A stretch of 64,000 bases of DNA from Coffea arabica. Its lineage: Eukaryota > Streptophyta > Magnoliopsida > Gentianales > Rubiaceae. Shown here piece after piece: positions 1-64,000 of this stretch. Below the pieces are notes generated by a model. The model saw nothing but the letters and a program-made list of their open reading frames with translations. It had not been told where the DNA came from and did not search any database. Position numbers and translations under genes: made by a program. Every line of letters starts with the position of its first letter. Positions within the stretch are counted from its first letter, which is position 1. The stretch spans positions 20,788,001 through 20,852,000 of the forward strand of contig NC_092312.1 of the NCBI RefSeq assembly GCF_036785885.1. Reading direction: 5' to 3'.

Positions 1-451
1 AGTTGATCTATTATAATAAAACAAAAGGGAATTTATTATTTTTTATCCATAGGTAAATCCTAATTATGAACTTAAAAGTAGCTATACAACGAATAACTTG
101 ATTGAGCAATAAGACAATATGAATTATAAATAGAAAATTCTGAATTCAATAACTCCTACTTATTAAAAAAATATAAAAGAACGAGAAAGGTTGGACTTGA
201 CTACCGACACTATACAATGAAAAGGAATTCCTACATTTTTTGTTTAATACAATTTTAAAATTATTGTGACTCAATCAACGCTGTATACAAGACATATTTA
301 TCACAATTCAAGGAGGCTAGTGTATGAATTCAAATAATTACGGATGTCAATTGCGCCACACAATAAATGTGGTGGCACAGTAAATATATATACATTAATA
401 CAATAAATATAAACATTGGAATGATAGTGTACAAAGAACACATAAAAATTT
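1..451. other. AT-rich intergenic, nothing recognised
   Basis: I see no frame, repeat or RNA gene that can be supported. The 65-aa frame running from 367 into the foldback element is Ile/Lys-rich chance translation. Confidence 0.5.
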
Positions 452-1166
452 GGCTTTGTTTGGATTTTTTATTTTTTGAAAAACAAGTTTTTCCTATACA
501 ATGTTACAGTAATATACAAATAAAAATAACTCAAAAAACGTCATATTTATACAATATATCATAAACAACTCTAAATATATCAAAAATTTTAAAAATAAGA
601 TTTACACTATTTTCTTCTCCCATCTATCACCACCACCACCACTACCACCACTATCGTCACCCACCGTCTTTCTCCTCAATCCTCTTCCTCCCTCTTTCTT
701 CTCCTTCTCTATCCGCTTCCTCTCTTCCCTTCCCCTTCTCCTTTCCCTTCCTCTCTCTTTTCCTACCATACCCCATCTCCTCTCCTCTAACCTCAACCAG
801 ATCGAGACCTTTGGTTGTGACCAAAGGCCGCGATCTAGTCTCAATGAGGCAAGATTAGGGAGAGGAAGGAATGGGAAGGGCGGGGTGTGGCGAGAAATGG
901 GATGGAAAGGAAATGATGGAAGGAGAGTGAGGGAGGAGGAGGAAAAGGGACGGGGAGAAGAGAGCATGGGGGAGAGAAAGGATGGTGATTGTGATGGGTG
1001 GAGTATTAATTTTTAAAATTATCTTAAAAATTTTTAAACTTAAAAAATGCCTTAAATATATCCCAAAAATACCTTTAAAAACATTTACATTAAAAGTTTT
1101 TCACATGCATTGTTACAGTAAAATATTTCAAAAATACTCCAAAAAACAGCTAATCCAAACGGAGCC
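452..1166. mobile_element. Foldback MITE-like element with pyrimidine/purine arms, copy 1
   Basis: Bounded by inverted ends: ggctttgtttggat at 452 and atccaaacggagcc ending at 1166. AT-rich ends with ttacagtaa motifs enclose a C/T-rich arm (about 610-790) and a complementary-looking G/A-rich arm (about 850-985), around a centre containing a pair of 'ccaaaggccgcgatc'-type segments. It is 715 bp, nearly the same as the copy at 11919-12635. No transposase is encoded, and I could not find a convincing target duplication. Frames on either strand here are low-complexity and not genes. Confidence 0.7.
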
Positions 1167-1590
1167 ACTTGTCATTATGCATTTGAATTTGAATACCAAC
1201 AATTGTATGCTATTTGTATTAGATACACACCATTTCTATGCCCTCTTGTTAATTGGCTTAGAAGGCGTGCCTTTTAGACTACAAAGAATAAGAAATCTCG
1301 TTCGTTTTGTTAATCTTTGTGCATTTTGTTTTTCGAGAATATATATGGGAAATAAGCATTAGCTAGTCAGAATCATCCAAATGAATTAGCTGGTCAACTT
1401 CCTAATTATTCAAATGATAGAGGTTGTAAATCATTTTTTCTTTTTATTTCTTTTAGGCTTGGCCAACTGTAGTTTAAGAACAAGTAAGACACAGAAACGA
1501 AAAATGCAACAAGTCAAGAGCTATGCGAACAAATATGATAAATGATCATGAAATTATATTTTTTTTACGTATATTATTGTTCATCGATTA

Positions 1591-2175
1591 TGTGTTTGAT
1601 AAAACTGAAATTTGAAAACTAAAATTTGAAATTTGAAATTTGAATCCATTAAGTTATTGAATTGTTAAATATTAAATTAAATACTTTTAATTGTTTATAA
1701 CATTCAGTAATAAGTGAATAACTTATCACTTATTTTTAAGAGTAAGTTTCGTTTAAAAAATTCAGATGATCAATTTTTTATTATCAAACGTATCTGAGTA
1801 TATTGAGATATGAATCCATTAAATTTATGTGTTGAATTGCATTATCAAACATGGTCTGAGTTAACCCATCATTCATTTTTGTGCTGTCTATGGGTGAGTG
1901 AGATAAAATTGAAATTTGAAAACTTAAATCTAAAATTTGAAGCTAGAATCCATTAATTTATTAAATTATTAAGTACTAAATCTAATATATTGAGTATATA
2001 TCGCATTAAATAATAAATAAATAATTTATCACTTATTTTTTAGAACAACCTTTGTTTAGAAATTTCAGTGCCACTTATTTAATTCAAATGTTCAATTTTT
2101 TGATATCAAACTTATATAAATATATTAACATTTGAATTTATTAAATTTAAATGTTGACATGGATTATCAAATACA
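1591..2175. repeat. Two diverged direct copies of a ~270-bp AT-rich MITE-like unit
   Basis: Copy 1 (1591-1853) starts tgtgtttgataaaactgaaa and ends ttatcaaacat, so its ends are inverted repeats (tgtttgataa). Copy 2 (about 1893-2175) follows the same order of words: aaatttgaaaac, gaatccattaa, cacttattttt, tttcagat or its variant, ttcaattttt-atcaaac, ending ttatcaaata. The copies are close to one another and in the same direction, with many point differences. No coding capacity. Confidence 0.6.
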
Positions 2176-2368
2176 GTATAAATTTAAAGTGAGCTTTTGC
2201 TTAAAAACAAAAAAAAAAGAATAATAGTTAAAAGATCAAAGATCAAAAACTCAAGAATGCAAAACAATTTGGTGTTTTGAAGGTTTCTATAAGTGTGGGA
2301 ATTAAATTATAGTGACATGTGTAGCTAGCTATTCACACAACATATATTTATGGATTAATCTTTATTAC

Positions 2369-2571
2369 GCTGATAGGATATATACTATCAGCATTGAATG
2401 AATGACAACTATGTAAATTTTGAATTTGAAATTTAATTTTTGCATATATGTCATGAATGTAATAGTAATGCTGACAAGGTATACACTATCAATGTTGGAT
2501 AAATAATAACTATGTAAAATTTAAATTTGAAATTCAACTTTTGCACATATGTCATGAATCAAATGATAATA
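2369..2571. repeat. Tandem ~101-bp repeat, two units plus a partial third
   Basis: Unit 1 from gctgatagg (2369) and unit 2 from gctgacaagg (2470) share the order tatacactatca, aactatgtaaa, aatttgaaatt, gcatatatgtcatgaat. A third partial unit (gtatacactatgagtg) begins at about 2573. A relative of this unit lies at about 4113-4208 and was split by the hAT element at 4210. Confidence 0.6.
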
Positions 2572-2884
2572 ATGTATACACTATGAGTGTATATAAAATC
2601 AACTCTATATTTATGTATCAAATGTTACACTTTAGTCTCAAAAAGTTTCATTTTCGGTCTATCTTTAAACTAAATGATTTGTTTGGATTACTTTTTTTTG
2701 GTAAAAGTCTAATTGGCTGGCTTGTTTATGTTCTTAAAAAAAAAAATCCATTCAAAACATCACATGTAGTACAAGATACTCGTAAACTTTAAAGATATAC
2801 AAAATAAAACACTCGTAAACTTTAAAAATATCTTGAATAGGGCATTGGTGCTGGAGGTTACTAGATGATGGATGGCGAAGGATA

Positions 2885-3690
2885 TTTTAAACAAATACCA
2901 ACATTTTATCTAAAATATTTATAATAAGTTACAATAAAATTTTAACAAATACCTAAAAAAATACACGATTTAAATGGACCCAAAAACTTTCCAATATACA
3001 TCTACACTAAAGTACCAACCTTTCCAAAATATAAAAAAAATACACAAGAAAATACAAACAACACCTTCTTATCTACTTGTCCATTTTTTCGGCCCTTTGT
3101 TAATTAACTTCTTTCTCTTTCTTCCCTCTTATCCCGTTCTCCCTTCTCCCCACTATTTTCCACCTCAATCTCATTCTAGCCTCAATGCCTTAATCCAGAT
3201 TGAGGTTGGATTCTAGAGAGAAATTGAGATGAAATGATCGGAAGAGGTGAAGAAAAAGAAATGGGAGGAATGGGAACGTATTTGGTCTAGATTAGGAAAA
3301 AAGGGAAGGAGATTGGGTGGAAGAAGGAAGGAAAAGGAAAGAAAGAAAAAAAATAGAAAGACAATGAGAGAGGAGAAAGTAGCTAGAGAGAGAAAGAGAG
3401 AGAGGGAGGCAGACAACAATGGGTGAAGAATGGAGAGGGAAGCTAGTCCATGGAAAGAAAAGAAAATAAGAGAATGGGTGAAAAATTAAGGGGGAAGCTA
3501 GTCCATGGAAAGAAAAGAAAATAAAAGGTAGCAAGATGGCCAGCAAAAGGCATAAAAATAATTCTTTATTATTTTTAAAATATCATATAAAAACACAATA
3601 AAAAACTCTTAAAACACTTTAACTAAAATTCTATTAAAACAGCATTTATATTTTGAATTTAATAAAAATGCCCTAAAGCACCTATGTAAA
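2885..3690. mobile_element. Probable third foldback element with purine/pyrimidine arms
   Basis: It has the same architecture as the copies at 452 and 11919: an AT-rich flank, a C/T-rich arm (about 3065-3190), a short centre (ctcaatgccttaatccagat-type), a long G/A-rich arm (about 3230-3535), and an AT-rich flank. The outer ends are degraded, so the borders are estimates. Inside the G/A arm a 55-bp-period direct repeat (gggaagctagtccatgg at about 3437 and 3492) has doubled part of the arm. Confidence 0.45.
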
Positions 3691-3999
3691 CAAACTGAAA
3701 AAACTGGACTGCATTGGGTTGTTATAAATTTTGCAAAAAAATTGATTAATGAGAATTAACAAAAGTTACTATTGAGTAGATTTAAATTTTAACTTTTTTG
3801 GCTCAATGAAAAATCCAATACATAGGCAAATGAGAAGGAATAAAAAACTTAAATTATGTGAAATAATGAAATAAAAACAATCCCAAAATAGGATTAACTT
3901 ATTCTGACATAGTAGTAAGAGTAGAGCACCATTTATAGCACATGCCTCCTTTTTTTTTGTGGGAAAATTACGTTGTTTCCTCGTGCATTATTTCAAGTA

Positions 4000-4105
4000 A
4001 AAATTAGACCCGAGAAAGGATGAGTTGTATGGTTCAGAGAATGAGAGGAAGTGTAAGCGAGAAGTATTGGAGTTCAATCCTTCATACTTACACTAAAAAA
4101 AATGT
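4000..4105 (+). mobile_element. SINE-like unit (tRNA-type A and B boxes, A-rich end)
   Basis: An A-box-like tggttcagaga (about 4030) is followed 39 bp later by a B-box-like ggagttcaatcc (4069-4080), the usual spacing of an RNA polymerase III promoter. A run of A (4094-4102) ends the unit. No clear target duplication was found, so it may be truncated. Confidence 0.4.
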
Positions 4106-4209
4106 AAATATTATATACACTGACAGTGTATACACAATTACGGTTGGATGCATGACATATGAGTAAAATTTAGATTTTAATTTTAAATTCAGATAACTTA
4201 TCATGTATC

Positions 4210-5384
4210 TAAGGATGACAACCGTCCCGTCCCCCGCCCCGTCCAGCTTGCCACGCTGGTGTCCCTGCGGGGTTAATAAAAATATGTTATAATTTTATTG
4301 TAGTTAAATTTTAGCAAATAATCAAGTACTAAAATATCAACACATCATCAAATTATTATTCATTGTAATTTCACAATTGAAACTTATAAAAACAATCAAA
4401 CAAAAGTTATTTGAATACAATACAACATGATGAAATAAATACAACTAAAGTAGTCAAATTTTTACTTTTGGCACAAATACAATCACTAATTCATTATTGT
4501 ACTTGTGTTTTTTTTTTTGGAGAAAAATATGTTATTATATTAAGTGTAATTAGGGATTTAGTATAAATGTATTAGTAAATTTAGTATAACCAATTAATAA
4601 TTTGTATTAGTACACATTTATAATTATTAGTATAATTGATAATATAAATTATATTACATATATACATTATATAATACATATAACTAATAATATTATTATC
4701 ATAAGTTTGTAACTAATTAAATTATATATTATATATATAATTATATACATATATATATTTTATATATTTATTTTTTTAAAACGGGCTCCCGTCCCCCGTT
4801 AGGGCTGGCAACGGGTCGGGTCCGGGCCGGAATTCATTATTCCGGACTCGGACCCGAATTACTATGCCGGATCCGGACCCGACCCGTTTACCCGACGGGT
4901 CTTTTATTCTACGTTCCGGATCCGGATCCGGCGGTCCCGGATCCGGATCCGGGTCTACCCGAACAAATTTATCAAATTTTATAATTTCTAATAAAAATGA
5001 GAAAAAAATATACTTGTAAACTAATTTATAACTAATGCAAAGAAAAAATCAAATAAGAAAAGAAATCAAATTAACTTTATTAAAATACATCACCCTAATC
5101 AAATTATATTGATAAATATATATTTTTTAAATTATTAATTCATTTATATCCGAATCCGGGTCTAATACGGGCCGGAATACTATATTCCGTATCCGACCCG
5201 TTTTTTTGTTTGACAAAACGGATCCGGATCCGGGAAACGGAATTAAATCCCTACCCATACCCGCAATAATTTCACGGATCCGGGTCTAGACCCGACCCGT
5301 TGACAGGCCTATCCCCCGTCCCGTTTCTAAGCGGGGGGAAAACAATTCCCCCGTCTCATTAGCCCTCTGCGGGGCGGGTCCTTA
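4210..5384. mobile_element. Non-autonomous hAT-like element, interrupted by a second hAT element
   Basis: The ends are taaggatgacaaccgtcccg (4210) and gcggggcgggtcctta (to 5384). Their outer bases are inverted (taagga/tcctta), and both ends are very G/C-rich around an AT-rich core. It is flanked by a direct repeat catgtat at 4202-4208 and 5385-5391, a 7-8 bp duplication as made by hAT transposases. Without the inner insertion it is about 655 bp. No transposase frame. Confidence 0.7.
4800..5311. mobile_element. hAT MITE nested in the element at 4210-5384, perfect 8-bp target duplication
   Basis: The terminal inverted repeats are tagggctggcaacgggtcgg at 4800 and the near-complement ccgacccgttgacaggccta ending at 5311. 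The 8-bp duplication tcccccgt lies at 4792-4799 and 5312-5319. Subterminal gc-rich ccggatccgga motifs repeat many times at both ends, as expected for transposase binding sites. The 512-bp length and lack of a frame make it a MITE. TIRs starting TAGGG and an 8-bp duplication are typical of the hAT superfamily. Confidence 0.88.
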
Positions 5385-5391
5385 CATGTAT

Positions 5392-5653
5392 ATAATGGTA
5401 ATGATATATATGCTGTTAATGTATAAAAGATTAATTAAAAAAAAAGTAAAACTTAGACGAATGCAAAGTATTAAAATGCCGCGTGTCAATATGTAATGGA
5501 CTAGTTGTGCGATTTTCCGTGATCAAAACATAGCTTGAAGGCACAATCGTGGATTACCTATTACAGAAAATGCAACGGCTTATGAACCAAACTAACACGT
5601 TTTATCCGAACAAAACCAAACTGCAACCTGTAAAACGTGCCCCATATGGGTCC
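5392..5653. other. Intergenic, nothing recognised
   Basis: AT-rich, containing only the remainder of the repeat unit interrupted by the hAT element at 4210-5384. No supported feature. Confidence 0.4.
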
Positions 5654-5677
5654 AAATTTCTTTACTGAAGAATCTAA

Positions 5678-5823
5678 GGTTGTGTTTGAATTGCATTTTT
5701 CATGATTTTTTATGGAAAAATTACTGTAGCGATTTGATGTATGTGAGGGAAAAAGATAATAAGGAAATGAGATCACGAAAAACAACGTAATTTTCTGACG
5801 AAAAATTGCAATCCAAACAAGGA
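5678..5823. mobile_element. 146-bp MITE upstream of HISN1, flanked by a 24-bp direct repeat
   Basis: Inverted ends: ttgtgtttgaattgcattttt near 5680 against aaaaattgcaatccaaacaa ending near 5820. An internal motif ttactgtagcgatttgatg is shared with the element at 52249. Directly on both sides sits the same 24-bp word, beginning aaatttctttactgaag, at 5654-5677 and 5824-5847. Confidence 0.75.
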
Positions 5824-6058
5824 AAATTTCTTTACTGAAGAATCTAAAATTTTATTTACCGAATCTACCCCAGACCCTGAGGCCCATGTATCCAGTCACT
5901 GCCACTTCTAACTCATCCCCGCGGCGGCGATTAATCTCTTCCCCACCAAAGCCGCCTGTCTCCTCCTCCTCTCGCGTCCCGCATTTCTTTTCTATTGTAA
6001 TATATTTTTTTTGGCTGGTGAGAGATAGAGGAAAGCAAATTCGACATTTTTCAAAACT

Positions 6059-9000
6059 ATGTCAGCTATCCAATCACTATCTCCGCAGTTTCTTTATTCT
6101 TCAGCTTCTTTTGCTGTTAAATTTTCAGTAAAATTCACCGTCTCGCGTTGTTCATTGGCGCCTTCACCAGTTACTGTGGCAAATGAAAATGCCGAGAAAA
6201 GGCCTCAGGAAAGAAATGAAATTCGCCTCGGCTTGCCGAGTAAAGGTCGTATGGCCGCCGACACTCTCGATCTTCTCAAGGTAATTCATGCTAGCTCTTT
6301 TTTTTTTTTTTTTTAAATTGTTCGCGGTTTATTCTTCCATTCTCATATGTAATAATCCGTGTTTTCATTTGATATTTAAGGATTGTCAATTGTCGGTGAA
6401 GCAAGTAAATCCACGGCAGTATGTCGCGGAAATTCCTCAGGTATGTAGCAGTATGGCTTTTAAAAATTGTCATTAGTCTATTTTTCACACTTAATTATTC
6501 CGTAAGCTTGCGTTTAATTCTACCGGTTGGTAATTAATGCTTAATGTGTTGTGTTGTGAAAGCCTTATAACACTCCTATGTAATGATAAAACGAGAAATA
6601 TTTTTTTTGCCTTTGTTTAACTGATATTGACCTTTCTTAATCTCTCTTACAGATCCCGAACTTAGAAGTTTGGTTTCAGCGGCCAAAAGATGTTGTAAGA
6701 AAATTAGGGTCTGGAGACCTTGACCTTGGTATCGTTGGTCTTGATACAGTTCATGAATATGGTCAGGTAAGCGTCTGAAGCCCATAATGCTGATTTTCTA
6801 TTGAATCAAGAAGCAGTTTTTTTTTTTTACTGCACGCTAGGATTCACCAAAAGATTGTAACAGAAGCTAATGGCACATTGCCTTATCATGGATATGTTAG
6901 TCATTGCCCGCCTGCATGAGTGTTTTTACGCCGCATTCTATTGCTCTAATCTCATCATATTCAAGTTGCAGTTAGTGATTGCTTCTAAAATATTGATGTT
7001 GGCCATAGTCTCTCCAGATTGCACACTCCTTTTGCCTTGTCAGTTAGCTTCTGATGTTTCAGTCTCTCTATGAAATTCTAACTCTGTTGGAAGCTTTTGG
7101 AAGCATAGGGGATCTTTAGCATGTCATTCTGTTTTCATAAGCTTCTGCTAAGTATCCTTTTGGATTCTTCTCAGTCCCTCATGTTGCTTTCAAAGTCAAT
7201 GCAAAGAAGGCAATGTGTGTAATATTAAGGATCGATGTTTTACAGATTAAATAGCTAGTTGATTTGTCCTTTAGATCAAATGAATTGGATATTTAACGTA
7301 AAAGAGTAGTGACTATCACATGTGGAGCTTGGTGTAGCTTCTATGTTCATAAATTTAGCTATACTAGAAGAAATTTACTTCAATTTTGGGCTTATGTTCT
7401 CTCCAAGCTAAATGCTTTATAGTTGCTTGGCTTGTTTGTGAACTAGATAATTGAAGTAGGATGTATGACATTTACTGTGAAAGTTAATTTTCTCCAGTTA
7501 GCGAACCTTGTAAGGAAACTGATAGGAATGTAAAATTGGTTAAATTCTTGTTTAAGTTTGTCTATGTACTTGAAGTTCTAAAGTTTTTACTGCAATTTAT
7601 GTTTACCATTTTAGCTCTTGCCCCTATCCAATCATAAGGATGTGACTGATTGATTTCTTTTATTAGGGGGATGAAGATCTCATCATCATTCACGATGCTC
7701 TAGATTTTGGAGATTGCCGTCTATCCCTAGCTGTAGGTCGTCAGTTTTACAATCTTAATATTATTGAGAAAAACATTGTTCTTCCATTATTCCACTGATA
7801 CAGGTAATTCCATACACTTTTTTTTTTGGTCAGATACCCAAGTATGGGATTTTTGAAAATGTGAATTCCATAAAGGATCTTGCACAAATGCCACAATGGA
7901 CACCTGAGAGACCCTTGAGAGTTGCCACTGGCTTCACCTATGTATGTTTTGAAGATTTGCATCTAGTGTTTAATTTTTTCCTTTTTACTTGATTGTGTCT
8001 TACTATTCACTTGGACATGATGCTTTATTCAGATGGGTCCTAAATTTATGAAAGAGGTTGGATTAAAGTATGTTACCTTTTCAACAGCTGATGGAGCCCT
8101 AGAAGCAGCTCCTGCAGTAAGTCTACTTTTGTACATGTTATGTTCATTTAGTCACGGTTAAATGCATTAGTGCAAAATGAACTACAGCTTCCATTACTTC
8201 TTCTTGTCTGTTTGTTGTGGGCCTCAAATCTGCAAAAGAACTAAAGAAAATTGGAAAATTTGAGGGTGACAGAAAAGATGAAAGGAAGTAGAAAGGAGAG
8301 GTTAGGGTCTGATGAGAGATCAGTTGCTGAAATATTACGGCTAGCTTCTTATCAACTGTACCAGCAAGGCATAAAATGTTGGATTCTTCCTTAAGAAACA
8401 TGAAGTTACTAATCATTTTGATATCCATCAGCAAGTATTCAAGAATTATGAGTTGTTGAGTCTTGCTGGAATTTTTCTTATGAAGCATAACCTAAATTAT
8501 TGAGTTCTGAATTTTGAGCTCTCACTGAAATTGTCTAGAAATTCTATTTTTTTTAGCAGTATTACATAACTGCTCAATTGCATTGGACATCTGTCCTATT
8601 TAAATTAGCTAGTGTGCTGCTAACCTCTATTTTTCTCTTGTTTGACTTTCCTTTTTCAAGTCATGAATTCAAATGTGTAATTTGGAGAAAATTTCTCTCT
8701 CTGTTTCACTTGGAACTTTAAAGCATGTGCTCTGGCAAATTATTACCTGAACAAGTTGTTTTGTGCTCTAAACATTGTTTTGGATCTTTGTATCTTAGAA
8801 GATTATGACGCTATGATGTTTCTCTACATTTTGGTTGCTGTTGCTTCATCATGTTTCTTTGCTTACTTTTTCTTTCAAACTTAGATGGGGATCGCTGATG
8901 CTATAGTGGATCTTGTAAGCAGTGGAACTACTTTGAGAGAAAACAATTTGAAAGAAATTGAAGGCGGAGTTATTTTGGAAAGTCAGGTGATCACTCTTTT

Positions 9001-10595
9001 CTTAGTATATACGTTGAAAGGTTCACAGCTTGATAAGACTGAAATATATGGAGAGGAGCCTCTAACTAATGCATTCTCACCATTTGACTTTAATTTACTG
9101 CTTTAGGCTGTTCTCGTTGCTAGCAGAAAGTCATTGGTCCAGAGAAAAGGCGTGCTTGATGTAACTCATGAAATGCTTGAAAGATTTGAGGCACACTTGA
9201 GGGCTAGCGGTCAGTTCACGGTATGCTTAATTTCCCTCTTAAATTGTTTATGCGACTGTTTGTTGTCATGTCTATGTTCTCATATTGTTCACCATGCAGG
9301 TAACTGCCAATATGAGGGGAAGTAGTGCAGAGGAAGTGGCTGATCGAGTACTAAGCCAACCATCATTATCTGGTTTGCAGGTGAAACAAATCGATCCTGC
9401 GTAAAGACAAAAGAAATACAAAGAAAATATTGAACATAAACTTGAGAACTATGACATCGTATTCTCTTGTTTGCAAGAGGTTTATTAACATTCTTTGAGT
9501 TTTTGTTTATCATCAGGGACCCACTGTAAGTCCAGTTTTCAGCAAAGGCGGGGGGGTACTGCCTGATTATTATGCTATAGTTATATGTGTACCAAAGAGA
9601 GCACTATACAAGTCCGTTCAACAGCTGAGGGCGGTGAGATTAGTAAACTCTTTATAGCTTATATAGTGGCGATTTGAATACCAATCTCTCCCATCTTTCA
9701 CCACCAACCTCCACCTTTTTCTTCTGACAATAATAACAACAAATTAATGGGGGTGAGAATTGTGGGATCTGTTGAAGTGGATTGCCCTAGTTGGTAATTT
9801 ATTTTATGTTTGCCTACGTTTTGTACACTTTCATCACTTGTAATTTTTGAAACTGCTAAATTTCTTATGGGTTTGTAATTGGCTGGACTGCCATCATGGT
9901 CCATCTGTTGTTATCTTGCTTATACTGTTCCTGATCTTCTAATCAGTTCAAGAAGTGTTGAAAAGATTGCTTTTTAGGCTTGAACTATCTCAAACAATAG
10001 TTTTCTTGTATTATCTGCATGATTCAGTTTTTATTGGAACCAGTAACATGGGAAATAGACAAAGCAAATCAAATCCTAACCAATACTGAGTGGAAATTTT
10101 GTAAGGCATCAAGAGTTAAGATGATTTGAATATTGTGGAGGATCTTTTTCTTGCACTGTAAGAATGTGCTTTGAAAGAACCTTGATTCAAGTGACTTTAT
10201 TTGCTCTTGTTCCTTCCTACCTTAGTTTACATGCACCCCATGGACCTTTTAAGTTTGAGCGGAGTTTTGGATGCTAAATTATCATCTAACGCATCCTGCC
10301 TGCCCATCTTGTCCTATTGGTAGTCTTTTGCTCTATTGGTGGTCTTTTGCTATTCCAAGGTCTTTTATTAAGCTATGTCTGTACCCTATTTTTTTCTCGT
10401 CCAGCCACGTTGATTTTCTTTTGTAGTTCTTTAAATTCATTCCATGTTTGTGATGAGCCATATCAACGTTGCTTATGTTCTATGCTTTGTCTGGTGCAGA
10501 TTGGAGGTAGTGGTGTCTTGGTTTCTCCCCTGACCTATATCTTTGATGAGGAGACTCCCAGATGGCGCGAGCTTCTTTCAAAATTGGGGCTTTAG
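6059..10595 (+). CDS. HISN1: ATP phosphoribosyltransferase, plastid (histidine biosynthesis step 1)
   Basis: This enzyme condenses ATP with PRPP to form phosphoribosyl-ATP, the first committed step of histidine synthesis, in the plastid. There are eleven exons: 6059-6280, 6381-6440, 6653-6766, 7667-7732, 7834-7941, 8033-8116, 8885-8986, 9107-9220, 9300-9380, 9517-9633 and 10500-10595. They join without a phase break to 387 codons. Residues 1-52 are Ser-rich and poor in acidic residues, like a transit peptide. The catalytic part starts at about residue 53 ([11 protein letters not shown]). The PRPP-binding stretch [12 protein letters not shown] lies near residues 227-238 in exon 7. Residues from about 315 form the C-terminal ACT-like domain of long-form HisG, which in the family binds histidine for feedback inhibition. 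The length fits plant HISN1. The start is the first ATG in frame with the conserved region. The gene is convergent with the NFU gene downstream. A MITE sits about 235 bp upstream of the start. Confidence 0.97.
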
Positions 10596-10907
10596 TCACT
10601 CTATTTCACGTTTGATGTTCAACAATCTCCGGCATATCTGGAGGTCAATGCAAGTCTCGAGCTTACCAGCAAACTTGGAGATATGAAGCTCTGATGGTGT
10701 GTGTTCAAGTTTTGTTTGCAAAAATTTTCTTCATAATTTCTGTATCGGTTTTCTGTAATCTGTGATGGTAGTATTCTTTGTTGGCGCGGATGAGCTCGGC
10801 TAGGTTAGCCTAGAAGTGTAGTTGTTACACTGGCACAATTGGCTTGACTTTTTGCTAGGGTGTTTGCAGATAAATTACTTCACTTCTTGGTATGAGAACA
10901 ATTATGT
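10596..10907 (+). other. HISN1 3' flank
   Basis: The region after the stop codon probably holds the 3' UTR of HISN1. No clear single poly(A) signal stands out. No other feature seen. Confidence 0.4.
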
Positions 10908-11070
10908 GTGTGTGTTTGGATAGGATATTATTTAAAATATTATGGTATAATTCTTGTAGCATTTTTATAATGTGTTGTGTGCTGAGATTAAAAAAAAAGT
11001 AATTAAAAATATAAAAGAAAAAGGTAGTTGAGAAAGTATGTTTTTGATGCAAGTAAAATAATATTTACGG
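10908..11070. mobile_element. MITE of the 52249 family, 3' end degraded
   Basis: Starts tgtgtgtttggataggatat and contains the words gtagcattttt and gatgcaagtaaaataat in the order seen in the copy at 52249-52390. The closing inverted end is not recognisable. Confidence 0.45.
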
Positions 11071-11252
11071 TAGTGATAGCACGTTTAATTGTTTCTGGTT
11101 GTTTTATGGTAATTTCCTTTCTCCCAATATCCTATTTGTAAATAAGTGGTGGGTTTGAGTGGTTGACACCAATCAAAACTATAGATGCCATATTGTCTAT
11201 GCGCCTTTAGGACTTTTACTGCATGAGGCGGAACAGACAACTGCTTACTGAC

Positions 11253-11283
<31 letters not shown>

Positions 11284-11918
11284 CTTAGTGAAATTGTGTA
11301 ACAACTTTTGTAACAAATGACGGAAGGCATTTGATGAAGTTTCACATAATAATATCAAAATCACAATTAATATGACTTGGACGAAAATTTGCATTATAAC
11401 TAACTTCCAAAAGCAACAAGCAGTTGGTAGAAAATAATAATATTTACATCTACCTTCAAAAATAGATTTCTAGTAACATAAAAACAAATTTGCAAAGTGC
11501 ATTTTGTTTTAGTTTACTTGAAAGAATAACAATTAGGTTCTTTTGTCTGAAGGGCAATTTAAAATTTATTCCGACGAGGTTATAATTTTCAATATGTAAA
11601 CCATCCATTGTATTTTCCAAAAAGAAGAAGAAGGAAGAGAAAAAAACGAAAGAGTTACAAACAAAATATTTTTCTGTTGATTTCCAATTAAATTTGTTTA
11701 CGTTAAAGTGCAATTATTTTACTCAGAAGGTTCATTTAAAGAAAATTTTCCTCGAAAAGAAAAGATTTATGCACGAAAACATGGAAGAGTAGGAAAATAT
11801 TTATGCAACTCCTATTGACGATGCAGATAGATTAGCCGCCTTTTTCATGTTTTTCCTTTTATATTATTGGAACGCACTATCTAGTCTACGTCGTCGTTTC
11901 TACGATTTTGCAAACTCA
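11071..11918. other. Intergenic with a 29-base A run
   Basis: An uninterrupted run of A at 11253-11281 is the only distinct feature. The surrounding DNA has no credible frame and I found no SINE or LINE body next to the run. Confidence 0.5.
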
Positions 11919-12635
11919 GGCTCTGTTTGGATTCAGACTTTTCTGAAAAATAATTTTTTCATCTATAATATTACAGTAATACACAAATAAAAATAATTTC
12001 AAAAATATCATATCCATACAATATATAAAAAATAACTCTAAATATATAAAAAATACACAACTATCCATCACTTTTCACCGCCACGGCCATCACCTTACCG
12101 CCACCACGACCCTTTCTCCTCTCTTCGTCCATCTTTCCTCCCTCTCTCCTCCTCCTCCATTTTTTTCCCTTCTCTCTCTCTTTTCTTCTTTCCCTTTCCC
12201 CGCCCCCCAATTTCCTTCCCCTCGATTGACCGCAACCTTTCTAGTCACAATTAAATCTGATCGCGACCAGAAGCCGCGATCAAGACGGTCGTGGTGGCTA
12301 AACTCGCAGCCACCACCCATGAGTGAGAGAGGGATTTGGGGTTGTGGGGGAGGAGGGGAGAAGGGTAGAGAAAAGAGGGAGGAGGAGGGGGAGAAATAAG
12401 AGGGGAGGAGGAGAGAAAGAGAAAGGAGAGAGGAGGAGGAAAAGGGAGGGGATAGTGGTGGGTCGTGTAAAATTTTTAAAAGAATATTTCAAAAAAATTA
12501 TAAAAATTCTCAAAAATATATTTTAAAAATACATCTAAAAATATTCCAAAAAAATCTACAGTAAAATTTTTTCCATATACACAGCTACAAAATTTTTGAA
12601 AAACACCTCCAAAAACAGTTAATTCAAACATAGCC
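11919..12635. mobile_element. Foldback MITE-like element with pyrimidine/purine arms, copy 2
   Basis: Ends ggctctgtttggatt (11919) and aattcaaacatagcc (to 12635) are inverted. The order is the same as in copy 1 (452-1166): AT-rich flank with attacagtaatacac, C/T arm (about 12100-12230), centre with gaccagaagccgcgatc, G/A arm (about 12320-12460), AT-rich flank with tctacagtaaaa. At 717 bp it differs from copy 1 by only 2 bp in length. No coding capacity. Confidence 0.72.
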
Positions 12636-13103
12636 GAGGGTTTATCATAAAAGCATAGAAATGTATAAGATACGCACCCTTAACACAGTTTTTACTGTAA
12701 AGCAAAAAGCTAAATACGTAGATACACCAGGAGATAATCGAAATGGAAGTTTGTAATACAACTCATAACTTTATCAAACACGTAAAATGATCACAAATCT
12801 CCTCTGCTCCCTCAAATAAATTTCTGTATATTCAATTATTTGAAACTGATGCTAAAACATTGCGATCTAATAAGGTTGGGGCTGTACAGAACGTAGTTAC
12901 CCAGGGCAAATGTCAAAGCATCCCTCTACACCGTATAGATCATGCTAGTCTTTTTAATACTTGATTCTCTTTTTAACATAATTCAACATTTCATACTTTG
13001 GCTGTCCAACAGTATTCAACTCTGGGATCGGGTTATACAAAACAGCACAAAAAGCGTTCAAGTTTTGATGAATAAACCTCATGTAGCTGTATAACGTAAA
13101 CAT
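12636..13103 (-). other. NFU gene 3' flank
   Basis: Sequence downstream of the NFU stop on the minus strand, presumably its 3' UTR. No repeat or frame to report. Confidence 0.4.
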
Positions 13104-16100
13104 CTACTGCAATAGCTGTACGGCTGCAATGGCTGGGATTTTTTCTCGTAGTTTCTGAGTCACTGCAACACGAACAGTCATCACACCTGCCGCAGGACCA
13201 GTTATCCGGACCTTCACTATCGGCTCCTCAATTCTGACTAGTTCCAAACTTCCACCAGCAGCACCAACAAGGTAGGGTCTTATTTCTTCAAGGACCTACA
13301 AAAATACTGACTTGATTAATTACACACTTGAAAATGAATACAAAAACAAATGTAATGCAATTGGAGGTTAAAATTCAATCCCCCATAAGAAAGATAGCAT
13401 GCAGACATGTGCAAACACAAGTGAATAATATGTACAAAAGAGGAGTGGCACTGCAATTTGAGCATTCACGGACAAGGGAGCATGTGTAGCATGACAGAAT
13501 CATAATTACCGGAAAAGTAATTATCCATGGTAACTTATCAAGGAAATGATGAGAAGACTCCTCAGGGTAGTCTTTGTGCTATTTACAAGATCCTAACGCT
13601 GTAAGCAGCCAGATGACAGGCTTGCTTAAAAGCAAAGCAGCGTGCAGACTCAGACGAAATTGCTGCAGAGGAATTGAAAACGTGACTTTCTACCAGGAGA
13701 TTAGAGTGCAAGGAGAGTCCATTGGGATTTGTAAAATATTCGCCTGATGCCCATTTTATGAAGCCTTTAGCGTTTCTTTAAAAGAACACTGATATCTAAC
13801 TGAAGCTAGGATTAAAGAGTCTAAGAGCAATAATAGATGTTTAATATTTTTAAATCTAAAGGGGAAAGAATAGGAGAAATCTTGATCTTAATTGTGCAGT
13901 CAAACTGATTCTGAGTACCCAAATAATTCAAATTACCAAAAAAAAAAAAAAAAACTCAAAAAGATTCCTGATCTCTCTGCAAATTTTATCCAAATTAATT
14001 TCCAATTTGATTTACAACTGAAAGTCTGAGATGCTACTTTGGGATTCTAGCTCGTCGATATCAAGTCCTGAAAATTTTGCATGAAGACATTGTAAACAAC
14101 TCCAATAGAGCTACAATCTATTATTTTACAGAAGACTCAGAAAGAGCTAATTTATTTTGTTATTGTCATTGTTGACTTGTGTGATGCAATTTATACAGAG
14201 GTTTGACTGAAAAATTGAAATTCAGAGAAAAATGTATAACTGGTAAACCACAGTAAAATCTTTTACTTCCTTTTGGCACTCTAAAACACTTGATAGCTTC
14301 TATAGTTGGTGACTAAGGTGGAAACCAGAAAGACTTCGATTAATGTAAAAGTCCCTAAATCAATTTAAAACTCAACCGTAAGAAATTAGCAATTAGCAGA
14401 GTTATGCACATGACTTTGTAGCTACGCATCATTATCAATGGCAACACTTTTACACTTGCTGATTGAAAAACAATACATCTATAGGATATATTACTTAAAA
14501 ATCTTTGTTGAATAAAATACCTTATCTCTCAGGGCTTTCAGCCAAGTTGGGACACCAAATCATTGTAGAGCACTTCAAAACTTTCTTTTTTCTTTCGCCC
14601 CCCCTTTAATTACCATCTATTTCTGACATACCAATCCTACAGATCCACTTTTCAGAAAGATGTTCGCCATCATTCTCTAATTTGCTCGAGTTCAACTAAG
14701 GCCCATGCATGCTCAATCTTAATGCAGTCAGCATCTCACCATTTTATATTTGATTAAGTGGAAGTATGTAAACCATAATCACGGATCCGAAAAAAGGATC
14801 CCTTAAGTGAATCGTGAAATAATCAATAGCCATAATATCCCTTCATTTGCTGTTCAGGTTGCTAACAGTGCAAATGTAGACAAAATTGGTTGCCAATAAT
14901 AGTTAAATTTGCTCATCACAAGAGATCCCATCTTTGCAGTTAGTGTGGACCAAAACTCACAGACAATCTGAGACAATAGAAGAACCCCTTATACGGAAAG
15001 CACCTAACATTTTGAGCATATCTGCATAGATACTATCTATATGTAGCAATGAAAACATGAACCATTTCTATGCTATTGTGCTTTGAAAAAATTAAGAAAG
15101 CCAGTTTCCAACAGTTGCTTAAATAAATGGACAAGATAGAAAATGAGTAGGTTTTTTCCCAGCCTTTCAGTAAAAAGTTGAAAATAATGGTTTACCTTTT
15201 CTACATTTTCTTCGTTCAACTCAAGGCCAGTTTCCTCATCTGGTATTGATTCAACAGCAACAACTTCAGGGATCTTTTCCATTAGTCGACGTTCAATGCC
15301 CATTTTCATTGTCATTACAGAGCTTGGACAAGAACCGCATGCTCCCTGTAGCTTGAGCTTGACAACATTGCCATCAATTTCATGTAATGCCACATTACCC
15401 CCATCTGCAATTAGGTAGGGACGGATTTCATCCAACACGCTCTCAACATTTTCAGCGGTGAGGGGCAATTCAATAGCTGAATCCGGCGTAGCAACAGCTT
15501 TTACAACTGAAAAATTTTAAACATCATTAATCATTTACAATCCAATAAAGAACAAGGAAAACTTCACAAGGATAAAAAGACACCATAAACCCGATCCAGT
15601 GTAGCAAATACAGCTCATTTTCCATGAGGTAAAAGGTCTTGGCACACTATATCAGCAATGGTAAGAGTAAGCACAGAATATTGAAAGCCATGTGTATTGC
15701 TAATAAACAAAAGCTTCGGTGAGAATGAATAGTAGCCTTCAGCAAAACCTTGTTGAGTTATCGTGAGCCTGGAAAAACAGAGACTTGCATTTAATCCTAC
15801 ATAAATTCCTAAAATAAGTTCGGTTCTGATCAATCCTGTGACTATTACTTATGAGTAAGTAAAAACAAAGACCAGTGCCAAATTTCAAACACTCGATACA
15901 AATAATCATGGCAGATGTATTAAATACTGAGCAGACTAATTTCCCTTAGGAAATCATGTGAAATGGGGAATAGTAGTATGAGAGTAAAAGAGATAAAAGA
16001 AAAAAGGACTGTCTTTGACAGATTAAAATAAGCATACGTCAATCACTTTTGTTAGAAACTAAAATAGCCAACACAAAACAAAAAAGCTCAGAACTTCAAC

Positions 16101-16471
16101 GATAACAGAAATCAATTAGAAGTAAAAATACAAGGTTACCTGGTTTTCGGGAATCATGGGGCGTATTAATCTGAACAGAACGCCACGTGCTGCCCCCCAA
16201 CTGATTCTGCCTTCTTGACGACCATAGCCCACCGTTCAAGAAACTAGAAACCTGCAATGTTTCCAGCTGATAAAAATTACTCACAAAAAAAAAAGCGAAC
16301 CCGCTATGAAAACTTCAAAATCGTTTAGAACCCAGCTGAGACCTTGATATGAGGAGGTGGAGGATAGGAAGATGAGCAGGAGGAGGGTTCTAGGGTTCGC
16401 TGCTGGTGTTGTTGTTGGCAAGTATAGCATGAATATGTCGGGGAATTCAACACCGCGCAACTCGCTTGCAT
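13104..16471 (-). CDS. NifU-like iron-sulfur scaffold protein, chloroplast (NFU2/NFU3 type)
   Basis: This is a plastid Fe-S cluster carrier that hands [4Fe-4S]/[2Fe-2S] clusters to targets such as photosystem I. There are four exons on the minus strand: 16343-16471, 16140-16251, 15196-15506 and 13104-13295, giving 247 aa. Residues 1-80 are rich in Ser, Gln and Pro and look like a transit peptide. The first NFU domain starts at about residue 95 and carries the cluster ligands Cys137 and Cys140 in [10 protein letters not shown] second NFU domain (about 185-247, [10 protein letters not shown] onwards) has lost the CxxC ([10 protein letters not shown]), as in the plant plastid NFU1-3 group. That two-domain layout and the length (about 235 aa in Arabidopsis) point to NFU2 or NFU3; I cannot separate the two. 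The start ATG at 16471 gives the only reading that joins in phase to exon 2. Intron 3 (13296-15195) is 1.9 kb and I saw no clear element in it. Confidence 0.95.
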
Positions 16472-18145
16472 CTTTTCTCTTCTTCGATTCCTTTCTCGAT
16501 AGAGCCCAGAGCAAACCCAGCTAGTTAGCTACAAAAATTGGATCTTTTCTCAAAACGAAGGGACGATTCTTTCTTTTCTTGGCAATAATTTTGTTTGGCA
16601 CTAGCTCCTTCAGTCTTGACAAATGGACAGGCAACCTGGATCCTTGAGAAATTTGTGGGGGCTATAAAACGCAAAATACCCTTGCGTCTTTTTGATTAAA
16701 ACCTCGGGTCGAATTAGAGCTTGTTACTCTATTTAACCACAAGTTTTTTAGTTTTTTTTCTTTTTTATTTTCCTACTTATAAAGATGAAACAAATAATTC
16801 TAAACTAGTAACTCTTGAAATTTAATCTCAACAATATGTTCATTAAGCATATTAAATAATTTTTTTTATAAAAGGCGTAAACAACATGGAATAAAATAAA
16901 TAAATATTTGCATGGTTATTTACGCAATCTCTAAATGTATCTATATTAATTTTCTTGTATATATTTTTAATATTTTGGGGGTGTATTTAATAAGATCAAT
17001 AAACACCTGTATTCCGAGGAAATAATTGAATTTGTCGTATAGCATATTTTTTCACTCTTTTTTCTAGTGAATCATAAAAAATATTTTTTTCGATTACCTC
17101 TGTATTTTAAGTATATTGTATCATAAAATGATTACTCTTAAAATAATTTTGTATACAAACATACTCCCCCCCCTCCTTTTTCGGGGCGCAGAAAAAAAAA
17201 AATCAAACCTATCAAACAGAGATTTAATACTAGATTGTGTTTTTTCGCAACAAATTTTTTTACGTTTTTTGTAAATATATTTTGTAAATTATTTTTTTTA
17301 CATATATTAAATCATAATAATATATTTTTTTACAAAAACTTCTAAAAATAGTAATCCAAATGGCTGCTAAAACCGTTGCTCCTTTTTTTATTGCTTATCA
17401 TTCTCTTGCTCTTTTGTTTCAAATATTTTGTGCATTTTTGTGGGTGAAGGTGAATATAATTATCTACCAATTGCAGCCGCCGGCCAGCCGCCAGCGTGGT
17501 TGGTACTCTAGCGTTGGAATATCCGTGTAGAATTTTCCCGGTTTCCCCTTTACAAGTTTGGACGGTGACAATACGGACGTTTGGCGTTTTTAGCAGCATA
17601 AAAAATCTGAGAATATTGGTGTCCACGCACGTAGCTTCCAATTTTAAGGCTCTGTTTGCTTCTCATTGGGAACAAATTACGATTTTCTTTGTCTACCAGA
17701 TAAAAGGATGAAATATGAAGCTTGCTTGATTGTCAGACTAAATCATTGCATTATTGAGATCAGTGATTTTGAACTTTCCAAGTAGGGGAACAAAGCAAAG
17801 CATTGCATGCCGATGATAAAACGGGACAAAAAGTTTAAGACAATGATTTAAAGCAATCATTGAAGTTAATTAAAAGACAAAGAACCTAACAAATGATGCC
17901 ACACATTTACAGAATGCAACAGTTTTTTCACAATAATAATAATCCATAAGAATGAACAAGGAAGGTTTTTTTTTTTTTTTTTTAATCACGATGCAAATGA
18001 AACATCCTTTCCATTCCCTTTTTCTGTTTTCCCCTGCATTTTCGTCATGAAGAATGCATATGTTTTGAAGATCCTCAAATTTCACCAGACTTATAACATG
18101 CACTTTTTAAGTTATTGCATAAAACTTCACGTGGTATGTTTCCTA
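16472..18145. other. Intergenic between NFU and WEB genes, AT-rich with a possible MITE
   Basis: 16472-16650 is the NFU leader and promoter. 16700-17360 is strongly AT-rich. A possible degraded MITE spans about 17230-17372 (attgtgttttttcgc against agtaatccaaatggct), but its ends match poorly. 17400-18145 includes the WEB gene 3' flank. A 71-aa frame at 17496 has no support. Confidence 0.4.
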
Positions 18146-18907
18146 TCAGTTCAGATTCACATGAGAAGATGCATACAGAGGATTAATCATTGAAGTAGAA
18201 GATCCCTTTTTCCTTGAGAACAAATCCCCCACCAGAGGAATGATGGGCTTCTTTTTAATCGTCTTTTTCTCCTTGTACCTTCCTCCAAACAAACCTTCCT
18301 TTTCTGCAGCAGTATCCAACATTTGTGCCAAAGTTGGTGAAGTCTCCAGCCTCACAAGCAAATCCTTCCTCCTCTCCTCTTCTGTGACTGTAAGGCCATC
18401 TCGTTGATCGTCATCTCGTTTTCGATCAGGAATCGCTGATCTTGAAGCCATCGTGGCCTTTGCAGCAGCAGCTGCTTCAGCTTGAGCTAGTCTAGACATG
18501 TTCTTGTGAAGCTCGGCATTGAGAGAAGCTAGCGCTACTTCAGTCTCTGATTCTTTTTCTTTCAGCACTTTCAGCTCCATCTTTGTCTCCTCGAGCTCAG
18601 CTTCGAGCTTCTTGAGAAACTCTGCAAGATTTGGATCGTTGCTGTCAACTGATTTCCATGACTCGAATTCTTGAGACTTTTTGGGGCTCGGTGAGGGTGT
18701 GTAGAAGCATGGCGTTTCTTGTTTTGGAAATGAGAATGCCTTCGGAGCATATATTTCTCCAGCCAGGAATCTTTCCCCAAAGATGGCTACAGCTTCTTTG
18801 ACAGAACGAAAAGGGCGCGAAGTGTCAACTTTGGATCCGTAATCTGAGGCTGCTGGTGGCGAAATAGGTTTCTCATCATGATCATGAAGACTAGTTTGGA
18901 TTTCCAT
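18146..18907 (-). CDS. WEB-family coiled-coil protein (WEB1/PMI2-related)
   Basis: A single uninterrupted 253-aa frame. The N-terminal part has the family's signature block SVKEAVAIFGERFLAGEIY (about residues 36-54). A long charged coiled coil follows, from about residue 93 to 150 (FLKKLEAELEETKMELKVLK and on), ending in an Ala-rich helix. The tail (about 200-253) is Lys-rich. Relatives WEB1 and PMI2 act in chloroplast photorelocation movement, but short members like this one (At1g75720 type) have no firm function, so the role here is open. The start is the ATG at 18907. The gene is divergent from the helicase gene, with a 1.27-kb intergenic gap. Nothing in the frame suggests damage. What is seen is the coiled coil and signature block; the family name is by recall. 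Confidence 0.85.
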   Translation of the reverse strand: MEIQTSLHDHDEKPISPPAASDYGSKVDTSRPFRSVKEAVAIFGERFLAGEIYAPKAFSFPKQETPCFYTPSPSPKKSQEFESWKSVDSNDPNLAEFLKKLEAELEETKMELKVLKEKESETEVALASLNAELHKNMSRLAQAEAAAAAKATMASRSAIPDRKRDDDQRDGLTVTEEERRKDLLVRLETSPTLAQMLDTAAEKEGLFGGRYKEKKTIKKKPIIPLVGDLFSRKKGSSTSMINPLYASSHVNLN

Positions 18908-20177
18908 TTTTTTTGTTTTTGTTTTGGTGTGTAGTCAAAATGGGAATTGATGAAGGGGTTGAAACGTGGAGAATGAGATGAGACAATATTTGATGATAGG
19001 TTTGGTTTGAGATTCCTTAGCTTTTACTCCAAAAGTTCAGAAAGAGGGTGAGACTGAAATTGGCTAGCTAGCTGGTAAGGATCGAGATACTGTGATTTGA
19101 AGGTTAAGCCACATGAGATTTTGGAAGTTGGAGAAGGAAGCAGACAACTCAACTGCCAAGCAAAGAAGCCCAGGCAATTTCGTTGCCATCAAGTGAAATT
19201 CTTGAATTAATTAGCTCAATATGGACTTCTGGTTAACATGGAGTGTCATTTGTCCATCAATATGATAACCCCTTTTTTAACTTTCCCCTTAATGTTTGTT
19301 TGTCTTCCTTTAACATTGGAAGGCGTCACAGTACTTTATCATCATCCTCGTAAAGTTTAATAAACATATAAATAATGCAAAAAAGGTTTCTTTTCTTTTG
19401 AGGACATGAAAACTACTACTGTCTCATTCGCTTTTAACAGTACTGTTGATTTCTTGGGGGATTCATCCAGGTTTGTTGGATTGAAAAAAAGGATGATGAG
19501 AGGGACCATATGAAGTAAGGCGTAGCTTTGAAACTTGTACATTTTTATGTAGTGCTCTCCATCCATTTTCCTTCTCAGAATAGAAAGGAATTTGCTTCCA
19601 AATAGAAAGACTCAATATCTACTGAGGATCTTAAGTAGTACACACACATCACTCACAATCGATGTGGGATAGAGGGAAAGGGGGAGGAGAAACACCAAGA
19701 CTATTGCCAAAGCTCACCAACGACTTTTAACTACTCCATGATTTTCCTTATCCACCAACAACCATAAATAACACACACACACACACATTCAATCCATTGG
19801 ACCAGTTATTGTAGTTTTCACCACAATCCGTTACGAGTCTTTTAGCATTTGCAGATTGGTTTGATCCTGAACAGCCCATATTCTTCGGTCTGCTCCAACT
19901 TCACGCCATTCTTCCATCATTTATTCTCTAGTCTATAGACTATATACGATGGCCCAAAAAACAGTGAGTCATCCTTGTTTGGGCTTTGTCAACCCAATCT
20001 CCCAGTCCAGTAAAAATCCGATTGTCGCCTCCGGCCACCGTCGTCAGCTTTCCGTCCTTCCATCTCCTCTTTTCTTTCGTTTCATCTTTCTCACGCACTA
20101 AGACGCTCAAAACTCTCACACACTGCACGTGTGAAGACGCACAGACATTATTATTTATTAGTTAAACTTGTGCATTA
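18908..20177. promoter_or_regulatory. Shared divergent upstream region of the WEB and helicase genes
   Basis: 1.27 kb between two genes read away from each other, so both promoters must lie here. It contains a (CA)n run at 19771-19786. No TATA box stands out clearly for either gene. Confidence 0.45.
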
Positions 20178-23100
20178 ATGGCTCCAAAGAAGAAACAGCA
20201 AAAGCAGAAGACGACGTCGTTATCGTCCTCTAAGTCAGGTTCGAAAGGAAAAGCTTCAACGTCGGCGTCGGTTACCAAACTTCAGATATCCGCGGAAAAC
20301 GAGAACCGGCTCCGCCGACTCTTGCTCAACTCCGGTCAGTCTGCGCCACCTCCGGCTTCCACTGCCACTGACGATGCTTTTACTAAGGAGCAGAAGGCCA
20401 AAAAGCTTCGTTCTGTTTATGAGAAGCTCTCCTGCGAAGGCTTCACTGATGAACAAATTGAACGCGCTCTCTCCGCTCTCAAGGTTAGATAAGGAAATCG
20501 AAATTGTCTTACTCAACAAATTAAAACATAAAGGAATCATTGATTGGAAAAAAAGGTATAGAGTATACGCGTACGAACATTTGATTTTCTTCAGTAATAA
20601 TTTCTGGAATTTAAAGTTAAATGGTTTTGTGGTTACCTTACCTGCATATTGCTTTACTTATGGTTGCAACCATGATTTGTCACCTTTAAGTCAGCTACGT
20701 ATCTGGTTTTTTAAGTAATTTAACTGGCTGTATTGATTGGAAAAACTGTGCTTGACATGGACTATGGAGGGTGCTGCTGGTTTGATTGTGTTTCTACTTT
20801 CTGTGTTGTCTGTAGATTGTAAATGTCCTTAGCTTGTTTTTCTAATTCGAAATAATTATGTTCTTTGTTTTCCTTGTTATGAGAAGGAAACTGCGACCAC
20901 CGAGAGTGCCTTAGATTGGTTATGCTTAAATTTGCCTGGTAATGAGCTCCCGCTGAAGTTTGCTAGTGGTACCTCTGAACACACAAATGGAGGTACAACA
21001 TACTTTGATTCCCATTATAACTTATTGAAGTTATGCGAGGGATAGGCAGAAGCATTTTTGATGAAATTAGCTTTGGTGTGCTAAACCCTGTGACTACTAA
21101 TGATGTACGCTGCCTTCAGGCTCTGTTGGTGTTGTGTCAATTGCAAGGGAAGATTGGGTACCTACAATGGATTCTTCTCCAGATGAAAGCAAGGATGAAT
21201 TGCTGAATTTTTCTGTTAAAGTTAAGGGGCAGCGGGATGATGAAACTTTAGAATCCTCTCAGTTATCTCAAGCGGACTGGGTACGCAAATATATGGAACA
21301 ACAGGAAGAGGTAAATTTGAAATTTGTAGATTCTACTAAATAGTCTTCCTTCCTTTGTCTTTCTCTTTGTATTGTATCATATTGGCTGGCTACTATAGTC
21401 AAAATTTTGGTTCTTAATTTCATTATGCAAATAGATTTAGTTTTGTTTTTTAGCTGCCTGCCCAGGGATCTGAAAATAGTTTCTTCAAGAATTGTTAGGT
21501 AACATATTAACTGGTTGTCTTTGATTACACACTTATTGTCATTTTAGGTTTGCCCGACAACAAGAAAAACTTAGGTATTCTTTGCCATATCATCTGTAAG
21601 AAATGATATGGTTCAATTTAGGAAAAACTTTGTATTTGCTTCATGTCAAGGTCGATGTTGAGTTTCACTCATGCTGTTTCTGATGTGGTCTGCTTGCATT
21701 TTGTCCACTTTGCTTTCACTGTATGTGGCATAGAAATTTTGCCGAACGTTTCTGTTATTTGGATAAGCTTTTCTTGTTGTAATGTGCAGGATGAGTCTGA
21801 AACATGGGAATCAGATCTGATTGAGTATGATGCTGAGAGAAAGGTACTCTCACTTTATGCTGTAAAGATTATTAAATTCAGTACACACACATATAATATA
21901 TAACCAGCCTGTATTATCACTCTTTCTTATACAATATATGGAGCATCATTATGGGCTACCACATGCAATTTTTTTGTAACATTGTTAGACACATACTATC
22001 AGCAAAATGAGCCTTGAATAACAACCTCGTGATGTAAAGTAATCTTGACATGCTACATTTCTATTACATATCCTGCAGCTCTTCGCAATCTTATTCATTT
22101 TTTTGGGTTGTACAAGGGGTTGCAGAGGGGAACTACCAAGGATGGGTGTTGAACTCTTGACCTTGGCAGGAGGAGGGACCTTTTAGGCCCCTCCTTGGCC
22201 AAGCCCCACCTTTTGTACAAATAGGACTATGACTCTTCCAGATTTCCAAATTCCTGTATTATTAGTGATAGTTTTTTCATAAAAATTATTTGTATTCTTG
22301 CATATGTATTTGGAGATAAATTTTATTGAACATCTTCAGTAATTTCCTAAAATTTTATTGAACATCTTCAGTAATTTCCTACCAAATTCTTTTTCTGATC
22401 TCAGAAGAATTAGAAAATATGAAGTATTTTTGGTTACGACATCCTTTCTAATTGATTTTGTCTGAATTTTGCCTTAATAGGTCCGAGAAACAAAGTTTGA
22501 TGTTGGTACTATTTTGAGAGACTATCACAGTGCAATGTCAGAAGCGGTTGGTGCCAAAGAGAGAGGGGACAAGGAAACCCAGAAGAAAGCTGGGCAGATG
22601 ATTCGCAAGATTGTGCAGCAGGCATCTGCCTTAGGTGACTTTTATAATAGCAACCTCTTGTTTCCTTTCTCCTCTATGTGGTGTTTTTTTCTGCGTGTAA
22701 TGTAGATTATTGATCAGGATTATCAGCTGATGTCTTGGCCTCTGATTATGAGCGTTCTTCCACTGCTTCCTTGAAGGATTCATGTTCTGTTTCCACGCCT
22801 GACGAGAACATTAATGCTGAAGATGCTACTTCATACATCATGGAACGTGGTACAGAATTAGCTCAGTCGGAACTGGAGGTTGACCAAAACTTGGTAAACG
22901 GCAACAGCTCAATTGAGTTCTTCAGTGAAGGAAACCTTTCAAGTTGCCCTGTAAAAGATGAAGATGCTTTAGAAGGGGAATCGGAAGATGTAGAGCTTGG
23001 TAATTTCTTGTTTGAAGATGCCCCAGCTGGTGATGTTTTTCCAGATGAGGTACTGGATCTACAAAAGAAAGAAAGACTAAGGGGATTATACAGTGAGAAA

Positions 23101-26100
23101 ACTTTTGAGAAACTAGAAGGCATTTGGACGAAGGTAATTTGCAATGTTAGATTATTCTTAAGTTGAACATCAAAATTTCTTGCTGATTTTTGTAGCAACA
23201 GCTGTAAATATTTTTTCGGAACTGATGACTAATTTGGCACTCTGAATTTTCTTCTTTGTATTTGGCTCTGTCTGCTTTGATGTTTTTCACCTCGCCCTCT
23301 TGTTATTTTTTAAGACCTATGATATCCCTGTGTTATTCTTCAAAAGTTTGTGCTTTCTTAGATATTATATATCATAGTTATTTATATTGTGTCATCTGAA
23401 TAAATGCAGGGAGATCCAAAAAAGATTCCCAAGGCTTTTCTTCACCAACTTTGTCAGCGAGAAGGGTGGGAGGCACCAAGATATAGTAAAATGCTTGACA
23501 ACGGAAATAATCCCAGTTACACTGTTAGCGTATTGCGTAAAGCTAGCGGGAGGGGTAAAAGCAGAAAAGCTGGAGGACTAATTTCTGTGGAGCTTCCATC
23601 TCAAGATTTGTTTTCTAGTGATGCTGAGGTGCAGTCTTGGCCCCATTTTTCCATCCGTCTCTTCTTTTTCTTTCGCTGACAATCCCGGTTCCTTTGCATA
23701 CTATGTTTATATATGTAAAATAAGTTCATTGCATCTAGATGTTTCGGTAGATGGTGCTTTCTTATTTTTTAGTACCAATTGCTTTCATTGGCTATATGTC
23801 TTACTTGTTTAGTCTGTTCTGTTTCTGGGATATTTTACCAAAAAGTTCATTGCATCTAGATGTTTTGGTTTCAATCTAGATCTGCTGATTTGATTGTACT
23901 TTGTGACACAGGATGCACAGAACAGAGTAGCGGCATATGCACTCAATCTCCTATTTCCTGACCTTCCTGTTCACCTGCCAATTGTGGAGCCATATGCTTC
24001 ACTTATTATACACTGGAAGGAAGGTAAACTTTAATATCTGGTTCATCTCGCATGTAAGTTAAGGTATTTCAGAAATTGCTAGCACAGATTTGGCTCTTAT
24101 GCACTCTCTGGCATAAGGTTGGAAATTCTGATCTTCTTAACCTCTCTTAAATCTCTTTAATCTTATGATCGTTTTAATGAGGACTAACAACCATTTGCCT
24201 CTAATCTCATAGGGCACCTGTCGAAAGACATTGAAGCTAGCATTAAAAATCGCAGAGCTGGATTCGTGGACTCATTGCTAAATGCTGCTGGGCCTGATCA
24301 TAAAGATACTGCAGATATCACCAGTAGTTCTCTGGATAATGAGTTTGAAATGCCTGATGCAAAAGAGACTACAAATGCTTCTGTAAAGTTGAAAGGTCGA
24401 GGTAGGTTATGATACTTAATGGTTTCCTGGATTAGTGGAGTTCTATAGTCATTTTTGGATGTGTGAGGTGGACTTTGAAGCATTATCCTATGTCAATTCA
24501 CTGTGATTCATCTGTTAGTAGTCCTAGTTTTCAATATTGCATCAAAAGTAGATTTTAGCTTTTGTTTACAGAAAGTTGCATATTGTCATCCAAATACATA
24601 AACAGTTGAGCCACTTGGATGGAATTGCAAGACCTTATAGGTCTTAAGCAGAGTAAAGTTTCATTTCTTTGTTGAAAATTGCCAGAGAAAGTACAATTTT
24701 TAACTTTAAATTCTGTCTCTCTTTTAATTCCTTTTCTTTATTATTTTGCAGCTACAAAATATAAAAAGGAAGCAGAGAGCTCTTTTCTAAAGACTGAACA
24801 AGAAAAAAGAAAGAAACTGCAGAAGTACCAGGTTTGTTCTTTCCTCTGTCAGCACTCTGACATAACAGGGACGGTAGGACCTTACCAATTTAATTTCCTT
24901 GATGATTCCTGCAATCCCTCGGTTTGGATGTTCACTATTTGTTTGAATATCCAGTGAAATTTGCTTAAGAATTTCAGTTGCGTAATTGCAGTTACATTAG
25001 TATTTTCAAGATTCTTGTGAAGGTTGTATATTTTTTTATAGAACCTTGAAATTCATGCTTGTTTTTTGGAATCCAATGAATAATTTGGCTACTTTCTTTA
25101 TAGAAATGTAAATTAGAGGTACATAATCTTGTTACTTTTATCTGAAGCAGAAGGTACATGGAAATCACAATTTTAGAATAGCCTGAAGATAGAGGTTAAA
25201 CTGAATTTTTTAATTTATTTGAGAAATAGGAAAATAAATTCTGTTGTATTCTATTCTTCTGGTACGCTTATACATCATAATTGGTTGAATTGTTCAGAAG
25301 TTATAGTATTAATATGGAATCCTGTTCATTTGATTTATAATTCTTTGTAGTAGATCATTTAATTAATTACCAACTAAGATGTGTCTTGATCAAGTTCAAA
25401 AAATTTAGTTTGTCTTCTAATTATTTTGACTGAGAATTGTAAATTTGTTCCATATGGTGAATTATTGATTGAGTATGGTTTATCTTTTTAGCTTTGTTCT
25501 TTTGGATGTTTGCTGTCAGGCATATATTTGGGTTGAATGACTATTTCTAAATAGGCCATGAGTGCTTCCTTTTTCTGGGCATTCATTTTATTTCCTGCCT
25601 ATCAAATACGGAAGCCTTTATTTGTTTATGATAGATATGGAAGTCTACACATGAATTTTACCTGGGAAACAATTCTTTAGGTCTTTTTTTGGTTCAATAG
25701 ATATTCATGTTCTTCATGGTAATTTTCTGTTTGTGTATATGGACTTAGATTACCGAGCCACAAAATTATGGGTAAAATGTTGACCTTGGGTTCATATTTA
25801 AGTTCTCCTTAACCTTGTTATTGCTGGAGTATGTAGTCATTGCAATTTCTTTTGATTGAGGTTTCTCATGATTTCCAACATGCTCCTTTGCATAGATTTT
25901 CTTTGATCTACATATTGTATGCTTCTAACCAGGGAATGTTGGAGTCTAGAGCTGCCCTCCCTATTTCTCAGTTAAAAGAAGATATCTTACAGTTGCTAGA
26001 AGATAATAATGTTTTGGTTGTTTGTGGCGAAACTGGATCTGGGAAAACTACTCAGGTGAATTTTTGATACATTTGTTAGTTTACACAAATTATATGTTTT

Positions 26101-27400
26101 GTATATGTTTTTCACATCAAATGAAATTTCTTTCTTTCCTTGTTTTTTATTTTCCTTTTATCTACAGATTCATGAATACTTTTCAAAGGTTTCTTGTGAT
26201 ATTTTATGGGTTTTCGCCCTATCTTGGGTAGTTATTTGTTTTGGTTTTGGTTTAAGTTTGAATCCTAATTAATGGTTTACATAGGTGCCACAACTTATAC
26301 TGGATCACATGATCGAAGCAGGACAGGGTGGGGACTGCAACATTATATGCACACAACCAAGGAGGATTGCTGTTAGTACATTACTTTGACTGCTCTTCTA
26401 CACATAAAAAATTTTTCCATTTCCATGTTGTGTAGCATTTGGGGGGAGGTTTGTGGTTTTCACTTCTGTTGATAGATGTCATCATTTTGTGATTTTGCCT
26501 GGTCTCAGTTCTTCGTTTGTATGAACACAAGTCTTTATAGCTGAATAGGTATTGTGCAAGTTATACAATCTAGCTAACATGGGATGAAATATAAATGCTC
26601 ATTAGGAATAATCAACTATAAAAGCTGTTTTGAGAGTTCAAATACATTTGCTACATTCTTTTGCAGGCTTGGAGTTTAAAAGGTGTTTTTATTTTCCAAT
26701 GTTTCAAAATCTGAATGTGTAGTCTAGAAAGTATTTCAACACAAGAATGAACTTGGACATGTTAATTTTTCTGTTAGGAAGTTTCCCAATCTGTCTAATA
26801 TTTTGGTTGGATTGAATTCTTTAGATTTTTGTGAAACCTGGGTAGCTGCTTTTGTTCCGTCATCTTTTCTATATAAACTGTAATTCTTGATGCATGTAAA
26901 AACCTCAGCCAGCAATTCATAGAAAGCTTGCTATGATACTAGAATCAGTGAGGAAGGATGACAAAGAGCAAAGGAAAGCTGAATATTAACGAGGGGTTGC
27001 TGTACTAGTTGCCTCAGGAAGATGTAAAAGGCTGTGTTGATATTGGTTTCTTTTTGATATAAATAAAAGAGAATTTCCAACTCTATTGTTGCATGTTGCC
27101 ATGTTTGAATAGCAAGAAAGTTATTTTTGAAAATTTTCACGAGAAAAATGGGGTGAGTGTCTTTTTTTGTTGTTTAACCAGAAAAAATTAGTATGCACTC
27201 AAAGCTTTTGAGGAATCCTGCAAGTTTGCAGGATAGTAGATGAGGAAAGTTTTGACTGCATGGAAATTAGTCCAAGCTTGCACAGGTTTAGGGGAAAAGG
27301 AAATTTTCTTGGCTGGACTTGTGCTATCTTTCAAAGACTGCCTAGAGTTTTATCTATTGACACATCACACGAAGTATCTATCCTGAATACTTGGGGATGT

Positions 27401-27455
<55 letters not shown>

Positions 27456-30400
27456 ATGAATTACCAGTCACATATGCATTGCATATTGCTAAAGATAACA
27501 TTTTGAAACTAACATCTAGCAACTCTAATGGGCCATGGCTAGATTTGGGGTGCTATGTACACAATTGGCACTGTCAGTCTGGACTGCTCTGTAAATGGAA
27601 TATATGAACTGGGGCAGTGGATAAATGCAATGACAATGGCCTCTTAAACTGTCACCATTCACAAAGTAGAGAATAATTAGTGTTGGAAAAAGATAGAGTT
27701 TGACTCTTACAGAAATTCCATGTGATCATGAGGTCATGCCAATGGAGCCATGTAAGCCATTTTTGATATATTATTGCTTCAGAAAATGTTAATACATGTT
27801 GCTTCTCCTAGACGCCTCGAGTCAGTAAATGTTTGTCTGCAAATGTGCTATATTGAACTGTGCTAATGCATGGGTTGCTTGTCATAAGATGCTAAATTAC
27901 AACCTGGTGCATATAGCTGATAACATTATTTTGGTGTTTAGGCTGTTTCTGTTGCTGAAAGAGTTGCAGATGAGCGTTGTGAACCTTCTCCTGGTTCAAA
28001 GGATTCTTTAGTTGGTTATCATGTTCGTCTGGATAGTGCAAGGTGACCATGTTTATCTTCCTCCTAATCTTTGTTCAATATAAGGGTTGTGAAAAATTAT
28101 TTTCTTGTAACATGTTTTTGGTTAGGCTCTGAAGAAGTTAAAATTTCCTTTCATTTGTTGTTTGTGTTTATTCTTTTCTATATTCTTCATTTCATAACTT
28201 TACCTATCTCAGAGCTTATCGTTACAGTTTTGCTTCTGGTTCTTCTTGTCACAGTTTCAATTATTTGGTTGCTATCATGTTACGACTACCGTGTCTAGTA
28301 TATCAGTTTGCTTTGTCCATATTCCTGGTTTGATATTTCTTGCATGCAGTGTGGCCCATGTTTAGATACTTCAGATATGGATTTGGGACTTAATTACCAA
28401 TGTCATTCATCTGTTGATATAGCGTAGCTTTAGTTTTTCATAAGTTTCCACTTCTTAGTACTGAGCTCGTTGGTTGTTCATCCATTCTTTGCTGTTCTAG
28501 GAATGAAAAGACAAAGCTTCTTTTCTGTACCACTGGGATTCTTCTGAGGATGGTGTTGGTAGGTGAAATTTTTTTTTTGTACCTAGAAAAAAATTTGTGT
28601 TTTTCTTTTTTCCCCCTGTGTATAGGAAGAGCCTTTCAGATGGAGATGAAGGCAAAGCTCTCTACAATGGCTTCTTTAAACTTTTTAATGGAAATTTCAG
28701 GGTAACAAAAATTTGGCTGGTGTTAGTCATGTCATTGTTGATGAAGTGCATGAACGTTCTCTCTTGGTAAGCTACTTATATTTAAGATTGAGCATATCTT
28801 TGGATTGCCTCAAGTGATAGATATTTGTGTAGTAGTATGTTGATGTGAATCTTTAAACAGATCATCACTTGTTTCATAATTTCCTTCATCAATATGTGAT
28901 GCTTTCTGGTGTTTTGTAGTAGTTCAAATGAGTTCATTTGTCAGTGGATAGACCAATATTGGGATTTTATGTTGAGAATTTTTGCCCAAGGAAAATTTCT
29001 TTTACTGCAAAGGTATCTCCAATGATGTGGGATTTAAATTTATCTTATTTATCTAAATTTATTTTTTCTGGCTTCATTAATTTTTTTTTTGTCTCAGAAT
29101 ATAGCTTCTTATCATCAGCACTGCATACTTATTTCAGAAAAACACGGGTTTGTGTGTGTAGGCATGCATAGTCATGTGTATATGTGTATATATCTATGGA
29201 AGTTTCCTAGGTTACTGCTGCCTCCATTAGCATGTAATCCTTTATCAAAAAGTTTTCTCTAGCTGCCTTTGATTTTCTTACAAAATTTTCAACAGGATAA
29301 GTTTTTATTGGATATGCCTGGTGCTTACGCCATGACAGGATATTTGATTGATTAGTCGAAAGTCTTTTTGAATATGTTAAGATCTGGTTATCTTTGTCTG
29401 CAGCATTTTCGTTGGCAGTGAAATGTCTTGTCTGATCTGTATTAATCAATTACAGTTCCCTAGAAAACTTGGAAAACTTAGAACCATTGATGAAAATGTC
29501 TTGTCTGATCTGTGCTAAGATGGAACATTTGGGGCTCTATTTTACAAACTTGATGAGTCACTTTTTGTTTAACAGGGTGATTTCCTACTCATTGTTTTGA
29601 AGAATCTGATTGAGAAGCAATCTGCTCACAGCACAACAAAGTTGAAAGTTATTCTTATGTATGGTTGCATCTATGCAATTTACTTATGTTACGCTGTTTA
29701 ATTGCTTTTTGCTATGTTCCTATTTGCTAAACTGATTTAACACTTGCCTTGTTTATTTCATTTGTGGTTAGGTCTGCAACAGTTGATTCACATCTCTTTT
29801 CACATTATTTTGGTGATTGCCCTGTAATTACTGCAAAAGGCCGGACACATCCTGTGTCAACTTATTTTCTTGAGGATATTTATGAACAGATTGACTATCG
29901 TCTCGCTTCAGATTCTCCTGCATACATAAATGATGAAACATTCTCAAAAGAGAAGGTACAGTATTAATTAAAAGCTTTCTAGCTTTTAGAACTTCCTTTT
30001 AATTGCTTTACAGAAACTTGCCAACTGCTAAGCTGTCTTAAAGAACTCCCAAATCTCAATTTATTTGCTGGTTGCTGTTGGATTGTTTGCATCATAGGCA
30101 AACTGAGCAAAACTTGATCGCATTTTGTTTGAAATGAATTTGTTCCTATCTGAATTTTTGACGAAATTTATTATGCTGACTCACTTAGTTGCTAAACTGC
30201 CAGAAAAGAATCAGCTGAAACCCACATCAGAGTGATTGCTTAAAGGCCGTATGACATTTTCAGTGAGTTAGGCTGTCATTCAAAAAATACTGAGCAATCA
30301 TTTGGACAAAAAAAATAGTTTACTACTCTAAAATACTTATCTTCCACAGATTTTTCATATAAACCTTTCAACAGTTTAAGCACAGTTGTAAACAACAATA

Positions 30401-33400
30401 AAAGCAGTCATTCTTTCTCAATTTCCAGTCCCAATTCTTCACTTGTTAGAGCCATTTTGTCACTGTATGAATCTCACCTCCTGTTTAGGTTATGCTGTTT
30501 AGTTTTAGTAATTATCCTTCTTGTAGGTAGTTTTATGTTCTAGTGGTTCTTCTTGTTGATATTTCGACTTAGCCATTGTCAACTTTGCGTTATGTTCTTT
30601 GCGCTTTAGATTTCATTGGATCATTTATCATGTTTATTTTAATTCAGGACAGGCATTTGGTTGACTGAGTTGTTTGTGATGAATGGAAAACTGTTGCCAC
30701 TGGTGGGCTAAAGGCTGTGCATCTCTCGAAGAAATCATTTATTTGTAGCGTCATTGTTTGGCTTCCAGAACTGTTAGGAATTATATTGCACGGAAGTATC
30801 ATGGAATTCTTTCAAAATCTGGAATGAGGTTTTGCTGATTGAAATGGCACTTTGTTTTCCCTCTCAGATGTTCATGCCTGCAGTATTTGCTGATGTGTTA
30901 TTGTCATTTTAATTGGGTTTCAATTTTTGTTCTTAAAGTTGTTCTCAAGTCACTGGTTTTAGTCACTGTTGTTCACCGTATGCTGTTTTGCGATTTTGAT
31001 ATTGCTAGCTAGGTGGTTGATGCTTAGAATGTTGGACTTCTTCTTCCCCTCCCTACGTATATTGAATTTGCATATGGTCTTTGGAGTCTGTTGCATCATA
31101 AGCACTTTCACAACTTAATTCTTTGTTTCAGAGGGCTGCTGTTGGTCATCACAGAGGCAAGAGAAATCTTGTTTTATCTGCATGGGGTGATGAAACTTTG
31201 TTGTCTGAAGACTTGATCAACCCATATTATGTTCCCATTCATTATCAATCACATAGTGAGCAAACTCAACAGAATTTGGTACCTTTCCTCTGATCTTTAT
31301 CCCAGTGTTGATAGCCTGCTGTTCAGATTTATTAATCTGGCCACATGTTGACAATTTTGGTATGTTTTTAGAGGAAATTGAATGAAGACATAATTGATTA
31401 TGATCTCCTTGAGGACCTGGTCTGCTACATAGATGAAACTCACCCAGAGGGTGCTATACTTGTCTTTCTGCCGGTAATAGCTTCTCTCAGAGTTTATTGG
31501 CTTCTTTGCTAAGCTTAATAAATATCTGAAGCAATACACATTCTTGGATCTTTTAACTAAGGGTTTTACTTTACCACAGTGAATCACATCCTGCTTCTTA
31601 TATATACTTCACCACTTGCATATGTTCTTAACATTTGGTGATGTATGCCAGGGAGTTGCTGAAATTGAGATGTTGCTTGATAAACTATCTGCTTCTTATC
31701 GTTTTGGTGGACCATCTTCAGAATGGTTACTTCCTTTACATTCATCTATAGCATCTGAGGATCAGAGAAAGGTCTTTTTAAGGCCTCCTGATAACATCCG
31801 CAAGGTAAACCCTGCAACTCTTATTTCTTGTCATCATGTATTTGACAGGACTGTCTTTGTTTTTTAGTTCTATACTTTGCATATGCTCTTATTGAACTAA
31901 ACTTGTATTTCCATCTCTTCCATTATATCCTGTTATCATTCTAACATGCTTTGCTTTATCTTTTCTTTTAAGTGTCTGAGGAAATGATGCTTGCATTAGA
32001 ATATAACATATGATTAGGTTATTAATACTGTTGTCATGTTTCTGCAGTGCATTAGCTTTTTTGTGTTGTTTACCCTTAAGTGCTAGCTTCCTTTTTTTAC
32101 TATAAGATGGAGAAAAATCAGCAGATTTATCCACCTCCTGATTGGCATCTATATTCTCTGCCATGCGAATATGACCGTGGAAAACAACTCTGTATTTTCT
32201 TCAACCTTTTTGCTCCTCAAGGTCTGGTTCTTATTTCTGGATGACGGATTTTTAATGAGAACATTTTAGCCTTAGGTTCAAATTGCTGTATGTGCTAAGT
32301 GTTATAATGGGGATTCTACTATGATTGCTTGTGAACTTGACCTAACCTTTTCTGTGCATGTTCGGACGTATGCTCATAATGATTGTTAAAGAAGAAGAAC
32401 ATTAACTTCTACTAATGATTTGTCATGTAACTCTAGCTAATGAAGCATATACAGGGAGAAAAACATTATTGAGTTCTAATTAGCATGTGAGATTAACTTC
32501 TACTAGTTTGATGCTGAAATAACAAACTTTCATTGTTTGTCAAGGAGTAGCTCAATGGCTGAAAGTTTAAGGGAATTTAAACTTGAAAGTCTATTCCTTG
32601 ATATTTAATTCAATCTATTGAATTTCTTCTTAAATTTAACATCTTTTAGTCCTCCAAATTTATGTCTACAAAATATTATGGACCATGTGAAAGTAGATGT
32701 GGTCATGGACTGCAGTACTGTAGGACTTATAAATGATTCATCATGGTGAATTATGTATGCTTTCTTTATTGACTCTATCAGAATCAAATAATCTTCTTCT
32801 GAAGGGAACAATCGGTTGAAGAGACCTTGGTGCTCTTTTTTTAGAGCAAACAGAAAATAAGTCTTCTAACTTGTCTGCTTAACCTTTGCTATTAAGGTTG
32901 TGGTAAAGATGAAGGTACTCTACTTTGTTTATCAATTATCTTGATAAGTTTATATTTCCTATCCTTTACATGTGCCAGGTCATAATTGCCACAAACATTG
33001 CAGAGACTAGTATAACAATTGATGATGTTGTGTACGTGGTAGATGCTGGAAAGCATAAGGAGAACCGTTATGATCCGCAGAAGGTCTCTATTTCTCTAAA
33101 GAACTTCCTTTGCTTAGATTGTAATGTTATGATTAAGTAAGGATGTTGCTTGCATTATACTTTTGTTATTTTGTCTATGTAGATGTTAAAGATAGCATAT
33201 TAGTATACTTCCTTGGTTTGTTTAATTGTAAAAAGGAATTCATGTCCTAGGCAGCAACCTTCCAGATCTGACAGGATAAATTCAACTCTGTTCTGACTAA
33301 AGAGTCTTGCCGTGAAAAATATTTCATGCTGCTAGTTTTTAACTTCGACTTGGAGAAATTGTAGAGCATGTGTCTATGTTGTATAGATTTTTGAAGGAAA

Positions 33401-36400
33401 CAACTAAAATATCACAAGAGCATATTTTTTAGCGACAAAAGAAATTTGAAGAACATCAACTGTTGTGATGTAGAATTATGTGCAGGAATGTATCATTAAG
33501 TTGTTCATTAATTTGTATTGATCTTTAGCATATCATGTCTGAATCCGAGTTACTTCTCATTCAATCCAAGTTGTTCCGCCTTAATGTATCAATCGTGTAG
33601 TTATTTTATTAACAAGAACGGGGAAATAATTACTGTATGACTTGTTTGTTTCTTAGGCAAAAAAATTTGCTGACTCAAGTCTCTGGTTGGAGATTTCTGT
33701 TCTTAATTTATTGAGACTGGATTGAACACTTTTTTTTATTTTTTAAAATTTTGCTGCTTCTGATTTTACATTCAGCAATGGAAGGTTTAAAAGCATTTTC
33801 TTTATTTGAAAAGTAGTTAGAACGGAATAGCTGAATAGAGAATGAAAATAATAAAGTTTGAACTATAGTACTTAAAGATGTGTAGTTCTTTAATATCAAT
33901 TTCAATTTTTTTCACATTTTCTCATACGCTAATTTGTATCCATTTTGTGGAGAATGCTACAACTTACTGAGTTATATTACTAAATTAGATAACAGATGGG
34001 TATCTGGAACTTGATACCATATGGAAGAAAAGCTTGTGCTGTCCTTGTGCCTGTCAGCATCTTGACATTGCGAAATTAGAGCACATATAGTACTAAATGA
34101 CATAATTGTCAGTTTCACTAATGATGCAACTTGACACTGGTTTCTTTCTATGACACTTGTCATTGCTTAGCTAATAAAACAGCTTCTTTTTGCTTTTAGC
34201 ATTGCTAAATGTAAGCTCTGTAGTAGGTTTGCTGTTTGACTCTGATAATGACTTTCTGGTATCAGGATGAAATCTAGTGGGGAAGACTTGTTGTATTTTA
34301 GCTCTAATGATGTGAGAGAAGAGGGAAAAGTGAATGTTAGGATGTCTAAAATATCCATGTGGTTACCTAAATTGTCATCAAATTTTATTTTCTGAGGTTA
34401 GTCATAAAGTAATGTTCTTTCTTCTGATCCTTTCATTCCTTTTCATTTACAATTTACCATTAGAAACTATCAAGCATGGTTGAAGATTGGATATCTCGAG
34501 CAAATGCAAAGCAGCGGCAAGGAAGAGCTGGTCGTGTAAAACCAGGAATCTGCTTTTGTTTGTATACACACCACAGATATAAAAATCTGATGCGCCCATA
34601 TCAGGTACTGAATTATTCTTCTACTGTAATTGGGCCATGGCATGTTGGCCAAGGTTTACACTTGTTTCAATGGATATGTAACTGTTTCTTCTCATGCACT
34701 CTTATTTTTGCGAAGATACCAGAGATGCTGCGCATGCCATTGGTTGAATTATGTCTGCAGATCAAGTTACTTTCGCTTGGTAGCATAAAGCCATTTTTAT
34801 TAAAGGTTTTGGTGAAATTGTTTGTAGCAGTATATGATTTTGTTCTGCGGTTCATTGTGTGAATTCAGAATCAAATTTCCTTTTTATGCACTATATTTGG
34901 TCATGATTTCCTTCACAATTATGTTGCTGTGTCAGGCTTTAGAACCACCAAGTGAAGAGGCTATCAGATCAGCAATTTCTTTGTTATATGAGGTATTACG
35001 TTTTTCCTTTTACCGGACTGATAGTGTAGTAAAGCTGAGCTAGGTGAGGTTGAATCGTCTGAGGTTTTCTCATTTGGTTCAAAGGGCTTAGGTTCAAAAT
35101 GAATCTGAGAATTTTCAACCTCCAAAAATATGCAGGCCAATACCTGTAAATCTGAAGTATATTACAAAAGTGCTTATCTTTTTAAGCCATGCTTATATTA
35201 CCACCTTCCTTGTCTCACTTTTTCTCTGCAGCTCGTGTTTTGTTGTCGATTGATCATGTCTTTGCTCTTTGTGTCCAATTCACAGTATAATTATTCAGAA
35301 GGAGAAGTATTAAATGCATATATTTTGGATGGATGTAAGAGTTTATAGGAGATAGGGCTAGAAAAGTGCCGGTGCACACAATGATTACAGTAGTTACTCG
35401 GTGATGATAGTGGGATTTTGTGAGATGGTCTATACATAAGCTGCAGAAAATGATAGGAGGGCTGTGGCCCTTTTTTGTAATTAACTCTTGTACTTTCAAG
35501 TGTTAATATATATATATATATATACACCAATATTGACGTTTGTTGAAAAAAAGTAGGAAATGACTGTTGGTTTGCAAGATACTTATTTACATTTTTGCTT
35601 TGAAGTTTGACATCGTTTGCTATGCTTGATACTAAATTTCACATTTAGGTGGGTGCCATTCAAGGAAATGAAGAGTTGACACCTCTTGGGTATCATTTGG
35701 CAAAACTGCCAGTGGATGTTTTAATTGGAAAGGTGTGTATAAATTAGCACTTCATTCGCCTCGTCTGGGAATTTTTGCACTTGGATTTTAGGCATTCAAT
35801 ATACTGTTGTTATTGAATTGAGTCTTCTGCTGATGATGCATAACATAGGTTATAATTGATATATCTGTTTATTGGTGGTATCTTGGGAACATTCTTCAAT
35901 ACATTACCATAATCTCTACTTTTAGTTGAAAATTTCTTAAAAGCTCTGTCCATGAGCAATATGATATGGTGGCATCAGTACAGAAGCAGTTTTAGGGAGA
36001 ACCTGTGTAAGCGTGACTAACTTGGCTTCTGATACAAGTTATCTCATCTGCGTGTGCTCCCTGGCCCTTGGAGTATTGGATCTTGAAAATTGCATGTCAG
36101 TCTCGCAATATCTCTTCCACTTGTGCAGTTATGGCTGTTCTGTGGATGAAGGGGTCACTTTTTTGGTGGTTTGGAGCAACAGAAAATTTGGTGTTATGTT
36201 AAAACTTCTTCATGCAGTAGATAAGATAAAAAAATTCTGTGGCCCATCATGATGCTCTTTTAACTGCCTGTACCCTTAGAAGATCTTTTCAAGCATGTAA
36301 ATAGTTTTACATGAAGCTAGCCTAGTTCTTCGTATGTCTTATATATGACACTTGTAGTCTCTGTTCCTTGATTATGTATAGAACACTGACTAGAAACATG

Positions 36401-39400
36401 TTTCAATCCAGAGTCATTGTTGGTGCCCTTTTGTTTCGCATTTACCTTTTGGTAGTGAACTACAACTGAAGTTAGACATCTGTATTCTGGGCTTTCTTGT
36501 GTTCTGCTTCTTCTAAGTAATACATATGCCCAATTTTCTCGTGTGACACTTGATCTATACCTCAATTGAGAACAAACTACCAGAGTCTCCATAAATATTT
36601 TACTTACCATCCTTATTCCATCAGGAATGATCTCAATTTAAATTGTTCTAACCAGAGTCAAAATTCTGATTTGAGTTGTGGTTTCCTGACTCATGCATGC
36701 ACCTCTTTATGTGGCTTGTGAAGAAATACCTGGCTATCGTTTTGTAGTTTATGCCGTGTAAGCTTCCTTGTTTGGATCTTTTTGTTCTGCATGGAAATAA
36801 ATGATGCAGTTCTTGATTTGTTTCAATGGTTGCTGAAACCATGTTGATTGAATTTGCAGATGCTAATATATGGTGGAATATTTGGATGCTTGTCACCAAT
36901 CCTGTCTATTTCAGCATTTTTGAGTTACAAATCACCATTCATATACCCAAAGGATGAGGTTCTTTCATAAAACCTACTTTATTGTTGTATTGAGGCTTTA
37001 TGGAGAATGATATTACATCGTCATATGCTTTATGCAGAAACAGAATGTTGACAGAGCAAAATTAGCATTGTTAACCAATAAGATTGGTGGTGAAAATGAT
37101 TCAAATGATGGGAATGGCCAGTCTGACCACCTATTGGTGATGGTTGCATATAGGAAATGGGAGAAGATTCTACGTGAGGTTAGTAGTTAGTTTCACCGTT
37201 GCCTGAAATTGATACGGTAAATCATGTATTCTTTGGGTGGCCACCACGGACACATGTTTTGTCATATTTTAGTGACTAAGATTATAACTTACTGTTGGAG
37301 TCAATTACTCCTAGTGAAAGTCTGGCAAGTTAATTACACTGTAAAATTATTCACTGATGTCAAAAGGGAATTTACAGTGTTTTTTACTATGTAATTCTAT
37401 TTATGTTGTTGAAACCAGTGTAATGTGGGAATTTGTTTATGGCATAATCCCCAGTCTTCTTCTGCAGCATGATCTACAAGTAGTATTTCTGAGTGTTAAT
37501 ATAAGATGGATATTTCCACCACTTTCTGCATAGTTATCCATGGATCTATTGAATAGGAAGTAGAAGTTTGGTAGACATGCTGACCTTCTAATGGAGAAGC
37601 ACGAGGCGCTGCACCTCAAAGAGAGTGCTGAAGTTGGCTCAAAGGACAGATGGCTTCATTTTGCCTAGCATTTGATATATGTATACGTTTATAATCTTTA
37701 TTTAGTGGATTAAAGGGGTTTCACTAAAAAATATCCGATTTGGCTGCTAACATTTATTCTTTCTATTGGGAGCTCATTTAAAGCTTCAAGCTAGTGAGAG
37801 GAGTGTGATTTATATGTGAATCATGACATACTTAAATGGCCTCTCATGCGTTGGTGGGTCAAGCATGTTTACTTTTAGCTGTGGGTGGGAAAGACTGAAG
37901 TTGGGCCTCTATTTCTTTTTGGGTTTAACTGTTAATGTGTCTTATAAACAAAATCCAGAAATTAAACTTATATAAGTAAGATGCCATTTGGCTTTTTAGT
38001 TATTGTTCTTTGGGTAACTCTCATGATGGTACTAATGCAGCTCAAAAATTCTTGCAGAATGGAGTCAAGGCTGCACAACGATTTTGCACCTCTTACTTTT
38101 TGAGCAGCTCTGTAATGTACATGATAAGGTTGGATTTCTTCTGATTTATAGCATTGTGTTCACAGGGCTGTGAACTGCATGCACACATTTTCCTCCCATT
38201 GCATGTATTTGTGGAGATTAAATGCATGGATGCCAAATACATGATACCTTAGAGGCTTCCATAAATTTGTTTATCTTTTGTGTATGAATGGATGGGACAA
38301 TATGTCATCTGGTTTTATTCAACGTAACTCTGGGTTTTGTAACTTGACAGATTGATTCTGAGAAGTACAGTGTGTCGATTTTTACTATATATCCTGATTG
38401 TTCTAAAAAAATTTCAATACTGCATCTTCCTTTCCCTGCCTTCTATTCTTTTTTTACAAATAATTTTTTTGTATAATGTGCCAGAGACATGAGAATACAG
38501 TTTGCAACATTACTGGCAGACATTGGACTGATTAGCATCCCAACGAGCTACCAGGTATTGCTTCATTCTTGCAGAGAAGTTATTAGTTGAAATTTATTCC
38601 TCGTTTGGATCTTTTTTTTTTTTTTTAACTGCTATCAAATTAGTGCTGGTCTTACTTTAATATCAGTTGTCTTAAGAGTTAATGGTGAAACATGTAATCT
38701 CCAGCTCTGACAAGCCGTTTGTGCAAGTCTAACATTCAAAACTGTTGATATTTTTTATTAAAAACCAATGCTCAAGTATAATATGAGTGTACTTGAAAGG
38801 TGCTTGTGTTGGGCCGTGAGGCTATAGATTGTCAAATAGCTTGGACAAACTAATGTTCTGTCAATGCTATGACTGGTACTTTTACAATAATGTTTTAAGA
38901 GTCACTAATTTCAAAAATTTGTCAAAAGCCTACCTAAACTAGATTACCTTTAAAAATGAGTAAGCTTCCACTAGATGCAGTTCTCTGCCAAGTGCCAGGA
39001 CTTCTCTTTAAATTCTTTGATTTTACTGTCTCTTCATTTACTGATAAGTCATCCTTAAATTCTTTGTTCTGGACCTTGGATTGATAGTCACGTGTTTGTT
39101 CTTGTCTTTTGAGGTTGTGTATGCTCTTGGAATTATATATTTGAGTGTTGAAAACTAACGACTGGTTATGCTTTTGAATCAGATTACAAGGAGAAAGCAA
39201 GACAAGCTTGACAGCTGGCTTTCAGATGCATCACAAATGTTCAATATGTACTCAAACCATTCTGCAATAGTTAAGGTAATAGCCTCATTCAATCCCTAGA
39301 CATATTTGTTAAAGATGACTTCTTCTACAGTCTTGCTTCTTCTTGAGTCTTCTGAATTACTTCAAGCAATTTGTGATGGTTAAATCATATGTTTATGTGC

Positions 39401-42400
39401 TTTCTTTCTTTTGTTCCATTTTGCACTAAACATTAGTTGATATATCTGATCTTAGGGAAATTTGGTGGAGGAATTGTGATTTGAGGCATACCAACTGCGA
39501 AGCTTTTGATGAATTTACTTTTCAAATTTTCTAACTAATAAGTAAAAGTTTTCATCCATTGCACTTTGTGTAACTGTGCTGTCTCACTGCAGAACATGTC
39601 AGATAGGTGAAGTTTGAATCTGTGACTTTAGATTTAGAAGGATTTTGAATAAATGAATTTGAAATCCTTGTTAGTCAAAATACATGGTTTGGTCCATCGT
39701 ATGGAAATACGGGATTTGCAATGAGGGATTTGAAATACACTGTATAATGAGTGAGTTTGGAATTTTCTTGTTTTAACATCTTAAATCCCTCCCCAACTGG
39801 TGGGATGGAATTGAAATCCAAGTCTTTGTTTTGCTAACCAAACAACCAAGGGTGTTCGGTTCAGGATTGCATATCCAAATGTGCCTAATCCATCAGAGAC
39901 CCATGAGGAACTTTAAATTATGATGATGTGACTTGTGCGACTTTTGTTGATGAGATTTTTGAAGCTTTCTAAGAAGGGAGGGAGGGAGGGAGAGAGAAAT
40001 TGTCATGACACTTGGATGGGCCTTGATATTTGGGAGGTACTAAGTGGCTTGTTAAGAGATAACAAAGTCATCTTTCATAGGTAAGGACCTTAAAATATCT
40101 CCAATTCCATGGCTACAGTACACTGCTTTGAAGTAGTGCTACAGTACACTGCTACAGTGCTTTGTGAAGTATACTGGAGTGTTAGGCTTAAACTACTGAT
40201 GAGTATGGAACATTTTGACCTGCTATTATGTGACAAAATTCTAATATTTAAAGTTGGTTTCACTAAAACAGTTGATCAATCACTTTGTTGCAGTTTAGTA
40301 TATGAAGAGGTTGAACACATGCTACTGATTTAAATGCATTCTTCTGTTACACCCATCTGGATTTGATTGCATTTGAGCTTTGCTAGATATTTATCCTTTT
40401 TTGGATGTAGGCAATTGTATGTGCAGGGCTGTAGCCCAATGTGGCCACAAGTGAAGAGGGCATTGTTGGATCAGCTCTTGGCACCCTTAAACGAAATGCA
40501 GGTTCTCCATCTAAGGGTCAGCCTGTTGTGTGGTATGATGGGAGAAGAGAAGTTCACATACACCGGTCCTCTGTCAACAGTGGTTTAAAGACCTTTCAAT
40601 ACCCATTTCTTGTCTTTCTTGAAAAGGTTGGTTTCTTGTCAAACTCCAAAATTTCTGTGATCTCAATTGTTTAAATCTTTGTTCTACAGCACGTCATTTT
40701 TATATGAAAGTATTTGGTAATTTGAAATTGTGAATCTTGCTCTAGGGAGGAATGCCCTGACTATTGTATTTAAGCAAAGCTAGAAAGGCTTTGATAGTGA
40801 ATTGAACTGGTTTTACTAGCTCAAGGATTTTGGAGTGGATTTGTAATCCATTAGCTACATCCGACAGATGTTTTGCCTGTACCTTTTGCAGAGTATTTCA
40901 GTTTTCGCATTGCTTGTTCTGATTTTTCCATTTGGACTCTAATGTACAGTAGTTATGTGCCAACATCTCTTCTTGGGTATCATTTTCTCTTCGTTCTCAA
41001 TGCGGTAGGTGTACAATATTATTCTCACATATTGGCTCTTCAGGTTGAAACAAATAAGGTATACCTGCGTGACACTACAATTATCTCTCCCTACTCTATT
41101 TTGCTGTTTGGTGGCTCGATAAACGTGCAGCATCAGGTACTTTCTACCTTCCCTTGGTGGAATTGCTGTAGTTTTGCAGAAGTGCTGTGTAACGCCTGTA
41201 ACTGAATTTTGTGTTGACTTGGTCATCAGTCTTGTTGAGATGAAAATGCAGACACTATGGCATTATCTTCACAAAATGCTTCTTCTGTAGTATTTGTCAA
41301 TATATAGCGTTGCACAACCATAAGGTTTATGGGTATTAATGAATTCATACCATAGATTCCCTTTTCCTCATGTAATCAAACTGCTTGTGGGAGAAGCTAG
41401 AGCAGAAAGAAAAGCTTTATGGTTTTGTTTGTTCTTTAATAGCAGTAACAGTGACAAACAAGGAGGGGCATGAAATGGTGAAGGGAAAAAGAGATAGCAT
41501 CTACTAAATCTTTTCAACTTTTACTCCTTTTCATAGGTTTCTGTAGTGTTTTATGCTGAAAGTTTGACTTCTTGAAAAGTATAAGGTTTTTGATGATTGA
41601 AAAATTATCAGATGAAAGATATGTGATGGATTTGGCCTAAGGTGAAACTTTAGATCTAGTTTGGCAACTCTTTTGTCTGTAACATGGCTCTTTCTGTTGT
41701 AAAACGTAATAGATCATTAAAAGAATATGAGCAGGATGACGTAATCCATCATAAAGATCAAAGAAAGGATAGAGGTCTGAGAAAAAGAGAAACAATGCAT
41801 TCCCAACTGACATGGACGTAAACATATAGTGCTTTTGAGCAGAATGACATAATACTGGAAAAGCATTATCATGTGCATTTTTTCTTTTTCTTCATAAGAG
41901 TCAAAGTAAAGAAAAAGGCTTTCAAAAAGTAGGAATTAGTTGTTCAGGCTGATTAAGGAACACTTATCTAATGCATATGGTGGCATTGGATAACCACTCC
42001 GTTCATTAATCCTCTAATCGAACAATGCTTACTGGTGATGTTACTGCAGACTGGACTGGTCTTTGTGGATGATTGGTTAAAAATGGCAGCACCAGCACAG
42101 ACTGGTGTGCTCTTTAAACAACTTCGCTTGACTCTGCATTCTATCCTCAAGGGACTGATAAGCAAGCCTCAGGTACCTTTATGGTTTTGTTTTCCCACAT
42201 GGTATTATTGCGTGACCAATAGTCTAGCTTCAACCACCAACATGATTCTGTTGCTTGCCTTCTTTTCTTTGTATGAAAATTATGTTTGAGGTGCTTTTAT
42301 TTTTATTGTTTTCCTACGCAATGCACTGGTGATATGATAAGACATTAATGTTTTGAATCCTTTCTTAATTTCTTAGTTGGACTAAAAACTATGCAAAACA

Positions 42401-45400
42401 TTAGCAGTTTATTGGGTAAGCAACTGCTAGATAGAGGTGGCAAACTGGATATTTTGGATCATACTTGGTTTCATATTTTTGGTTCATAGATTATATGATC
42501 CTATCCTCTTAAATCCATATAATAAATGGTGGTGTGTGGATTGGATCTAAATGGATGATGGATATCCAATTATCCATTTAAAAGCCATTTAACTAATCCG
42601 CACTGTATATCATAAGTTCATAACCACATGTACATGGATTACTTAGAGGCCTGCAACAGAAAAAGGCCTCAGATACATTGAGAACTTCATTTTTGTCCTT
42701 TTGTATACTAACTTTTCTTTTTAATCAAATGGACTGCTCCTAATGAGTCCCTTAATTCTGATTTGGATTCAAATTCACCATATAGCAAAACAAATGTAAA
42801 TATTTGCAAAAAATCTGAAGATCACACTTCTCAGACTTCAATATCCCCAAAGAACCTTTGATAGTACAATATGCATTTTACAAATTTATCAAAACTTGGA
42901 AGATGGCCTTTCCAAAGTGCACGTCACACAATTGAACACAGAAAAGTACTTAAAAAGTCGAATTTCCTTTATGAAAGCAATTACTCTTTTATATCAACTC
43001 TGTATCTTTTTTCAGGATTTGACATACTTTAGTAAGAAATCAGGCAAATAAGTGAATAACGTCACTTCAAAAATTTTTTTATAGGGTAAAATAGAAAATA
43101 ACCCCTCATGATTTAAATACACACATTGACCCCCTATGGTTTAGAACCTTACATTTTAACTGTTTTTTTTTTTGGAATTACATTTTAACCCCTTATGTTT
43201 TAGACTAATGTGATCTGTTAGAATTAACAGTCAAATGGTGTTAGTCATACTTTTTATTACGGAACAGTGATGAAATTACTCAATTAACTTTAGAATAGAG
43301 GTTAAAATGAATTTACAGAAAAACTTTGAGGTCGAAATGAAATTTCTGTTATTGTTTTCTCCTTCCCCAGCTAAGCAACAAGAGTGGTGGTAGATCTATT
43401 CCTCTCCATGGCCCTATGAATTCCAGCCACTGTTCACAAAACCCATTGAAGCCTCCCCACCATCTCCGTCCACTTTTAATGCAGATTATTACTATGACAA
43501 TAATTTATCCAAACCCGTTAAAGCCTATCCAAACAACGAAAATCATTTTTACTTTTTTCATCAATTTCAACATAGACGGCCAAGCACTTCCTCGTTTGGC
43601 CCAAACCTGCATTTTGATTTTTAAAACCCACCAAGAAAATTCAACAAAGGTGTTTGTGGTCTCGGTGAATCTATGACAGCAGCTGTGTGTTTTTCATTTC
43701 TTTGAGCTGTCGTTGCGCTTGAGCGGCCTAGACTATTGACAGAAAGAAAACTGAGTTTTGGATTTTTTTTTAAGACTAATTAGTTACAGGAATCAACTTT
43801 TGGGATCAATTTTGTTTGATGAGAATGAGGGTGGCTGATGAATGATAGTGATGGGTCTGATGACTACCAAGCTTCTTCTTCTTTGGGAGAAGATAAACAT
43901 GGGAGCTGCCTGCTGGGGAGGGAACAGAAAGAGATAGACAAGTTAGATTATATCTTTCTTCCTTTTTCCTGATAATTGGATAAATATGGATAAAATGGTT
44001 TATCCATTTAAATCCACCAATTTAATTGGTTTTAAATGGTTATCCATTTGAAGTCATTAGATTTATTTTAGTCATCCAAATCCATATAATAGTGGTTTAC
44101 ATGGATGGATAAGTGGATTTCAATCCAGTTTGCCGCCTCTACTGCTAGATTTATTTGGCTTATAGGTATTGGATCCCACGTGCTGCTTCTTATAGTCTGT
44201 ATTTGGTATGGAACAGTTTCCAGAAATTGAAAGGGAAATTAACGTCGATCATTAGAAGGAAGAACTTGTTCATGACTTACTGCAGTGCTGCCCCTCCCTC
44301 TTTCTTTCTGGTTTGTTGCTGTTGAATTTGATAATTTAGCCAAGTTGTAAATTTTTTGAAAAAAGTATAAGACACTTTCATCTAATACTGTCCCAATTGA
44401 GTCCATTGATGTTAAGTCAATCTTAGTCCTTCCAATATACCCTACATAGTTTTATTTGTATACGTACCCAACATTTTATCTGACTTTAGCTAACTGAAGG
44501 CATCATAGGTATAGCTTAAGATCTATTCATGGGGTAAGGTTGGGGCAAGAGACTGTTGGAGAGTGTGGTTTAGAAATGAGGGACGGCAGGAAAGAGAGGT
44601 ATAGAGACAGTGCGAGACAGAACCACAGGGAGAATGCAAGAGAGATTGAATTTTGCCAGTACTACACCCTTGCCTCATAGTTTTCTTCGTTTATCATGGA
44701 TAATGCAGTTTGTTTTGGACCTTTGAACTCATATATGGAGTTAAATGCTTTCACTTGGACTCAACATGGAAATGATTTTATATCCACCATCTGGGTAGCT
44801 GGAGACGGGACAAAGATGTGCAAGGGGTTTAGAGAAGCAATGGAAGGACCTCCCATGTTGAGTTCATTGTTGTTAACTTAATATTAATCTTCTAATTTAT
44901 CCTATAAAAGGTTTAATTGTATGCGAACCCATCATTTTCCTGATCTCGCCCAAATGATGGCATAGTAGGTAAAGCTTAAGATCTATTGGGTGGGGTTGGG
45001 TTGGGGCAGGAGACAGCTGGGAGAGTAGGGTTCAGGACAGGCAAGAGGTATGGAGACAGGGTGAGACAGAACCGAGGAGGTAGTGCCAGAAAAATTGAAC
45101 TTTTCCAGTATTACACCGTACCTCGTGATTTTCTTCATTCAGGATGGATAATGGGCTGAATGTATAAATTGTTTTGATATCCGCCAGCTGGGGTAGCTTG
45201 AGACTGGAAGGAGACGTGCAATGGAAGGTGGGGGATGTTGAAGGTCTGGAAATAAGTATGGTTACATCTTACATGTCAGCTTTTCATTATTTTTTCTTCT
45301 TGGCTGCTATTTTAGATGTGGTTCATTCTTAATTAATAACCATGAAGAAACAAAACATAAACATGGGAGATCATGGATCATAAAAGTTACATATGAGCGG

Positions 45401-45899
45401 GAGGTTTGGAGAGCTAGAAGGGTTGTTCTATTAAAGAGGTCCCAGATGTCTTTGTTTACAAAAAATGTGGTCATAATACTTGCTTAGAGAACATAATGAT
45501 TTTCTGGATTCTGAGGTTGGCTAATAATTGAATGGAGTACCTGGGCTGATCCGATTGAAGTTCTTCAACGTATGTGGTTGTATTGATCTCAGGTTAGGAT
45601 TGCTAAACCCAAAATATTAGGACTTCTCTCTCTTTGGATTTATTCTTGCTTTTCCTCCGGCTTTCATACCAAACATTTGTTACACGTGCTTAACAGGTGC
45701 TGATATAATAATGTTGCCTGAGTCATATATGCTTGTTACACTTTCTGTCTCTTGTTGATATATTATATTTCACTCCTTGCACTTTGATGTAATGAATGAA
45801 TTTCCGTTACCGGCTTTTCAGGCTGTATCAGTCACAAGTAATGAAGTTCTTAGCTCTATAATTAATTTGTTTCTGGAAGAAGACAAAGCCGTGAAGTAA
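20178..45899 (+). CDS. DExH-box ATP-dependent RNA helicase, DHX29-like (DExH7 type), with in-frame TAG
   Basis: A large DEAH/RHA-family helicase. The animal relative DHX29 helps 43S ribosomes scan structured 5' leaders; the plant role is inferred. There are 34 exons, joined in phase to 1463 codons (Arabidopsis DExH7 is about the same): 20178-20483, 20887-20992, 21120-21310, 21790-21843, 22481-22634, 22718-23133, 23410-23628, 23912-24023, 24213-24401, 24752-24831, 25933-26055, 26285-26371, 27942-28042, 28501-28558, 28701-28766, 29576-29658, 29772-29955, 31132-31278, 31372-31473, 31652-31804, 32979-33083, 34464-34604, 34716-34805, 34936-34992, 35649-35732, 36860-36958, 37038-37178, 38058-38128, 38485-38554, 39183-39275, 40411-40626, 41044-41136, 42050-42172, 45822-45899. 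The N-terminus is Lys/Ser-rich with a UBA-like helix set at about 77-102. A dsRBD-like block ([19 protein letters not shown]) is in exon 7. Helicase motifs are GETGSGKT (641-648), TQPRRIA, DEVH (746-749), SAT (783-785), [13 protein letters not shown] and QRQGRAGR (1029-1036). The HA2/OB-fold C-terminus follows. Codon 1302 is TAG, with good coding sequence after it. Confidence 0.95.
22098..22225 (-). mobile_element. SINE-like unit in helicase intron 4, antisense
   Basis: On the minus strand the order is an A-box-like ttggccaagga (about 22190), a B-box-like agttcaacaccc about 40 bp later, a short body, and a final run of seven A (22104-22098). This is the layout of a tRNA-derived SINE. The target duplication was not found. 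It lies in the intron between exons 4 and 5 of the helicase gene, opposite in direction. Confidence 0.45.
22318..22381. repeat. Two-unit 32-bp tandem repeat in helicase intron 4
   Basis: The word aaattttattgaacatcttc and its following bases occur at 22318 and again at 22350 almost without change, so this is a recent slippage-type duplication. Confidence 0.8.
27401..27448. repeat. (GA)n microsatellite in helicase intron 12
   Basis: About 21 GA units with one break (gagagtgaga) at the left end. It lies in the 1.57-kb intron between exons 12 and 13. Confidence 0.95.
40432..40434 (+). other. In-frame TAG inside helicase exon 31
   Basis: Exon 31 opens after a good acceptor (T-rich tract, then gatgtag, ending at 40410) and must be read in phase 0, because exon 30 ends on a full AAG codon. 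The eighth codon is TAG (40432-40434), between CAGL and PNVA. Helicases of this family have Tyr here (CAGLYPN), so a single T/C-to-G change in a TAT/TAC codon explains it. Translation would stop after 1301 of 1463 codons, losing most of the OB-fold end. The frame is open again right after it to the normal stop at 45897-45899. The base after the stop is C (TAG CCC AAT), which does not match the known plant readthrough context CAR-YYA. Confidence 0.9.
42432..44141. mobile_element. 1.7-kb non-autonomous hAT element in the last helicase intron
   Basis: TIRs tagaggtggcaaactggat at 42432 and atccagtttgccgcctcta ending at 44141 are inverted with one mismatch. The perfect 8-bp duplication ctgctaga lies at 42424-42431 and 44142-44149. 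Subterminal words atccatttaaa and atccatataata recur on both sides. No transposase frame is present. The interior (about 43080-43980) is unlike the ends and includes another likely MITE (about 43080-43345, gggtaaaatagaaaataacc). Confidence 0.88.
44390..45238. repeat. Diverged tandem duplication in the last helicase intron
   Basis: Unit 1 (about 44395-44855) and unit 2 (about 44858-45238) share a long ordered series of words: ttaattgtat-cg-accca, ggcatcataggta or ggcatagtaggta, aagcttaagatctatt, ggttggggca, agagacag or its variant, ccagta-tacacc, ttttcttc, tggataatg, gatatcc, tagct-gaga, caatggaag. Unit 2 lacks about 85 bp found in the middle of unit 1. Both are non-coding. Confidence 0.7.
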
Positions 45900-46584
45900 C
45901 TCGTTCAATCTTGGGCTGAGGCATGTTCAATGCCCTGCCTGTCCCTTGAAAAAGAAGTAGCGCCGCGCCCTGAACCATTTAGATTGCTGCCTATGATTGC
46001 CGTCTATGGTCACCGTGCCATGTAACAAGTTTGTGGACATCTGAGATTTGGAGAAAATGATTACTTCATGCTTACACCTAATTATTCGGCAAGGGAGAAG
46101 CTCCATGTAAATAGTCGTTCAAGGTGCTCAGATTCGTCCAATCACATGCTTCAAGTGTAACTTTCGTTCCATCTTGATGGCAGTGTAAAGATCTCATGTC
46201 AAGCCCCTAGAAGAACATCTAGGGTTGACTAAGTTGCATATGATCTATATTCAAAATGTAGAGATGTTCAAGTGCGATACCGTAATGTGATGCCTGCCGT
46301 TTTGTCTTCTCATTTTCCTCGTCCTGCTATTCTTTAGTGAAATGTGGCCCCCGGCCCCGGCCCGGGGCGGCGGCTTTACTTGCTGTCCGCAATCAATAAT
46401 GAAGTTTTTCGGTTAACCATTGCCTGATGTTTGAGCCTAAAAGAAAAATGAACAAATTAGAAGTACAGCGGTATACTTTGTGGAACTTCTCTTAGTTGAA
46501 AAGCTACTAGAATTCCACTGTATCTGATCCTAATCGTGTTCCTTTTAGCATGGTTGCTACAGAAGCATTTAACCGATCTCGAAG
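45900..46584 (+). other. Helicase 3' flank with a short GC block
   Basis: The likely 3' UTR of the helicase gene lies here. A 29-bp block of nothing but G and C (46346-46374, ggcccccggccccggcccgg onward) stands out sharply in this AT-rich setting. Confidence 0.45.
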
Positions 46585-46936
46585 CATGGTTCAAAGTCTC
46601 GGCCGAGTCCAAGATGATTCAGGTGACAATCGGATTCGGCTGAGTTGTCACCGTCTCGAGCTTTTCCGATCCGACACAGGGAAATACTCGACTTGCTGAG
46701 GCATCACCGTGAAGGGTTGAAACGGTCGAATCATATTGAATCATTTCGAGTCAACTTGATTTTTTATTATTTTTACTAATTTTTAAATTATTTTTGTTTA
46801 TCATATTTTTTATAATTTTTAGAATATTAAATATTTCAAAAATTCGCATCTCGCCGAGATCGCAACCGATGTGCCTAGATCAATGTGGAACGATCCTGAC
46901 CGCAATCACAATCGCGACCGCAACTTTGAACCATGG
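46585..46936. mobile_element. MITE-like element between helicase and CCDC47-like genes
   Basis: Inverted ends catggttcaaagtctcggcc (46585) and gcgaccgcaactttgaaccatg (to about 46935). The subterminal regions are rich in CG and in the words gaccgcaa, gatcgcaacc and tctcggccgag, while the core is AT-rich. 352 bp, no frame. No clean target duplication was found. Confidence 0.6.
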
Positions 46937-47328
46937 ACAATTCTCGAGTGTGTCTATTTGAATTTGTCAAGATAGAACACTTGATTAATTTCCTTTGTCA
47001 TTTCTTTACAAAATTTGATTTTGTTGAACCCAATTCACAAAATTAACGATGAATTAAGCTACTCGAGAACAAGAATTAGTTAAACTAACATTATTGTAAC
47101 CAATTTAAGCTCTTTATATATGTATGTGTGTGTATGTAATCTCTATTCAATTTAGTTGTTTTATTTTTTCTTTTCTTGACAAAACAGAAACAAACACCAA
47201 ACGGATGCAGGCAAATACAACGCCTAACGGAAAAGGGAAAAATAGCAATCCATCTTCTCCCTGTCTTCTGGTTTCTGGGGGGAGTGGGATCTCTCTTCTG
47301 AGTTTCTCTATTCCTATCTCTCTCCGCT

Positions 47329-47342
47329 GTATACATATATAG
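47329..47342 (+). promoter_or_regulatory. Probable TATA element of the CCDC47-like gene
   Basis: gtatacatatatag lies about 85-95 bp upstream of the ATG at 47423, a normal distance for a plant TATA box with a short leader. It is the only TATA-like motif close to this start. No start site can be seen from sequence alone. Confidence 0.4.
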
Positions 47343-47422
47343 AATAGGAATAGAATCAAAATCCCAGAGAATAATATAATTGGTGAGGGTGGGAAGTGGA
47401 ACCCAACTCAACTGGAAACTGA

Positions 47423-50400
47423 ATGGTGATGGCGAAGAAGCCCCAGAGCCACTCCCACTCGCTGATGATGATTTCTTCCCCACTCTCCCTTTTCTTCCCA
47501 AGAGGCGGAGACAGCCGTCTTTACTTCATCGCCCTCCTCTCTCTCCTCTCTCTTCTCCTCCACCGTCTGTCTATCTCAGCCGCCGCCTCCTCCTCCTCTT
47601 CCTCTCAACCCCACTTCGAAGGCTTCGACGCCGATGAGGATGACGACGAGCAGCTCTCGCTCGCTACCGACCTCCCTCTTCGCTCCCCTCCTCCTCCCAC
47701 CACCCTCTCTTCTCCCTCTGACCCCACTGAATCCCACCATGGACCTCCCTCTCCGGATCCCAAACCCAAGTCCTCCGACGACTCTTCTCCCAGCTCGGAT
47801 TTGAAACAGCCTGCTCCTCAAACCACCACCTCGTTTGAGTATTACTGGGATGAAGATGAATTCGAAGGATTCCCCCAACATTTCCCTTCTGAAATACCTG
47901 ATGAATCTAAGGACTCAGCCTCCGCCGCTGCCGGCTCCGATCACAAACCGGATTCCGGTTCACCCGAATCCGAACCCAACGCCACTGTCACTCCTTCGAG
48001 ATCAATCAAGTCATTTACGGTTGAAATTGTATGTGGGTCGTTTTTAATTGTGTTTATTGTTAACTACTTTACTGGGAAAAAGGAGAACGAGAATATAGCT
48101 TTATCTTGGGTGATGAAATTTGCGTCCAAGGATTCTATTTTCGATAAGAATTTTAGCTTGTTAGGCATTGGGGAGGCGGATGATTCGCCTTTGCTGCTTA
48201 AAGAAGGGCAGAGTGTGTTTAAATTTTACGCGAGCGGGAGGAGATTTTGCCAGGGAATGTTGGCGACGTTGGAGTTGAAGAGCAGGCATGATTTGATATC
48301 GAGGTTGTATAACATGGTGGTGCCTTGTAAAGATGAGATCACTTTTGAGGTGTATATGAATGATGATGCCATGGATCAAGTGGTGTTTGCTGTAGCGAGG
48401 AAGAAGCTGGCAAAAACAATGCAAAAGGAGGATAGGGGTTTGCAGAGGTTTGCGGGTTTGGTGGCACCTCCTAGCGGGAGGAAGTGGCTGGTTGAGGAGT
48501 TGGCTGTTGTATCGGAGTCTAAGGAGGTTGCTGGGGATTTGATCACCGAGGCCGCTCTTGATCAGGTACTGTTTTTGGTTGAAAAATACCCATGCAGGCA
48601 GGTGTTCATTGGTTCCAGAAACTTTCTTTGAATGTTATATGGCTTCATTTTTACCTTTTTTCTGCATATACATTTGCATCTTGCATTGCTAGCTATTTAG
48701 CCTAGTTGGGTCCTCCTTGGTGCTGAATATAAATCTCCACCAGGTTGCTGCTGGGTAGTGAATGTTTTGCTGGTCTTCTTATTGAGTTCTGAGTATTCTA
48801 GGAAGATTGTGCAGGTCTTCCCTTTGTCATTTTGAGCTCCGTTGTATAGTGTATTGTTGAGTAGTTGATATGGTTGTCAAGATATTGACAATGTGAAGGG
48901 GCAAAGCAATCATATGTTTGTGGTCTTTGCATGAAGTTGTGCAAAATTGCAAATTAAAAGTTGTGCAAAATTGCAAATTAATGATGGTTATGTATTCTGT
49001 TACAGATCCAAGGTCTGAAGGAATTCTTTGTGTTTTATCTGGCTTGGGTGAGGTTAGGGAGCTATATTTCCTTATCACAGTGATGCGGAAACTCGACAAA
49101 GTTATGAAATGCTCTAGTTAATTTGGATGTTAGATGCTGTGGAGGAAGTGGGAGGCGTAGATAGATAGGTGTCAACTTTAAAAGCTGTATAGAAGTCCTA
49201 AGACATTGAAAGTGAACCTTAACTCTGGAGGCTGGTGGTTCATTTCTACCCTCCTTGTTAACTTTCCCAGCAACAAACTTCCCCCCCCTCCCCCCCCCCC
49301 ACCCCAAACCCAAAAAAAATGTAGTGTAGATCTTCATGCAGTTGAGATATTTCAGCATTGAGCTTTTTCATCAGAATGAAATTTTCACTGGTTACTTCAG
49401 ACTTTGAAAGACACTGTTGAAGATAGTGGCAGAGAATTCAATGGTAGAAATAGCTCTCAGATGATTGTGTTTTTGGCTTTTTGGTCCTTTATCAACTATT
49501 TGTACTATGAGTTGAGAAATATAGGATTAAAAATTTAGCAGTGTTATTAGGCTAAGTTGGATAGGTAACAATGATCCAGAAAAAGCTGATTACTTCAGGT
49601 GGAATGGTTGAGATTGTGTTTTGAGCATGTAATTCTCCATGCATTTCTGGTGGCATAGAGATTTCAATCATATAAGTGTATTGTCTGTTTTTCCTTTTCA
49701 TACGTGCTTTGTGTGGATTGTGTGAACATTGAACAATGATGGTTTACACTTTTAGATACACCGCTCATTTACGCCCCCTTCACACCCCCCACCCCCCAAA
49801 AAAAAAACCCCGGCCTAAAATATTATATAAAGAATGAGAAAGTGGTTCTTCTTCTTCCTTCCTCTTTCCCTTAATTGTTCAACCAATAATAAAGGGCTCT
49901 GATGGTAAGTTATGGAACGAATTTCTATTAGTTGCTTCTCTGGAAAGTTATGTAAAATGAGTTCATTTGACTTCCTAAAGGTATTTGGTGAAAAAGCTTT
50001 TGACAAGTTTGGGAAGGGTTTCATCTCACTGCATTTCTCCGACCAACATTTGGGTTCACACAAGAAGATGCTGGTGTTCAAGTTTGCTTTGCCTGATGCC
50101 AAAAAGATGGCTGACATGTCCCGATTGGTGGCTCTTGTGCCTTATTACATCGACTTAATTGGCCGGTACAAACTAAGCTCACATGTAAGTTACCGGTAGC
50201 GTTATTCTGGTGCATTTAACTTCAAGGATTTTCACTTGTGCTAACTGTGAGGTGTTTATTTTAGGCTCGCTCAAAAACTGAAGCAGCCAGGTTAAAGGTG
50301 GCTCAAGAGATATACAAGGAACTTCAGAATGCCCGACAAGAAGCCTTGCAGAAAAAGAAAGCTGATCAGAGGAAGAAGATGGAGGAGGCTGAAGCCAAGC

Positions 50401-50492
50401 TTAGTGCTGAGGCTCTTCGCAAGAAAGAGGCGAAAGAGCGGGCTCGTCAGATGAAAAAGGCCATGCCAAAAATGAAGATGACCAGGGCTTAG
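47423..50492 (+). CDS. CCDC47-like ER membrane protein (DUF1682; PAT-complex subunit homologue)
   Basis: Homologue of animal CCDC47, which with Asterix forms the PAT complex that chaperones multipass membrane proteins at the ER translocon. The plant role is inferred by homology. Three exons (47423-48565, 49981-50184, 50265-50492) join in phase to 524 aa. A hydrophobic segment at about 33-55 looks like a signal sequence. An acidic, Pro/Ser-rich lumenal region runs from about 64 to 195. One transmembrane helix lies at about 199-217 (FTVEIVCGSFLIVFIVNYF). The conserved DUF1682 core follows (about 220-450, including GRKWLVEELAVVSE and VPYYIDLIGRYKLS). The C-terminus is a Lys/Glu/Arg-rich coiled coil ending in KKAMPKMKMTRA, the ribosome-facing basic tail of the family. 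An ATG two codons downstream (47429) is an alternative start. Intron 1 is 1.4 kb. The gene is convergent with the EMB8-like gene, 1.06 kb apart. Confidence 0.93.
48936..48981. repeat. 22-bp word repeated twice in CCDC47-like intron 1
   Basis: gttgtgcaaaattgcaaatt (plus aa) occurs at 48936 and 48960, exactly 24 bp apart. Confidence 0.85.
49280..49305. repeat. C-rich tract in CCDC47-like intron 1
   Basis: Runs of eight and ten C split by single T or A bases, followed by cccc-aaa. A second C-rich stretch (cacccccc-acccccc) is at about 49784-49797. The minus strand is G-rich and could fold as a G-quadruplex. Confidence 0.8.
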
Positions 50493-51551
50493 CCGTATGT
50501 TTGTAAGTTGCAGCTGTTGGCCTGGACGTCTGGAAATCTTTGGGTCCTGTCAACGTTCTTTGTTTCGGATTATGTTAGTTGCATTGACTCCTATTTCCCA
50601 GGGGAGGACAATAGTAGATTGAATGATACTACTCCACGGTTCTGTACTTGGGTTTAGATAGTGCGCAAAACTACCACACCTCTGTGGCCTTTACTGTAGC
50701 GTTGGTTTTGATAAAGAAATTGATTAATTGCTTCAAGGGACAAGACAATTTTGCAATTAATCTGAAGATCAGTTCCATTGAGATGGTTTTTTGGTGGTTA
50801 CCGGTTAGGGAGTTGGCATGTTTTCATATGTAATAGCCAATAGGTTGTGTAATAGGTTTATACTTTGGTAATAAGAAGCTTCATGACAATCCTCCTCTTT
50901 TTTTTCCACGGATTAGTCGTAAGCCTGGTTTACTGGACGGGATTCAGAAGTGAAATGGTATCGTAGGAGCCTGGATAATCCATTTAGAAGATTAATAACA
51001 ATAGATATTTGTTTATTTGTAAAATTTTTTTTATTACATCATAAACATGTTTTCTAACAATATTTTGATCTTCTTAATCATTTTCTTAATGTCGCATCTA
51101 TTACATCACAAAAAAAAAAAAAGTACTGTCATTGCTGGTTGTTTGGAATTTATTAATAAGTACAAAAAAAAAAAAAACACCTATCCATCCATCATCACAT
51201 CATTACCCCCGGCATCCACAGAGTCAGATTTTTCTTCAAGGCTTCAAGCAGATACAGGCGACTTAACATCAACGGAAGTTTACATTGTATAGTGTGCATG
51301 TATTACAGAGACAGGATTCTTGTCAGTCCAAGATTATCAACGTCTGAACCGACATCAATTCAAAGATGATGTGAAGCTCAAGCTTCCCAACAGATTTCGA
51401 GCTCCTTTTTTTATCATCTTCTTAATGATATATTCCCCTCACCAAAACTATCCAAACTCTGAATATCATATCCCTGGCAACATGAGAAATGATATACAGA
51501 GCCAGATAACAAATAGAATAAGATCCAGAATAATTAATCTGCGATATAACT
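50493..51551. other. Convergent 3' flanks of the CCDC47-like and EMB8-like genes
   Basis: Both genes end toward this 1.06-kb gap, which must hold their 3' UTRs. Two A runs (about 51110-51122 and 51164-51178) are present. No repeat element or credible frame. Confidence 0.45.
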
Positions 51552-54500
51552 TTATTTCCCAAGTGAAGTTCGTGAAAACACAGTGCGGAACTTCTTCTTG
51601 AAGAACAGGAGAAGAGCAGAACCCACAACTGGCCAGGTGGTTATAATTGCGATGTATGCCAACAACCACATTGATTTCCTACTGTGACGTGATAGCTTAT
51701 CTACACACCTTTTAACCGGAGCAATTATGTCACCAGCATTTCGTCCTGAAGCTAAAGCATGACCAGCTGCCACATTTGGCGTTTCTCCACTTTTTCCAGT
51801 ATCAGTATCCTCAGCCTTGTCATGTTGGATACAATTATCATTTTCAAGAGACCTTACTTGAGTTGTTTGCCCATTTCCAATTGCAGCTACAGCAGAAACT
51901 GCATCCTCAGCCTTGTCATCTGAAGCCATATTATCATTGTTTAGATGCCCCATATCAGCTAACTGCCCATTGCCAATTGCAGTTACCATTCCATCTTCCA
52001 CAACATTTACATATGGCGCCTGATCAATTGAAATTTCTGCAGGACTGGGGGATGCCACTTGCATCTGCATTACGTGACATGGTCAAACGATAAAATTTTC
52101 AGTACAAGTGCATTTATATAGAATACAATTCACTACTTTTCTTGCAATTTTTGCAGATTGAACACTGACCTGGCCCAGATAATTTTTGCACTGCAGAAAA
52201 TTGTGTAGACTCATTGAAGAGAATAGTTGGGAATTAACTTAAATGACATTGTGTTTGGATTTGAAATAATTACTGTAGCACTTTTTTTGATGCGATGTAT
52301 GTGAGATAAAAAGGTGGTTGGAAATTGTGTTTATGATGTAAGCAAAACAAAATTTGAAAATTTTTTTTGGCAAATCTGGCTAACCAAACGTAAGAGTTTA
52401 CAATATGATTTGTCGAGTAATGAAGAAATTAATAGGTGCAGATCAATTTTTCAGTGGAACCCATATGTTCTCCCAACTTTATTGTGCCATTTCCTTTTAA
52501 GATCACTTTATTCATTTTGCCAATGCCAAAACTTATATTTCAGGTATCTTATGCAAGTTACAGTGCCACCTTGTCTCCTTAATAGGTACTCAAAGTACAT
52601 TATTTTGCAAACCGCACATTTGAAATCTCAGTCTGAAGTCATATTACGCAATTTAGTGTTCCTTTACTCAAGGAAACAGCTGAATTTAGAAGGCATGATG
52701 ACCATCCTGGGTGACATGCAAACTTATAAATGAACAAGGAGAATGAAAATTAGTGAGTGCTATGCACCTCTTTACTTGTGTGAATCAATGGGTTGGAGTT
52801 CAGAATAGAGAAGAATTCATCAACAGCCCTTACCCACCTGCAAGGAGGAAACTTCACTTTCAACAGTATGACCAGAAATTGTCAACCAAATCCAAAGAAA
52901 CTACTAATGTACGTGCATTTTTGTTTTCCAGGAAATGCACACAACACAGGTCTTCTAAACAACAGTGTCTTGGTTAAGAAAGGTCTTCCAGGTCTTCCAT
53001 AGGCATGTATGTGGTCACATTTACGCTTAAAGGCACATATGACAAAGACCGTCAAGGTGTATAACTCAATTGGAGAATTGCCTTATCTGTAACCCAATAA
53101 TTGCATTCATTCATCACTAATTTTCTTTCAGAAATCTAAAATGTAGCCACTGGACAAGTATCTTTTCATCTCACCATTATGATTGAATAGATATTATTGG
53201 TTAAGAGTCAACAGACAGACAGTAAAGAAACGATGAGAACTAACCAGACACTTTTTGCAGTTATCCCTTCAAAATATGCTAGGTGTCCTCCGTGCTGTGT
53301 GGTAGCCAAAATGATGTTTTTATTTGCCCTACAAGAGAAAAATGCTGTTTGTTTCAGCAGATTAAACAGATACTACATAAAGCAAATAAAGGAGACTCTA
53401 ATAGAATATTTAATTGGGATGGGAAGTAGAGAAGAACAAGGAGGTAGGTAACCTTACTTTCAAGAAGTGGATATTTCGAAAAGTCAAAGCTCTATGTTTA
53501 AGTTTGAGGACGTCAAACAGAATTTATACACACAGTTTACATTAGAGTGTTTGATTCCTTAATGTTTAAGGTCTTCTATCAGCCGACTGCAGAAACAAAG
53601 AACCACCAACTCAAAACCAACTTCAGTCTGGCACAATAGTTACACAAATGCTGAACACTTCTAGGTCAGAGGTCCACAAAGAACTTTCTTTGAAGCTGGA
53701 GCCTTTATTGGCTGCTTTAACAGATCATTGTACTATTTTCCAGCTTAGCATCCTTTTGCTTGTTTGATTACCAATTCAAAGTGAAGTATTAATAGTAGAA
53801 AAGACATCTACGATATGAATCTGCCATCTCCTTTACACTCTCTTCAGTGCAAGACATTTCATAGTCCATCAAAATGGTGATTATTTCAAGATTATAGATT
53901 CCATTTTCTGCTCAGTCTCTTGACACCATCTTTTATGTTTGGTCTCACTTATAATGACAAGATGGCTGGAAATAAAGTGCACTTCAAAGGTTGTTTAGGC
54001 AAATCAAAAGACACAAAATGATATATTTACGCACCGACACTCATCCCATGGAATTGCTTCCCTTGTACACACTGGATCATCTATAGCACTGATGCATAGA
54101 AGAGGGACCATAACATTACCAACATAACCAGCACTGCTGCAACGCCTGTAGTATGTGTCCACAGTCTGGAAGAAAAAAGCAAGCGTAGTCAGGAGGAAAC
54201 AACAAAAAATACAATAATAAGCCAAAAGGTTTTACCTCATACTTTCCAACAAGACGAGTAGCATAATTGTCAAAGTCCCGGACAGAACGTGACTGCAAGA
54301 AAGAAAACCAAAAATCATATTGACAACACTAGCAAACTCCAGTTATTGAACTCCATTCAACTATAGACAGATGAAAACACGTGAAACAGAACTGCATTAA
54401 ACTCAGAATTGCAACTGCGTTTTGTTTTAAGATGTTTAATGACTAGGGGAGCACAGCAATAGACATTTTGTCATTTCCTATAGGCTTCTAGTATGCTATT

Positions 54501-57500
54501 GCTTAGTATTGCCAGCTTGTTGGAACCAAGCTATTTGTAGTCCTACTAGATGCAGGACACTTGTGCTCTTTCTCCTCGTTGTGTATCTAAGCTAGAAAGA
54601 AAAACAGAAGCAATTGAAAATGAAAAGAAGTCCACCGGTCATCAGGTTTCTTTTCTCTTTCTTGATTTGTTTGCAAGAAATATTTATACCAAACTATGGT
54701 TCAGTGACATTGGTATCAACAAACATAGTCTAGAAGATGCTTCCCTAAACCTCTGCATATCAAAACAAAAGAAAAAAAAAAGAAAAGGGAAAACAGAAGG
54801 AAGAGGAAAATGGAAAAAATTGGCAATGCAAGGTCAATATGGTTTCCTCGTATTCAAGCAGGGTTGCCTTCAGAGAAGGCAAAGCCAAAAGTAATAAAGA
54901 TATCGTAATTGACCTTTGTAATGCCTTCCCAATCTGCAAGACGAGAGAGAACACTCTGGTGTCTACCAAAACAAACGAATTAGTGTGGTAAAATAAAAGC
55001 ATAAAATTTTCATAACATAACACGAGTTAGAACAAATATGTAGAAACAGAAAGTTTTTATGCTTGTTTGGGAGATAAGTCTTGAATGTAGAATATTGTAG
55101 TATTTTACAATAAAAAAAAGTTGGGAGGACATTGTTAATAATGGATTGCCCAGAGAAATGGGTAAAAGAATTCACAGGAAAAGATCAATTTGGATAAGAT
55201 CTAAGATAGAATCGCCAAGTGATGGGAGACATACAATTGGGCAAAACCTTTTAAGCCAAATGTTAAGGCTTTGTCATAGAACCTCTGCACAAGCCTGCGG
55301 CTAATAAATCTGTCACATATCTGCAGCAAATGAGAAGCAGTGATCGAGTTAGAGAAGAATTTATTGGAGAAAATGAAAAGAGCTGATCCAGTAGGAGAAG
55401 AATTTATAAGAATGGATTGATGCCTCAAAGAAGCATAGTAGCACAAGCCACTGCACTCGAATCTTGTTCTTAGTGACAACCAAACTAAAAGAATCCAGTA
55501 TCACAAACATGATACAAAAGAAAAGACTTTTGTCTTTATCAAAAGAAAGAAAACTGAATGTCACAAATTTACTTTTTTCCATATCCTTTTATTCTCGTTA
55601 ACAAATATCACTTGGAGGCCGAAGAATCATATGCATAGCCATTCATGTAATATAATCATTGCATAAACTCAGAAACGGAGCACATCATGATATAGAGATT
55701 TCATTCACTTCTGGAGAAAATGAAAAGGGCAATTAAAATACACTTTCTGGAAGTAGTCATAGCCCAGTGGTATGCTTGAGCACACAGAAAAAACAATGTT
55801 ACTTAAATCTGTCAAGTAGCACATAAACGTCAACTAATTGCATTAAAGCTGGAAAGAATAAAGCAGAGCACCAATCTTGACCAAAAGTCAAAAACAACAA
55901 TTGGTATCAAAAATTGTGGTGAAACGCGTGGTCCTTTAACTAACCAGAAGGTCCCAAGGAGAACAGATAGCTGCAGCCCCAATGATGGGAGTTTTAAGCC
56001 CTTCTTCACCAAGATACTTTACCTGAAAAGATATGAACCTCATGACAAAAAAGCAATAGAAGGAGTTCAAGGGATGACACTAACACAAAGTTCTGCTACA
56101 GAACACTATCGCATTATATTGAACACTTCTTTGGCATCAGATTCCTTGTCTTGAAAAACTAAGACAGAAGTTGAGATTATACCAGTATATTAGCCCCAAT
56201 GCTAGTTCCAACAGTGAAAAGAGGAGCTTCAGGGTGTTGACAGTGAATATGTTCGATGACTTTGCGAATATCTTGTGTCCATCCAGCATTATAGAAGCAA
56301 TCGGACTGCCATATCAATACATGGGGGATTCATCAATAAAAGCTCAAGAAAATGAAATGAGAAAAATACTTCGTTCTGACACATTTGGAAGCTCAAGCAA
56401 CACCCCAGTAGAAAAACAAAATGGTTATGCATGCTAACATATATGTCCATGCTGCTCTTCTACTTTTTTCAAGGCCTTGACAATGATTGCTTTAGATCAG
56501 CTACTTGTAGCCTGCTTTTCAACTAAAAAGGGTCTTCTAAGATGCTCTCAATTTTTCTTGACTTCTGCTTTTAGCTTATATTAAGTTAATCAAAAGCTGA
56601 TTATGAAATGTTGGCATTGAGTTGCTTTTGGAAAAGAAACTTTTGGGTTTACAAAATGTTTTAAATGGAGAAATGATTTATCTGTTAAAAAGTTTTCTAT
56701 AATAATTACTTCTCTATCGTTTGAATTAAAAAGCTGAAGCATTGAACAGGCCCTTAGGATCAAAGGAAGAGATTCTGATAATGTTCAAGGAGAATGGCAA
56801 TGAGTTAAAAGGTAATAGAGTTCAAAGTTTCTACTCATAAATGGCACTCTACCTCTACTCTTATAATTTCTAAAGTTCATAAACAAAGACATTATTCCTC
56901 TACATGACGTCGCTTGAGCACAACTATGCATTTATGCATAAGGGAGAAAAATTAAGTCCAGGTGGCAGAAAAAACAAGTAAATTTAATGAATACTCTGAC
57001 TCTATACAGTTGATCTTTGACCTAAATTAATCCTAAAATTTGTCCCTATCATAGATATAATGTGTGAAAAAAAAGCAAATATCCTCCACTTGAGGATACA
57101 AAAGGCTTTCATTTTTTTTAACCATCATAATGATAAAAATTCAAAATCCAGCTCTTTTGCACACTAGCATCTTGAGAAAGGATGTCAAATATCCAACAGA
57201 GTTCAGTATCTCAATTAAAAGGAATTAAGCGCATGGGTCAATGTAACAAGCACTTACAGTTAATGAAACTCCCCCAAGCCCCCGATGATTGCTCACAACT
57301 ACATTCCATCCGCATTTTGCCATCTTGAAAGTCAAGTGCCTCACATACTGTTGAATATATATGTTAAGGCAGAAGCGAGTTTAGAAAGAGACAAAACAAG
57401 CAAGCAATTTGCAAAACAGGTTAATGTCGACTAGCCCATAAACTGAGGTTCAGTCAGCAATTATGTAATGCCACAAGAGTGTTGTTCTTTTCATCTACAT

Positions 57501-59706
57501 TTACCAAATGGCAAATAACAATAAGATCAGCACTGCCAGATTATTAGAACCTCCTTGTCAGATCCCAAAGCAAAGATATGCCAAATCTCTAAGGATGAGC
57601 TGATAAAGTTACATGGCTCTACTTTTAAATGATGTAAAATGAGGAGAAACAACTCTTACACAAGGAAAAACAAGGAAAAGCCGTAAGAAATGTGAGAAAA
57701 AGATGACAGCAGGCAAATAGTCCAGAAGGAAGAGCCAAGCAAGCTTACAGCAGCATCGGAGTCACTAGTCAAGCCAGGAATGACTATCATGATAGGAACT
57801 TTTCCATCAGGGATAATTGCACCATTTTCTTGAACACCTGGTTTCATTACTTCAGCCAGAATAGAAAAAGTTAAGGAACCTTTGTCTCTCAATCAATAAT
57901 ACAATCAGCGCCAAAAGAGCTGCTAATTTAAGACAAGGAAGGAAACTACATCTTTTCAAAAAGAAAAAAAAAGATACTTTCACTAAAATACTAGGAGATC
58001 CAGCTAGCAAGGTTATCAGAAGTCCGCATTTTAAACAAAGGAATTCATGCGAACCAGCCACAAAATTTCAAATGCCAACATAACTAACAAGAACTGTTTG
58101 ATATATGTTAGCACCTTAATTTACTTGGCAGCATTTGGTAATGGTTCTTAGGTGTTGTCTGAAGGAGGTTTATAACCACCTCTAGCTCATGTTTTTGAAA
58201 ATATTAAAAACTAGAACTTTCCAATCTTTCAAATCTCAAAACGCAATTAAAGTTAACTACTGATCTTCCAGAAAAGTTACACTTCAACATAAACAGTTCG
58301 AAGAATTTTAATGAATTTGGCTTTCTACTTCCTGGGTTAATACCCCAAAAGAACGTCCAGCCCTGCTTCCAATGGCCCAAAAATTTGCAACGAATCCTAG
58401 TTGTTAGCTACACTGTGGTTTTGTTTCCTTCTTCTTTGCTTATTTGGAAATACCAAATGACAAGAAAACACAGTAAGGCCATAGAGTTCAGAAGAAGCTA
58501 AGAACTAAGTATCTCAATGTGATTTTTTTTTCCTTTTATTGTTTTTAGATTTGTGATCAGGGAGCCTAAAAAATAGTTGTTAATTAAGATATACGAAAGT
58601 AATTTTTTGGATTACCTCCAACGTGAGTCCTTCAGATTTACTAGAAAACACAGCTCAATTTTGCCAGTAATTTCTAGAAAATCAACTCATGGCTAATACA
58701 AACTTTTTACCCATTTAGAACATAATATCATTAAGCTCTCTAGAATGAGGTTTGGATGGTGAGAATATGAATGAATGGGTAGCAACGAGAATGATACCAT
58801 TTCAAGTGAAAGGCAGTCCAAGAACGATGCAGGAAGGAGGTGTTTACCATCAGTATGCATCAACCAGTCCAAAGCTATCGTCCCACCATCAGCCAACTTA
58901 AACAGCTCTCTGGATACAGGGAGATGCATTATTCACCAGGAAAATAAGTAAAACAACTACTATTTCATAGGTAACGCAGACAAATGATTAGGCTTTAATT
59001 GCATGCAAATGCATCGATTGCAACCGTCCCATTAAAGCATAATAAACCATGTAAAGAAGGAAATAAAAGTAACAGAGAAATGAAAAAGAAAATAAAGATG
59101 AAAACCGCCTGCTAATCAAACATATAAAACTTGCATCTTTATCGAGGAAACATGCCAAGTCAAACTGTTAACACTAGTACTTGTTTCATAAAGAAGAGAA
59201 ATTCAATGAAAAGAAAAAAGAATCACCTTGTGTAGTTATAAGCAGGAGGCCTTCCAAAGAAGGTTAAGAAAGCAGTCTGCAGGTGAGGACTGCAAAGCCA
59301 AGGTGTCGACAAATATCTGCCAAACTCCCCAAAAGAAAAAAGGAGGGAAAATGGACACCAAAAAGTGGGGGAAATTAAGAACAAACAAATCCACCCCATT
59401 TAAGAAGAACAACTAAAAAAGTGATGAAAATGTAACAGCCGAATACCTGGAATGGAGAATTTTACATTTGGAAGCGACGAAGTGGTAGACGGGAGAAGAA
59501 GAATGGAAGGTCAAGGACACGGGTTGCCCAGCGAATCCAGTGAGTAAATCCCGGAAAAAATGGATTTCAAGAAAATGGCAGAAACAGAGGAGAAAAATGA
59601 AGAAAGCTCCGAAGAAATAGTGGGAGATCGGAATGCTGAAGGCAGCTTTAAGCAGCGGCCCGTACGACGGAACCGATTCAAAGGAGCTGGAAAAGCAATC
59701 CATCAT
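51552..59706 (-). CDS. EMB8-like alpha/beta hydrolase (YheT/ABHD1-3 family), membrane-anchored
   Basis: A serine hydrolase of the embryogenesis-associated EMB8/YheT group; the substrate is unknown. There are fourteen exons on the minus strand, joined in phase to 597 aa: 59447-59706, 59227-59316, 58848-58909, 57749-57849, 57258-57347, 56183-56305, 55945-56022, 55235-55320, 54914-54962, 54236-54292, 54035-54165, 53245-53328, 52768-52837 and 51552-52064. An N-terminal hydrophobic helix (about 33-55) probably anchors it. The EMB8 signature YLSTPWLCSPHLQTAFL spans exon 2. The catalytic set is visible: nucleophile Ser236 in GTSIGAN, Asp361/362 in SAIDDP, and His391 in QHGGHLAYFEG. Exon 14 adds a 170-residue tail (428-597) with an internal repeat and a second membrane helix (about 559-582). 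The start is the first of two adjacent ATGs. The intron between exons 13 and 14 carries a MITE. Confidence 0.93.
51700..51980 (-). repeat. Coding internal repeat in the EMB8-like C-terminal tail
   Basis: Within exon 14 the peptide pattern AIGNGQ ... L(N/E)NDN ... DKAED occurs twice in a row: AIGNGQLADMGHLNNDN with DDKAEDAVSAV, then AIGNGQTTQVRSLENDN with HDKAEDTDTG. The unit is about 33-34 residues, and both copies are in the acidic linker before the C-terminal membrane helix. Confidence 0.75.
52249..52390. mobile_element. MITE in the last intron of the EMB8-like gene
   Basis: Starts ttgtgtttggatttgaaat, carries attactgtagcac and gatgtatgtgagataaaa, and ends ggctaaccaaacg, an inverted partner of the start. 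About 142 bp. The elements at 5678-5823 and 10908-11070 share its internal words, so this is a small family within the window. Confidence 0.7.
56526..56757. mobile_element. Probable hAT-type MITE in an EMB8-like intron
   Basis: Imperfect inverted ends (aagggtcttctaagatgctc against gcttcagc-related sequence ending aacaggccctta) enclose the typical cttttagctta, aatcaaaagctgatta and ttgcttttggaaaag words. It lies in the intron between exons 5 and 6. The borders are approximate and no duplication was confirmed. Confidence 0.45.
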
Positions 59707-60007
59707 GGCGATCTTCTTCTTCTTCTTGGAAAGGCCAAAACAAAAAAGGGTGATTGAGCGTTGAGATGTTCAAAAAGCTGAAATGTGTTGGCCACAGTCC
59801 CCGCGTGGAAATGCAAATAAGAAAGGAAAATGTTTTATGCGTGCGTGTGGGCTGTAAATTCCTCTTCGGAGTTTCAGTTTCCGCATTGTTGTGTTGGTGG
59901 TCCCTACTTCTAATAAGAGTAGTTTTTTTGGTAAGAAGAAGTTAGAAGTCGGTGTGTCAGTGTGTGTATTGACTGACTTGTAGTTTAGGAAGGAATATTA
60001 GTACAAA
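59707..60007 (-). promoter_or_regulatory. EMB8-like gene upstream region
   Basis: The first 300 bp upstream of the hydrolase start, before the MITE at 60008. Presumed leader and core promoter. No clear TATA motif. Confidence 0.4.
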
Positions 60008-60232
60008 TCTTTGTTTGGATTGATTATCTTTTGAAAAATAAAATTTTCATATACAATATTATAGTAATATATAAATAAAAATAATCTTAAAAATATCAAA
60101 TACACAAAAAAAAACAATCTTAAAAACACAAAAAAAAACCTAAAAATCATTTACAGTAAAAGTTTTTCACCTATATTACTATAATAAAATATTTCAAAAG
60201 CACCCCAAAAAACAGTCAATCCAAATAAAGCT
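60008..60232. mobile_element. Short MITE with foldback-family ends
   Basis: Ends tctttgtttggattga (60008) and gtcaatccaaataaagc (to 60232) are inverted. Internal AT-rich words (tattatagtaatatataaat, cttaaaaatatca, tttacagtaaaagtttttcac, aaatatttcaaaagcacc) match the AT-rich flanks of the 715-bp elements at 452 and 11919. This copy lacks the C/T and G/A arms. Confidence 0.7.
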
Positions 60233-60553
60233 AGTATATTGATAGAAATATTAGTTACTTGCCCCAAAAAAAATATATTGATAGAAGAATTTGGGGTAGG
60301 AACAGTCATCAGGCAGATCGTCCTTGAGCAGTTCACAGCTAAGATTTGGTAAAAAAAAAAAATTTATACGATCCAGAACTTATCTTGTATCTCGATTTTA
60401 ATAATATGTGTGGGATCTATAAAATTTTGTTCTAAAATTACACGTTATTAAACGTAAGTTACACCATATACAAATAGAGTTACGTCGTGTATAAAATGCA
60501 TATAATCTTAAAAAACGGTTGCACCTACCCCTGGTCCATTGATAGAAATATTA

Positions 60554-60908
60554 CTCCCTCCGTCCCACTTTGATAGTCTTGTTTTCCTTTTTCGTCTGTC
60601 CCAAATTGTAATCCACTTTCCCATTAAGAAATATAGTAATCTTTCAAATTGTCTAAAATACCCTTATTAAATATCTTGTTATTAATACATTGTTATTAAA
60701 TACTAACCCACTACATTGAATATATTGAGCTTTTCCAATACTAACCCATTAGCTGTAACTGATATTTATTAATTGGCACTCTTCGTGATTAGCATAAGGG
60801 TATTTTAAGAAATTATTAATATAAATTTATATTTCCAACCAAATTAATTACACTTTCTTAATCTGTGTGAAAAAAAAAATTAAGATTAACAAAACAGGAC
60901 GGAGGGAG
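60554..60908. mobile_element. Stowaway (Tc1/mariner) MITE
   Basis: TIRs ctccctccgtccca (60554) and ggacggagggag (to 60908) are the classic Stowaway ends, with the dinucleotide TA on each side (60552-60553 and 60909-60910). 355 bp, AT-rich core, no frame. It lies about 200 bp upstream of the PORR gene start. Confidence 0.9.
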
Positions 60909-61112
60909 TAGTACATTTTAGTAAATAAATTCCTTTTTTTTACCAGCTTCAATCCAAACGAACTCCAATATGTCACTGCCAAGTGGTATTTTAAATCTAT
61001 CACGCCTTCAGGTGCGTAACCTCAGAAGGCGTAGGCTGAATGGTCGATACCAGTAGCGTTTTCATTCTTCCGATGTTAGCGATCAGCCTAACGGAGCCCC
61101 CCTCTGCAAATC

Positions 61113-62339
61113 ATGGCCGTCCTCCCCCTCCTCCTCCGTATCCGCCGCCGCCACCAGTGCCTCCACCACCAAATTCGCACTTTTATAAATGCCAAAGTGA
61201 AATGGGTACGCGACCCCTACCTCGACAAAGCCGTTGAGAATGAGAAAAATCTTAAACCCTTGCTCTCACTCAAAAATCTAATCATGTCTCAACCCTCCGA
61301 AACCTTACCCCTCTCCTCCATCTCCCCGCTAAAAACCCACCTCAATCTCCCCACCACCGCCTCAAAATTCGCCGAAAATTACCCCTTAATTTTCAAAATA
61401 TTCAATCCCCCGACCAAGAGGCCCATGATCGCGTCCCATCCTCATGTTAAGCTCACCTCTAAAGCCATATCTCTTCACAACGATGAAACCCTAATCTTGA
61501 ACCTCTCGCATTATAAGAAAGATGTTGCAGAAAGGCTTGCGAAGCTTTTGATGCTGACAAGAGCTAAAAGACTCCCTTTTTATGTGATTGACAAGTTTCA
61601 GTTTGATTTGGGATTGCCCCATGATTATAAATTAAGCTTCTTGCCTGATTTTCCTGATTATTTTAGTATTTGTGAGATGGGTTTTAAGGATTTTAATGGG
61701 TACGAGGCGTTTGGGTTGGAACTGGTGAGGTGGAGGGAGGATTTGGCGGCGTCATTGGTGGAAAAGTTGGCTAGAAATGAGGGTATAATGGGAAGTAAGT
61801 TACAGTTTTCGATGAATTTTCCAAGGGGTTTTGATTTGGAGAAGAGGGTGAAGGACTGGGTTGAGGAATGGCAGAATTTGCCCTACATTTCGCCTTATGA
61901 GGATGCTTTTCATTTGGCTCCAAATAGTGATCAGGCAGAGAAATGGGCGGTAGGGGTGATTCATGAGTTGCTTTCTTTAATGGTGTCAAAGAAGATGGAG
62001 AGGGACAATGTGTATCTTCTGGGGGATTATTTAGTGTTCGGCTTAAGGTTTAAGATGGCTTTAGTACGTTATCCAGGGATCTTTTATGTGTCCAACAAGA
62101 TTAGTACACAAACTGTGGTTTTAAGGGAGGCATATAGGAAGAATTTCTTGATTGAAAAGCATCCATTGATGAAAATGAGGTACAAGTACATCAAACTCAT
62201 GAATACTGTGATGAGAAGAGGTAGACCGATGCCAGATAGTGTTATGCAGCGCAGGAAGCGATCAGCCAATGCTGCTAAAGGAGGCAAAAGAAAAGAAAAG
62301 GGAGATGAATGGACAGAACAAATGTCAAAGATTGCATGA
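61113..62339 (+). CDS. PORR-domain organelle RNA-binding splicing factor (WTF1/WTF9/RPD1-like)
   Basis: An intronless 408-aa protein of the plant organelle RNA recognition (PORR) family. Known members bind group II introns and promote their splicing in plastids (WTF1) or mitochondria (WTF9). The first 25 residues (MAVLPLLLRIRRRHQCLHHQ and on) are Arg/His/Leu-rich with no acidic residue, which suits a mitochondrial presequence better than a plastid one. The PORR domain begins at VKWVRDPYLDKAV (about 29-41) and runs to about residue 370. It includes KDVAERLAKLLMLTRAKRLP and the typical GLELVRWR and FPRGF blocks. The tail is basic (RRKRSANAAKGGKRKEKG). The start is the ATG that keeps the presequence next to the conserved WVRDP. 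I cannot say which PORR subgroup it is. It is divergent from the EMB8-like gene, with two MITEs in the 1.4 kb between them. Confidence 0.93.
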   Translation: MAVLPLLLRIRRRHQCLHHQIRTFINAKVKWVRDPYLDKAVENEKNLKPLLSLKNLIMSQPSETLPLSSISPLKTHLNLPTTASKFAENYPLIFKIFNPPTKRPMIASHPHVKLTSKAISLHNDETLILNLSHYKKDVAERLAKLLMLTRAKRLPFYVIDKFQFDLGLPHDYKLSFLPDFPDYFSICEMGFKDFNGYEAFGLELVRWREDLAASLVEKLARNEGIMGSKLQFSMNFPRGFDLEKRVKDWVEEWQNLPYISPYEDAFHLAPNSDQAEKWAVGVIHELLSLMVSKKMERDNVYLLGDYLVFGLRFKMALVRYPGIFYVSNKISTQTVVLREAYRKNFLIEKHPLMKMRYKYIKLMNTVMRRGRPMPDSVMQRRKRSANAAKGGKRKEKGDEWTEQMSKIA

Positions 62340-63119
62340 CCCCCGTTGTCAACCACGTTACTGGAACAGGAAAGATTGAAGACCAAATGGCAGCATTGGT
62401 GTTGCTGTGCAGAGTTGCAAGTCAATGATTGCTGAGAGCAACATCAGTGATTAGGACGATGACAACAGGTAATGGTAATAACAGCATGTGCTTCCAAGGA
62501 TAGGACTGTAGTCATGTATGGGCTTATGCACTGATTATACTTTACAAGTATATGGATGGTTACCAACAAAAAAGTACATGCTTGAGCTTTGTTGGTACTA
62601 AAATTTATATGGCTGCTTGTAGGGCATGATGTTTCTATTGCAAATAGTTCAATTTAAGAGAAGTTGTGCAATCATGCTTGATCATCTCTGCAATCCAATT
62701 AGAACCGGTTCCATATACACTGATGTAGAATCAGGGATTGGGGTTTTTAAGTCCTATGAAGTTTAGAAATTTAACATTTTGCTTTCTGTAGAGTTTTTCA
62801 TTTTGAAAATCTTATACTTTAGAGCCATACATCTAATTTGCAGTACTAAGGCACTAGCAGGCTCCTCCAGAACTGAGAACATGTAAAAGGACGAAGCAGG
62901 CGTATGGAGCTTCTGCATCAGCTAAACAAGGTTGACATTTCCTTGTACACTTTTCTGCAGATAATTAGGATCCTTGTTTTGTTTTATTATTGCTTCTCTT
63001 TGATTTCTAATGTATCCTTAGCATGTCCTGCTTGCCCTATGGTACTAAGGCCTTTTTTTCATAACTAGGCACAGAGTTCATCAACTTTGATTTGATTTGC
63101 CATCTACAGTCACTTAACT

Positions 63120-63156
<37 letters not shown>

Positions 63157-64000
63157 AGACTGAAGAGCAAAGAGTGGGAAGAAGCGTTCTTATAAGTTGT
63201 GGGGGAAGCAATATCACCTTTTTAGTAATGTGATGGTTTTTATGAGTAATTCTTATGTAATGGTAGAAAAGATAAAAAGTGGCAAGCCATTGTATTAGGT
63301 GCAGTATAAGTCACTCAGACTTCCCATGCTAGCAACACTTCAATGAAGGGAACATCTCCTGGAAGAAGACTTGGGATATGAGAAAAGTGATTTTGGAGGA
63401 TAAGCAATGATCTACCGGGCATTTCATTTTCTCCGTCTTACTGTTTTGCGGATGTTTAATTTGTACTTTACTTTGATCTTCATGGTGTCAAATATGTTTC
63501 CTATGTACATGATTATTCAATGTTTGTGACATAGATGTTATATACATGTAGAATGGATCACTTACAACTGTTGTCTACTGATATTTGTGTTTGTGTCTCA
63601 GAGAGAGAGAGAGAGAGAGATAATATACATATATTGGGTTTCTTTGCACTAAAAAAAAAAAAAAAAAGGTTTCTTTGCATTTGCATGTATGGATGTGCGT
63701 TTATGCGTCTACATGCACAGAGATGCACGAAGGCAGGAGGAAGGAGAAAAAGGTTTGATTTCTTGCACTACCTGCAGTGGGCTTATTGTGGTTTGGCTAT
63801 ATTGGAATATGGTATAGGAGAATGGCAATTTCTTAAAATTCAACACTTATGCTGTATAAATGTGGTAGAGGGCCTTGGAGTCATTTTATGATTTGTATCC
63901 GGACAACATATTTTTTATTACACTGCAAAGGATCATTTTATAGCAATACTTTTTGTTCGCAGCAGTAATTTCTCAGGTAAAAGAGCCAAGTTACTGTTTC
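62340..64000 (+). other. PORR gene 3' flank with GA microsatellites
   Basis: The region after the PORR stop probably includes its 3' UTR. GA runs are at 63122-63151 and 63601-63620. A run of A near 63650-63667 is bracketed by the word ggtttctttgca. A 118-aa frame at 63535 crosses the GA and A runs and is not credible. No further gene is visible before the window ends. Confidence 0.45.

Follow-up and report, generated by a model that had tools for sequence, protein, structure and literature searches.

The window, a stretch of 64,000 nucleotides of Coffea arabica DNA (contig C3, 20788001-20852000), contains a gene that, judged from its sequence, is a DHX29-type helicase (Table 1). Its exons were assembled by dynamic programming, which scored splice sites and codons and gave extra weight to 26 peptide cores taken from the window's own reading frames. 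The raw model consisted of 49 segments, and removing 15 fillers by hand (2 of them of zero length) leaves the 34 exons. Dropping the 15 fillers, singly or in combination, leaves the phase unchanged, and the reading frame at codon 1302 is therefore independent of them. Plant DHX29-like proteins guided the choice of exon frame, and none of their letters entered the computation. The resulting window allele has 4392 coding bases, or 1464 codons including the final stop, with 33 introns and a single internal stop. The preliminary description had placed an in-frame TAG at codon 1302 of a 34-exon gene, and the rebuilt model agrees with it on both the number of exons and the number of the codon.

Table 1. 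Features of the helicase gene in the window, in window coordinates
Feature	Position	Strand	Remarks
DHX29-type DExH RNA helicase gene, window (C3) allele, 34 coding exons	20178..45899	+	gene model, Pfam, PDB match
Exon 31, 216 nt, phase 0 at both ends	40411..40626	+	contains the stop; the OB-fold starts here
Premature TAG, codon 1302 (Tyr in the C4 allele)	40432..40434	+	window sequence and C4 comparison
AG made by the nonsense codon, candidate acceptor	40433..40434	+	use removes 24 nt (8 codons including the stop), in frame
Exon 32, 3' of the stop	41044..41136	+	open
Exon 33, 3' of the stop	42050..42172	+	open
Exon 34, terminal	45822..45899	+	carries the normal stop codon

The identity of the gene is most readily read from the uninterrupted allele on contig C4, whose protein has above-cut-off Pfam matches to UBA_DHX29, DEAD, Helicase_C, HA2_N, HA2_C and OB_NTP_bind; a seventh match, to nSTAND3, falls under its cut-off. 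The DEAD, Helicase_C, HA2 winged helix and ratchet, and OB-fold matches make up the core of the DEAH/RHA family. The UBA_DHX29 match (PF24899, residues 76-128, E 1.3e-16, 60.5 bits against a cut-off of 27) lies N-terminal to the helicase core, and the OB_NTP_bind match occupies residues 1293-1392. The best PDB match of the C-terminal 853 residues is a DHX29 chain (22tu_DH, E 1.3e-184). The C4 allele resembles DHX29, the DExH-box RNA helicase of 43S initiation complexes, both in its domain order (UBA_DHX29, DEAD, Helicase_C, HA2, OB-fold) and in this PDB match, which spans 846 residues. The window haplotype departs from this pattern because its frame, instead of running for 1463 codons, stops at codon 1302.

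By position, every Pfam domain of the window allele except the OB-fold precedes the stop; the OB-fold match is 100 residues long and keeps just 9 of them. The interrupted codon corresponds to a tyrosine in the sequence AGLYDN of a DHX29 chain and CAGLYPK of four DHX36 chains (the 5 alignments displayed, from 71 PDB sequences matched), which bears out the earlier statement that the family conserves Tyr at this site. The TAG is followed by 161 clean codons in the remainder of exon 31 and exons 32-34, and over this stretch the gene's frame is open while both other frames are interrupted by stops, as expected from the earlier remark that clean coding sequence continues through three more exons. 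That description put the loss at 162 C-terminal residues; 161 residues follow the stop, and the larger figure holds if the lost Tyr is counted. The three exon junctions downstream lie 194, 287 and 410 nt past the stop.

Comparison with C4 accounts for the premature stop as a difference between two otherwise similar alleles. All 34 exons align at full length without indels, every donor and acceptor dinucleotide is identical, and the C4 allele, 1463 codons long with no internal stop, encodes Tyr at codon 1302, making it an intact homologous haplotype. The search for a second intact copy that the preliminary description had proposed thus found one on the homologous contig. The two alleles differ at 45 codons, 25 synonymously and 20 nonsynonymously, the latter comprising 19 amino-acid differences and the stop (pS 0.0255, pN 0.0059, pN/pS 0.23). 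The introns diverge by 2.3% (480 of 21171 aligned bases), a level at which the C3 and C4 copies look like ordinary alleles. If nonsense changes were under no more selection than synonymous ones, the 25 synonymous differences would imply 3.1 (with transitions weighted) to 5.5 (without weighting) nonsense differences in this gene; one is observed, and since the haplotypes are more than 2% apart at silent sites, a single nonsense difference is unsurprising. After the stop, the alleles differ by 4 synonymous codons and 1 nonsynonymous codon, which indicates a tail without decay so far. This pattern supports the earlier suggestion that the change is recent, as does the fact that the 4392 coding bases contain no second stop, no frameshift and no altered splice dinucleotide. 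A degenerate haplotype was considered and rejected on the 25 synonymous and 20 nonsynonymous differences and the same lack of further lesions. In intron 24 (window 34993-35648), the C4 haplotype is about 0.8 kb longer than C3.

Searches of the whole assembly (1.198 Gb, 131 contigs) point to no more than these two alleles. A 341-base DNA probe around the stop and exon 31 hits two sites, one on C3 (100%) and one on C4 (99%), and an exon 6 DNA probe likewise matches exactly two, again at 100% and 99%. A 144-residue protein probe gives 14 matches, of which 6 are pieces of the C3 and C4 helicase loci and the other 8 are paralogs of 39-50% identity that are paired on C11/C12, C3/C4, C7/C8 and C21/C22. 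Only one of the 14 has an internal stop, and it is C3 exon 31. No third close copy of the helicase was found with the DNA and protein probes among the best candidates scored across the assembly, a search that a further diverged copy could escape. Within the reach of such searches, the helicase appears to be single-copy per haplotype. A processed or duplicated pseudogene was rejected, because the DNA probes found only two near-identical places and both keep the 34 exons and 33 introns. Genes with a PORR domain are also mostly paired on neighboring contig numbers. The contigs seen run in pairs, and the assembly appears to behave as a phased diploid with two haplotypes; numbering of the pairs up to C21/C22 hints at 11 chromosome pairs.

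These observations favor a heterozygous nonsense SNP, a recessive loss-of-function polymorphism on C3 with the C4 allele intact, to which we assign a probability of roughly 0.88. The most serious competitor, though an unlikely one, is a consensus base error in the C3 contig, in which case the plant would have both alleles intact. A single assembled base supports the stop, a point in favor of such an error. However, the change is a substitution outside any homopolymer, many clean haplotype differences lie nearby, and the haplotypes show 0 frameshifts relative to one another across the helicase coding sequence. Four other long frames in the window (47423-48628, 61116-62336, 18146-18934 and 51552-52082) are also open in both haplotypes; two of them are gap-free, a third carries a 7-nt gap that lies before the likely start codon, and the fourth a 6-nt in-frame gap. 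Assembly-wide, an internal stop occurs in just 1 of 35 PORR-domain matches, so stops in reading frames are uncommon.

The remaining alternatives accept the stop and give the C3 allele a product nonetheless. It is very improbable that the stop is bypassed in RNA to yield a shortened C3 protein, either by splicing to the AG that the nonsense codon itself creates or by skipping exon 31. Both routes keep the frame, since the new AG lies 24 nt past the native acceptor and its use deletes the stop, and the phases at the ends of exon 31 make in-frame skipping possible. On a simple approximate matrix, however, the new AG reaches -0.6, whereas the native acceptor has 3.7 and an intervening out-of-frame AG 3.0; none of the gene's 33 native acceptors scores so low. 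Splicing to the new AG would also lose the conserved start of the OB-fold, and skipping would lose most of the domain. The specific version in which the stop's own AG serves as the 3' splice site, dropping the 8 codons to leave a near-normal C3 helicase with an altered OB-fold edge, is fainter still. Least credible of all is a truncated protein of 1301 residues that is produced, has its own function and is maintained by selection. Such a protein would keep the DEAD, Helicase_C and HA2 matches, which all precede the stop, but the three downstream junctions predict decay of its transcript. Work on relatives argues in the same direction: according to a review, Pfa1, the partner of the related helicase Prp43, does not stimulate a Prp43 version that lacks the OB-fold (PMC4322301), and a DHX29 study models the N-terminal bundle next to the C-terminal helix, between that helix and the linker (PMC8682770). 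The preliminary description had left three options open, and of these a null or truncated allele is favored because C4 is intact, nearly all of the OB-fold is removed and three junctions lie downstream, whereas a functional shorter protein and a base-call error are disfavored.

If the heterozygous nonsense SNP is correct, then a single-base change on the C3 haplotype would have converted the conserved OB-fold Tyr codon to TAG. Plant introns more than 50 nt downstream of a stop are described as triggering nonsense-mediated decay (PMC3711448), and with all three junctions beyond this distance, intron-based decay of the C3 transcript is expected. Most C3 transcripts would accordingly be degraded, and any that escape could give a 1301-residue helicase without nearly all of its OB-fold and its C-terminal tail, which would probably be inactive. 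Loss of C3 function is most likely, judging from the position of the domains, and the plant would then live on the C4 allele. Among the papers listed in literature searches, none dealt with a plant DHX29 truncated at its C-terminus.

The observation of the C3 stop holds, and it most likely represents ordinary natural variation. In the phased tea genome, premature stops are reported in 297 allele pairs (PMC8346365), and the text seen of the corresponding ginger article gives no count of such pairs (PMC8342452). The tea pairs are similar to the present case in that one allele is intact and the other prematurely stopped; they differ in coming from another assembly, whereas here one gene was checked by hand. 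Here, what looks on C3 like a broken gene most likely represents a heterozygous allele, and the homologous chromosome settles the matter from inside the assembly. If the stop is confirmed in reads, then this plant would be naturally heterozygous for a knockout of a DHX29-type gene for which no other close copy was found in the assembly, and segregation among its progeny could be used to ask whether plants need the gene.

Several further features of the window and of the PORR-domain family were observed along the way. Two segments of the window (1-5823 and 11918-12637) align weakly with the C4 pieces compared or have no alignment listed, pointing to haplotype-specific insertions. The frame at 18146-18934 on the minus strand has 262 codons and a weak WEMBL match below cut-off, is open in both haplotypes, and is the one whose 7-nt gap, in C4, lies upstream of the likely start codon. 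Between the two alleles of the PORR-domain frame at 61116-62336 (PF11955), 11 amino-acid differences stand beside 9 synonymous ones, so the ratio is high. Elsewhere in the assembly, a PORR copy at G000:C12:13015799-13016479 has an internal TGA and no C11 partner among the matches listed, and it is possibly a haplotype-specific extra copy that is breaking down. The frame at 47423-48628 is CCDC47-like, with 402 codons open in both haplotypes, and given its partial match to PF07946 it is probably a first exon.
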